Both the position numbers and the translations under genes were made by a program. This document shows, one piece after another, positions 1 through 64,000 of a stretch of DNA of 64,000 nt. Below the pieces are notes generated by a model that saw only the letters and a list, made by a program, of their open reading frames with translations, did not search any database and had not been told where the DNA came from. Location: NCBI GenBank assembly GCA_023078555.1, contig CM041196.1:12232985-12296984 (forward strand), in the 5' to 3' direction. Origin of the DNA: Ulva prolifera. Taxonomy: Eukaryota > Chlorophyta > Ulvophyceae > Ulvales > Ulvaceae. Position 1 is the stretch's first letter; the number at the start of each line of letters is the position of its first letter.

Positions 1-694
1 GCAAGCAGGTGTGGATTGCGGTCATCAGCCTGCTGTGCTGATGGCGGCTATGTGGTACCCGGAGCACTGCTCCTGCCTGTGTCACAGGGTGTGTGTGGGG
101 CAGCTGCCCCGTCGATGCATATGCAACCGTGAAAGGCAATGACTGCTGCTGCCGCCTCGAACCGGGGTCCTGTTGGTGCTGCTGCTGGACGCCTGTGTGA
201 ATTCGCAAGCAGATCTGTGTGATCTGTCAGATAGAGCAGCCATTCATGCTGGAGCAATGAGATATGCTGGTTTCAGCGTCTGGGTCTGCATCCCCGACCA
301 CAGGCATCGCACGTGCCAAGTGCTGGGCCCGCGGTGCGGGTGCTCTTGATGCTGCACTACTACCTCCTGCCGACGTCGACGCTGCTGCAGTTCGTGATGC
401 TCAATATTTTGCTTGCGAACATAAAAAAATGCATCCGAGTGTACTGGGGGCAAGGCGACTGCACTGCGTTAAGTCACAAATGGGTGGCCGCCGGGAGTTC
501 TGCGACAACCCGTGTCTCCGCACTGACGCCGTGCCACATTCTCACCCCATAGTATGTGCCCTGCAACCAGCTGATCATTCGCATCGTGCACAATTCCACA
601 AGCTTAAGGTCGTCCCCGTGCTGCACTACATGTGTTGACGGATCGCGTGTCGGTGTCGCATGCCTGCCCCGACGGCTGCATTCCTGCCGTGCAG
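1..694. other. No recognised gene; flank/intron upstream of the GT49 exon
   Basis: Short overlapping open frames on both strands, none with a recognisable domain. The sequence ends in a pyrimidine-containing TGCAG acceptor at 690-694, so at least its right part is probably an intron of the glycosyltransferase gene. The catalytic DxD-bearing exon expected upstream was not found here and probably lies before the window. Confidence 0.4.
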
Positions 695-1716
695 TTCTTC
701 CCCGGCCACGGCTGCTACTCGTGGATGACGTGGCTGCAATCCGAGACCCCCGCCCACATGGTCAACATGGAGTACTCCAACCCCTGCGAGCCGTACGTCA
801 TCGCGCTGAGCGACGCGATGCCGCGGTACGACGAGCGCTTCCGCGGCCGCGGCCAGAACAAGGTCGAGCAGCTGACTCATATGGCGATGTGGGGGTTCTC
901 GTGGCGGGTGCTGCCGGGCCACTTTGTGCTGCATGTGCCGCACCCGTCGGTCGCGCCGAACGTGATTGGCTGGGACGAGGTAACGACGCCGCTGGTGCTG
1001 ACGAAGCTGAAGATCGAGGAGATCGAGCAGCAGCCGGAGTTCAAGCGCCACGTCACGCAGGCGGTGCCGCTGCCGATCGTGTAAGTCGGATTGGAGAGGT
1101 GCATGTGCGGCCTGCGTGCTTGGATGCCCGGCAGTGGCTTAGGGTGCCGTCACGACCACCCATAGCCGTGTTTGCTGCTTATCGTGTGGGCGCCGACAAG
1201 TGCATGTGCGGCGTACATGCTCAGACGGCCGGCCGTGGCCGGTAAAGGCTTGAGCCTGCCCAGAGCTCGCGTGGCGGTGCTGCTGCTGAGGGTGTAGGTG
1301 AACCTTGCCACTGTGTACGGCGCCGGCTGTAGGACGCGTGTGGACACTCGTACATGTGCCACATGTGTGTCCGTCTGGCCGCGGCGCCGGCAGAGGCCGG
1401 CTCAAGGTGAATCTGGGGATTCCTTGCGACGGTGAAGCACCGTTAAGGGGCTTTATCTGTGGTCGGACGCCATGCAGTGTCTTGTGCAGCGGGAGGCCCC
1501 CGCCAGTCGCGTGGACGGCTGGCGATGATCGAGTGCATATGCCCATACATGCATGTTCGGGCGTGGCTGGGGCGCATTGAATGTGATTTATGCATGCCTC
1601 TCTTCTACTGCGCATACACGATCTACATGCAGTGATTTGACAGGAACCAGTTGCCTGAGGTGCGGCCCGTTCGCTTCAAGGACAGGGGCGTCAACCCCTA
1701 CCCAGTGCACGCCTGA
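695..1716 (+). CDS. Glycosyltransferase family 49 (LARGE/B4GAT1-like), last two exons
   Basis: Two exons, 695-1080 and 1644-1716, give the C-terminal 152 residues; the 5' part is missing. The first exon opens with FFPGHGCYSW, then EPYVIALSDAMPRYDERFRG and GRGQNKVEQLTHMA, and ends near VLPGHFVLHVPHP. This order (EPYV, YDxRFxGxGxNKV, LPxxxxxHxPH) is the signature of the LARGE-type GT49 catalytic domain, which adds glucuronic acid or related sugars to glycans in the Golgi lumen. Exon 1 runs into a perfect GTAAGT donor at 1081 in phase 2, and the exon at 1644 follows a TTGACAG acceptor in phase 2, giving the tail VNQLPEVRPVRFKDRG and a TGA at 1714-1716. Without splicing the frame would stop at 1082-1084. 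Family call is firm, the final exon fairly so; substrate unknown. Confidence 0.8.
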
Positions 1717-4502
1717 CTCGAGGCCGCCTGTGCCGCAGCTCACGTCCAACCGAGTCCGTGCGGATCCCCCGCCTCTGCAACCGGCATGCAGATGTACCCG
1801 GCCACATCTGCTCGGCCTCCTCCCCGTGCCCGGCCAAATCTACAGGGCCTCAGCGTCTCGGGCCGTTCCTGGATGATCCCTTACGAGTCACAGGGCGGCA
1901 GGGGGGGGTTAGAGAGGTAGTGGCGGGGGTGTTGGAGCGATAGTGTGCAGCGTAGGAACCGCAGCGGCATGCCTCGCGATATGCATCGCCCGGCGGAAGC
2001 GTGGGGAGCTCTAGAGCTCAGCCGCCGCGGTTCGGGCGCCCGGGGGCTGTGTGCGAAAGGAACCGCGGAGAACCCTGCCGCGGTGTGCGGGCGCCGGGGC
2101 TGTGTGCGGGGCTGGGGCTGTGTGCGGTCACATAAGGAATGGAGGCGTAGCTGTAGTTCAGATTTGTGTGGAGTGAGGGCAGTGGCAGGACTCGATGCTG
2201 CTGGCCCACCCTGCGAAATAAACGAGGCCCCGGCCGAACGAGCGTGGGCCGTGCGTGTGGTCTCAACCATGAACATGGCAAGCCGCGCAGGCTGTTCACG
2301 CACATTTTCATGTCATATGTTGGGGGGGGAGGGGGTGTTTGGGAAGAGGTAGTATGTGCTGCTGTAGATGTGTGTGTATGCTAGGCAGTGTGAAACGTTG
2401 ACATAGCATGTGTGAACACATGACTGTATCCAGGTGATTGCGACATGCATTTGGATTCTGGCATTGTAGAGCAGTTGCTGTTGTGTGAGAGGGGTGTGCA
2501 AGAGAACACTGGATTCACTGGTCTCATTCTGAAAGTACTGGATACTTGCCTACCACATTTCAATGAGTACATCACAGCAGCCTCGCCAAATTGAAAGAGC
2601 CCGTATGGCAGCAAGGTCTTCCATCTGACCTAGCATGGCCATGCTGGAGTGGCTCATGCTGGACTTCAATCGTGAACACGGTATCGGCGCCCCACTTTCC
2701 AACACTACACCTCCTTGCAAGACCACGTGCGCCTGATACTGGCTTCATTCCAGGCTGGCGAACACTCTGGCCTTGCAGATGAGCGTAACATTGGTGGGGC
2801 ATGAGCTGGGAAAACCGAAGCGAGATGATGCAGCAAAAGCAGCATATTATATCGCCGATCGCCACTTGGACGCGGCATCTCGAACTTTAAGTTCGAGCCA
2901 ACTTTAATGTTGCAGCATGCGGGCGACATGTGGTGTTGCGAAAGGTTGTGGCCCTCGTTCACTTCGATCCGTGCGGTGGCATGCCGGCAGCCTGGGAGCC
3001 TGAGACACCTGACTCTGCTGTGAGTGAGAATGTGTGTTATCGCGTAGTTGAGCAGGATACACGTGAGTGAGAGGCTAGCACCTTGTAGAACCACTCTGAC
3101 AGCACACACCACGCTTCACAGCAAGCCATGACACGCACGTCTCCAAGCATCCCGAGTCGGGATTCCCGACGAACGAGTTGAGAACGAGTTGAGTCGTGTC
3201 TGAGAAACTTGTTGCCAGTCATGTCGATAAATTTTCGTCCACGCATGTGCAGCGAGACGCACCGCAGAAGCTGCACCGGTACCAGTGCGACGGTCGGTCG
3301 GGGCCACGGGCGATGACCGCCGTATGGTAACGGCCCTGGCCATTGAGAGTGCGTGAAAGTTTGTACGAATGTGCATAAGATATGCCCCTAGAGTGTTACT
3401 ACAACTGCAGGTGATGACTGCTGTCACACGCGACATCGAACTATGCACAAATCCGCATTGATGTGACCTCGCCGCATGTGCACCACATGTGGCTGCACCA
3501 CTAAAGCTTCAGCTACGTTTGAACGATAGAATCTCAAGCGGCATTGCGATTGCTGTGCGCCCATGTAGTGTCGCGGCTGCATCGACGGTGGAATTTGCGA
3601 CACTGACTGATGGACGCGCTCCTGAAACCCCACGAAGGTTTGAGACGACGTCGATCATGTGCGTAGCATAGTGTCTCACCCCCACGGCTTCGCTCGTGGC
3701 TGACGCGTCTTCAGTGGGGCCACTGGTGGACACTGCACGGTGGACCTTGTCTGCTCTGCAGCAACGCCAGGCGGCAGTGGCCACATGCGAGAGCAACGGC
3801 AACTTGACCGAGGAGAGAAAGAATGCAAGTGAAGGCCACACATGTGTACAACAGTCTCCCACGCAGCAGCTTCAGAGTACGTATGTATGCACGTCATCCT
3901 CGCACAACGATCCCACAGGCCCAGTCGCAGCTGCAGCAACACAGCTCCGCTGTCCAGACGAGCAGGCAGTTCATGCCGCATGGCAAGGTGTACCTCGCTT
4001 CTACAAATGGGAACAACGGAGACGCCGCTAGTCCTGTATGTAGCCCGAAATCGCAGCTGATCCACGCAGGCCTTTCACCATGACCGGGCTTGACCATGGC
4101 AGGTTAACCGAGCTTGACCGTGCAATGCGCCGAAGCGACGTGTGCGCGAATACATCTCGCATACCGCACACACCGTAAGCACACGTGTACAGTAGGCCTG
4201 TGTGCATCCAGGACTCCTCGCCTACACCGTCGTGGAGAGCCTAGGCAGCTGGTGCAATTGGCTTAAGGTGTCATTTATGGATGTACAGCTCAAGACCTCG
4301 AGGCCTCGGCAGACGCACCATTTTACATTCCGCTCCAGGCCGGGCGCGACTGCAGTGCACACTGTGAATTCGAACAGCAGCGCCCCGCCAAGCGGCAGCA
4401 TCGTGTAAGACACAAATCACAGCTAAAAGCCAAGTACCAAAAATCCACAACACAAGTCACCAGCCGCACATGCCACGTGTGGCACGCGGCCGGCTACCTT
4501 AG
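1717..4502. other. Intergenic, no gene seen
   Basis: About 2.8 kb between two convergent genes. Open frames are short, overlap on both strands and show no domain or splice-consistent structure. At about 2030-2130 there is a short run of imperfect GGGGCTGTGTGCG repeats. Nothing else is supported. Confidence 0.5.
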
Positions 4503-7500
4503 CTAAGGGCATGGTGTTGTGTCCTCTTCGGAGCAGCCGCATCTCCCCGGCACGACCTTGTTCGCGTCCGTGGGGCAGGCATCTTCACAGTCCGGCGTGC
4601 CATCCCCGTCGCTATCTGCATGCATGCCGGCCATGTGAAACGTGGCATGTGCTGAGTCGACACATGCCAGCTCTCTGATGCGTGCTGCGTGCTTCAGGCG
4701 GTGAGGCGGAGGCGGGCGCGCCCGCGGCACTGCAACGTCGGCGAGCATCGCGCGAACACGACGGCCGGTCCATCTCGGTGCACCCACGCCACAGCTGCGG
4801 CCAATGCACGCACATCCCGGTGCACCCACGCCACAGCTGCGGCCAGGGCAAGCACAGCCCGGTGCACCCACGCCGTTGCAAATCTACGCCAACACCTCCA
4901 CTCCCACATGCTGTGATAACGCGCAGCCACATCCTCGCATGCTACGGCACTCTCCTGCATAGACACCCGCGCAGAGCAGCACAGGTTGTCGCCTGCATAC
5001 GAACACGCCCACGCAGGGCGGCATTGCCAGCGGATCACACAGCAGGAAGGACCACAGTTTGGCAGTTCAGACACTCGAGGCTCAGATCAATCAACTGAAC
5101 GACAAGGCGCGTTGCCGCCGCATGGCCATACACCATGTGTCTGCAAGTCATGTCATTTTTGTGTACATACCACAAGGCCTTCGATCTAAGCAATCTCAAA
5201 ACAGGCAGCATAAATATGTGTAGGTGTTTGCAGTTTGCCGAGTGGCGCTACAGTAAACACGTGAAATATCTGACAAGCAGAACCTCACCGATCTGTGCGA
5301 CGGTCGAGAGCAGCAGCTCCGCGAGACCCTCGTAGCCATCCACCTCGAGCACCAGCTCCGGCGCGCTCGCAATTGAATCCAGATTCCGCCGATCATTCGC
5401 ACCCGCCGGCGCTACCACGACCACCGCGACCCCGTCCTCCTTGAGCGCATCCGCAGCCGTCACGACGCGAGCGGGGTCGTCGTACCCGTCTGTGACGATG
5501 ACAGCAATGCGCGCGGTCGTGGCGCGCGGCAGCTGCCCCGCGGAGAAGCGGCTGCGCAGGTCGTCGAGGCCGGCTGCAATGTTGACGCCGCCGGGGACAA
5601 ACGCGAGGTCGAAGGGGACCGCGGCGGCGATGTCGCCGGCGGTGTTGCGGTCGAAGACGCCGGTGCTGGCGTGGACGCGGTGGTTGACGGCGTTGGCGTA
5701 GTATAGGTTTGGGTTGGCCGCGCCGTTCGCGAACCCGGAGGTGGAATTTACAAACGCAGCCACCTGCATGGCGCCGTCTATGTCGGAGGGGGGTGTGTTT
5801 GGGGAGGATGTCTACAGGTGTTAGCGTACATCTGCCACGGTGTACGCCGATCCCGAATGCAGATCTGCTGTGCTGCAGCTCTGCTTGTGATGGCCTACGC
5901 GCCAGCTCAGCTGATTTTGGTGTGCAGGCCAGCGTAGCAGCCTTCTCAATGCAGTAGAGGTGACCGGATGGGTGACTGTGACCTCGAGCCGTGGTGTTGC
6001 TAGCATGCATGTGCTGGGAGGATGCCAGCTATGACTCCTCAGGGTGAACCGACACACAATTCACGCCTACATCGAGGCTGCATCGGCCGAGTGCACTCCC
6101 TCATTGCCATCCCAGCCCATGTGCTACGTGTTACAAGTGGTCAGCCCCAACGGTCAGCCCCAACAGGTTAGCCAAAGAACTGTTTCAGTCAGCCCCAATT
6201 TGCGGCTGGTCTACTGTGCAGGCTCTTCTCATGCATGTTAGCGCACCTCAACCAAGCCTCATGGCAAACAACAAACATCAAGCTTGCGCCAGGCATGCCC
6301 CCCCACATGAGCAAGGTGGCAAGGAAACATAAGTCCCTGGCTGATGGGGCACCACAGCGTATGCATGTAAGCGCACCTCAGCCACAACGACGCCGAACGT
6401 GTCACTTCCGAAGCATGCATTCGTGGCGAGAGAGAATCCGAAGAGGCCCCGGCACTCCGAGGGGCACTCCTCCTCCGAGACCCCGCAGCCACACCGGCCG
6501 GGGTCGGTCTTCAGGGGGTCGGCAGGGCAGCCGTCACGGCAGTCGTCGACGCCGTCGCCGTCACTGTCTGCAGCAACACGGCGGTGACAGCAGAATGAGT
6601 CCAAAGATCACAGGCCAAGAGAGTGTCTCAAGATAGCGACCACGTCGCCACGCTGCGGCCGCGCTATAGTATAACCCAGCCATGACTGACCATCCGCAGA
6701 ACAGAGACTGAATCGTCAGCAATGAGAAAGTGATGTGTACGAAGTCGGAGCCGGTGCATGCTGTTACATGTAAGGCATTCGTTCTGTTTTGTTTGTTCAT
6801 GTTGTTTTGGGGTGCCTGTCGCACATACCCGGGTGCGTCCATGCATGGGTGGGGCCTTGCCCGGCAGTGCTGCACAGAGGGCAGGCTTAGCCAGCGCCAT
6901 GTACGGCGGTGATGCACAGCACAGATTGCGGCTGCACTGCACCAGCTGTTGTGATGTTGTGTCCACTGCGGCGCTGCGTGTACGTCCACAGCACACAAGG
7001 TGGCATGCACACAAGGTGGCCTGGCCTTGTCAAGGCACAGCTGTAGATTGAGAAGCGCTAGCCGGTCAAGGCTACATGTGCTGCCAAGATCACATGCACC
7101 GAACACATGTGCGGTCCCATATGCATATGTACATGGCGTGGGCATCGGCACCAATAACAAGCTGCATGCGCACCTAAGCCCAGAAGCATGTCCTCGAGGG
7201 CAACCCCAATATCGTCAAAAAAGTCCACCTCAGCCACAAGCGCATTTCCGTCACCGTCCACACTCGCGATCCCCCGCAGCTCCTCCACATCCACAAAGCC
7301 GCCCACCCCGACCGCGATGACCGTGACATCCGTCCCAAGCCTGGCTCGTGTCGCCGCCTTGAGCGCCGCCGCCGCGGCAGCCACCGGAGGCGACGGCTGG
7401 GCGCTGCTGTCAGTGATGAGCACCGCAACGCCGGCGTACGCCGGGTCTGTGAGTTCGGCAAACTGTGCTGCGAGGTCGTCGAGGCCTGCAGCGATATTAG

Positions 7501-8643
7501 CAGCGCCCTTGCGCGGCGTGAATTCGCGGACCGCGTCGGAGACGGCGCCGTCGGCGTTCGGGTCGAAGTCCGGGCCGCCGGGGGCCACAGCAGCGGTTGT
7601 GTCCTCGAGGATGGTGCCGAAGGTGTTGGCGTAGTAGAGATTGCGATTTGCTGCGGTCGGGTCGTCGGTCTCTATGATGAATTGTGCGAGCTGCACCAGG
7701 CTGCAACTTCAAGCTGATTCGATTTTTGACGATAGACAGGCGCACTGCGACAGCGCGTGGAGGAATGCATGTGGATCCTGCCTGTATGTGCATTCATGTG
7801 TGCTTACTTGCTTGGGCTGCTGTGGGACTGGCAAAGCTAATTTGAATATGGCCAAGCAGGTGGTCATGTGATACAAGCGTCTAGTCAGCGAGGCCGCCAG
7901 CACCGCAAAAACATCTGGTACCGCTGGTTCCGCAGGCAATCTGTCGACGCTGGCCCAGCGCATCCCCGCCACAGCCGCGTCGGGCGCATGTTGCACCCAT
8001 GGCCGGCCCCCGCGTGGATGCATGTGTGCAGCTGAATGCAGCGTTGTGCATTGGGCGGGCAGGGACGCAGATGCAAGTGCACCCCGGGCTGGCTGCACGT
8101 AGCGATGGGCTGTTGTGCCCTACAGAGTCTGATCTCCACCTGGCAGATCACAGGAGATGCGGCCATGCAGCGGCATGTTGGGCGCCGGCGTTGAGTCATC
8201 GGGCCCGATCACATAGAACAATCCTGAATATTCAGATATCATTTTCGGGGTGGCAGTCCTGGAATGGCTGCAGAGTCACTCTACACTGATGCTCGCACCG
8301 CGGACTGCATCTCCGCAAACTCCACCGGCACGATGGACGAGGAGGCATCGATGGAGAAGGCCATCGCGCTGCCGCCCCGGCAGCCCAGCGTCTGGATCAG
8401 GACGCGGGGCGCCACCACTGGTAACAGAGTCACTGATAAGACGGGGGCTCCGTAGTCGTCGAATTGCGCGTCGCCTGTTCCGTTGGCCGTATCAGTCGCG
8501 CTTACGGCGACGGCAGGAGGAGCTTGCGGCCGCAGGCGGGGGGCCCGGCCCGGGTCGGCGTCAGGGTCCGCATCGCCGCGGCAGGGTGCGGGGGGTGCGG
8601 ACAGGGCAAGCAGCAGCAGGGCTGCGGTGCGGCTGGCGCGCAT
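4503..8643 (-). CDS. Secreted vWA-TSP3-vWA-TSP3 protein, complete, five exons
   Basis: Exons on the minus strand: 8643-8299, 7690-7174, 6567-6377, 5763-5289, 4615-4503. All introns are GT-AG and phases close (0,1,0,1), giving 546 aa. Residues 1-23 form a signal peptide (MRASRTAALLLLALSAPP). vWA1 spans about 80-287: MIDAS start DASSS at 99-103 and LITDS at 206-210, but the usual MIDAS Thr loop reads KGAANIAAGL. Residues 288-320 are a thrombospondin type 3-like calcium repeat (DSDGDGVDDCRDGCPAD). vWA2 spans about 328-509 with GGVNIAAGLDDL and VIVTDGYDD, but its DxSxS segment is degenerate (FSLATNACFG). Residues 510-546 are a second TSP3-like repeat ending CSEEDTTPCP. Cysteine-rich calcium repeats plus a signal peptide suggest an extracellular adhesive or matrix protein. 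The two halves look like an internal duplication: introns fall at equivalent places (TGCAG before LAQF/VAAF; phase 1 before each DSDGDG). Confidence 0.85.
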
Positions 8644-8725
8644 GGCTAGGGGGAGGCGGCGGGGGTGAGGGGTGGCTGAGGGGTGTCTTTAGTGGCTGTA
8701 CGGTATGTACCTGCACCGGTGCCGG

Positions 8726-8834
8726 AGTAGTGATATTCTATATCAGTAGACCTGAGTAGAGCTATATCAGTAGAGCTGAGTAGTACTGTATCAGTGCTAG
8801 TTGACCTGAGTAGTGATATTTCAGTTGACCTGAG
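8726..8834. repeat. Degenerate short tandem repeat upstream of the vWA gene
   Basis: Four imperfect units of about 24-30 bp, each with AGTAG, then a TATATCAGT-like core, then a GACCTG or GAGCTG end. The array lies 83 bp or more upstream of the ATG of the vWA gene at 8643. It may be simple tandem expansion or clustered protein-binding sites; position is the only argument for a regulatory role. Confidence 0.5.
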
Positions 8835-8868
8835 GGTTGCATGGGCGTGTTCAGGGGCATTTGCGAGG

Positions 8869-8899
8869 TTGGGGGTTGCGTTTTGGGCGCAACCCCCAA
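8869..8899. repeat. Perfect 12-bp inverted repeat (hairpin)
   Basis: TTGGGGGTTGCG at 8869-8880 and its exact complement CGCAACCCCCAA at 8888-8899 with a 7-nt loop. It lies about 230 bp upstream of the vWA gene start. No adjoining T-run on either side and no function assigned. Confidence 0.6.
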
Positions 8900-11170
8900 G
8901 GCGAAGGTGTGTTTAGGCGTGCACAACTGCGGCCCGTAGTTATTGCAGAAGAATGGCCCAGCCATCGCGTGGGGAAGGGTGGAGGGCTGGTGCAAGGGGA
9001 TTGCCCAGCAATGGTCTTCTGATATTTCCTTGTGTTCACTCTGGGGTGTGACGCAATTCACTGTGATCACAGGGCACACTACTCATGTGACTACTCATGT
9101 GATGCGAGGGAGCACACTGAAGTGGTGGGGCGCACTGCAACTCGAGCACAAGCAACGGGATTGGCTCTTAGAATTGATACGGAAAAAGCAGCTCTTTGTA
9201 TTAATCTAAATTGATGAGGTAGGACACCTGAGGCGCTGTATGTCCATGCAAGGGCCCATACGTGACTGAACACTGTCTGGCAGACTCCAATCAAGACTCA
9301 CAGAAGGATGTGCAGACATGCTTTACTGCTGGTGGGTCTGCTGCTTGCAGCATTAGGAACCTGTACTTTTTGCCCGTGCGTAGGATTTATGCTGAACGCT
9401 GGTGTGTGAAGATTTGCCATGGAGCCTGGCATTGGGTGGTGGGATCACATGCAACAGGGGCATGGCTCGCCTACCATGGTGAGATCTGACCATGCATGAT
9501 GAGTCGTCGTGGCGGCTGTTTGTACAATCAGAAAACATTCAAACTTCCAATTGGGCCGTGGATAGGTACCGGTGATATTCAGGCAAGGTGAATGATGAGC
9601 TTGATTCAAGCCGATGCATTGTGTTGTGCACTGGACCTGGGAGGTCAGGTCCTGTGGAGAGTAAGTATGTATACAAGTACACACAATCAGCCACTTTGAT
9701 GTAATTACATAACGTCAAGCATGCGGCGTCAGGCGGTCAAGAGTCTCAGCATGTGCACCAGACTGCTATCGTTGGCTTGTGGAGCTTGTCACTGCTCGCG
9801 ATCACGGTGGAACAATTCGATGACATCTAGGCACTACTGAATAAAAATTCACCAAATGTTGAAAACAAGCTGACTACGCCTGTTTGTGCAGCGTCGTCTT
9901 CTTCCGTGGCCTAGACTGGGGCACAACTGTCGCGTTGGCAGCAGCAGCCATGCGCCTAGCGAGGACAGAGGAACATCTGCAGATCATCTCATGTGAAACG
10001 CTGCAGCGCTCTGATGGCGAGCCGGGGTGAGGGAGTGCTAGTGGCGCAGCTTCCCTCTGCGAATGCCCAGCCAACCGCGCTCAAGCTTAGATCACGGGGT
10101 CCACAAGCTCTAAACATACGACGTTCGATAGCGGAAGTTCGCGGAAAGATTCAGAGCGCATGGCGAGTCGAGAGAGCAACAGGTGACAAGTCCATTCTCG
10201 ACGCAGCGTCCCCGACACCAGCAACAGTTCGCGTCCGCTAAACAACAGTTCGCGTCCGCTCAAAGATGAGTACTCGCACACGCCTCTTCTTCGAGGACGC
10301 CGCGGTGTGGCCGTCACTGTGCAGATCCAGTGTCAGCGTAGGCCCTGGTCAGCAGCGCAGTACCTGATCCAGTACCGGCATGCGCTCTGACGCTACCTCA
10401 CACCAACGGTACATTCTCACACACTGCTGTGATCTACGACGATGAAAGTAAGTTTCGGCGTATCTGCTCTTGAGTACCCGCACGTCACGAAAAAACACGC
10501 ATACAAACGGTCACTGGAGCAGAGATTGGACAAGCCATACCTTGTTCCTTCTTGCATTCCAGGGCCAAGCACAGCCTATAGGCGTAGCTACGCCCACCCA
10601 CACGAACTGATAAGTGCATAGGAACCTCCAGCTGCCACGGCTTTGCATGGGCCAGCAAGCAGAACATCTCTCCAGTCGGGGGTTGGGGTGCAGGCGGGTG
10701 ACACATTTGTTACAGCTGAAGGAGTTGAGCCATGCCACCTGCAACACCAACTCTCAGCAGTCAGTTGCACGGCGCCGTCATGAACTTGAATTTGGATGAG
10801 GCGGAGCTCATCCAGAAGTGAAAGCGGACTGTGGGTGTGGCTGTTGTGTAGAACCACACAGGCAGGGGTACCACGCAACAGAGACTTCACTGTCTACTCA
10901 GACTCATCAGCACCGCAGGTCATGCACCAAAACCGCTGCACATTCCCGAGCATGTCAACTCATGGTTGAATATCCCGACACCCAGCACCTCTCCCGAACA
11001 GTCTAGTCCCAGTCGCCGGAACTGTCCCACACTGATCTCTCTCCACAACACAGCGCTGACAATTACAAAGCAGAGCATCTGCACTCTCTCCGAGGGCACT
11101 TGCCTGTCGCTGACGACCCGCAAAGAATGCAGAATCGCGCAGCGGACGCACGCCGCACCCCCAAGCACCT
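8900..11170. other. Intergenic, no gene seen
   Basis: No open frame here has recognisable domains or splice-consistent structure. One local feature is an 18-bp direct repeat, CAACAGTTCGCGTCCGCT, at 10222-10239 and 10243-10260. Confidence 0.45.
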
Positions 11171-13114
11171 TCAAGAACCTTCTAGCACCTTCTGCCCTGC
11201 CTTCAGCGGGGAGCCGGCGATGAGGCACATCCGCAGCTGCTGGTCCCACCCCTTCTGCACCACATGCGCCGGGCAGCGCGCCGTCGCGGTGACCGTTCTC
11301 CTCAGGCTGCCTGACAGGCTGACGGTGCTCCGCACCGGCAGCGCCGCAAGCTGCCGGCTCACCTGCCGCGGCAGCGAGTTCGGCGCGACCAGCCACACGA
11401 CAGGCCGCTCCTGCCTGATCTTCTCCAGCACTCTTGGCAGCATATCCAGCGGTGGAAACGCGTAGCAGACGGGTGCGCGGGGCGGCAAACGAACCCCTGT
11501 TGCCACTGCCGCTGCACCCTTTGGCCACTGTGTCCAGCTGTGCGCCATCGCGTCCATCCCGGCGCATCCCCCGTCCCACACCGCAGCGTAGTACAATGGC
11601 GCATGGCTGGTGCCGGCGCTCGCGAACAAGTCGATGTCAGGTGGCCACAGCACCTCAGGAACGCCCCACTTGCGCTGCGCCTGCTGCGTTGTGCACACCA
11701 GCGGCGCCGCCCCTGCTGCCGCATGCATGGCGGACCTCTCCGGCCCCACCGAAAGCGCATGCGCCGGTGTCCGCCATCTGCCTGAGAGCAGCGCATGCAT
11801 GCAGGAGCGCAGCCAGTCGGCAACGTCGCCGCCACCAAACGGTGCCTGGCGGAGGGCCTCCATCCGAACCAGCGCGGCGCGGGCCCCCTCCTCTACCGCT
11901 ACCCCCTGCACCCCCCAATCACTGCCATCCCAAGGCCGTGTCAGCTTGTCCGCCGCAGGCATCAGCCCCGCCTTCCGCGGCATCCACTCACACACCACGT
12001 TCATCCCGCTCCCCTGCACCTCTAGCCACACCTCCTTCACTTCCGCCACAGCCGCCTCCAGTCCAAGCTGCTGCCCCGCACGTTCCACCTTTGAGGCGGC
12101 GGCTGCGCCGGCTGCCTGCTGCATCTCTCGCGCATGCCGCGCCGCAGCCCGCACGATCACCGCAGCCGCACGCGCCTTGTCAGCGGCAGCCTGTGCCGCC
12201 GCCGACGATGACGCCACCGCCTCGAGCAACTCCGCGGTGTCTGCGGCCGCCGATGCCACGCCGGCAAGCGCCACGGCCGCCGCTCCGAGGGTCCGGGTGA
12301 GCTCCGCATGCATTGCCGGAGACACCGTGACTGGGCCCTGAGGCGGGGTGGTCTCACTCTTGCTCCCCAACACGGGCTGATCGTCGGCATGTGACAGAAC
12401 CCGCGTCGATGCCACCCACGCGTCTGCGGCTGCCGCCTCGATGTGCTGCGCCTCCCCCCGGCTCGTCTTGAGCCGCTCCACGAGCGCCGCTGTGGCCTCC
12501 GCGGCAGCGCGGCGGTGTGCACACGCCTCCTCTCCCCACTCAATCATCTGCTTCGCATGGCCGCGCACATTGGTCTCCAAACCATGCAGCCGGTTGCGGT
12601 GTCTCCGCAGCGCAGCGGCGTCCACATGAACCAACCGACCCACGGAATCGGGGGCACCACCTGCAGCCACATCGTCAAGCGGCGGCAATACCCCCGTCCC
12701 CAGGTGCAGCAGCGAGCTAGGGGCCTGCCTGACCGCGTTGACTTGCCGCACAGCCTCCGCGTTGTCGTTATGGACGACCAGCGTCGTCCCTCGCAGCTCC
12801 TCCGCAGCATGCGTCCGCAGAAATTCGCGCACGGCGCGCGCTATGCCCGACAGCTCCAGCCACTGCGTGTCCGACCGCGAAGAGCTCGCCGCCGCCTCTG
12901 GCTTGGAGGGCACAGCAAGGCACATCCGCCAGTGCGGGGGGTGCATTGGCAGGCCGCCGCGCTCGGCCGGTAGGCTGCGCAGTGCGTGCTGTGCGGCGTC
13001 GGGGGTGGAGGCGCGGCCGCGGGCGGAGGCCGTGCGGGGCTCGTCCGTGAGTGGCCGGGCGGCGACGGCGCCGTGAAACGCGGTGCCGGAGTCGACGAAC
13101 AGATGCAGTGCCAC
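11171..13114 (-). mobile_element. DIRS-like retroelement fragment: RNase H plus C-terminal DIRS-type domain
   Basis: A single 647-aa open frame. Residues 1-20 (LHLFVDSGTAFHGAVA) look like the first RNase H strand with its Asp; TQWLELSGI and VVHNDNAEAVRQVN near 85-125 carry the second and third acidic residues. A long Ala-rich, heptad-like stretch (about 150-345) follows, then NVVCEWMPRK and AADKLTRPWDGSDW, the usual end of a retroelement RNase H. The C-terminal part has WPPDIDLFAS, YYAAVWDGG, CYAFPPLDML and VVWLVAPNSL, the pattern that follows RNase H in DIRS-type elements. Reverse transcriptase and tyrosine recombinase parts were not seen in the flanks, so the element is partial. The frame is open throughout, which argues for a fairly recent insertion or retained use. 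A short related fragment lies at about 42430-42620. The alternative is a host gene derived from such an element. Confidence 0.7.
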
Positions 13115-15460
13115 AGGGGCCGCGGCTGCGGAGGAGCCTGCATCGGTGGATCAGGCACTTGTGCTCCGTGAGAGGTCACGGCAGGACATGCAGTGGTCGG
13201 AAGCAGACAGTGGCACTGAGGAGGAGGATGCATGGATATTTGCGACGCAGTCTGATTCAGGGCAGATCGTATTGACTGAGCATGCATGCAGCAGTGCACC
13301 GTCAATGTCAGTGAGCCCGTGTTTTGTTCCAGTGACAGAGATTCCACAGTGGCAACTGAGGTGGGCGTGCCCGAATGGTGGATGCCACCACGGCAGGGTA
13401 TACTTCCAGAGGGAACAGATTGACAACATTGTGTGGAGCGTTGGGACGTACATGACCGTCATTGGCGATGCCTGCAGCCTGGTTGGCCTGCCGAGGCATG
13501 AAGTAGACTACCCATCTGGAGCATCCTTGATGATGCTGGCAACAGGTCGGACCTCTGCATGTGCCACAATGAGGCGATGTGAAGGCAGAGGTAGCCAGGA
13601 AGCTGGCTGACCAGGCGCTGAGTGTGCTTTGTAGCCGTTGCGGTCGCCATTGGGACTCGCCAATGGCCTGCCCAATGGACTGGCCTTCGGGAATTTGAAT
13701 ACACCTGCAAGGTTTTTGGGAGGAAGTGACTGTCTGAGGCAGGATGTCATATGTTGGTACATCTATTAGCACCTTGAGTCCTGTGACCGAAACTGATTGA
13801 CGAACAAGCGTGTTGAAAGATTATCATTCCTAAATGATAGGTAAGCATACTCCTGGCTGCATGTTTACCCGTTTCGTCCCCACATGTTGCACGGCGATTT
13901 GCTCAAGTGTGTAGCAGAATGGCCCACTACCCACACAGGTGGCGAGTCGCCACCTGTGGGTAGTGGGCCACTGGCGACCTTGAAGGCGACCCTATCAGCC
14001 TATACTTCTCACATCGGCGTTCAGAGGCTAATTGCGAGCATATGGCTGCGATACGAACACCTCGGTCAAAATGCGGAGGTGTCACAGCACACACGCGCTA
14101 CCTGCTATGTTGAAGCAGCGCAAGGACCAAACATCTGTGTGAACTCTGGCGCTGTATCCGTTTGACGCGAGAATTGTTGCTGATATCTGACGATTCCGTA
14201 GGGCAGAGTGACCTGCGTACCTCCTCACCGTGGACGACGATGCTGAGCAGGTGTGATCTAGAAACTAGACTGGATGCGATGTCTATCACATTTATGTGCT
14301 TCAATACTCAATGTGAGAATTGCCGAGCCGCTCGGCGAATTCAGAGATGGCTTGCGACTCCCGCCCCATTGGCGCACAGCGCCCAAGGTTCACAAAACGA
14401 GACGTCCAAGGCAACAATAACTCCGGGTTGCCTTTAATGCAGGCTGAATGCATACTTGCTACGCGACATCCCTTCGGCGCTTTGATCGAGTACCCCGTTT
14501 CCGAGCGTGGCTGGGGGGCTCGCGCAAGGGTGCGTGCGATCACAGATGTTGCTGCGTCCCACTGGGGCCAATGACCCTCGAAGCCAGACGCAGTCGAGGG
14601 TGCAGTGTTGGTTCAGAAGATGTGCAGCGACAAGCTCACCTTACCTTTCAAACGACGTTGCCCTCGGCTGGCGCCGCGTCAAAGGTGCACCTCTTCGCAC
14701 GTGCAGCCTATCTCGTCCCGCTGAAATCATCTTTCAGCCTTTCGAATTGCAGTGTGGTAGTTGTCGTCGGTTTTTGAGTCGTCGAAACGTACAACGCAGT
14801 TCAGCCGACCGTGACAGCATGATCGGTCGCGGTGTTGACGCAGCTACAGGCGGCCTGAACGCGTGCGGAAAATTCTCACGGGATGTGCATGGAGCAACTG
14901 TTTGCGATCAGGCTGTCAGACCACGCCGGATGTCAGGACAGACCAGGCTGCGAGCCTGCTTCGTCCGATGTGTCGATTGCTGCCACTTCCAAAGATCGTC
15001 AAGTATCTCGAAGTGCCGCCAGACTGTGATATTGTACCTCTGCTTGAAGTCAGACGTGCCATTGCCTGTTCAATCCCGTTGGACTGGTGCTCCTCGTTGC
15101 TACATGATCTGCATGCTCACAACAGAACAGCATTGCCTGAGACTATCTTCATTCTCGCATCAATATGCACTGCCGTGTACAAGCCAGTCCCGTGTGAGTG
15201 CGCCGTTTGAGCACGAAGGTCCAGGGAACTCCGTGCATCAATCTGTTCCATTGGCATCCGCACGTGTCGGGGATGGATGGGTAGGCAGGCGTTCAGAATG
15301 CACAGATCGCTGATGGCTGAGCTGCATCGATCTCTACAGTCGTGTACCACCTGCTGCGACAGCTGTGTCTCCGTGCCTTCTGAGTTTCTGTCCACTCCTG
15401 TGGTGATATCTCCTAGATACCTACTCTTGTGCTTTCCCGCTCCTGGTAGCGCCTCCAGCA
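13030..15460. repeat. Dispersed repeat R, copy 1
   Basis: Collinear with about 42430-44690 (copy in the 42-kb region): matching landmarks include GCATCGGTGGATCAGGCAC (13141 and 42571), the GAATGGCCCAC stretch (13917 and 43251) and the stretch near 14890-15310 with 44250-44680. Parts of it also match 21.5-22.7, 40.1-41.9 and 61.6-63.1 kb. No conserved protein is visible along it. The left end overlaps the start of the DIRS-like frame, so R may derive from the same element or from its insertion neighbourhood. Copies differ at many positions and by small indels. Confidence 0.65.
13920..13970. repeat. Near-perfect hairpin, arms 26 and 24 nt
   Basis: TGGCCCACTACCCACACAGG begins the left arm at 13920 and its complement, missing one dinucleotide, ends at 13970; the spacer is a single base. 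The related repeat copy at about 43250 has no such palindrome, so the inverted arm arose in this copy only. Confidence 0.7.
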
Positions 15461-15659
15461 TTTACTAGGACCTCTGACTGCGAGTCTTCAGCTGCTATGC
15501 CAGGGCTGTTCCACATTCCACGGTACGAGCAGAGACGTCCGTACAGCAGGGCCGAGCGCTGTCTCATCCGCATGTGGATGCACAGCCTTGCACATGCATG
15601 CTCACTGGCTTCGCTCGTTGAGGGAGCATCTCGTCGAGGCAGTCTCCGCCCCCGCCGCG

Positions 15660-16547
15660 GTCTCAGACACCGTGCTTGGCTACGGGCGGCGGATGGGGCC
15701 GATGAAGCGGTTAACCGCACGCTATGACAGAAACCTTGTGTGGATGGTCAGCAGGCGCTGCTTCAACACTGCCAGGGACGGCCGAGCGCCCGCCTCCACA
15801 GCCCTCATCGCGGTGTGCAGCTTTGGCAGAGCTGCTGGCCTGAGATCCTCTGGAACTGCAATCGGCACACCTGAACACTTCGCCACGTTGGCCTGATGAA
15901 GTGCACAGGGCTGGTACACTGAAGCGGCGTGATTTACCTGGCGGAAAATGTTCCCATCGACGTGAAGCATATGCATGCCATGGATGCATACCCACACAGA
16001 GTCAGCCATGCATTTGCCGAGCTAGGTAGGAGCGCATGGTGTCCGCGTCAGATATCACCTTGCACAGCATGGCTTCTGCCAAGTCGCTTACGTAGGAGTA
16101 GGCCCCTGTCGCCGCATGCATGCAGCGACGCGCTGCGGATGTAGACTTCGCTGCTCCGCGGCGCCCCTTCTGTCTCGGCAGGTACCCTGCTGCACCCTCT
16201 GTGTCTTCAGTTCTGGTATCGCGTGACATGGCGGAGCACGCATCCGCCTCGCGCAATGAGGGAGGTCCTGTGACGTCACCACATGGGTCTACATCAAAGA
16301 GACGCACGGCGCGAGCCTCGCCAGCCCCCCCTCCAGGTGGTCCGGTAGCCACTGCAAAGAGGCCAGTGCGGGGGGTGGAGTCGAGGTGTGGAGCCACCGC
16401 GCGCTGCGGTGCATGGCGCACAGCGCGGAGCACAGCATCGGGGCGAGGGCGGTAGTGTCTACAGGGAGCAGGCCGGGCAGGCTGCCGCGCTGCTTGTTCT
16501 TGCGCATGAAGTCCAGGAGGATACCCCCACATGGCTCCAGCACGCTA
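15660..16547 (-). pseudogene. Decayed protein-kinase C-lobe fragment (relic P1)
   Basis: Minus-strand matches to exons 4 and 5 of genes A and B. First part, 16547 to about 16030: VLEPCGGILLDFMRKNKQ, then LLPVDTTALAPMLCSAL (equivalent to the A/B stretch PPVDTVALGLMLCSAL), a frame change near WLH, then EARAVRLFDVDP in place of VRLSDFG, and AATGAYSYVSDLAEAML. The donor GT seen at this site in the other copies reads AC here. Second part, from 15870 after TGTTCAG: GVPIAVPEDLRPAALPKLHT and MRAVEAGARPSLAVLKQRLL, then a stop at 15722-15724; homology to RAVNCFIGPIRRP continues past it to about 15660. No N-lobe, coiled-coil or U-box exon is present. DFG and the catalytic loop are lost, so this cannot be an active kinase. 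Confidence 0.8.
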
Positions 16548-16554
16548 CTGCTTC

Positions 16555-16890
16555 CTGGCCGCTGCTGTCGCCCTCACGGCTGGCCTCTGGAATGCTGCAC
16601 GCACGAGGGCGTTGCGACACTCACCACTGATTCAGGTTTTCATGTGGGTGGGTTTGTCAGAGCCTGAATGCGTGTGATTTGTATCGCACCAGGTTCAACA
16701 GTTGCTGAGAGAGCATGTTGAAGGCTCAGTTTTATATGCCAGATAACAGTTCTCCTAGCTGCAAGTTGTGTCAGCCTCGTTCCCATCGTTTGTTGCTCCC
16801 GCGATCAAGTGTACGACTCCAAAGCCCACCACACTAGCACGGCCAATTCCGGCATTAACCATCTCAGCATTCCTAGGCTAGTTGAGAGCA
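16555..16890. repeat. Repeat R, left part of an interrupted copy
   Basis: Starts at GCTGCTGTCGCCCTCACGGC and follows 40335-40690 and 61796-62150 to TTGAGAGCA at 16882-16890, where homology stops abruptly. It resumes at 21523, 4.6 kb away, so the two pieces are one repeat copy split by an insertion. Confidence 0.75.
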
Positions 16891-16893
16891 GGG

Positions 16894-18449
16894 GGGTGGG
16901 CACTCAGCCCTCATGCACGTCCACCGGGAGCGCGGGCACCTCAGAACGCTCTGGAAAGCGCTGGGAACGTCTACAGACTAATTAAAGCCTCCTGGGTGCC
17001 ACTGTATCTTTGTTTCAAGTCGCTGGGCAAAGTCGCACTTTCCGGTCAGAATCGTATGCATGGCTGGGCATAAAGACAAGTTTTGCCCAACGCTGCCCAG
17101 CGCTCGCCCGTTGGGCTCAGAACATCCATTATAGTTATACATGGCCCATAACGAGGTTGTCTTGGTATTTGGTGGTGCTGTGGGCGGTTCAGCAGCAGTT
17201 TTGACATGTATGGGTTGCTGCACACCACCTGCAGCCTTCTTGAAAGCGACACTGCACGAAACAAGCACCATAGAAGTGTTATGTCAAGTATTGAGCTCTC
17301 CTGCTAATGTACATGCTATTGCGCTGCCTGGATTGCTCAGGAAGCATTGTGCAGTGAGCAACACACTAATCACAGACTGAGTTAGCAGTATATGGCTGTC
17401 TGCTCACATCAGTATCAAAGGCTGGGTGGTTTACGAGCTAAACCTTGCTCGGGTCGTGTGACACTGGAAACATCCAGTTGTGTGACAATTAAACTGCTTC
17501 TGTGTGACACAAGATACGTGTGTAGATGCCATGAGTCCATATGCTGCGTCTTTCAATCGGAGACTTATCAATTGTCGCGTCCGGTGTGGAGTCAGCTATG
17601 TTTTGTTGCAAGCCACTCCAGGTGTGAGCACATGTAGGCGTGCTGACATGTTTGTGAACGTGCACCACACAGGTCTGATGCAGCAGGTCATGTATCGCAG
17701 TGAGACAGAGCTGTTACTTCATGGTATGAGGAAAACCAAAGCAGCGTGCGTTGTGCGTCACTCTCATGACATTGTGCACTGCACGCCAGATCAATGCTGA
17801 AGGCTTGGCCTCAGCACAGCCTTTCCGTCTTGTGAATTCAGAATCAGTGGACCACGGCCAGTAATGGACTGCTTCTTGCCTAGTGGCCAGGTACTGATCG
17901 GAAAGTGACACGTAAAATTCGCACTGGTTGAGTCTGGATATCGAGCTTTCAGCTCGAAGCCAGGACGGTGTCCTCATCAACCTGTTCCGGCCGATTGACA
18001 CAAATGCTTTGTAGAGTAGATAACAGACATATTATTCAGCAATATATGCCTAATCGTGGTGATCAGACCCGGCGAGCTGGTCGCTCGCCGTGGCCACGCT
18101 GACGAGTCGTCGCGACCCGTGCCGTCAAGTCAGACGGACACCAACAACCAGCTGACTTATCAATGATCACCAGTGACACATATTATGGTGTTTTCGAGGT
18201 GTTCTCGGCCCACCGAGCACAATGGGCATGCGCTGGGCGCCGTTTGACGCCATATGAGCCGTGCTGGGCAAAACAGCACTTTTGGTCAAGAAACCCTCGT
18301 TTCGCTGGGCATTCACACCTGTTTCGCCCAGTATGCGTAAGACCGATTCAGGTTGTTCTACTCAGTCTATAGCTCTTTAAAGCGTGTTCCAGAGCGTTCT
18401 GAGGTGCCCGCGCTCCCGGTGGACGTGCATGCAGACCGAGTGCCCACCC
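16894..18449. mobile_element. Foldback unit 1, inverted ends of about 90 bp
   Basis: Left end GGGTGGGCACTC at 16894 and right end GAGTGCCCACCC at 18438-18449. The inverted similarity extends inward about 90 bp, including GTCCACCGGGAGCGCGGGCA and its complement near 18409-18428. The interior has no recognisable gene. The right end abuts the left end of unit 2 directly. Confidence 0.65.
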
Positions 18450-19496
18450 GCAGTTATGTTTCGCGTTAAAAGGGGCCCAGCAGCATGCCCGCAGCCCCCT
18501 ATCGCACCCAGACCACCACGCTGCCAGCCTGCCCAGTCCGGTGGCCAAACTCAGGCCTGAAACTCGCGTGTGCCATCATGCACCACACAGCCTCAAACTT
18601 GACACAAGTACCACTCTATGTCTCAATATTGTTACTGCATAGTTTCAGCCGCATCGAGCGTCTATGAGTGATCTCGCCACTGGTAGCTGTAGGCCCCGCT
18701 CGCCAGCGTGGGGGTGCCCGTGCAACCTGTCTCTCCACAAGCTTGTGCTGGTGATGACACAGCATAGATTAGTTTGATTCGCTGCTACACCTGATGCTTT
18801 TTGTACGCGACGTAAATGGTCGATGGTGTGGTGATCGCCAGGCAACACCGTTGCTGCACCGCTGCCGCTCACTGAACGTCCTAAGGACACCAGTATGTAC
18901 AAAACTTCCTGTGTATGGCTAATCTGGTCCTGCAAGTGGCATCGCTGCATCTGTACTTCAGCACGTAGATTCCATCGTTCATATGTGGAGTATGCAGTTC
19001 CAGCTGAGTGCAGAGCAAAAGGAATGCAGTTGCCTCCGATCTGCATTCGGTGAGAAAATCTCTAGCTTATCCTATCATGCAATAGAAATTCATGATATCC
19101 TCCAGTGGTGGAGGTCCATCCAGAACTGTTTCTGCCTGATCGGTGTCCAGCCTATCATTGCGGGCTGCAGTTTGTATATTAGTTTACAGAATATATTTAC
19201 ATTTGCGTAGACTTCTTTGGCTTGATGCAATGGTTGTGCTGCGACGACTGTTTCAAGAAGAACTCAGCAGAACTCAGCAACCCGCTTGCACACACCAGCT
19301 GACATGCACCGTCTACAAAGCTACAGGAGCAGCTGTTGTATAATCTCGAATGGACAAAGAGTGCAGCTGCTGTCCTTCAGCCGGATCAGGAGGCACTGGT
19401 GCTGAGCAATGCAGTTCAGCTCTAGAGAGCCCAGAATCATGGTCCGCCTGTCCATTTATTGCTTCCATCAATAGAGGCCCAAGTTTTTCTGCACAT

Positions 19497-20340
19497 GACA
19501 AGGACTGTGACGACTAACCTGCAGCTTGAGCTGCACATTGAGTGCAGTATGTTGGTATATGCCTGTGCCGGCACACAGATCGGCACATCTGCGGCACTCA
19601 TACAGCACACCCAAGGTCACCGTTCTAGAACTGGAGATCACACAGCTCTGAAATCTGAATATGTGGATGCACCTATCTCAAGGACTGTGGATGCCAATAT
19701 TCAGTTACAGCTGCTGCACATTGCGTGCATGGAGATGGTCTGCGCTTGTGCTGGCACACAATACGGCAAATTTACGGCACTCGCACAGCACACCCCAGCT
19801 CACCACTGTGGAACTGGAGGTCGCACAGCTCTGAAATTTGAATATGTTGATGCACCTGTCTCAAGGAGTATGGCTGCCAATATTCAGCTGCAGCTGCTGT
19901 ACATTGCGTGCATGGAGATGGTCTGCGCTTGTGCTGGCACACAATACGGCAAATTTACGGCACTCGCACAGCACACCCCAGCTCACCACTGTGGAACTGG
20001 AGGTCGCACAGCTCTGAAATTTGAATATGTTGATGCACCTGTGTCAAGGAGTATGGCTGCCAATATTTAGCTGCAGCTGCTGCACATTGCGTGCATGGAG
20101 ATAGTCTGTGCCTGTGCTGGCACACAATACGGCAAATTTACGGCACTCGCACAGCACACCCCAGCTCACTGCTCTGGAACTGGAGATCACATATCTCTGA
20201 CATTTGAATATGTAGATGCACCTGTATCAAGGAGTATGGCTGCCAATATTCAGCTGCAGCTGCTGCACATTGCGTGCATGTTGATGGGCCGTGCTTGTGC
20301 TGTGCGCACCAGACTCTCGCACAGCACACCCGTTTTGACA
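19497..20340. repeat. 183-bp tandem repeat, about 4.6 units
   Basis: The marker TCAAGG recurs at 19678, 19861, 20044 and 20227, a period of exactly 183 bp; a diverged first unit begins near 19497. The middle units are nearly identical, the outer ones diverged. Because 183 is a multiple of three, one frame stays open for 203 codons (from 19459) with a 61-residue repeat containing CACAGTQYGKFTALAQHTPA, ending at a TAG in the fourth unit. I regard it as a minisatellite inside the foldback element, not a gene. Confidence 0.85.
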
Positions 20341-20853
20341 TGTACTCATTCCATTGCAGAGGTTACATACTCCGGTACCTGTGCATGTACATTAAGACCC
20401 CGCTCAAGTATCAATGGTGGGCGTGTTGCACTTGCTCTGCTGATGACTGCCAGCTTGTTGCAGAGGCATGTTCTTGCTCTGCAACGATGTCTGAGCGATG
20501 ATCGAATTGGACCTCTTGTTTTGGTGCATTGTGTCGAGCTGTGTGTAGCGAGGTGCAGCTGTATGCAGCGAGGTGGATAGGCAGCCATGTTTGCAATGTT
20601 TCTGCAGATCTGCAGCCCTTGATGTGGAGCAGTTATGTTGAGACAGCGTGCTGGCACGGTCTTTCGCGATCAGTACATTAATTCCCGCAACGAGGCAGCG
20701 ATGAATCCATTGAAACAAGTGCAATCAAGCGTGGGGACCAATGCTGCTGCAGCAGTTGGGCTGTAAGGCACACACCGCCTGTACGGCAACTGTGGTGGGG
20801 TTCCGTTTGGCAACAAGATATCCCGTGTTCCTGATCCACGCTTACAGCTACAG

Positions 20854-20897
20854 TTTTTTTTTTCTTTTTTTTTTTTTTCTTTTTCTTTTTCTTTTTT
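20854..20897. repeat. T-rich homopolymer tract
   Basis: A 44-bp run of T interrupted only by single C residues, within foldback unit 2. On the minus strand it encodes a Lys/Glu run in two frames, which produces spurious open frames there. Confidence 0.9.
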
Positions 20898-21522
20898 CGG
20901 ACAGACATCGGCTGCAGCCTCCTTCGCATGTGTGTTCAAAGACGGGCTGCGATCCTTCACCCACACGACATGCACGTTTTTGTAGGACCTGTGTGCGCAC
21001 GCAGCGCGGCATTGACATGGCATCCATGAGCACCGCTGTAAGGCACCTGTTGGAAGCTTTCATGTAGCCGGCAATGCGACGGTACGGTTTCTTGCGCGTT
21101 ACTTGCGCTCTGAAGAAGCCGTATTCGACACGAGGATACAGGTGCTGTACGTCAGACACAGCACGTTGCTATGATATAATTCGTATGGTACAGCAGCTAG
21201 TCAAATGAAGCCATACTGTGTCATCACAGGCACAGAATTTGCGAGAGAACGGTGGCACGGACACAATCACGCTGGGCCGACAGCTACCAGAGCGGAGGTC
21301 ACGCAGAGGTGTTCGATGCAGCTGAAAATGAGTAGACATAATCTGCAGATATAGAGTGGTACTTGTGTCAAGTTTGAGGCTGTGTGGTGCATGATGGCAC
21401 ATGCGAGTTTCAGGCTGGAGTTTGGCCACCGGAGTTGGCAGGCTGGCAGCCTGGTGGTTTGGGTGCGATTGGGGGCTGCTGGCAGGCTGCTGGGCCCCTT
21501 TCGACGCGAAACATAACTGCCT

Positions 21523-22690
21523 TTGAGAGCATGTGGCAGCAGTACGCGCATCTGGGACGACGTTCAGAGCTGTCACAGGACATACACATTGCCTGCTGTG
21601 TTGAGGCAGTGAATTCACCCAAGTATTCTCTGAAGCTTACTATCATGACCACTGATATGGTACCTGTCGCTCACATCTGAAATGTGTGTGGAGCTGAGAG
21701 ACCTGCGCACCTCATCAACGTGGTGAATGCCGACCGGGTGTGATGTGGAACCAAGCTCGGTGGATTATCAAGCACAGCATTTTTCCTGGTACATTTATCG
21801 CAAGGATGGCCGAGTCGCTCAGGCGATGTTACAGATGGCTTTCGACTTGCGCGCACGGTGCCTAAGGATCACAGAACGAGACGTCCAAGACAATAGCTGC
21901 TTCAAGTTGGTATCAAAGCAAAAAGCGCAATGACTTCAAGCCTTCCCCTCACTGCTGTGGTCGAGTCCCCCTTTGTTCAACGTGGGTCTCTCGCGACGGT
22001 GTGGACACTGCGTGCGATCACAGAGCTTGCTGCGTCCTTCCAATGGAACAAACAGATGCATTGAATGTCGATTCAGTGGCAGTCCTGGCTGCACTATCCT
22101 ATCGTTTCAGACAAATACGCAGTGACACGTTGCTGTTCAAACGATCCTGCCAACGATCCTGCCCACTTGCTGCCTGCTTTGTCCCGCCATCGTCACGTTC
22201 CAGGATATCTTCGTCTTTTCCATTGGTCATTGTGGCTATCTGAGTTGTCGAGGCTTACATTATGGAGGCCTGCAGCCGTCAAAGTTCACCGTCACAGCAC
22301 CCTCCAAGCCTGCCCTCCACAGAGTCAATTCTACAGCATCATCTTCTCAAGCCCTGAAATGCTTCTCCCAGGGAGTGCTGATTTCTGTCACGGCACATAG
22401 TGAATGCAGCATCTGAGGTGCAGGAGCTGCACAGAGCCTCACAGCCTCACAGCCTCACATGTCTGTGCTGCATGTATGCTTATGTCATGAACAGAACACG
22501 TCACATTCGTAACACTCGTGAGACACACACGTGGCTTGCCTTTTGTGCGCACAGATGGGCATTCTGCAACTTAGGGTTGACTGGTAGCTATCACAAGCTT
22601 GCGCTGCGCTCTTACGAGCTGCACTCAATCCGTGACCATGAGATCCAGTCACAGCCTCTTTGGAACTGCCTGCTGTGCATTCTGCAGCAG
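21523..22690. repeat. Repeat R, right part of the interrupted copy
   Basis: Continues the copy begun at 16555-16890 and follows 40683-41860 and 62142-63087, for example the GTGTGATGTGGAACCA stretch near 21737 against 40908. No conserved coding frame. The right end (22440-22690) matches 41640-41860, which contains GCTTGCGCTGC and TTACGAGCTGCACTC. Confidence 0.7.
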
Positions 22691-23379
22691 CTGCAGGAAG
22701 TACGGCCCCCTTGCGCACCACCTGCTGGCGCCGCAACACGCAGCGCTGGCTCCGCGGCATCGCGCTGGTGTAGTTGGCGGACGGGTGCACGCGCATACAC
22801 GGCAATCCAGCGCATGCATGCCATGGCGGCGGTGAGCGCGGGGGCGCAGGCAGCGCATGCTGGGGGCGCAGGCAGTGCATGCTGGGAGGAGGTGCCGCCA
22901 CAGCTGCAGGGATGCGTTGTGCTGCTGTGCTGTGGCTGGGCATGGCTGGCTTCGTATGCCAGTGCCTGCACACCCACATCCATGGAATGAAACACTCCAC
23001 TCGTGCGTGTAGAATCGGCACATCTGTTGTAGACAGACAGCGTCAAGCATACGTTGTAGCGCAGCAGGCAGCCGCGTGCACAAAAAAAATCAGGCCTACA
23101 CTCAGATGGCAGGCCCGCCTGGGCTTCCTGTTGGGCAGTCGTCTCTGCATGCGCTCGCGGCCTCGTCCGCTTTGTGGTAGTGGCGGCCCTGGCGTGCCGC
23201 GCTTTGACGATGTCTTTGCCGTGTTTGCGTGTGGCCCGCCGTCGGGGTGCGGCCGGGGCGTTTGCCCATGGGCAGGCTAGGCTGGACTTGGGGGGTTGAG
23301 GGTCTGGGTTTGCGGGTGGGCGGGGTGGTGTGCAGTCAGAAGCCAGGCATACGCCTCGGACATTGTCATCACCCGCGGT
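22691..23379. other. GC-rich spacer, no gene supported
   Basis: A 310-codon minus-strand frame (23544-22612) crosses this stretch, but its end lies in repeat R and it has no domain; it is set aside as chance in GC-rich DNA. Short GGGGGCGCAGGCAG duplications occur near 22840-22890. Confidence 0.45.
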
Positions 23380-25080
23380 GGGCGGGGCGTCCGGACATGT
23401 CGGCGCGCAGCCCCCGCAAATCAAAGCAAAGCCCAGCGGCGCCCAGGTCCAAAGGACAGAAAGAGGGGGTGGGGTGGGGCGGTGGCGGGCCGCCCGCCGC
23501 TCAAGCCGGAAGGCCACTACTAGTAGTGAGCGGCGGGAGGTCATTGACTGGCATTCCCCTGTCTTGTCAAAATGTCAGAACCGGAGAGGGTGGTGGCACT
23601 GCAGAAATAGCAAGCAGCTCAGAAACATGGTCAACTACTCTGCACAATGAACACACCAGTGCCAAAGCCAGCCAACTAATGGAAATGCTGTGCCTATTGC
23701 GGGGGTCACCCTGGCGGGTGTACCACTCCGGTCAAATGCGAGAATATCCATCGATGGGCGACTAACCATTTCATCCTCCAGGTGGGAGACTCCATTGACC
23801 AGCTGGGCTGGTGTGAGTTGAAGTGGTGATCTCACACTCATCGTCGCGCGTGCAAGCGCGGCAAAGGATCGCAAACTAATCCAGCGCGGCGCCGGCCACC
23901 AGCTGTTCATGACACACAGCGGCCGTACAAGACCCGCAACGGCCGCACCTACTGCTGCGGTGCTACATGCGTCCGGAGTGCCAGCGAGCAAGACTGTAGA
24001 TCGTCAGTTTAAGAGCACGGATTGCGCGTTTCCCGCCGACGCCATCGCCGTGGGGCCTCGCATTGATTATCATCCGAGCTGCGACGCAACTGCGCATAAA
24101 ACTCACGTGCGCCTGGCGCCTCCACCTGTCTGGAGATCTCGAGTGTTCGAGGTGGTCCCAACAGCATGCCGCGGCTCAAACCCTTGCGGGCTCTCGCATT
24201 CGTGGAAGCCTATTATTGCATGGCTGATAAGCGGCCAGACGTGTACCAGTGAACATCCGCCTGCGGGTTACAAAAGAGTGAACCGCCTGCGGGTGCATCC
24301 GAGTCCGGCGGTTTGTTGAGAAGCTCGTGCCGACACGCCAAGCGAACAAACTGCTGACACAGCGGAACATCTGTACTCTTTTCAAACCTGAAGAGCTTCT
24401 GTCATCAATGCAGCGTCTGCGCGCTGCCTGGGCGTGGCACCGACTCGCCGAGTGTGATGGGTCCTGCTCGTGACTGCCGTGAGAACTTGTTGGTGCGTAC
24501 ATCTGTGGTGGGCTTGAACCACAAAAGCAACAATCATTGGCACTGCACAGACAACTGGTGACAGCCATCTGGTGATATCTGCCAGGTAACTTCTGAGAAG
24601 GCCATGCTCTCATCCTTTACACCCTCCGGCACACATGACCAGTGGTCTGGTACCTCTTGAGCCAAATGAAATCTGTTTCAGCACATTTGCCATTTCAGTG
24701 CAGCTTGCACACCCGATTGTCTGCCCTGTGCAGAGAGACCGGCTTACTGCAGCCCTGCACTGAGCCTCTGCACTGAGACGCTGCACTCTGCACTAGTTCG
24801 TATCCCTGAGAGCCAGTCCATGCTTGACTAGAGGTACTTCAAGGTGACAGTGTGACTCCAAAAATAGTTGGAGATTCATGATCAGTGACAGTCTGACTGG
24901 AACAGTGCCCCCTCAAGCATACACAGCTCCTTGAGCCAAATATGTGCATCATGTTCACCTTGTTTTCTATGCATGCTCTGCATGTATGCACCAACGTTAA
25001 CTGGTCCCTCCGATCCGTTGCTCGTGCTGAATATCGCTGAATGTTCAGCCTGCATGCCCCCGCTACCTTCCTAAATGCCG
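23380..25080. repeat. Dispersed repeat F, copy 1
   Basis: Matches copy 2 (25081-27539) and copy 3 (45010-47023). Shared landmarks: ACACACCAGTGCCAAAG (23649, 26068, 46267), CAAGCGCGGCAAAG near 23853 and 26937, and a GACACGCCAAG segment near 24332, 27391 and 46872. In this copy the match ends near 24440, before the conserved start exon found downstream of copies 2 and 3. The 24620-25080 part matches 45010-45330. Confidence 0.6.
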
Positions 25081-27539
25081 AAGGCCAGGCCGGTGCTTGT
25101 CGCAGCAACTGCATGCACGTGGCCATGCGGCCGCGGGGCTGATGCAGCGGTGGGGGTGTGTTGCAAGGACACGGTCGGAGAGGCCGTCGGCGCCGCCAGG
25201 GCAACACGCGAGCGCATCGACGCGACCGCTGACCGCGGATGCTAACCCATGGCACGCATGCCGGAACACGACCACGGCCCGCAGGTGGTATGAGCAGGCC
25301 ACACGCGCGTCTGGGCGCCGGAACAGCCTCATGTGCGCGTATGTCGTGGGATGAGGAGTTTGACGTACGCGTGAGTGGTGAGGCTGCAGCGGATGCTACA
25401 TGTGGCTGCCTTGCGTGTTGCGCTTGTGGCCATCTTGTGGACCGGTTCGGCGCGAGCCGGCGTGTGGTAGTATTTCTGTTTTAGTGCAGTTCGCCGGCGG
25501 TGCCGCCGACCCACAATCAGGCGAGGCAGGCGTTGGGGCCGCTTGGCGGGGGCAGAGTGCCATGCAGTGCCCACGCTGAGGGACGCCCATCCCCCTGTCT
25601 GCCCCGCCCACTAAAATCCACCCTGAGACACACACCCATCCGCAGAGCCGAACACCGTGCAGCACACGGACCTAACCACACCTGCACCCCCTTGGCAAGC
25701 GGCCCACGTACGCGTAGGCCGCAGTCCATGCAGGGCGCGCCGAGGCTGGGCCGGCGGCCCCGGAGAAGAGCGATTGCGGCCGCGGGATGGATGAACTCAG
25801 CTGGCATGAAGCAGACGTCAACGCAGATGCGCCCTCCGAGTCGTCCAGAGGTCGGCGGGAGGGGCCCCTCCGGGTGCTGTGCGCGGGAGGTGCCAGGCAG
25901 CCCGCCCATCAGGCTGCATGGCAAGGCTGCAGTGGGCGGCGAGAGGTCATCACGCGGCAATTACCTCTCTTGTCACAAAGGACAGCACCGGGGTGGCAGG
26001 TCCCCGCAGAAGAAGCAAGCAGCTGAAGAACAGGGCCATATGGATATATATAGATATCTACTCTCGACCGTCAACACACCAGTGCCAAAGCCAGCCAAGT
26101 GATGGCAATTATACATGAGATGGCTGTTTCGTATCCCAACCTGGGGGCCCTACCACAACGGTCAAGGGTGGATGAATCAAGCCTCCGGATGGGCGATTCC
26201 ATTGGAGAGACCCTCTGTGGGTGTGAGTTGGATTGGAGACCTCAGTCAGTGCATGAAAGAATGCGTATGGTAGGAGGCTGGCATGCCGTTGAGCGACGAC
26301 GCTCGATCGAGACGCGCCCCGGGAATGACGTGATCCAGGGCATGTGAACAATTGCGTAATCGCTGCTTGTGTGAGCAGCCAAAGCGCTTGCCGAAGCCCA
26401 AATGCGCCACGGACGATCAAAATTCAACATGCCTGAATGTGCACCCCCGGCTTCAGATTCGCGAAGCAAGCACTGACCAGCGACGTCCGCGATACGCAAC
26501 GATATTAGCCAGTGTATGGTTTCAGGCCGATCGAGTGCAGGATTTGGAATCCTTGGGGTCGAAAATGTTGCGCCAGGCCATACAGGCGCGGCGGTGCCAC
26601 GCCAAGCATGCGCACAGGCCTGGGTAACGGCCAACGCACAATGGAATTGCAAGTTACAAATGATTGCATGCGCGGTGCTCTCAGCTGCTGTCGCGGAGGC
26701 CACACAGTGCGCAGCATCAATACCACGTCTCTTGAACATGGTTCAATGACTCGACATTGATGTGAGCGTTCATGTAGGCGACAGCGCAGAACGGTAGTGC
26801 AATGTCTTTTGCTTGTGTTCGAGGGTCGACGGCGACGACGGTGCTGTTGCGCATGACTGCGGTCGCGTTTCCGTGGCGAGGGCACCTTACGCATTGTAAC
26901 AAACCCCGACAGACCTCACACTGACAATGGCGCGTACAAGCGCGGCAAAGCATCGCAAACTTGGCCCCGCGATCGCGCGCGCGATCCAGCACCATCCAAG
27001 CACGCGACAGCCGGGCCTGCGCGCTGCGGTGTGACGTGTTTGCATGCGTCTTTCAAATGAGCACGACTGCGGCCAGTCACGTCGCGCGTGAGGCTGTGCT
27101 GCCTGCCGACATTCCATTGGGCCTGGCACATCTTCCTGGAACTCAACCGTCAGCACGCCGCGCCGAAGCTGTGTCGAACTCACATCGCAATCTCACCTTT
27201 CTCGACTGGTTGGTGTCCCCAGGAATATGCCGCGGCTCAGATGTCCGTGCGGGCTCTCACAGATGTCAAAATCTCGCTTGATTAGCTGATCATGATCAGC
27301 GGCTGGGTTTTCCTGCCGATGCAACCGCATCCGTATGCGTACCCAGTTGCGTCCCTCGGCTTCTTGAGGGGCCCGTTGCGACACGCCAAGTCGTCGGACT
27401 GCGAGATAAGAACAACATCTGTGGCTTCCTTTTCTTGAAAATAGCTTCTGTTGGTATATCCGAGTTTGCGCGCTGCCATGGCGTAGCACTAGTACTGGCA
27501 CACTGGGTTCAGCACACATCTCCTGATACGCCGTGGTAC
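25081..27539. repeat. Dispersed repeat F, copy 2, leading into a start exon
   Basis: Collinear with 45330-47023 except for an extra segment at 26245-26910. The last 400 bp before 27540 are also similar to those before 47024, so this part may be the promoter and 5' leader of the gene beginning at 27540. Confidence 0.6.
26245..26910. mobile_element. 666-bp insertion in repeat F with 8-bp duplication
   Basis: AGACCTCA occurs at 26237-26244 and again at 26911-26918. Copies 1 and 3 of repeat F run across the corresponding point without this segment. No clear terminal inverted repeat and no gene inside. Likely a small non-autonomous DNA transposon; an 8-bp duplication suits hAT-like elements. Confidence 0.5.
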
Positions 27540-27698
27540 ATGTACGCTGCAGCAGAATTTGCAACAAAAATTTCAGGGGTTCCTGGAGTTCAAAATGTCC
27601 TGAGCTTCATCATTGACGAAGCGAAATCCCTGTATAAGCTGTATCGGGGTCGAGACAAGACTCGGACGAGCTTCGCTGAGTACGCCCCCATGACATCT
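27540..27698 (+). CDS. Conserved 53-codon start exon, unknown protein (copy 1)
   Basis: Starts at ATG 27540 and can end at 27698 before GTGCATC. It matches, without a single indel, the exon at 47024-47182; by my count 20 of 53 residues are identical, with shared PGV, LYxxYRxRD and ATS/MTS endings and a shared start codon. Substitutions keep hydrophobic positions, as expected of a coding exon. The pattern (hydrophobic helix, PGV, amphipathic helix, YRxRD) resembles N-terminal helical bundles of protist and fungal TKL-kinase or NLR-like proteins; this is a guess. Downstream, in another frame from 27746, the stretch LSESRQLAAAGATDLLPLRF and VDLDDILLWQLFSRC looks coding, so the gene continues or has decayed. 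Confidence 0.5.
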
Positions 27699-27745
27699 GT
27701 GCATCATCTAATGTCCAATAAACTTTATACTCAAACTCTTGCAAG

Positions 27746-27890
27746 CTCTGGCGGAGTGTGCTCAGTGAGTCACGGCAGCTTGCTGCAGCTGGCGCGACGG
27801 ATCTGTTGCCGTTGCGGTTTGCTGTTGATTTGGATGATATTCTTTTGTGGCAGTTGTTTTCTCGGTGTAATCAAGGAGCCGTTGCCCATT
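27746..27890 (+). CDS. Possible second exon or decayed continuation after the start exon
   Basis: Open in a frame different from the preceding exon. Residues include LSESRQLAAAG, TDLLPLRFAVDLDD and ILLWQLFSRCNQG, a helical, leucine-rich composition unlike the random frames nearby. A GCAAG acceptor lies just before 27746 and would join in phase 0 to 27698, but the intron would be only 47 bp. Equally a frameshifted remnant. Confidence 0.3.
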
Positions 27891-28851
27891 CAAAGCGCAA
27901 ACATTGCCGGCGCGGGACAGGCTCGTGCACAGCAACTCCGTCGTCAGCGGTGCTGCCAAGTGCAGTAGCTCATAACGTTGTTGGGGCGCACTCATGCTTG
28001 CCAACAGTGTATGCCGCATACAATGCGCTGTGGCACAGTTAGCCACGCGCGCAAACCACAGCAGAACAGCGGAGCTTTGTAAGTACCGGCTGGAGCTGGG
28101 CATTCAGCCCCGCTCCGGCCGGGGTACAGACAGACAAGGAAACGGTTCAGTTCATCTGTATCTGCATGTGTGCCTTTTGTAGAAGCGGGTGTGTGTCGAA
28201 TCTGCCCCGGGGGAGAGTCTTGCACTGTGTTAGCCTGTACCTGCTTGATATTCTGTAGCTACAGCTGTAGGATATTATGCGGGTACAGACAACCACAAAA
28301 AATGCGGCGTGTGTGGGCCCGTTTGTCCGGAGTGGTCACTGTCCTTAAAGCATATGGCCCTGTACTGGATGTGGGTTGCGTTAGCATGCATCTCCTTTGA
28401 CTGAGCGTGTTTCTACATGCCCATGCGCTGCCACATGATGTGTCACATAAATCACGTGAGTGCGTCTGCTCGCCTGGACCTCAGCCGCGAGCGCATGAGT
28501 ATGTGTGCATCAGCAAGTCGCAGTATCTAACGCCACACCGCAGCTACTGTAGTGTGGCAGCACCATGGTGCGCATACACAAGCCATGTTACCAAAATTTT
28601 GTCGATCGTTAGTCTGGCTGGTCCGGGGCCTGAAGTCCCGCAGTCTTATTCCAACCCCTGCTCACGCGTGGTGACAAGCCCACGCTTTTGATACGTCTCA
28701 GCATTACCAGATGCAGCGACATACGTATACCATATATGGTAGAGTGATCATCCTGTGGTGGAGGTACGCACATGTAGGGTCACCTGCAGGGTGAAAGCAT
28801 GTTTAAATTTCCCTGATTGGCGTTCGTGGATGTGGCTGATCGTGCAGGTTT
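27891..28851. other. Spacer upstream of gene A, no gene seen
   Basis: No domain-bearing frames. It probably includes the promoter of gene A. No similarity was noticed to the region upstream of gene B, so the duplication of A and B starts close to the first coding exon. Confidence 0.45.
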
Positions 28852-31800
28852 ATGGGCAACGTTGCGGACACCCTCGAAGGCATCAAGGACAGTGTCCCCG
28901 AGCATGCGGAGCCGGTGGCACGCAAGCTCGCAACGCTGGTGTCCACCGCAAAATCAAAATGCGCCAAATACGCAGCCAGAGAAACATGCTCCAAACTTTA
29001 CCATCTTCGCAGCGAGGCGGTGCGACGGAACATCCATTGATTCAGCTCTTCATGTCACAGATGTGTGTAAACTGGTGTTTTATGCTACATATGGTGACAA
29101 TTACTCAGGTCACTGAGCATGCTACGCCCTGTGTGCCACCGGAACGCTCGCATACAACCGAGGAACAGCCGAGGATGTGTGATTGTCACCCCCACCCCCG
29201 GTCACTAATTATAAATGAACGGCAATGGTCTTCAGGAACGGTTTCAGTCCATCATGCAAGGCGTCCAGCAGCTACTCCCCCTGCTCATAGCCTCTGTCGC
29301 CTCCTCCGCCAATGTCTCTGCCGCAGTGGCCGACCTCCAGAGCCGCGCCGCCTCCCTGCAGGCCTCCTCCGCGGAGGCCGCCGCACACCTCAGCCACCTG
29401 GGGGCCACCGTCACAGCTCTGGCGGCCTCCAGTGCCACCTCGGCTCAGATCGAGGAGTGTTTGGACACCCTGAAGGCCAGCCAGATGCAGCTCGATGAGA
29501 CCAGCACTGGGCTGCATGCGGTGCTCGAGGGGACTGCGGCTCTGCAGCAGCAGCTTGCTGCCGGTGTGGACAGCATCGTGGAGGCGGTGAACATGGTGCA
29601 GCGCAACTTCGATTCATTCTCCCGGCAGATGCTGACAATGCAAGAGGAGATGGACGGCAAAGTTGACATAATGATGGGGCTCTTATTGAAACTCTGCGGT
29701 GCGGCGGGCGTTGACACGCAGTCCGTGCAGCAAGGGCGCGTGTGGTCGGTGCGATACCGGAAGTCCCGCGCATCCTGACTATCCAGGAATTCCTACGTGT
29801 CTTTGTCTCCGCTGCATACGTTGTCACGGCTGTGCCTGAATCGATGATGCGCATGCAGACAGTATACAACGTATTTGCTTGAAGCTTTAGCTGCACAGCG
29901 CCACTAGCTCATGTAGATGGTCACACACGAGCAAGCGTCCTTGCAAATAGGTGCTGCAAGACCCGGCCTTCAAGCTGAGAATGGCTGTTGGCTGATGCCT
30001 GACCTGCCAACCTTGCTAGGGCAATGTGCATTCATCGGGAGCCAGCAACTGAGTCGGTAATGTGGTCGCCGCTGCAGATCGTCGGCCAAGTGATTGAAGC
30101 AGGTAACGGCAGCACGCTTCCGAACAGCGACCAGCCGAAGGAGTGGGCCGAAGCGATTAGGCAAGCGATCGCCTCGGGCAAACTCGCCATCTCGTCATGT
30201 GTCGTGCTGGGTGTACCCCTCATGCCAGCGGGGCCTCTCGGGCCCGTCACGCTGCCGTGCTGCAGCTTTGTGGTGTCCCACGCCGGAGCGCAGCAGATGC
30301 AGGCGGCCGGCAAGTGCCAGGTGTGCAAAGCTCCACTGAAAGCCAACGTTCAGCTGCCGAGCAACGAGGCTGTTGCAGCAGCCGTGCAAGCTGAGAGCAA
30401 CGGCTTTGAGCCGAGGGTCTTGAAGCGCGCAGATGTGACCATCGACGTCAGCGGACAGAACAAGATCGGGTCGGGCGGGGAGGGGACTGTGGTGAGGGGC
30501 ACACTGCGAGGAGGCAGGGCGGTGGCCGTGAAGCAGCTGCCGCTGCCGGCGGTGGTGGGGGCGACGGAGGTGGCAGGGATGAAGCAGGTGGTCTCAGCTT
30601 CGTACGTCGCGGGGGTGGCGAGCCCGTATGTTTGCAAGCTGCATGGCTCCTGCTGGACGGACTCGGAGCTGTGGTGCGTCCGCTTCTGCAGCGGGCTTGT
30701 GTTGGTGTGTGTGGGTGTGGAAGCCAAGGGTCAGGCTGACATTTCTCACTCTGCACGTGCCCATGTGCCATTCTCAGCTAATCACAAGTTTCTGTGAACA
30801 AATTGTCCGAGATGCACCATTTGGCCCTGCACGTGACCACTTCCGTCAACGCATGTTTCATGCACTGCAGGCTCGTCATGGAGCTCTGTGATGGCAGCCT
30901 GGCTGACCTCGTGCCCCGGGTCAGGCACGAACGTGACATTCCGGGCCTGCCTCCTGTGGACACGGTCGCCCTCGGCCTCATGCTGTGCTCCGCGCTAGAC
31001 GCTGTGCACCACAGGGCGCGCTTCCTGCACCTGGATATCACCCCCGGCAATGTGCTGCTGACGGCGCCGACCGGGTCTGGCGAGGCGGGTGACGAGGCGC
31101 GCGGCGTGAGGCTGTCCGACTTTGGGCTGTCGGAGCACCTCCCGTCCTGCGTGCTCTCTTCTCTGAAGACAAACGGGCCGCAGTCGCTCGTGCATGGAGT
31201 GGCCAAGGGCACGCCGGGGTACGCGCCCATGGAGCAGCTGCAGGGGAAGGCGCAGCGACGCAGCGACATCTACAGCCTGGGCGCGACCCTGTTGTACGCG
31301 GCGACAGGGGGGCACCCGTTTGGGGGGAAATCGCAGGAGGTCATACATTTCCGGCTGATGTCAGGTGCGCTGAACTCCTGGTGGGGACCATGTTCTGTTG
31401 ATTCAACTGCTGACCAGCGGGCTGGCTCAGAACCGACTTGAAACCGTTCTGCGGATCAACGGTGTACACGTAGCTGCTCACTAGTTCCACACCTGATGTG
31501 ACCAGATATCTATCGATACATGTTTATCCATCCGCATGCATACTGGCATTATCAACACGATCCTCGAGTGCTTATGGAGCGGAGAGGATGTCGCCCATGC
31601 ATGCGCTGAGGTTGGCTGCGCTGTAGCACCTCAGCCTGCTGCAGATGGGGTACTCTAGAGCTCCCAAGCGCGTGAATGTGTGGTGAGCAGCTGTGTCCAG
31701 AGTGCATGTTCATGGCATATCGCCGCAGCCACCACAATCGTACTCTGTCTCCGGAGATTCGTCAAGACGACTTTGAGTTGCGCTATAAATGTTGCCTTGA

Positions 31801-34800
31801 GGTGATTTCCAGGTGGTTTGGCCCAAAAGTCACATGTCCATTCAATGTTGCCCATGTTCTTAGAGCGCTTTCAGGATACAATACGTTCAACCAGATCCTG
31901 TAGACTGTGCTCCGGGCGCCTGCAAGGCCCGTGAGATTCATGTGTGATCGTTGGTGTCTGCTGCAGGCAACCCGATGCCGGTCGCCGATCACGTCGAGCC
32001 TGCGGCTCTGAAGGACCTCATCACGTCGATGACAGCTGTCGAGGCAGGCGCCAGGCCGGCCCTCGCAGAGGTGCAGAAGCGCCTTCAGGCAATTTACAGT
32101 GCTCTGTTGGCGGAGGGCGCGGCGACCTGCTTCATTGCGCCACTCGGCCACATGCCAGCCATCAAGGCTCCAGGACGCCACACTGCTGAAAGGAAGTCAG
32201 GTCTGGACTGTGCTAACAAGACCGAGCAGAAGACTGCCAACGTTGATGCGCCTGTGGACTCGATGAGGTCTCTAGCCCTCCAGTCTGCCCCAGAGTCGGA
32301 CGCGGTGGCATACGTTCACACAACCAACAGCCTGCACACCACACAACCAGCCCGGTCAAGTGGCGGTCACTTTGAGGTGTGTCCTTGCACGTGCCGTCGT
32401 TACAAAGCAGAGTCTGTGCTGGACATGCGCAACACAGTACAAGGAGCATATGTCCATAAAACTATGGGCTGTCTGGGATACTCACGTCGGTCGCTGCTTT
32501 GCGCTGCTGTTCTACACGGAACTTGGCTGGATACTCAGCCCCTGTGATTTGAGATTAGATCTGCGCCTGCAGCCGATTCTTCCGTATGGGCTTGTACATG
32601 CGAGCACGCGGGTTTGTTGCATATGTTGCGTGTGTCGCGTAATCGCCGAGCACATTGACACAGTCTTCCACCACCAATGTGCCCTCTCCGGGTGCTTCCA
32701 GATCAGGCCATGCACCTTCACAGGCACGCCCATCTTCAATTTGCCTTTGCAGGATGTGAGCGGGATCCACACCGTGGAGGACCTCGTAGCTTGCCTTCAT
32801 GCCGGCGCCCCCGACCGCGTCTTCGACTTCGGCGGCCGCACCCTGCGCCTCACTTCGAACTGGAAGGCTGCTTCAGACATGTACGCTGCGTGGTGGGAGA
32901 GTAATATGACTGCTTGTGCGCAGCTGAGCCAAGGCGGAGGAGTCGTGTCCAACGTGACTCTGGCGATGGACGTTTATGACCGCGTGGTGTCCCTCTGCGG
33001 ATCAAGTCGGGTTGAGTTCCACAACGTCACATTCCAGGGTAAGATCATTTGATAGCAGCCGTCTTGAGCAGCCGCGGGTCTACATGCCACGGTGCTATGG
33101 GCATATATTGGCTCTGCACGTGTAATTATTATGAGTTCACTGCAATTGACGACCTGCGTCCAGGTGGCCTCGTCAGATCGGCATTCGAAAGCTGAGCCCA
33201 TGTGCATGAATCATGTCTCCCACAACACCACCACGTCTGTCCGGATGGCACGTCATCCAATGCACATGACGATCCACAAGCACGCCCGACATGTGTGTGT
33301 GTGTGTCTGTGTGTGGCACTTCCCGGACCCAGCCCTATCTGCAGGCACAGTTTTCCCTGTCCGCTCACATCCTTCACGGGCACCACTGATCGCCTGTCTC
33401 TGTGCAGGGGGATGGCTCTTTAACATCGGCAAGCATTGCCATGTTGAGCTCAGAGAAGCCACCTTTGAGGGCAGCGGGATTGTTGCAGTGTTGGGCGCCA
33501 CGGTGCACCTCCACGGCGGGCGGCTGCAGGCCCAGCGGCCTTATGGCGACAATGGGGATATCCAGTGTTTAGTGCAGGATGAGGGCACCACCGTGCACGC
33601 CACTGGCACTACATTCGATGTCGTCATTAGAGTACTTCAGGGCGCCGCCTTCACTGGCGACCGCGTGCATGTCCGGCTTGGAGACGAGGACACCGGCGGC
33701 ATTACTGCCGCTGGCAAGGGCAGCCAGGTCACCTTGAAGTACTCTAATGTGACCGCCGCCTCGGGCGTTACCCAGGCAAGGTGCGTAGGTGTCATCGTGG
33801 GGCGTGGGGCCGTGGTCAACATGACCAGGTGCACAGTGGAGCAGCTCCGCCGGGGCGTCTTAGTTATTGCAGGGGCCCGTGCCTGTCTCTACGACTGTTT
33901 GATAAGTGCTGCGAAGGACGGGCTGTTGATTAAGGGGGCAGAAACGGCGGTCAAGGCGGTGGGGTGCACCTTCCGTGGCAACAGAGCTGCTGTGGTTTCC
34001 GCAACCGACGTTGTCACGGACAACGTCTCACTCGACCGATGCAATGTGGAGGGGCCAACACGCACATTCGAGAGCCAGGAACAGCATCAAGCTGGCGAGG
34101 CTGAGCCTGCATCTGCGCCGAGGCAGGCACAGGCAGGCCGCGGCCCGGGAGGAGGAGGCGGCGTCCAGTCCGCCCCAGCATCAGCCTCAGCGGCAGGCGC
34201 CCAGGCTGTCGATCGCACGCCCAGCCAGCAGCCTGTACCGGAACGACAACAAGCGGGTAATCTAGATGGCGGTCGCCAAGACAGCGGTCACGAGGTGTGC
34301 CACCACTACATGTGTCTGCGCCCCAGAGCCGCTGCCGCACGAGATGGCGAACGGCACAGCCACTGCGTGCCCTGCGCTGGAGGCTGTTTGAGATTCTGCA
34401 TAGGTGGAAAGGATGGCCTATATATGCAATTCAGGCTTCCCGGAAGCCTGCTTGCACACCTGTGTGGGTATCTGCGCATAATGCTGCACAGATTCCCGCT
34501 GCATCGGCTGGCACACTGCGGGTGCATTGAGGGTAGGGCATGCACCCACACTGCCACTGGCGCATCTTTGTCCACTCTGTCTGTGCAGGATGTGAGCGGC
34601 ATCCGCACTGTCGAGGACCTGTTTGCACGCCTTGATGCTGGCACGCCTGGCCGCACCTTCGACTTCGGCGGCCGCACGCTGCACCTCACTTCAAACTGGA
34701 AGGCTGCCTCAGATACACATTGTCCGGATTGGAACATACCAGTGAAAGTCTGTGCGCAGCTCAGTTGCGGCTGCGGGGTCGTCTCCAACGTGACTCTGGT

Positions 34801-36008
34801 GCTGGGTGGTGCCGATCGTGTGATCCACCTCCGCGGATCAAGCCGGGTCGAGTTCTGCAACGTCACAGTTCAAGGTGGGTGCACTTGGCGCCAAGCGCGG
34901 CTGCATTATTGACGTACAGCACTGCCACAGCGATAACACTGCGTTTGTGCCAACTGCCGGCTGTACATGTGCATTTCTCTGAATCCCTATGAGACTGCAA
35001 TCATCCCCACTGCTTGCTCTTACCATACCTGACCAGAATCGGGGGCAGCATCGGGGCCCTCCAGGCCGCGTATGCCTTGTTCAAATTCAGGTACCACCAT
35101 ACCAGTCAACACCACCTGCCATCCATGCGCAGGGCTATGATATATACACCGCAGCAAGCGTCCATCTGTCCATGCACAGACATGGTATTGTCAGGATGTT
35201 GCAACGTGTGGCGACACAGCTCTGGCTCCTGTTGGGCACCAATGCACTAGCACCGCGCAACGCCCACCTCTGTGCAGGGGGCATGCTTTACTGCGAGGGC
35301 AAGCTTTGCCGCATGGCTCTCAGGGACGCCACCTTTGAGGGCTGCCGGTTGGAGGTTGTGTGGGGCGCGGCGGTGCACCTCCACGGCGGCCGCCTGCACG
35401 CCCTGCCACCGCAGGTCGCTAAAGAGCGGCACCTTTGTAGAGCATCTGATGAGGGTACCATTGTGCACGCCACTGGCACCACATTCGACGGCGACATTGG
35501 CACATTTCGGGGCGCAGCCTTTACTGGCGAGCACGTACATGTCAGGCTGGGCAGTGAAATTGAACATGGCATTGCTGCCGAAGGCAAGGGCAGCCGCGTC
35601 ACTCTGAGTGGATGTGATGTCGCCTGGGCATCAGGCGCTTCCCCTGCACAGAGCATTGGTGTGATTGCAAATCAGGCGGGTGTGGCCGACATGACGAACT
35701 GCACCGTGGTAGCTCTCCGTCGCGGCGTGCAGGTGTTGGGACGTGCCTGCCTGCGCGACTGTCGGATTCAGGCGGAAGGGGACGGGCTGTGGGTTGTGGG
35801 GGCGAATGCGACGGTCAAGGCGGTGGGGTGCACCTTCCGCGGCGGAGCATCGGACGTAGCCCTAGCCACGAACGTGGCCGCAGGCAATGTTTCACTGCAA
35901 AACTGTGATGTCGAGTCAACGGTGGAGTTTGAGGAAACAGGAGCAGGCGCACAGATTGGAGCTGTGATAGGAAGGTTAAAGAAGCTAGCTCGCTGGGTGC
36001 AGTCGTAG
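28852..36008 (+). CDS. Gene A: coiled coil-U-box-like-kinase-double beta-helix protein, complete, nine exons
   Basis: Exons 28852-29019, 29236-29748, 30078-30673, 30871-31364, 31967-32376, 32753-33038, 33408-34294, 34589-34874, 35278-36008; all GT-AG, phases 0,0,2,1,0,1,0,1, total 1456 aa. Residues 57-227 form an Ala/Gln-rich coiled coil. About 268-331 resembles a U-box (GPVTLPCCSF, CQVCKAPLK, LPSNEAVAAAV), the E2-binding fold of plant-type ubiquitin ligases. The kinase (about 353-640) has IGSGGEGTVVRG, VAVK (Lys379), FLHLDITPGNVLL (Asp481; the HRD Arg is Leu, so non-RD), SDFG (Asp509), GTPGYAPME and RRSDIYSLG. Exon pairs 6+7 and 8+9 encode two beta-helix units, each starting DVSGI-TVEDL and rich in G-x-N/C-T-V rungs (GCTFRG, NCTVV). 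A Gln/Ala/Pro-rich linker (about 1050-1118) separates them. No signal peptide or membrane segment seen. Likely a signalling kinase; ligand unknown. Confidence 0.88.
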
Positions 36009-36995
36009 GCCTAGATCAGCTTCACATACGCACGATTGCGGTTGCAAGAGCTGCGATGTGCGCTCTGACTCCGTATCATGTGTGTGCCTGAGGTTGCGAG
36101 CGGCTTGAGGGTCTGGGGTCGCCCATCACCTGCGCCTCAGCCACTGTGTGAGTATATGTATGTGCAGCGGGCACGGGGGTCTGGCATGAGTATCGGTTAT
36201 CATAGGTGCGGTCGGAGCGGGTCACCGGGCAACGCCACGGGCACTTTGACAATGAACGGGGTCTCAAGGCTAGATGGGACCAGGTCCAGCATGCTGTTAT
36301 AGATCGCATGACTTCTGCTTCTGTGCTGCACGTTCCGAGTACGACTAGTAGATGTTTATAATTGCCTTCCTCAGTGGCGTCTCTGCCATTTCAAAGGCTT
36401 ACATCTGGCTTTTGAAATATGCCGCCACCGCGCTGGGTATTGCTATCCATGTAGCTTGGATAGAGACGTTGCATAGAGACGCTAATGTCGCAGGTATTGG
36501 CAGCTCCGTTCCAGAAGGAGGAGAGTGCAACCACCATTCACCCACCCTGAGCCATCAACTGATAGCCGTGTCTTGTCCACTGCAGGCTGGTGACTGTTGT
36601 GCCACAGATTGCTCTGCGTCGGGTGAAAAGTGTGGTGTATCTGTGTGTTACAAGGGCAAAGCTAGAGAATTGCTATGTGTTCAGTTGCTTTCGCTGGACG
36701 TCTGCTGACGCGGGCACCCGCCTGTGGATGGTGTGGGTGGGAGACACACTGTACGGCATGCGAGTCACACGCGAGTGTTCGGGCACGAAGTACCTGCAGC
36801 GGAATAGCGTGGACGCCTGTGACCACGCCATGATCGTACGACACGCACCCCAGGGACGCTGCCTGAGGGAACCTGCCTGGTTGCAGCGCTGAACAAATCC
36901 ACTGTGACACTGTGCGCATGGACGGTGTTGATGTGAGGCGGCACGCAGGTATGTGGCGTGTGCAAGTGCTTGCATACGTGTGTGATGCCCTCATA
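36009..36995. other. 3' flank of gene A, shared with B and C
   Basis: The first 560 bp or so match 56031-56575 downstream of gene B and, up to the window end, 63743-64000 downstream of gene C. It includes TGTGAGNATATGTATGTGCAG near 36147, 56174 and 63881. It is 3' UTR plus flank. Beyond about 36570 the match ends and nothing is recognised before the convergent locus D. Confidence 0.65.
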
Positions 36996-39456
36996 TCATG
37001 TATAGGTAGTCAAATGAATCATGTGGCTACCTGCCTGCTTGATTGACTCGATTATGTGGATGTCAGCACGCACTGTACGACCTTGCATGTATAGTGTACG
37101 CGATAAATCACCAAACATACGTGCAATGCCCATTTTGCAGCGGTCAAACGAAGTGGTCGCTGCCGCCGCTGCCGCTACGCCGGCGCCATGGCTGCTAAGC
37201 CGGCAATCCGCCGCTTGGACACGCCCCTTCACCCACAGAGCATCACCGCCCGCACTCACCACCGTGTCGCGCATGCATGCCTGTGCCCCGGTATCTACCT
37301 GGACCCCTCTCACCGTGCAGTCAGACAAGCTCACCGTCGCATCCTCTTGTGAACAGGCACCGCGTGTCACGTCCCTGAGTGTAAACCGGCAGTGCTGGCC
37401 TTCGCACACGAGGGTGCAACCTGCACACAGCTCTGGATGGGCTGGGGCTGCCATGGCAATCTTCGAGGGCAGTGCTGCTGCCCTTGCGCCGGGGCCGCCC
37501 ATGGAGCCACGACTCCTCTGCCATTGAACAGCTCACGCTTGGAGTTGGCGATTTCCATGCGGGAGTTCAGGCGCAGCGTTGTGCCGTGGTCGTTGAAGTT
37601 GTGGGCCATGTGGAGCGGGCAGGACTCTAGGCGCTCGAACAGGATATTCACGGTGCGAATGCCAGCGGCGTCCAGCACAGGCTGAGCGCCTCACATGCGG
37701 CTGCTTGCTGTGTGTGATGTGTGTGTTCGCTGGTAGAGGCCACACCATATCAAATGCATCATATAGAAAAAACAATGTTTAGGGTGGAATGCAATTGGAA
37801 TCCCACACCAGAATCAGCTCCTAGTGCAGGTTACCAGACAAAGCCACACCTGCTATGGTAGACACCGCGAGCTTGCATCTATGTACAGGTGCCTGAACGA
37901 GACCGCGTGCATGCATGATACACAAGGCAGGTCGTTGTGAACATGCATGTTGTACATGCATTTTCACACCTCCATGATCACCTCCTGTTCACCGGCCGAG
38001 TCGGCACTATGCTATCCAGCACACGAGTCTGCATGCATGGCCGCCGACACCAGCGCCGGAGGGGTTGCAGGTCTCACTAACAGATGCTGCCCCGGGCACA
38101 GCTGGCGGCATGTCGGAGCTAACATCCGGAAGGCGATCCTCGCTGCTAAGCTCACGAAGAGAGCCTCCAGCGTTGCCCGGAGCCTCTGTATCAAACCGCC
38201 AGTTTTCAGCTGCTACGCCAGGGCTGTTGGCATTCGACGGTGCGAGCAGAGACGTGACGTACAGTAGGGCCGGGCGCTGGCTCATCCGCATGTGTCTGAA
38301 CAGGCTTGCACATGCATGTTGTGCATTCTTGCACGTTTTCTTATGCCATGTGAAAGGACAGCGCGTAAACTAGATTCGCCGGCTTGCACACGTCATGTTG
38401 AACAGACGTGCTGCGGATGTAGGCACACCTGACCGTCTACAGCCCCTGCGACACTCGAGTGCCTGCGGTTCCGCTCTAGCACGTCCTCAATAGCTTCTTT
38501 CGTTGAGGGAGCATCTCTCTCGGTCGAGGCATCCTCCGCCCCCGCCGCGGTCTGACGCACCGTCCTGGGCTGCGGCCGGCGGATGGGGCCGATGAAGCAG
38601 TTTACCGCACGCGATGACAGAAGCTTTGCGTGGATGGTCAGCAGGCGCTGCTTCAACACTGCCAGGGACGGCCGAGCGCCCGCCTCCACAGCCCTCATCG
38701 CGGTGTGCAGCTTTGGCAGCGCTGCGGGCTTGAGGTCCTCTTGATTTCTGATCGGCACTCCTGAACACTTCCCCGCTTGGCCTGATGAAGTGCGCAGGGC
38801 TGGTGCAATGAAATGGCGTGATGTACATGGTTCCGGCACCGGAAAATGTTCCTGTCGACATGAAGGCAAATGCATGCCACAGATGCATGCACACACATAG
38901 TCAGCCATGCATGTGCAGTTCCAGGCAGGAGAACATGGTGTCCGCACCAGATGTCACTTGGCACGACAAGGCTTCTGCCAAGTCGCTTGCGTGGGAGTAC
39001 GCCCCTGTAGCCGCTTAAGGCAGCGTCCCGCCGCGGGGTGTAGACATCGCTGCTCGCCTCCGCGGCGCCCCTGCTATCTCGGCAGGTACCCTGCCCCCCC
39101 CCCCCACTGCCTCTTCGATGCCAGTATCGCATGACATAGCGGCGCAGGCAGTAGCCGCCTCGCGCAATGAGGGAGGTCCTGTGACGTCACCACGTGGATA
39201 TGCATCAAAGAGACGCACGGCGCAAGCCTCGCCAGCCCCCCCCTCCAGCGGGTCCAGCGTCCATTGCAAACAGGGGGGTGGGCGGGTGAAATCGAGGTGG
39301 AGCCACTGCGCACTAGGGTGCATGGCGTCCAGCGCGGAGCACAGCATCGGGGCGAGGGCTGTAGCGTCAACAGGGAGCAGGCCGGGCGGCCTGTCGCGCC
39401 CCTTGTTCTTGTGCATGAAGTCCACGAGGGTGCCCCAGCATGGCTCCTGCACGACC
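36996..39456 (-). pseudogene. Locus D: inverted, decayed kinase C-lobe plus beta-helix relative of genes A/B
   Basis: Minus strand, four exons with phases matching A/B: 39456-38948 (kinase C-lobe), 38760-38429 (kinase tail), 37681-37537 and 37420-36996 (beta-helix). C-lobe: EPCWGTLVDFMHKNK, LLPVDATALAPMLCSALDAM, WLHLDFTRPPP (Asp kept, Asn lost) and RLFDAYPRG where A has LSDFG. A run of 12 C's on the plus strand (39094-39105) encodes poly-Gly in the activation segment. An in-frame TAA (39015-39017) stands where A has TLLYAATG, followed by AATGAYSHASDLAEALSC and a GTGCGG donor. The tail (AMRAVEAGARPSLAVLKQRL and 60 further residues) and both beta-helix exons (AAGIRTVNILFERL; GCTLVCEGQHCRFTLRD) are open, but the last exon is 425 bp against 731 in A. 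N-lobe, U-box and coiled-coil exons are absent. Probably a pseudogene; a truncated transcript with open beta-helix exons cannot be excluded. Confidence 0.75.
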
Positions 39457-41900
39457 CTTCACACGGGGGCGACGTTACGTCCTCTGGGGCACGACCTCAT
39501 GCTCAGCGGATCTGCAGATGGGTGCTGTAAGGTGTGCATGCATGCGAGTTAAAGCGGACAGCATGTTAACACGGCATGTGCTGCAGACGCCTCGGATGTT
39601 GAGACGAGGCGTCTGCAGCACAGCCTTGGGATGTACATGCCCCGCGAGGCCGGGCAGGCTGCAGGTACCGGCTGCTGACAACCTAGGGTGATGTGCTCGA
39701 ATGCACTCATGCTCCCCATGCACTCGTGCGGTTGGCCGTGGATTCTCACGTGGTGGCCACTCGCGGTGCGGCAGTCCTTCTGGGAACAGTCGTTGGCATT
39801 GGTACTGATGGTGAATCAACATGGAAAGACCAGACGCACATATATGCAAGCACAGGTTTAGAGCACACCAGTGCTGTGTTGAATGGTTTCACAGGTGCCT
39901 CACACGCCTGGAAGGGTGCTGCATTGCACAGATACAAGATTCGTGTCAAGCTGCTTTTCATGCATTCTGGATTGCACGGGCGGAGTGCAGAAGCATGCAG
40001 GCTGCGTTGCGCAGCTGGAGCCGACAAGCAGGCGTGTCGACGAGGTGATGCAGCAGGCTGGCGTTTGACAGACACGCATTCATTTCTGGTTGCCAGTACA
40101 GGAGGAGACGGTTGAATGGGAGTGACCTGACAGGGGCACAGTGGGGAGGGCCGGGGACTCACATGGACGTCATGGGGAGTGCCTGCTGCCCGGCTGCTCT
40201 GCCGAGGCACACCGCAGACCCCCGGCCTGGCTCGAAGATGCTGAGGATAGCGCTCTGCAGGTGTCACATGCGGAGGTGTGGTGAAGGCCTCGGAAGCCGG
40301 GATGCTGGGTGACGAGACGCCGCTTGTGCTTCGTGGCCGCTGCTGTCGCCCTCACGGCTGGCCTCTGGAATCCTGAACACACGACTGCATGTGACACTTG
40401 CAACAAATTCAGGTTCCCATGTGGGTGGGTTGACAAGGTCCTGATCATGAAGGCTAGTGATATGCACTGCACCAGATTCAAATGCGCCGAACTGCTGAGA
40501 TAGCATGTTCAAGGATCTCTTCTTTATTCCGGACAAAAGTCCTCCTCGCAGCATGTTGTATACCAGCGTCGTTCCCAATGTTTGTTGCTCGCACGGTCAG
40601 GAGTACGGCCCAAGAGTCGTCCAGGTAGCCACCACACAGGCGCAAACTGCCGGAATATTCCATGTCAGCATACGTAGGCTAGTTGAGAGCATGCGGCAGC
40701 AATACGACTCTCCTGGGTCGACATCCACAACTGACACATGCCAAACACGTTGCCTGTTGTATTCAAGCAGCGCATTCACCTCTGCGAGCTCTTAAACTAA
40801 CTATCACGGCCATTCATATGGTCTGGTGTTGCTCATATCTGACATTTATGTGAAGTTGAAAGACGTAGAGACCTGCGTACCTCCTGAGCGTGGCCCAAGA
40901 TGCTGACAGGTGTGATTTGGAACCAGGCTCGGTGCACTATCATGCAGAGCTATTTCTATATATTTTTCATGCAAATATCGCTCAGCTGCTCGTCGAAACC
41001 ACAGATGGCTTGCGACTTGTTCTCAGACTGACGCGCGGTGCCCGAGGATCACAGGACGAGACGTCCAAGGCACCAACAACGTTGGTTGTGACATCAAGGC
41101 AGTCAGAAGGCCAACTATTCCGCGGCCTCTGTTCAATGCTGTGGTCGAGTCCCCCTTTGTCCAACGTGGCTGTGGGTCTCTCGCGACGGTGTGGATACTG
41201 CAGGCGACCACAGAGCTTGCTGCGTCCCATTGCAGACATTGACTTTCGACTGCAGTAGCAGTCCAGGTTGCAGTGTCCTTTTGTCTCAGAATATGCTTAG
41301 TGACAAGTTGCTGTTCAAACGATCCTGCTCACGATCCAGCCCACTTGCTGCCCACTTCGTCCCGCCATCGTCACGTTCCAGGATACATTTGTCCCTTCCA
41401 GTAGTTCTAGTGTTTAACTGAGTCGCGAAGGCTTGCATCATGCAGGCCTGCAGCCGTCGAAGACCACCGTCGCAGCGCCCTCCACGTCTGCCGTCCACAA
41501 CGTCGAGTCTACACCATCATTGGCTCAAGCCCTGAAATTCTTTTCTCAGGATGCGCTGGCTTCTGTCATGGCGGCTAGCGAAGGCAGCATCCGAGGTGCA
41601 GTAGCTGCGCAGAGCCTCACAGCCTCACCTGTCTGTGGTGCTTATGGCATGCACAGAACAGCTCACTTTCGTGCCACACCTACAAACAGAACATATGGCA
41701 TGCCTTTTCTGCGCGCAGACGGAATTCTGCATCTCTGACTTGACTGGCAGCAACCAGATGCTTGCGCTGCGGTCTTACGAGCTGCACTCGATCCGTATCC
41801 ATGAGAGCCAATCACAGTCTCCTTGGAACTGCTGCTTCGATGCCACCACCAGCCTCAAACCCGGGCGCACCCAGCTCGTTGAACCCCACATGTAGGTCTG
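39457..41900. repeat. Repeat block Y, copy 1 (includes repeat R)
   Basis: Together with the kinase C-lobe before it (from about 38750), it is nearly identical to about 60220-63088. Differences are scattered single bases and small indels, so the duplication is young. The part from about 40110 onward is repeat R, also related to 16555-16890 plus 21523-22690. Identical-looking plus-strand frames in both copies (ending 40115 and 61580) show no coding-type substitution pattern. Confidence 0.75.
39577..39622. repeat. Perfect 17-bp hairpin in block Y, copy 1
   Basis: TGTGCTGCAGACGCCTC at 39577-39593, 12-nt loop, exact complement at 39606-39622. The same hairpin is intact at 61038-61083 in the other copy although the bases just before it differ by a short deletion. 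Confidence 0.8.
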
Positions 41901-42429
41901 CGATGCTGCCCCCCAGCGTGCATGAGCGCATGGAGTAGTGCGCCGGTTATGCAGTTGTTGCACATGCTGTGAGGGGTACTGCGCCGGCGTGGGTTGGTGG
42001 AGGTGGCAAGGCAGTGTTGCGGCCGCTGGTCCACTTCATCGATGTCGCAATGTGCCGGGATCCAGTGCTACAGCAGCGGGATCGCCTCAGCGGACATCGG
42101 GGTCTGGCGCAGTGCCATGAGCAGTCCCGAGTACTTGTAATGTGTTCCCTACAGCCAGGCGTGCCGTCCCGGGCCGTCTTCCACCAGCCTCTGCTGTAAA
42201 ACGTGCTTCCCATGCATGCTACGCATGCAACGAACAAACTTGAACTGGTCCCTCTGGACCATTGCCCAAACCCTGCCTGCTTCCACGCCCAAGCGCAGGC
42301 AGGTGCTTGTCGAAACAGGCGCCAGCACATGACCATGCATGTGTGTGGGGAAGGGATGTGGCTGCGTGTCCCTCAGCGGGGTGCAGAAGGCCCAATGACA
42401 CCCAGCCCCCGCCCCGATGCCCCGCCGCG

Positions 42430-42620
42430 AGGCAGAGCCGCCCCTGAGCGACATGCCATGAGGCCGTGCGGGGCACGGTCGTGAGTGGCCGGGCGGCGAC
42501 GGCGCCGTGGCATGCAGAGCCGAAGTCGACGAACAAATGCACTGCCGCAGCGGCCTGGGATGGGAGGAGCCTGCATCGGTGGATCAGGCACTTGTGCTCT
42601 GTGACAGGTCACGGCAGGAA
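42430..42620 (-). mobile_element. Short fragment of the DIRS-like element
   Basis: Matches the first part of the RNase H frame near 13114 (LFVDFGSACHGAVAARPLT) and its upstream flank. The match is short and the rest of the reading frame is absent, so this is a broken remnant. It sits at the left end of a repeat R copy, the same arrangement as at 13 kb. Confidence 0.6.
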
Positions 42621-44690
42621 CTGCGGCATTCTGGGAGCAGACATTGGCACTGGGTAGCAGGATGCATGGATGCTTGTGGACGAATTCTGATTCAGGGCAG
42701 ATCGGATTCGCCGAGCATGCATGCAGCAGTGCACCGTCAATGTCCGTGAGGCCGTGTTTCAGTTACAGCGATTCCACAGAGGTGACTGAGGCAGGCGTGT
42801 CCGAAAGGTGGATGCCACCACAGCAGCGGATGCTTCCAGGGCGCTAAATTGACAAGAAATGGGACGTACATGACCGTCATTGGTGATGTCTGCTTCCTGG
42901 TTGGCCTGCCGAGTCTGCATTTGCCACGGTGAGGCGCTGTGACGGCTCAGATAGCAAGGAAGGTTGCTTATCAGGTTCCGAGTGTGATTTGCGGCCGCTG
43001 CCGTCGCCATTGGGCCTGGCCTTGGGGAATTGAATACAAACGGAGGCAGTTGGGATTTTCCGGATGTGTCGAGTCAGGCTGTCAGGTTGGTAAATCTGTC
43101 AGGACCTGGAGGCTTGTGAATTTTACTGCCTCCGATTGTGAACACAAACTGACTGACGAGAGTGCATGTTAAGAAAATATTCCTACATGCTAGACAAGAG
43201 TACTCATGGCTGCATGTTTTCCCGCAGTGATTCACTCATGTGATCAGCGGAATGGCCCACCATCCATACCGATCGCGAGCTTGGACAAAACCAAAGATCA
43301 CTACACTTTCTGCACCGGCGTTCAGAGGCTGATCGTGAGCATGTAGCAGCAATGCCAATACCTCGGACAACACTCAGAGCTGCCACACGCTTTGCCTGCT
43401 GCGTTAGAGCAGTGCACGAACTGAGAAAAATTAAAAAGTTACTATTGTGGCCAGTTTATGCGGGGTCCCTGGCTAATATCTCTCATCTCTGTTGGGCTGA
43501 GTGACCTGGTTACCTGGTCAATGTGGACCAAGATGCAGATCAGGTGTGGTCCGGAACCAGGCTCGGGGTGTCACAAGTCGCAGCTACTCCAATAAACAAT
43601 ACAAGTCCCGCAAAGTCGCTCGGCAAATTCGGAGATGGCTTGCGACCGACGCCCCACGTGTCGCAAAGTGCCCGGGGATCACAAGACCAGACGTCCAAGC
43701 CAACAACAAGCTCGGATGGGCATCGCAACGTAGTCAGATTGCCGATCAGTACGCGGCCTCTTTTCACAGCTTCGGTCGAGTCCGCTGTTGCCCACCGTGG
43801 CTGTGGGGCTCCTGTTATGGTGTTGACACTGCAGAGTTCAGAGAGCTTGGCGCGTCCCCCTGGGGAGCATTGATCAGCGAATACGGTGGCACTCCTGGCT
43901 TAGAAGGCGCGAAGTGACACACCCACGCTAGTTTAATAAACGATCTTGCCCACGACCTGCACCGCATCACATATGCGCACGTTCGCGCATGCAGCCTACT
44001 CTCTCGCCAACGCCAAGTCAAAGGCTTACTCTAGTCCGTGTAGTTGCTGTAGTCCGTATCCGAGTTGTCGAAGAGGGCAATGCAGTTCAGCCGTCGGAGT
44101 TATCCGGCACCGCATGATCGGTCGCTGTACTGACGCAGCTACAGGTGGCCTGAACGTGTGGCGCCAAACTTATCACTAGATGTGGATGATGCGACTGTAT
44201 GCCATCAGTGTGTAAGACGACGCCGGATGTCAGGGGACCTGACGGCAGACCAGCCTGTGAGCCTGCTTCGTCCGATGTGTCGGTTGCAGCCGCTCCCAAA
44301 GACGGTAAAGTATCTCGAAGTACTGCCAGGCTGTGACATCGTACTTCTGCTTGAGATCTAACGTGGCCTTGCCTGTTCAATCCCATCGGACCGGTGCTCC
44401 TCGTTGCTAAAGAATGTGCATGCTCACAACAGAACAGCATTGCCTGAGACGATCTTCATTCTCGCATCAATATGCACTACCGTGTACAAGCCAGTCCCGT
44501 GTGAGTGCGACGTTTGAGAACGTATGGCCAGTGAACTCCATGCGCCCATCTCTTCCATTGGCATCTGCACGTGTTGGGATGGATGGCTGGGTAGCGCAGA
44601 CAGGCGTTCTGAATGCACACATCGCTGCTAGTAGCGCCACCTCGATCTACGGTCATTTATCAGCTACTGCAATAGCTTGACTCCATTTCT
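42430..44690. repeat. Dispersed repeat R, copy collinear with 13.0-15.3 kb
   Basis: Ordered landmarks match copy 1 throughout, with many substitutions and indels, so this pair is older than the block Y pair. No gene recognised. The right end (44420-44680) matches 15120-15310 and 59521-59640. Confidence 0.65.
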
Positions 44691-45009
44691 TGTGAGTGTC
44701 TGTCCTCCTGTTGCGCTGCCTACTTTTGTGCTTTCCCTGGTGCCACAGGTCCCCTCCGCAATGATGATGGAGTGATTTGGTAGCATAACCCTTGTGGTGC
44801 GTAGTACTGACTAACCTGCTCACAGAGCTGTCACCTAGGACACTTCGGTCACAGCTCCTTGTGATGGGTCCCTACTTCTGGCTGCTGCTGTGAACTTGTC
44901 CCTGTGACCTTGTTGTTGTGTACATCTGTGGTAAGCTAGAGCCAAGCAAGCTGCCATGATTGGTGCTGCACAGACAACTGGTGGCTGCTGCATTGATTTC
45001 TCATGAGCA
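44691..45009. other. Spacer between repeats R and F
   Basis: About 320 bp with no open frame or repeat that I recognise. Confidence 0.4.
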
Positions 45010-45739
45010 TCACACCTTCTGGCTCACACGAATGGTGGACTGGCTGAATTGGTTCTGTGTCGTTGAGATTCAGTAAAAGTCTGGAAGATTACTCAAGATG
45101 CAGTTGGAGGTTCAGTGCCCTTCTGACTGGAACAGCTGCTTGCTCACCACCACCAGGTGCCCCCCTCTGGAGGACACAGCTCCTTGAGCCAAATACGTGC
45201 ATCACATTCACCTCAACGCTCCATGCCGTCTATGCATTATATGCATGCATGCACAACCTTGTCCCTCTGATCTGCTGGTCGCCCGATCTTCCTGAATGTT
45301 CTTCCTACATGCCCCCCTATCATTGTAAGTGCCGACGGGCCGGTGCTTGCCGCAACAACTGCGTGCACATGGCCATGCGTATGCGTGGCTGCTGCAGCTG
45401 TGTGGGTGTTCCAGGGACACGGTCGAAGAGGCCGCCGGCGATGCCAAGGCAACACTCGAGCGCATGAACGCGACCGCTGACCGCGGATGCTGACCCACGT
45501 CTCGCGAGCACAGCTGACGGCCCCGTGCAGGGGGTATGCGCAGCGTGCGCGTCTGGGCGCGCCGGAATTGCTTCGCGTGCGTGTCTGACGTCGGATGAGG
45601 AGTTCAGCGGTCGTGTGAGTGGCGATTCTGTGGCTGTGTTGCGTGTGGCGCTTGTGGCCATCATGTGGACCGCATCGGCGCGGGGCGATTTGTGGTAGCG
45701 TGGCTGTTTTTTTTTTGGATTTCGCTGGCACCGATCCTC

Positions 45740-45770
<31 letters not shown>

Positions 45771-47023
45771 TCCATTCAGTGCCCACTCCGAGGGACCCCC
45801 AGCCCTCTCCCCGCCCCACCCACTCAAATCCTTCCCGAAACACTCACCCATCTGCAGAGCTGAAATCCGCGCAGCACATGGATCCAGCGACAACGGCACA
45901 TCCCCGCACGCCCGGCCAGATTTCTATGCACACGTAGGCGTCAGCCTATATAGGTCGCGCCCGGGCTTTGCCGTGGCATCCCGCGATAAGCGGTTGCGGC
46001 CGTGGACATGTCGGCTTCAGTTGCCACGCGGCAGAGTTCAACGCAGCGGCGCACTCGTCCAGCAATCGGCGACACTCGGAGCAGCGGGGACGTGCCGGGC
46101 ACCCCGCCGCTGAGGCTGGATGGCCAGGCTGCAGTGAGCGGCGAGAGGTCCGACCGAGTCATCGCATGACGTTCCCCTGTTTTGTCACGAGGACAGAACC
46201 AGAGAGGCAAGGAGCACCGTAGAACTAGCAAGCAGCTTGAGAACAGGGGCCTCTGCTATGCACAACACACCAGTGCCAAAGGCAGCCAAACGATGCTGGG
46301 GGGGGTTTGGGGGGGGTTCTTGGCTGTCAAGGATGGATTACTATAGCCATTTCATCCTATGGGCGAATGGTTGCATTGGGGAGACCTCTGCAGGGGTACC
46401 GGTGCGAGCTGGATTGGTGACCTCTCAATTCGCGTAAGACCGTGGAGAGGAAACTTGTCAGCGCGATGCCGGCCACTCTTGATCCAGCACCATGCAGAAC
46501 CCGCAGCGGCCGTGCCTTCGAGCTGTGGTACTACATGCGCTCGGTTTCCGGGGAGCATGATTGAAAGGTCAGGTTACGAGTAGGGATTGCGTGTTGCATG
46601 CCGACGATGTCCCCGTGGAGCCTTGCACTCAACAGCATGCACGCTGCGACGCAACTGCGCATCAAACTCACGGACGCGTGCACCTGGCGTTCACACCTAC
46701 TTCGCCTGTTTGAGGCTGTCTCAACAACATGCCGCGTCTCAGACGTCCTTGCGGGACGCCGGGGTCGTGAATGCCTATAAACCGGTGTGTATGAGCCGAC
46801 ACCTGCGCGCGGGTGCATCCGAATCCGGTTGCGTCTGGCGGTTTTTCTTAAGCTTGAGGAGTTGTGTGCAGACACGCCAAGTGATCCAACTGCGGACAAA
46901 GCGGAGCATCTGCACCCAGAGTAATTTTGAAAAGCTTCTGCTAGCAAATTAGCGTCCGCACGCCGCGTTGGCGTGGCTCCGGCTCGCCGAGTTCAACACG
47001 CATCTCCGATAACGCCGTGGGTC
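45010..47023. repeat. Dispersed repeat F, copy 3, leading into a start exon
   Basis: Matches 24620-25080 and then 25081-27539 in order, lacking the 26245-26910 insertion. As in copy 2, it ends at a conserved start codon (47024). It contains a 27-bp G run at 45740-45766 and two shorter G-rich runs near 46299-46316. Confidence 0.65.
45740..45766. repeat. Homopolymer of 27 G
   Basis: Uninterrupted G run inside repeat F copy 3; the matching part of copy 2 (about 25545) has only GGCGGGGGC. It creates poly-Gly and poly-Pro frames that are not genes. Confidence 0.9.
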
Positions 47024-47182
47024 ATGGAGCTTGCAGTAGGCATAGCAGCCAACGATGTGGCAATCCCAGGGGTTGAAAGTGTCATGAAGAGTATTATCAG
47101 TGATACGAGGGCCCTGTATCAGATGTACCGGACTCGAGACAGAAATTGGAAGACCTTCGCGCTGTGCGCTTCCGCGACATCT
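47024..47182 (+). CDS. Conserved 53-codon start exon, unknown protein (copy 2)
   Basis: Homologue of 27540-27698 with the same length, same start codon and same end point (ACATCT before GT). It reads MELAVGIAANDVAIPGVESV, then IISDTRALYQMYRTRDRNW. After a 26-bp gap another frame looks coding (LDPRGLFGELSRVIERDF, SATRIAILRLPW) and stays open to a TAG at 47467-47469. A 26-bp intron is implausibly short, so the gene is either frameshifted here or spliced differently. Family unknown; see the first copy for the helical-bundle suggestion. Confidence 0.5.
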
Positions 47183-50100
47183 GTTCACGACAAGAATGAC
47201 TTGACCAGGACAGGCACCTGGATCCTCGAGGGCTCTTTGGTGAGCTCTCCCGGGTGATCGAGCGCGACTTCAGCGCCACTCGAATAGCTATATTGCGACT
47301 ACCGTGGTCGCCGATCGTGCGATATGTTATATGTACCTATGTGTATCTGCGGGTTTCCGGTACGGGCCTGCGCATTCTGGGTGATGCATGTGGATCGCCA
47401 GGAGCGTGTGTTTGTGTGTTAAAAGGAGCGTGCATGCCACCTACTTCGGTCCCCGATGTTCGTGATTAGCATGCGCCGGCGTCGTCCGTCGACGTAGAGA
47501 CAATTTACGTACCCATTTGCGTTGTGTTTGTCTGGCACGAGTGCGTTGGCGGCATCGTGAGACTCTGTTGAGCATGGGGACACGCAGGTGAGCTGGTTCC
47601 CAGAACCGCCACCGCCTACGAATCACTAGATTCTTCGTACCCAATGACAGTCAAGTCTATCCCGCGCTTGGTGTCTTTCGATTTCGCGTGATCAGACGTG
47701 GAAGTCGCTGTCTTCGCGGGTTGTAAGTATCGTTCAGTCCATCTCTTGGCTGGTAGGATGATAAACCTGGGCGTAAATAACGCTCGTATAGACTGCACGT
47801 AGTCATATATCTGCATATTAATGGCTTCGGAGTAGCCACTGGTGTATCATGTGGCCTTTGGCCCCTCATGCGACGCGCGATTCCAGGCTGACGTGCTTAC
47901 TGCCTTCCTTTCGTCACCTTTGTTATCGCGTACATCGGTCTACGCTGCGACCATGGGCACACTACAGATCGTTGTTCTTCACATGTGTGTCGTATCGCCG
48001 TCCCTGAATGTAGAGTCGGGCGAGTTCTGGCGAGGCCGACCTGGCTTGAGCTTTCCCAGGACGCACATCAGGCATGCCCCTCGCTCGCCGAGTCTCCGCT
48101 CGCACCAGAAACGGCGTACATCTTAATGATGTAACTAAATTTTGATGTCCGTCATCTTCTGCGTCTCTGTATCGTCTTCTGTGGACGGATCGCGTTGCCC
48201 GGAAGTCGTTGTTTCGGGTGGGTTTTTACTCTGTCCATGGTAATTCGGCTTCCGGGTAATGCCGACGAGTAGCGTAAATCACACAGGATGCATGAGTCCA
48301 TCGTGGAGCGTCGCATACATGCATCATTAAGTATTGGTATGTTCACGGACAAGTTACAGCTCGTGTCGCGCCGATCACTCATCGCCGCTGCGCCGTGGCA
48401 GTTTGCCACCAATTGCCTCCTGGAAATCCCCATCAGCTCTACAACTTTGTCACATCACATATTATCGCCCTGGCTGCCGCTCTGCACAAGCTCTGGTATA
48501 CGAGGGCCGGCATCCGGCAACCAGGCCTGCGCTTTGCAGGCGGATCAGCACGAAACGTAAATCAGGTAGAGACAACTACGGGCGAAATTCTCTCGTCTTC
48601 TGCTTGACTCTTATTACGAATAGCAGACGGTTGCTTGCCGGTGTTAGTGTTCCAAGACGTTGTTGTCATGCCGTATCCAGTTGTTGCCTGCAAATGGGAT
48701 GCTTTCAGAGGCATAGCAGTCACCACGACGTGCCATCGTGCTCATCATAGTGCACAGCTGCTAAAAACTGCATCACAGGCGGGAGCAATCCTCACCTTGT
48801 GGTGGCAGGCCAATGGTGGCTGCATCTGCCACCTCACAGGCTTCTCATTTGCCATAGACTGCTCATGCAGCCATAGCCCTGCACCAATCCTCATGTCTTG
48901 AAGCATCCGTACACTGTCAGCCTCATGTCAGCGCCAGTGTTGACTGCGTGCAACACATCTTTTGCAGAAGCATACCTAGTATGGCGGGCCAGCTGTAGGT
49001 TGTCGGCCAGGCTGTCATGTGCTGAAGCAGAAGCTGATCGTTCGTGGAGGCACCTGTACCCATCAGCATGTGTCCATGCAAGAGCTAAACATGGCTTTTG
49101 CTTGGTGCTCCTGTCTCGAGGAGACACTTGTCGAAGTTCGGGACATTGCTGAGGAGTTTGTGACATCTGTTGCTGAGTAAGGCATACCTGCGGTGAAGTG
49201 TCAACTTCGTCATGTTGCATTAAGAAGGCAGTAAATCAGCATGCTTGACTCCCCTGCACACTCGAACTCGCTGTCACGTGTTTTCTGGTCCATCCGCCAG
49301 ATTGCACAGGAGCGGTCTCCGCTCCTACATGCAATTTAACATGACCAGACAAATGGGCAACTTCGTACCCCCCAAATAGACATCTCCTGAAGATAACATT
49401 ATGCGACTCGATGTGGAATAGAGACGTCCCATCGATCGGCCTATTTCCTGTCGAGCTTAGGCGTAAGTCTCTTGACCAGTGATCGCTGCGGCACTGGGGT
49501 ACGACGACAACGCTCTTGAATTTACGTCTACAGAGACAAAGAGACAGGAAGAAAGCAACTGTCACTGATATCAATGGGCATAGTGGTGGCCACACTCTTC
49601 GCGGGGCTCGAATATCCGAAGTTGCCGCAAGGAAAACATGTATGTGCACGAATTCGACACAATTTGCCTGGCCGAGACATAAGACAACTCTCCGTGTGTC
49701 GAGATAGCTTCAATGCTCCGCGTGTGCGGCATCTAATGAAAGCATAAATGGCGTGCGTAAATGGCGTGCACCACCACGGCCCCGCGAGGTGGCACGTTAT
49801 GTGAAGTCGAACTTGTTCCGGCATTCGGATGCTCGCCGTCGCACATTGAGAAACCCGGAGCAGGACAGCATGCTGTTCCGGGCGAGGGCACCCGACCAAA
49901 CCACGCGCGATTGCCCGGAAGATGAAATATTCCGACTCCGGGCACGCAGACGCGAGCTGCCTGACGCATAACCCGGAACTCGCCACCAGAAGACTGAATC
50001 CACCAGTGTCCCTTGTCAACCCGCTCGCCCGGGAGCTTGTCCTTGGTCAAGTCGTTCTTGTAGTGTGTTCATCGTGTATACTGCGTTCCGTCAGGCGTTT

Positions 50101-50665
50101 GTTAACTTTCTAGAAGCCCGGGAGGAACTTGTTTCTACGGTCACGGCTGTATTTTGTCAACACGGATCTGGGCTGGCCGAGGCATAACCTGAAGTATTCA
50201 TTGTGACCATCCACGTCGACAGGCATGTACGGGCCGCATGCACAGCAACCACGTCGGCGGGCGCGGCTCTTTCGTGCGGGGACAAAGGTTGTACATGTGG
50301 TCCGTCCGTCCGTCCGTCAGTCCGTCCGTCCGTCCGTCCGTCCGTCCGTCCGTCCGTCCGTCCGTCCGTCCGTCCGTCCGTCCGTCGTGCTGTGAGCCGT
50401 GTCTGTCGCACTCTGAGGTTCTGGGTGCGACGTCGATTTCTGGGCGCATGGTGCGTTCTGCGTGTTGTGCGTTGTTGTCTGGGTTCGTGCTTGCTCTGCT
50501 TGCTTCTTTCGCGGTGCTGCCCACCTCGCCACATTTATCCTTGTAACACAGCAACCCGGTTTCGGCAGTACCACCGCGCGGTCATTGTGATGATGCTGAT
50601 GCGGTCACCGCGCCAAGCACGTTTCTGAGATCCAAGTGATTGTATGCAGCTAGTCATGTAGGTAT
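47183..50665. other. Long spacer upstream of gene B, no gene recognised
   Basis: Apart from the possible continuation of the start exon to 47469 and the TCCG microsatellite, I see no domain, splice-consistent frame or repeat shared with the rest of the window. The stretch 49750-50050 is rich in CCCGGA/TCCGGG words and has open frames on both strands without recognisable products. Confidence 0.45.
50301..50386. repeat. TCCG tetranucleotide microsatellite
   Basis: About 21 copies of TCCG with one TCAG interruption near 50317. Because four is not a multiple of three, each strand is open in several frames with the same repeat, Arg-Pro-Ser-Val on plus and Thr-Asp-Gly-Arg on minus. These are not genes. 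Confidence 0.92.
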
Positions 50666-53600
50666 ATGAGCAACGTTGCGCGCACCCTCGAGGTCGTCAA
50701 GGGCAGTGTTCCGGAGCACGCGGCGCCGGTGGCGCGCGAGCTTGCGGCAATGGTGACCACGGCGACATCAACATGCGCCAAATATGCAGCCAGAAACGCA
50801 TGCTCCAGCATATTTCACCTTCGCAGCGAGGCGGTGCGTTTGAATACATCCCTGTCACAGATGCGTGCAAGTGTTCATGATCCATGCAACATGTTGATGA
50901 TAACTGCGACTCGGGTTGAAGCGCCCCCCCCCCCCCCCCCCCCCACATGGTGCTCTACATGAAACCAGTGACTGCCTTCAGGAACGCCTTCAGACCATCA
51001 TGCAAGGCGTCCAGCAGCTCCTCCCCCTGCTCACGGTCTCCGTTGCCTCCTCCGCCAATATTTCCGCCGCCGTCGCCGACCTCCAACGCCGCGCCGCCTC
51101 CCTTCAGGCCTCCTCCGCGGAGGCTGCCGCACACCTCGGCCACCTGGAGGCCACCGTCACAGCTCTGGCGGCCTCCAGTGCCACCTCGGCTCAGATCGAA
51201 GAGTGTATGGACACCCTGAAGGCCAGCCAGATGCAGCTTGGCGATACAGACACTGGGATGCATGCGGTGCTGGAGGGGACTGCGGCTCTGCAACAGCAGC
51301 TGGCTGCCGGTGTGGACAGCATCGTGGAGCCCGTAGACATGCTGCAGGATAAATTCGAATCGTTCTCCGAGCGCATGCTGACAATGCAAGAGGATATGCA
51401 AGAGGAGATCAGCGGCAAACTCAACATGATGATGGGACTCTTAGCGAGCCTCTGTGGAGCGGCGGGCATCGACACGCAGTCCATGCCGTCGGACCGCGTC
51501 TGGTCGGTGCGGCACCAGAACTCCCGATGTAGGCTCGAAAATTTTTAAACTGAAGAAGGGGGATTAGGTAATTTGGTTTTTTTGGAAGTAACCCTGTTCT
51601 CGTAGTGCGCACACGCATGGCGGAATGTACAGCGGTGAAATGCAGCCATGTCGGCTGCCGCTACTGTGCAGGACTGCTATGTGCTACAGTTCTGACTCGT
51701 CACTGCACATACACAGCGGCACTAGCATACGCAGAGGGAAACAATCAATCCATTGTCCTGAAGGACACAGTACACGCAACTGCAGATAGGTACAGCATAC
51801 CCTGGCCTTCTAGCTGAGGGTGGATTGTGGCTCGTGTATGTGCCCTGCCATTCAGGTGGCTTGATGTGAATTCTTCACCGGGCATTGCCAGTGGCAGCAG
51901 CTGAGGCACAGATCTGGCTGCGAGCTGTGCAGGTCGTCGGCCAAGTTATCGAAGCGGGCGACGAGAACGAGCTGCCGAACAGCGACCAGCCGAACGAGTG
52001 GGCCGAAGCGATTAGGCAAGCAATTGCCTCGGGCAAATTCGCCGTCTCGTCGTGTGTCGTGCTGGGCATGCCCCTCATGCCAGCGGGGCCTCTCGGGCCC
52101 GTCACGCTGCCGTGCTGCAGCTTTGTGGTGTCCCACGCCGGAGCGCAGCAGATGCAGGCGGCCGGCAAGTGCCAGGTTTGCAAGGCTCCACTGGCGTCAG
52201 ACGCCCAGCTGCCGAGCAACGAGGCGGTTGCAGCAGCCGTGCAAGCTGAGAGCAACGGCTTTGAGCCGCGGGTCTTGAAGCGCGAAGATGTGATAATCGA
52301 TGCCAGCGGACAGAACAAGATTGGCTCGGGCGGGGAGGGGACTGTGGTGAGGGGCACACTGCGAGGAGGCAGGGCGGTGGCCGTGAAGCAGCTGCCGCTG
52401 CCCGCGGTGGTGGGGGCGAAGGAGGCGGCAGGTGTGAGGCAGGTGGTCTCAGCTTCGTATGTCGCGGGGGTGGCGAGCCCGTACGTTTGCAAGCTACATG
52501 GCTACTGCTGGACGGACTCGGAGCTGTGGTACGTCCGCTTCTGCAGCGGGCTTGTGTCGGTGTCTGTGGATGTGTACATGTGGAGTTGTGGGTGAGGGAC
52601 CCCAGGCTCCGGGCGGCACAGCTTACCCTACATGTGTGCATATGCCCTTCTCAGCTCACATCAAGTGCATTTTCCTCAACTGTGCGAGATGCTCCATTCT
52701 GCCACACCCATGAATCAAACCCGTCCACGTGTGTCCCATGCATTGCAGGCTCGTCATGGAGCTCTGCGATGGCAGCCTGGCTGACCTCGTGCCCCGGGTC
52801 AGGCATGAACGTGACATTCCGGGCCTGCCACCTGTGGACACGGTTGCCCTCGGCCTTATGCTGTGCTCGGCGCTGGACGCTGTGCACCATAGGGCCCGCT
52901 GCCTCCACCTGGATATCACCCCCGGCAATGTGCTGCTGACGGCGCCGACTGGGTCTGGCGAGGCGCGCGGCGTGAGGCTGTCCGACTTTGGGCTGTCGAA
53001 GCACCTCCCGTCCTGCGTGCTCTCTTCCCTGAAGACGAACGGGCCGCATTCGCTAGTGCATGGAGTGGCCAAGGGCACGCCGGGGTATGCGCCCATGGAG
53101 CAGCTGCAGCGCAAAGCGCAGCGGCGCAGCGACGTCTACAGCCTGGGCGCGACGCTGCTGTACGCGGCCACAGGGGCGCACCCGTTTGGGGGGGAATCGC
53201 TAGAGCTCATCCTCTTCCAGCTGATGTCTGGTGCGCTGAACTCCTTGTGGGAACCATGTTCTGTTGATTCGACTGCTGACCAGCGGGCTGGCTCGGAACC
53301 GACTTGAAACCGTTCTGCGGATCAACGGTGTACACGTAGCTGCTCACTTGTTCCACAACTGCTGTGACCAGATACATGTTTGTCCATCCGCATGCATACT
53401 GGCATTATCAACACGATCCTTGAGTGCTTATGGAGCGTAGAGGATGTCGCCCATGCATACGCTCAGGTTGGCTGCGCTGTGGCACCTCGAGCTCAGCCTG
53501 CTGCAGATGGGGTACTCTAGAGCTCCCAAGCGCGTGAATGTGTGGTGAGCAGCCGTGTCCAGAGTGCATGTTCATGGCATATCGCCACAGCCACCACAAT

Positions 53601-56030
53601 CGTGCTCTGTTTCCAGAGATTCGTCAAGTCAACCTTGAGTTGCGCTGTCAATGTTGCCTCGAGGTGATTTCCAGGTGGTTTGGCCCAAAAGTCACATTTT
53701 CATTCAATGTTGCCCATGTTCTTAGCGTCTTCAGGGTACACTAGGGTCGACCAGATTCTTTAGACTGTACTCCGGGCGCCTGAAAGGCCCGTGAGATTCA
53801 TGAGAGATCGTTGGTGTCCGCTGCAGGCAACCCGATGCCGGTCCCCAATCACGTGGAGCCTGCGGCTCTGAAGGACCTCATCACGTCGATGACAGCTGTC
53901 GAGGCAGGCGCCAGGCCGGCCCTCGCAGAGGTGCAGAAGCTCCTCCAGGCCATTTACAGTGCTCTGTTGGCGGAGGGCGCGGCGACCTGCTTCATTGTGC
54001 CACCCGGCCACATGCCGGCTATCAAGTCTCCAGGACGCCACACTGCTGACAGAAGCACTGGACTTGTCAGTTCTAACAAGACCGAGCAAAAGACTGCCAA
54101 CGTTGATGCGCCTGTGGACTCGATGAGGTCTCTAGCCCTCCAGTCTGCCCCAGAGGCGGACGCGGTGGCATACGTCCACACAACCAATAGCCTGCCCAGC
54201 ACAGAACCAGCCCGGTCAAGTGGCGGTCACGAGGTGTGGCCTTGCACGTGCCATCGCCACAGAGCGGAGTCTCTGCTGGACATGGGTTGTCTGGGATACT
54301 CACGTCGGTCGCTGCTTTGCTCTGCGGTTCTACACGTGAGTTGGCAGGCTGCTGTCACGTTACAAGCGCTACTCAAGCCCTGTGATTTGAGATTAGATCT
54401 GCACCTCCAGCCGATTCTTGCGTATGGGCGTGTACATGCGAGCCCGTGGGTTTGTTGCATATGTTGCATGTGTCGCGTCAACGCCGAGCACATGGACACA
54501 ATCCTCCACCACCAATGTGCCATCTCCGGGTGCCTCCAGCGCAGGGCACGCACCTTCAGAGGCACGCCCATGTTCAATCTGCCTTTGCAGGATGTGAGCG
54601 GGATCCACACCGTGGAGGACTTGCTTTCAAGCCTTCATGCCGGCACGCCTGGCCGCACCTTCGACTTTGGCAGCCGCGTGCTGCACCTCACCTCCAACTG
54701 GAAGGCCGCCTCAGATACACACTGCCTGGATTGGACAATACCAGTGACAGCCTGTGCGCAGCTGAGTTGCGCCTGCGGGGTCGTCTCCAACGTAACTCTG
54801 GCGCTAGATGGTGCCGATCGTGTGATGTGCCTCCGCGGATCAAGTCAGGTCGAGTTCTGCAACGTCACAGTTCAAGGTGGGTGCACTTGGCGCCAAGCGC
54901 GGCTGCACCATTGACGCAAAGCACTGCCCAGTGATCGCACTGCGTTTGTGCAAACTGCTGGCTGTACATGGGCACTTTTTCATAATACCTATGAGATTGC
55001 CATCATCCCCACTGCTTAAGCTTACTCTTACCATACCTGACCACCCGCGGCGTCGGGGGCCGTCCAGGCCGCCCATGCCTCGTTTGTTTTTATGGTACCA
55101 CCATACCAGTCATCACCACCTGCCATCCATGCGCAGGGCTATGATACATACATCGCTGCAAGCGCACATCTGTGTATGCACAGACATGGTATTGTCAGGA
55201 TGTTGCAACGTGTGGCGACACAGCTCTGGCTCTTGTTGGGCACCAATGCACCAGCACCGTGCAACGCCCAACTCTGTGCAGGGGGCGTGCTTTTCTGCGA
55301 GGGCAATCTTTGCCGCGTGGTTCTCAGAGACTCCACCTTCGAGGGCTGCCGGTTGTCTGTGCAGTGGGGCGCGGCGGTGCACCTCCACGGCGGCCGCCTG
55401 CACGCCCTGCCGCCGCAGGTCGCTAAAGAGCGGAACCTCTGTAGAGCATCTGGTGAGGGCACCACCGTGCACGCCACTGGCACCACATTCGACGGCGACA
55501 TTGGCACATTTCGCGGCGCAGCCTTTACTGGCGAGCATGTACATGTCAGGCTGGGCAGTGAAATTGAACATGGCATTGTTGCCAACGACGAGGGCAGCCG
55601 CGTCACTCTGAGTGGATGTGATGTCGCATTGGCATCAGGCACCCCCCCTGCACAGAGCATTGGTGTGATTGCACATCAGGCGGGTGTGGCCGACATGACG
55701 AACTGCACCGTGGTAGCTTTCCGTCGCGGCGTACAGGTGTTGGGACGTGCCTGCCTGCGCAACTGTCGGATTCATGCGGAAAGGGACGGGCTGTGGGTTG
55801 CGGGGGCGAATGCGACGGTCAAGGCGGTGGGGTGCACCTTCCGCGGCGGAGCATCGGACGTAGCCATAGCCACCAACGTGGCCGCTGGCAATGTTTCACT
55901 GCAAACTTGTGATGTTGAGTCAACGCGGGAGTTTGAGCAAATAGGAGCTGGCGCACAGACTGGAGCAATAGAGCGAACTGGAGCTGTGACAAGAGGGATA
56001 AAGAAGCTGGCTCGCTGGGTGCGGTGGTAG
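50666..56030 (+). CDS. Gene B: coiled coil-U-box-like-kinase-single beta-helix protein, complete, seven exons
   Basis: Exons 50666-50833, 50982-51506, 51933-52528, 52749-53230, 53827-54233, 54591-54876, 55282-56030; GT-AG introns, phases 0,0,2,1,0,1, total 1070 aa. Paralogue of gene A with the same intron positions. N-terminus MSNVARTLEVVKGSVPEHAA, coiled coil (57-231), U-box-like segment (PVTLPCCSF, CQVCKAPLA, LPSNEAVAAAV), then the kinase: IGSGGEGTVV, VAVKQLPLP, LHLDITPGNVLL (non-RD), SDFGLSKHL, GTPGYAPME, RRSDVYSLG. All catalytic residues are kept, so it should be active. It has one beta-helix unit (exons 6 and 7) instead of two. Exon 6 starts like A exon 6 (DVSGIHTVEDL) and continues like A exon 8 (AGTPGRTFDFG, SDTHCLDW), and the introns on its two sides match those two A introns respectively. 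C-terminus GIKKLARWVRW. Intron 1 carries a run of 21 C. Confidence 0.88.
50924..50944. repeat. Homopolymer of 21 C in intron 1 of gene B
   Basis: Lies 37 bp before the exon 2 acceptor. The corresponding intron of gene A has only CACCCCCACCCCCGG. It extends the polypyrimidine region ahead of the acceptor. Confidence 0.9.
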
Positions 56031-56876
56031 GCCTAGATTGTCTTCGCATACGCACGCATGCGGTTGCATGAGCTGCGATGTGCGCTCTGACTCCGTGTCA
56101 TGTTTGTGCACGCCTGAGGTTGCGAGCGGTTTGAGGGTCCGGGACGCCCATCACCTGCGCCTCAGCCACTGTGTGAGCATATGTATGTGCAGCGGGCACG
56201 GGGGTCTGGCATGAGTATCGATCGTCATAAGTGCGGTCGGAGCGGGTCACCGGGCAACGCCACGGGCATTTTGACCATGACCCGGGGCCTCAAGGCTGGG
56301 TGGCACCAAGGTCCACCATGCTGCTATAGAATGCATGATTTATGCTTTTGTGATGCACGTTACGAGTACTATTAGTAGAAGTTTATAACGCCTTCCTCAT
56401 TGGCGTCGTTGCCGTTTGAAATTCTTACATCTGGCTTTTGAAACATGCCGCCACCGCGTTGGGCAATGCTATCCATGTAGCTTGTCGTTGCATGTAGCCG
56501 CGTATCTCGGAGGTATTGGTAGCTCCGTTCCAGAAGGAGGAGAGTGCAACCACCATTCACCCCCCTTGCTAGTAGCCATCACCCTCATTTGAAGCCTGTC
56601 ACAATGCATGCGCCTGCGGGCAGTAGTGTGGTGACAAGCGCATCCATACACGAACGATCCGCGGATCCAGCGCAGGCTTAAGCCCGTGTTCAGTGGCCTG
56701 ACCTCGGTAAATAAAAAAAATTGCTAAAGGCCTGAACGAAGTATGAACTATACATATAAACATCGTTTAAGTACTTCTATACCGGCCGTTTGTCCAAATT
56801 CGATGTCGTTTAAAAGTTATTTAATGATGCGTGATGTGACCCACGAATGCGTCTGGTTGGGTTTGTGACCCTCCCC

Positions 56877-56916
<40 letters not shown>

Positions 56917-57497
56917 TATATTGCCTGGACGCATGTCGGCGGATGCGGACGAGGTCGCGAGCTAGGACGCATGCCCTCAAAAATTCGTCACAACGGGCTC
57001 TGACCATGGCCAAGCTAATTTATATTGTTCCTAAATTCTTAATTAAGTATGATAAACTTCTGCTCGTCGTCTCCGATCGTTCTTTTGTCTGTCTGCTTCT
57101 GATTAGCATCATGTCTGCGTCTGCCAGGCAGGGACACCTCTCCCGCGAGCAAGAACAGTTCTGTTTGATAGTTTCTTGCGATATCACTGTTCATGTACTC
57201 GTGTATCATGATATCGTCCTCACTATCAGACCAGGTGGCAACACGACAGCGCACGCTGTCGCCATCATGCACAGCCCCGAAATTCATATCGATGCACTCT
57301 CGAACAACACCATACATCAATATGTATTTACGCAGGGCGTGTTTAAGTGTTTTCACCGTGCTTGTAGTTGTTTTCGCAATCGTGGTGATATGCGTTCTCA
57401 TGACGCCATTCGCCACTGAACACAGCACGCAATGCGACCGGTCACATCACCCACGTCCGCCCCATGCGTTCTATTTCAGGCGCACCCCACTAAATAC
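56031..57497. other. 3' flank of gene B and spacer
   Basis: To about 56575 it matches the 3' flank of gene A. Beyond that no gene is seen. The stretch 56700-57420 is more AT-rich than its surroundings; a plus-strand frame of 190 codons (56847-57419) begins in the G-run and has no recognisable domain. Confidence 0.5.
56879..56915. repeat. Homopolymer of 37 G
   Basis: Longest mononucleotide run in the window, preceded by CTCCCCGA and followed by ATATATTG. Length may be inexact because of sequencing. Confidence 0.85.
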
Positions 57498-57505
57498 GGC
57501 CTAAG

Positions 57506-58707
57506 TAGGGCTGCAAATTACAAGTTAAGCCTGTCAGAAGCTTAATTTGGAGTTAATTAAGCCATGTTAATTAAACCTTAATTGTGTTTTTGACGATTAA
57601 CTTGGACAAGTTAATATGTAACTTGCTGCAAGTTAAATGATAAACTTGTAACTTGAAAATCTGCTTTTCGGGCTGTCAAACTCGCATAACTTGGCGTGCT
57701 GCCCTCATGGCTGCGCATGAACGCCTCATGAATGCACATCTATGAACACGATTGCTTGCTGCAGCATGGATACGTGAATACGTGTGTTCAGAGTGGCAAA
57801 TAGGTATATGCTGTACCTGTCACTTCTTTGTCTCACTACCTAAACTCTGCCACCAGATAGCTTCCGCTTGCGTATGCGCCCCGTGTATCAATTATAACTA
57901 ATTGGTAAATGCTGCAGGTCATGGAGGACGACACCGCATTCAACAGCATCTTTGATGATCTTGCAGACTACGAGGAAAAGGAGTTGGCTGCACAGCATGC
58001 AGCGGAAGGTGCACAATAATGTAGCTCAGATGATGATGGCAGGGAGGGGCAGGAGGACAGCGAGGATGAAGAAGAGCAGCTTGCAGATTTGTATGATTTG
58101 TAGGCATGGTACTATGAAGCAAGGCAGCAGTGATGTTGTGCTAGACAAGGGAAAGCAAGCAATTGAGTTGTAGTGCAGCATTGCTGTTTTGTGTAAAGGA
58201 AAGTAAAGTAAATCTAAATTTACTGAGCCGCATCCTATTGGACAATGACAACTCCGAGTTAACGGGGCCACATATGTGTAACGAGTGCTCTGAGGGATTT
58301 GTACATGCACAAACTGCTGTGTTGCAACTGCTGTTCACATGATGTCTTCTGTTACCCATCTAGGCAAGCATAACGTATGAATGTGGTATCCAGTTTCCGT
58401 GCACTATCAGAAAACTGCATTGGAGATGTGCTACACACTTCAGCACCAGCGTGACAGCCTTGGCTGGAGTTGCAGGGCAGCCAAGGCTGCAAGTAGACAC
58501 ACGTGTACACACATGTACATGTCCCGCAAGTTAAAAATAATCTGTAAAAACCCCTTAATTCGGTGCCAAGAATACAGTTTAAGGCACTTAAAAAACCCTT
58601 AATTTGACGATTTTGCACAAGAGTAAGTTACACGAAATTTGACCCTTAATTAAGTGTTCTTAATTAACCCTTAATTGCAACTTCGGGTGCCTTAATTTGC
58701 AGCCCTA
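57506..58707. mobile_element. Non-autonomous hAT-type DNA transposon with 8-bp target duplication
   Basis: 1202 bp with perfect 15-bp terminal inverted repeats: TAGGGCTGCAAATTA at 57506-57520 and its complement at 58693-58707. It is flanked by GGCCTAAG at 57498-57505 and 58708-58715. An 8-bp duplication and a TAGGGNTGCAAA terminus are hAT hallmarks. The subterminal regions are packed with CTTAATTAAG and TTAACTTG words on both sides, like hAT transposase binding sites. Inside, at about 57920-58105, two short acidic stretches (MEDDTAFNSIFDDLADYEEK; then EDSEDEEEQLADLYDL) ending in stops may be the C-terminal remnant of a transposase. No full transposase frame, so it cannot move by itself. Perfect ends and duplications point to recent insertion. 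Confidence 0.88.
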
Positions 58708-58715
58708 GGCCTAAG

Positions 58716-59520
58716 CCGCCAGCTGTTGTGAAAGTGCCTCGTAGCGCGCAAGGCATGTGCACATGCGGATGCACGCACGGGGTGACACGTGGCAGTCACC
58801 AGCCCGCGAATGAGAAGACACATTCCAGCTCTCTGTATAGGTCGAACAAGGTCATGGTTCAAGTATCTGACTCAGGTACTGACCATGCAGGTGTGATCCC
58901 AGATCTCAGGCGTCATGTGCTAAGTACTCCGCACACATACTTAACATTTCGCCCAGTTAAACTTACGGTATGACGCTTCCACTCGCGCTTGCATTCGAAC
59001 ACCAGCAGGTTTGTCTCAAGGTAGTAAGGGGGATCCGGCGAGGGTTTCCCTGCGTAACCTTGAGTGTTCAGTGTGCATATAAGGATGTGCAAACTATGAT
59101 CTGTAACCATTCATCTCACTGTTTCACGGTACTAGCAGTATCCTGTCTCCCCTCAGCATCTCTATGGTTCTACCTCCGTGCGCAGTAGGTATGAGATGCT
59201 GGCCTCCTGACCTGCCCTGACGTAAGACTGCGTGTCTAACTTGGGGATAAGATAGCCTTTCACATGGTATCGGTGAATGTTTGCGTTATGTCTTTATGGT
59301 CTTGTTCAGGAAGCCGTCGGCCAAAAGTGTGTGCGCAGACACGGCGGGCAGTCCACTGTTCTGCCGGCGCTCAGACCGCGGTCATAAGCGCAGGCATCAT
59401 TAAGCGATCTCGTAGCACATTGTTATTAGATACAATTCAAGAAGCTTCTTTATAACGATCGGCGCTGGGAAAAGCGAATGCATTCGCTTATTTTCTCAAC
59501 CTGTCGGCTTGCGAGCCATC
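58716..59520. other. Spacer, no gene seen
   Basis: No recognisable frames. A short palindromic word, AAGCGAATGCATTCGCTT, lies at 59473-59490 just before repeat X begins. Confidence 0.45.
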
Positions 59521-60039
59521 CTATCAATATGCACTGCCGTGTACAAGCGAGTCCCGTGTGAGTGCGCCGTTTGAGCACGAAGGTTCAGGGAACTCCGTGC
59601 GTCAATCTGTTCCATTGGCATCTGCACGTGTCGGGGATGGATGGGTAGGCAGGCGTTCAGAATGCACAGATCGCTGATGGCTGAGCTGCCTCGATCTCTA
59701 CAGTCGTGTACCAGCTGCTGCGACAGCTGTGTCTCCATGTCTTCTGAGTTTCTGTCCACTCCTGTGGCGATATCTCCTAGATACCTACTCTTGTGCTTTC
59801 CCGCTCCTAGTAGCGCCTCCAGCATTTTCTAGGACCTCTGACTGCGAGTCTTCAGCTGCTATGCCAGGGCTGTTCCACATTCCACGGTGCGAGCAGAGAC
59901 GGCCGTATAGCAGGGCAGGGCGCTGGCTCATCCGCATGTGGATGCACAGGCTTGCACATGCATGCTCACTGGCTTTGCTCGTCGAGGGAGCATCTCGTCG
60001 AGGCAGTCTCCGCCCCCGCCGCGGTCTCAAACACCGTGC
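59521..60039. repeat. Repeat block X, second copy
   Basis: Nearly identical to about 15157-15670 in order, including GCACAGATCGCTGATGGCTG (15300 and 59663). It is thus the 3' flank of relic P1, not that of locus D, although the sequence to its right matches locus D. Confidence 0.7.
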
Positions 60040-60934
60040 TTGGCTACGGGCGGCAGATGGGGCCGATGAAGCAGTTTACCGCACGCTATGACAGAAGCTT
60101 TGTGTGGATGGTCGGCAGGCGCTGCTTCAACACTGCCAGGGACGGCGGAGCGCCCCCCTCCACAGCCCTCATCGCGGTGAGCAGCTTTGGCAGCGCTGCG
60201 GGCTTGGGTTCCGATCGGCACTCCTGAACACTTCCCCGCTTGGCCTGATGAAGTGCGCAGGGCTGGTACAATGAAATGGCGTGATTTACATGGTTCCGGC
60301 ACCGGAATATGTTCCTGTCGACATGAATGCAAATGCATGCCACAGATGCATGCACACACATAGTCAGCCATGCATGTGCAGATCCAGGCAGGAGAACATG
60401 GTGTCCGCACCAGATGTCACTTGGCACGACAAGGCTTCTGCCAAGTCGCTTGCGTGGCAGTACGCCCCTGTAGCCGCTTACGGCAGTGTCCCGCCGCGGG
60501 GTGTAGACGTCGCTGCTCGCCTCCGCGGCGCCCCTGCTGTCTGGGCAGGTACCCTGCCCCCCCCCCCCCCCCCCCCCACTGCGTCTTCGATGCCAGTATC
60601 GCATGACATAGCGGCGCGCGCAGGCAGTAGCCGCCTCGCGCAATGAGGGAGGTCCTGTGACGTCACGACGTGGATATACATCAAAGAGACGCACGGCGCA
60701 AGCCTCGCCAGCCCCCCCCTCCAGCGGGTCCTGCGTCCACCGCAAACAGGGTGTTGGGGGGGGGTGAAATCGAGGTGGAGCCACTGCGCGCTAGGGTGCA
60801 TGGCGTCCAGCGCGGAGCACAGCATTGGGGCGAGGGCTGTAGCGTCAACAGGGAGCAGGCCGGGCGGCCTGTCGCGCTGCTTGTTCTTGTGCATGAAGTC
60901 CACGAGGGTGCCCCAGCATGGCTCCACCACGAAC
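60040..60934 (-). pseudogene. Decayed protein-kinase C-lobe fragment (relic P3), mosaic of P1 and D types
   Basis: C-lobe exon 60934-60411 after GTGTGCAG: FVVEPCWGTLVDFMHKNKQ, LLPVDATALAPMLCSALDAM, WLHLDFTPP, RLFDVYPRRDV. It shares with locus D the in-frame TAA (60478-60480) at the position of TLLYAATG and the poly-Gly tract, here 21 C on the plus strand (60557-60577). The exon is 15 bp longer than in D, keeping the frame. The tail exon from 60223 begins GVPIG, has lost bases compared with D, then regains the frame at LPKLLTAMRAVEGG and stops near 60086. No N-terminal or beta-helix exons. A relic, not an active kinase. Confidence 0.8.
60557..60577. repeat. Homopolymer of 21 C within the relic P3 exon
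   Basis: Equivalent to the 12-C run at 39094-39105 in locus D. The difference is nine bases, three glycine codons on the minus strand. Confidence 0.88.
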
Positions 60935-63088
60935 CTGCACACGGGGGCGACGTTACATCCTCTGGGGCACGACCTCATGCTCAGCGGATCTGCAGATGGG
61001 TGCCGTAAGATGTGCATGCATGAGAGTTACCGCGGCATGTGCTGCAGACGCCTCGGATGTTGAGACGAGGCGTCTGCAGCACAGCCTTGGGATGTACATG
61101 CCCCGCGAGGCCGGGCAGGCTGCAGGTACCGGCTGCTGTCAACCTAGGGTGATGTGCTCGAATGCACTCATGCTCCCCATGCACTCGTGCGGTTGGCCGT
61201 GGATTCTCACGTGGTGGCCTTGCACTCGCGGTGCGGCAGTCCATCTGGGAACAGTCGTTGGCATTGGTACTGATGGTGAATCAACATGGAAAGACCAGAC
61301 GCACATATATGCAAGCACAGGTTTAGAGCACACCAGTGCTGTGTTGAATGGTTTCACAGGTGCCTCACACGCCTGGAAGGGTGCTGCATTGCACAGATAC
61401 AAGATTCGTGTCAAGCTGCTTTTCATGCATGCTGGATTGCACGGGCGGAGTGCAGAAGCATGCAGGCTGCGTTGCGCAGCTGGAGCCGACAAGCAGGCGT
61501 GTCGACGAGGTGATGAAGCAGGCTGGCGTTTGACAGACACGCATTCATTTCTGGTTGCCAGTACAGGAGGAGACGGTTGAATGGGAGTGACCTGACAGGG
61601 GCACAGTGGAGAGCGCCGGGGACTCACATGGACGTCATGGGGAGTGCCTGCTGCTCTGCCGAGGCACACCGCAGACCCCCGGCCTGGCTCGAAGATGCTG
61701 AGGATGGCGCTCTGCAGGTGTCACATGCGGAGGTGTGGTGAAGGCCTCGGAAGCCGGGATGCTGGGTGACGAGACGCCGCTTGTGCTTCGTGGCCGCTGC
61801 TGTCGCCCTCACGGCTGGCCTCTGGAATCCTGAACACACGACTGCATGTGACACTTACAACAAATTCAGGTTCCCATGTGGGTGGGTTGACAAGGTCCTG
61901 ATCATGAAGGCTAGTGATATGCACTGCACCAGATTCAAATGCGCCGTACTGCTGAGATAGCATGTTCAAGGATCTCTTCTTTATTCCGGACAACAGTCCT
62001 CCTCGCAGCATGTTGTATACCAGCGTCGTTCCCAATGTTTGTTGCTCGCACGGTCAGGAGTACGGCCCAAGAGTCGTCCAGGTAGCCACCACACAGGCGC
62101 AAACTGCCGGAATTTTCCATGTCAGCATACGTAGGCTAGTTGAGAGCATGCGGCAGCAATACGAGCTCCTGGGTCGACATCCACAACTGACACATGCCAA
62201 ACACGTTGCTTGTTGTATTCAAGCAGCGCATTCACCTCTGCGAGCTCTAAAACTAACTATCACGGCCATTCATATGGTCTGGTGTTGCTCATATCTGACA
62301 TTTATGTGGAGTTGAAAGACGTAGAGACCTGCGTACCTCCTCAGCGTGGCCCAAGATGCTGACCAGGTGTGATTTGGAACCAGGCTCGGTGCACTATCAA
62401 GCAGAGCTATTTCTGTATATTTTTCATGCAAATATCGCTCAGCTGCTCGTCGAAACCACAGATGGCTTGCGACTTGTTCTCATACTGACGCGCGGTGCCC
62501 GAGGATCACAGGACGAGACGTCCAAGGCACCAACAACGTTGGTTGTGACATCAAGGCAGTCAGAATGCCAACTATTCCGCGGCCTCTGTTCAATGCTGTG
62601 GTCGAGTCCCCCTTTGTCCAACGTGGCTGTGGGTCTCTCGCGACGGTGTGGATACTGCAGGCGACCACAGAGCTTGCTGCGTCCCATTGCAGACATTGAC
62701 GTTCGACTGCAGTAGCAGTCCAGGTTGCAGTGTCCTTTTGTTTCAGAATATGCGCAGTGACAAGTTGCTGTTCAAACGATCCTGCTCACGATCCAGCCCA
62801 CTTACTGCCCACTTCGTCCCGCCATCGTCACGTTCCAGGATACATTTGTCCGTTCCAGTAGTTCTAGTGTTTAACTGAGTCGCGAAGGCTTGCATCATGC
62901 AGGCCTGCAGCCGTCGAAGACCACCGTCGCAGCGCCCTCCACGTCTGCCCTCCACAACGTCGAGTCTACACCATCATTGGCTCAAGCCCTGAAATTATTT
63001 TCTCAGGATGCGCTGGCTTCTGTCATGGCGGCTAGCGAAGGCAGCATCCGAGGTGCAGTAGCTGCGCAGAGCCTCACAGCCTCACCTG
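60935..63088. repeat. Repeat block Y, copy 2 (includes repeat R)
   Basis: Near-identical to 39457-41635. The match stops at 63088, inside GCCTCACAGCCTCACCTG, which in copy 1 continues as repeat R and here continues as the last exon of a gene A/B relative. No gene recognised within. Confidence 0.78.
61038..61083. repeat. Perfect 17-bp hairpin in block Y, copy 2
   Basis: Same sequence and loop as 39577-39622; both arms unchanged. Confidence 0.8.
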
Positions 63089-63742
63089 GTGCGCCTCCAC
63101 GGCGGCCGCCTGCACGCCCTGCCACCGCAGGTCGCTAAAGAGCGGGTCCTCTGTAGAGCAGTGGAGGAGGGCACCACCGTGCACGCCACTGGCACCACAT
63201 TCGACGGCGACATTGGCACATTTCGCGGCGCAGCCTTTACTGGCGAGCACGTACATGTCAGGCGGGGCAGTGAAATTGAACATGGCATTTTTGTCGAAGG
63301 CAAGGGCAGCCGCGCCACTCTGAGTAGATGTGATGTCGCCTGGGCATCAGGCGCCTCCCCTGCACGGAGCTGGGGTGTGGTTGCACAGCAGGCGGGTGTG
63401 GTCGACATGACCAACTGCACTGTGGTAGCTGGTGATCGCGGCGTGGAGGTGTCAGGACATGCTTGCCTGCGCGACTGCCGGATCCGGGCGGAAAAGGACG
63501 GGCTGTGGGTTGCGGGGGCGAATGCGACGGTCGAAGCGGTGGGGTGCACCTTCCGCGGCGGATTATTGGACGTAGCCATAGCCACCGACATAACCGCAGG
63601 CAATGTTTCACTGCAAAACTGTGATGTTGCGTCAAGGCGGGAGTTTGAACGCCCTAGAGCAGGTGCACAGACTGGATCAATAGAGCGCACTGGAGCTGCG
63701 AAAGGAGGGTTAAAGAAGCTGGCTCGCTGGGTGCGGTGGTAG
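63089..63742 (+). pseudogene. Gene C: last-exon fragment of a gene A/B relative
   Basis: 217 open codons ending in TAG at 63740-63742, matching the last exon of gene A from residue about 35 onward: RLHGGRLHALPPQVAKER, GTTVHATGTTFDGDIGTF, NCTVVAGDRGVEV, GCTFRGG, and the end KKLARWVRW. The ERTGA motif near the end resembles gene B more than A. The exon's 5' part (about 100 bp), its acceptor and all upstream exons are missing, replaced by repeat R at 63088. The frame has stayed open, so truncation may be recent or the segment may be read from an upstream acceptor; I saw no such acceptor in frame. Confidence 0.82.
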
Positions 63743-64000
63743 GCCTAGATTGTCTTCACATACGCATGCGGTTGCATGAGCTGCGATGTGTGCTCTGACT
63801 CCGTATCATGTGTGTGCACGCCCGAGGTTGCGAGCGGCTTGAGGGTCTGGGCTCGCCCATCACCTGCGACTCAGCCACTGTGTGAGCATATGTATGTGCA
63901 GCGGGTATGGGGGTCTGGCATGAGTATCGGTCGTCACAACTGCGGTCGGAGCGGGTCACCGCACAATGCCACGGGCACTTTGGACCATGAACCGGGGTCT
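63743..64000. other. 3' flank of gene C, shared with A and B
   Basis: Follows 36009-36270 and 56031-56290 closely to the window end, showing that the duplicated unit includes the 3' flank and runs on beyond the window. Confidence 0.7.

What the first reader, a model, noticed from the sequence alone, without database searches (positions are those of the whole stretch)
28852..36008. Kinase fused to a U-box-like segment, a coiled coil and two beta-helix units
The sequence directly gives nine phase-consistent exons and intact kinase motifs. Plant U-box kinases pair a U-box with a kinase, but a C-terminal pair of pectin-lyase-type right-handed beta-helices is an arrangement I do not know from any described family. 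It could be a cytosolic sensor in which the beta-helix binds a polymer or partner and the kinase/U-box signals or ubiquitinates.
Basis: partly seen in the sequence, partly recalled or inferred. Interest (0 to 1): 0.85.

Follow-up and report, generated by a model that had tools for sequence, protein, structure and literature searches.

The report
Kinase with RING-like and beta-helix domains
This stretch holds what looks like a real, intact gene, with a second intact copy nearby, that joins a signalling enzyme to a possible ubiquitin-tagging segment and to one or two beta-helix domains that may recognise something inside the cell.

Summary
Nine exons at 28852-36008 join without a stop into 1456 aa, GT-AG, intron phases 0,0,2,1,0,1,0,1. 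The best proof is a second intact gene, 50666-56030 (1070 aa, seven exons, matching phases), with the same order: coiled coil, RING/U-box-like segment, kinase, beta-helix, but only one helix unit. Exon indels between the two genes are multiples of three in 4 of 4, intron indels in 7 of 22. dN/dS is 0.19 in the kinase, 0.52 in the helix.

Kinase and right-handed beta-helix are supported. A U-box is not shown: no Pfam hit, a useless model (pLDDT 32.5), and a U-box-only profile that 5 of 300 shuffles match. Against a mixed RING/U-box profile 0 of 300 shuffles match it, so I call it a degenerate RING/U-box-like domain.

Gene 2's single helix starts like unit 1 and switches to unit 2, so it probably lost a unit from a two-unit ancestor. 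Best reading: an intracellular recognition kinase, perhaps also an E3 ligase, in a fast-duplicating cluster. Partner, activity and organism are unknown.

The parts
28852..36008 (+). gene 1, nine exons, 1456 aa
   Evidence: all GT-AG, no internal stop; conserved against gene 2
28852..29748 (+). exons 1-2: helical N-terminus and coiled coil (aa 1-227)
   Evidence: heptad score reached by 0 of 200 shuffles; dN/dS 0.37 and 0.39; Pfam only sub-threshold coil families and MLKL_N at E 0.04
30078..30673 (+). exon 3: RING/U-box-like segment (aa about 263-339) and start of the kinase N-lobe
   Evidence: hhalign against mixed RING/U-box profile, score 26.18, best of 300 shuffles 15.52; no Pfam hit; dN/dS 0.27 over 69 codons
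30871..32376 (+). exons 4-5: rest of the kinase and linker
   Evidence: Pfam Pkinase 4.9e-24 over the joined kinase; dN/dS 0.19 over 300 codons; motifs
32753..34294 (+). exons 6-7: beta-helix unit 1 (from aa 728) and low-complexity linker
   Evidence: PF13229 25.5 bits, just under cut-off 25.9; dS 0.757 to unit 2
34589..36008 (+). exons 8-9: beta-helix unit 2 (from aa 1119) and C-terminal tail
   Evidence: PF13229 28.0 bits, cut-off 25.9; AlphaFold2 model of exon 9, mean pLDDT 66.1, pTM 0.71
50666..56030 (+). gene 2, intact paralogue, seven exons, 1070 aa, one beta-helix unit
   Evidence: last exon 55282-56030, start corrected by one base
63089..63739 (+). third beta-helix piece, cut off at its 5' side inside the last exon; probably a pseudogene fragment
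   Evidence: PF13229 28.7 bits; dN/dS 0.93 and 0.98 against the intact copies, against 0.55 between these
37113..39455 (-). decayed relative: kinase remains (39455-38582), then beta-helix remains (37672-37113), same order on one strand
   Evidence: tblastn E 2.4e-12 and 3.8e-11 (kinase exons 4, 5), 4.7e-5 (helix), weaker pieces 0.002 to 0.09
59891..60933 (-). decayed kinase remains
   Evidence: tblastn E 1.4e-11, 1.2e-9, with stops
15692..16543 (-). decayed kinase remains
   Evidence: tblastn E 1.1e-9 (two pieces), with a stop

Best explanation
Gene 1 and gene 2 encode a family of large soluble (inferred) protein kinases. Shown by sequence: an N-terminal coiled coil, a kinase with most catalytic motifs, one or two right-handed beta-helix units, in one gene under purifying selection. 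Supported but not shown: a degenerate RING/U-box-like domain before the kinase. Proposed working: the coiled coil makes oligomers; the beta-helix solenoid binds a partner protein or a glycan inside the cell; binding brings kinases together, so that they phosphorylate each other or the bound partner; the RING/U-box-like domain, if it still binds an E2, lets the same molecule ubiquitinate the partner. The helix part is the recognition side (less constrained than the kinase, gained and lost as a unit of two exons with phase-0 borders); the kinase is the output side. Oligomerisation, binding, activation and ubiquitination are all inferred.
For: Two intact genes with the same order and purifying selection in every domain except the last 27 codons; kinase Pfam 4.9e-24; beta-helix Pfam above cut-off for unit 2 and a solenoid model; heptads; RING/U-box-like profile signal; helix less constrained than kinase (replacement:silent 51:32 against 22:38, Fisher p 0.004); unit loss by recombination; cluster with three decayed kinase remains and a third helix piece. 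Precedent for a beta-helix that recognises substrates in an E3: FBXO11 CASH domains (passages of PMC8825234).
Against: No U-box or RING by Pfam, 5 of 300 shuffles reach the U-box-only score and 1 of 300 the score against TRAF6+TRIM21 only; useless AlphaFold model for exon 3. The looser helix could be mere relaxation rather than recognition: dN/dS 0.52 is still under 1. No expression, ligand or activity data. Foldseek matches of the helix model are weak (0 of 313 at E <= 0.001).
Confidence: 0.45

Rival explanations
1. A kinase whose RING/U-box-like segment has lost E2 binding and is only a structural remnant; the beta-helix targets the kinase to a structure or substrate. No ubiquitin step at all.
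For: RING zinc ligands are mostly missing (C41, C61, C62, C80, C83 of exon 3 remain; read, RING pattern recalled); no Pfam match; U-box-only profile weak.
Against: The segment is well conserved between the genes (dN/dS 0.27, 69 codons, dN 0.043).
Confidence: 0.35
2. A beta-helix enzyme acting on a carbohydrate, regulated by the attached kinase.
For: Foldseek neighbours of the helix model include lyases, pectin methylesterases and depolymerases.
Against: Matches are weak (0 of 313 PDB and 0 of 646 viral matches at E <= 0.001) and follow the fold; profile search of the PDB found nothing at E <= 1; no signal peptide seen. Catalytic residues were not tested.
Confidence: 0.08
3. Two adjoining genes wrongly joined: a kinase gene and a beta-helix gene.
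For: No transcript data; the joining introns 5 and 7 of gene 1 are ordinary GT-AG introns.
Against: Same junction in gene 2, in phase, with an open frame even unspliced; same order kinase to helix in the decayed minus-strand relative; exon 6 has no ATG at its conserved start.
Confidence: 0.07

Closest known systems
Plant and algal U-box kinases (PUB proteins with a kinase domain)
   Same: An E3-like segment, coiled coil and kinase in one protein. Chlamydomonas has 30 PUBs; the additional domains listed include STKc, STYKc and coiled coil (passages of PMC4378952; also passages of PMC8875423).
   Different: No U-box profile match here; no beta-helix among the 13 additional domains named in the passage.
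FBXO11 (SCF ubiquitin ligase subunit with three CASH beta-helix domains)
   Same: Intracellular right-handed beta-helix solenoid linked to ubiquitin ligation; CASH domains said to be important for substrate recognition (passages of PMC8825234).
   Different: F-box and UBR zinc finger instead of RING/U-box-like segment and kinase; no Pfam F-box hit here.
Brown-algal LRR-ROCO candidate immune receptors
   Same: A solenoid recognition part that changes by in-phase exon units next to a signalling part (abstract and passages of PMC11378527).
   Different: LRR exons of 72 bp and a GTPase; here a two-exon beta-helix unit and a kinase; no evidence of alternative splicing or positive selection here.
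MLKL / HeLo-type kinases
   Same: Helical N-terminus before a kinase; weak MLKL_N match, E 0.04.
   Different: 13.9 bits against a cut-off of 27, and several unrelated coil families score as well or better; the kinase looks active.

Membership tests
Protein kinases (Pkinase PF00069) | profile match above cut-off | tested here: met
   85.6 bits, cut-off 31.7 (the joined sequence used there had two extra residues at the exon 3-4 joint)
Protein kinases (Pkinase PF00069) | glycine loop, Lys, catalytic Asp/Asn, DFG | tested here: met
   positions; HLD in place of HRD; helix-C Glu not assigned
U-box E3 ligases (PUB) | U-box profile match | tested here: not met
   no family at E up to 10 (HMMER filters drop most matches above about 0.1); U-box-only hhalign probability 1.1%, 5 of 300 shuffles reach the score
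RING/U-box superfamily | profile signal above controls | tested here: inconclusive
   mixed profile of 2 RINGs and 7 U-boxes: probability 58.8%, 0 of 300 shuffles, the six best of 138 windows of gene 1 all overlap the segment; TRAF6+TRIM21 alone: probability 6.4%, 1 of 300 shuffles
RING/U-box superfamily | predicted fold | tested here: inconclusive
   exon 3 model pLDDT 32.5, pTM 0.27 from two sequences; the order of strands and helices is U-box-like but at this confidence means little
RING/U-box superfamily | E2 binding and ubiquitin ligase activity | not testable with these tools
   needs biochemistry
Right-handed beta-helix (PF13229) | profile match above cut-off | tested here: met
   unit 2: 28.0 bits, third piece 28.7 bits, cut-off 25.9; unit 1: 25.5 bits, not met on its own
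Right-handed beta-helix (PF13229) | solenoid fold | tested here: met
   best of five AlphaFold2 models of exon 9: mean pLDDT 66.1, 134 of 242 residues at 70 or more, pTM 0.71; the other four average 53.9 to 28.9
Pectin/polysaccharide lyases and esterases | catalytic residues | not tested
   only fold similarity was looked at
MLKL N-terminal domain (PF22215) | profile match above cut-off | tested here: not met
   13.9 bits, cut-off 27
F-box/SCF subunits such as FBXO11 | F-box | tested here: not met
   no F-box family among Pfam matches for exons 1-5 and both helix units

The most novel reading that the evidence does not exclude
A lineage-specific family of intracellular recognition kinases whose sensor is a swappable beta-helix unit: an in-phase two-exon cassette gained, lost and recombined between neighbouring genes, coupled in one molecule to a kinase and a RING/U-box-like ligase. 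In effect an immune-type or self/non-self receptor built on a beta-helix instead of leucine-rich repeats.
Probability: 0.2. Interest if true: 0.82.

Novelty: new variant of a known kind. Interest (0 to 1): 0.55.

Why it matters
Kinases with a U-box and E3 subunits with a beta-helix are each known; I found no description of both with a kinase in one chain (searches; open-licence papers only). Two intact copies that differ by one whole helix unit, and a chimeric unit in one of them, make a natural test of whether the beta-helix is the recognition part, and of how a single-chain kinase/ligase could be built.

Tried and rejected
Rejected: MLKL/HeLo membership (E 0.04, among several coil families); PDB profile search of the N-terminus gave 4 weak matches, best E 0.29, coiled-coil proteins. 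Rejected as evidence: the polyadenylation word TGTAA, 27 and 31 times in the window on the two strands and not usable to mark gene ends. Fold search with the exon 3 model was not done because the model is useless. Relatives elsewhere: patterns from exon 3 and from the helix in viral contigs (17 and 70 stretches, none confirmed) and in genome contigs (278 and 23 stretches, none confirmed); these hold no eukaryotes by design, so this says nothing about relatives in algae or plants. Helix profile against the PDB: nothing at E <= 1. Rfam and tRNA scans of the window: nothing. Pfam on 20 chosen ORFs of the 83 of 150 aa or more: VWA pieces and the third helix piece only.

Errors of mine, mended later: the exon 1 query was read one base off frame; the joined kinase had two extra residues at the exon 3-4 joint; the last exon of gene 2 began one base early (right).

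Full report
What is there. The strongest support was not in the finding: a second intact gene lies at 50666-56030 on the same strand, 1070 aa in seven exons with the corresponding phases. Exons of the two genes are 80-93% identical (exons 1-5, 8/6, 9/7); introns 1-3 are 56-72% identical, introns 4, 5 and 8/6 88-93%. Indels are multiples of three in 4 of 4 exon cases and 7 of 22 intron cases.

Selection. NG86 dN/dS between the genes: exon 1 0.37, coiled coil 0.39, stretch before the RING/U-box-like segment 0.24, that segment 0.27, kinase 0.19, linker 0.50, beta-helix 0.52; the last 27 codons 1.51, too few to weigh. Replacement to silent changes are 22:38 in the kinase and 51:32 in the helix (Fisher p 0.004). 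The helix is thus less constrained than the kinase. This fits a recognition part, but also plain relaxation; no value above 1 is seen for the helix as a whole.

Domains. Kinase: Pfam 4.9e-24, 642 PDB sequences at E <= 0.001, best 9.9e-17, motifs. Beta-helix: Pfam above cut-off in unit 2 and the third piece, just below in unit 1. The best of five models of exon 9 is a solenoid of strands (mean pLDDT 66.1, pTM 0.71; the other four average 53.9, 48.7, 43.6 and 28.9). Foldseek found 313 PDB and 646 viral matches at E <= 10, none at E <= 0.001; by name many of the 50 listed in each are beta-helix proteins such as tailspikes, lyases and pectin methylesterases. Coiled coil: heptad score in exon 2 beyond 200 of 200 shuffles in each gene.

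The U-box question. Pfam has no U-box or RING match, the PDB none (7 weak matches, all PriB), and the model of exon 3 is useless (pLDDT 32.5). With hhalign, the two-sequence profile of aa 263-339 scores 26.18 against a mixed set of 7 U-boxes and 2 RINGs, where the best of 300 column shuffles scores 15.52 and the six best of 138 windows along gene 1 all overlap this segment. Against U-boxes alone the score is 13.86, reached by 5 of 300 shuffles; against TRAF6 and TRIM21 alone 17.66, reached by 1 of 300. A set that holds a RING consensus of my own making gives 27.15 and 0 of 300, which I do not count. So: a distant RING/U-box-like domain is likely, a U-box is not shown, activity is open.

How the helix units move. 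Units 1 and 2 of gene 1 are old (dS 0.757) against the split of the two genes (unit 2 to gene 2: dS 0.147). Along the 3' part of intron 5 and exon 6, gene 2 agrees with the unit-1 side of gene 1 at 106 of 121 informative sites and then with the unit-2 side at 55 of 66; the best single switch lies between 54614 and 54623, inside the first helix exon. Gene 2 therefore looks like the product of an unequal exchange that removed one unit; gain in gene 1 would need this pattern to arise otherwise. Each unit is a two-exon cassette with phase-0 borders. In gene 2, intron 5 (357 nt) and in gene 1, intron 7 (294 nt) have no in-frame stop; shuffles are open in 66 and 98 of 2000 cases, so this may be chance.

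Cluster. A third helix piece at 63089-63739 is cut inside its last exon and evolves almost without constraint (dN/dS 0.93 and 0.98). Upstream of it lies a stretch 95.3% identical to 38486-41631. Three decayed kinase remains lie on the minus strand, one of them followed by helix remains in the same order. This is a birth-and-death cluster.

Mechanism. Shown: gene structure, domain order, selection, unit loss. Inferred: oligomerisation by the coiled coil, binding by the helix, kinase activation, possible ubiquitination. The best precedent for an intracellular beta-helix as recognition part is FBXO11 (passages only, PMC8825234). For a solenoid changed in exon units beside a signalling part it is brown-algal LRR-ROCO (abstract and passages, PMC11378527).

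Novelty. Chlamydomonas U-box proteins include some with kinase and coiled coil; the passage seen names 13 additional domains, none a beta-helix (PMC4378952). Passages of PMC11096116 on algal domain combinations hold neither 'beta helix' nor 'pectin lyase'. Ten searches of an open-licence library (listings seen) showed no described protein with this combination. Eukaryote protein databases could not be searched, so relatives may well be annotated there. The organism is unknown; a green alga is my guess from introns, G+C (third positions 72%) and domain content.

Noticed in passing
59965-63088 and 38486-41631: A segment of about 3.1 kb is present twice at 95.3% identity; the second copy ends exactly where the third beta-helix piece begins, so it marks a rearrangement or an assembly joint.
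   Followed up: partly
28852-30200 against 50666-52050: Silent divergence between the two genes is about 0.3-0.47 up to the middle of exon 3 and mostly 0.06-0.36 after it, and intron 4 is as alike as the exons: a sign of gene conversion in the 3' part.
   Followed up: partly
34295-34588 and 54234-54590: Introns 7 of gene 1 and 5 of gene 2 are multiples of three and stop-free, so retained-intron proteins are possible.
   Followed up: partly
5251-5811 and 7061-7708, minus strand: von Willebrand A-like coding pieces (VWA 35.2 bits, cut-off 23.8; VWA_3 25.3 bits, below its cut-off 27) of another gene or genes.
   Followed up: no
19530-20302: Tandem array of a 183-base unit, 4.2 copies, inside long open frames.
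   Followed up: no
13026-15438 and 42460-44737; 21523-22674 and 40683-41836: Further long repeats within the window at 68-82% and 74% identity, probably mobile or duplicated DNA.
   Followed up: no
34060-34294: Low-complexity Gln/Ala/Pro/Gly linker between the two helix units, absent from gene 2.
   Followed up: no
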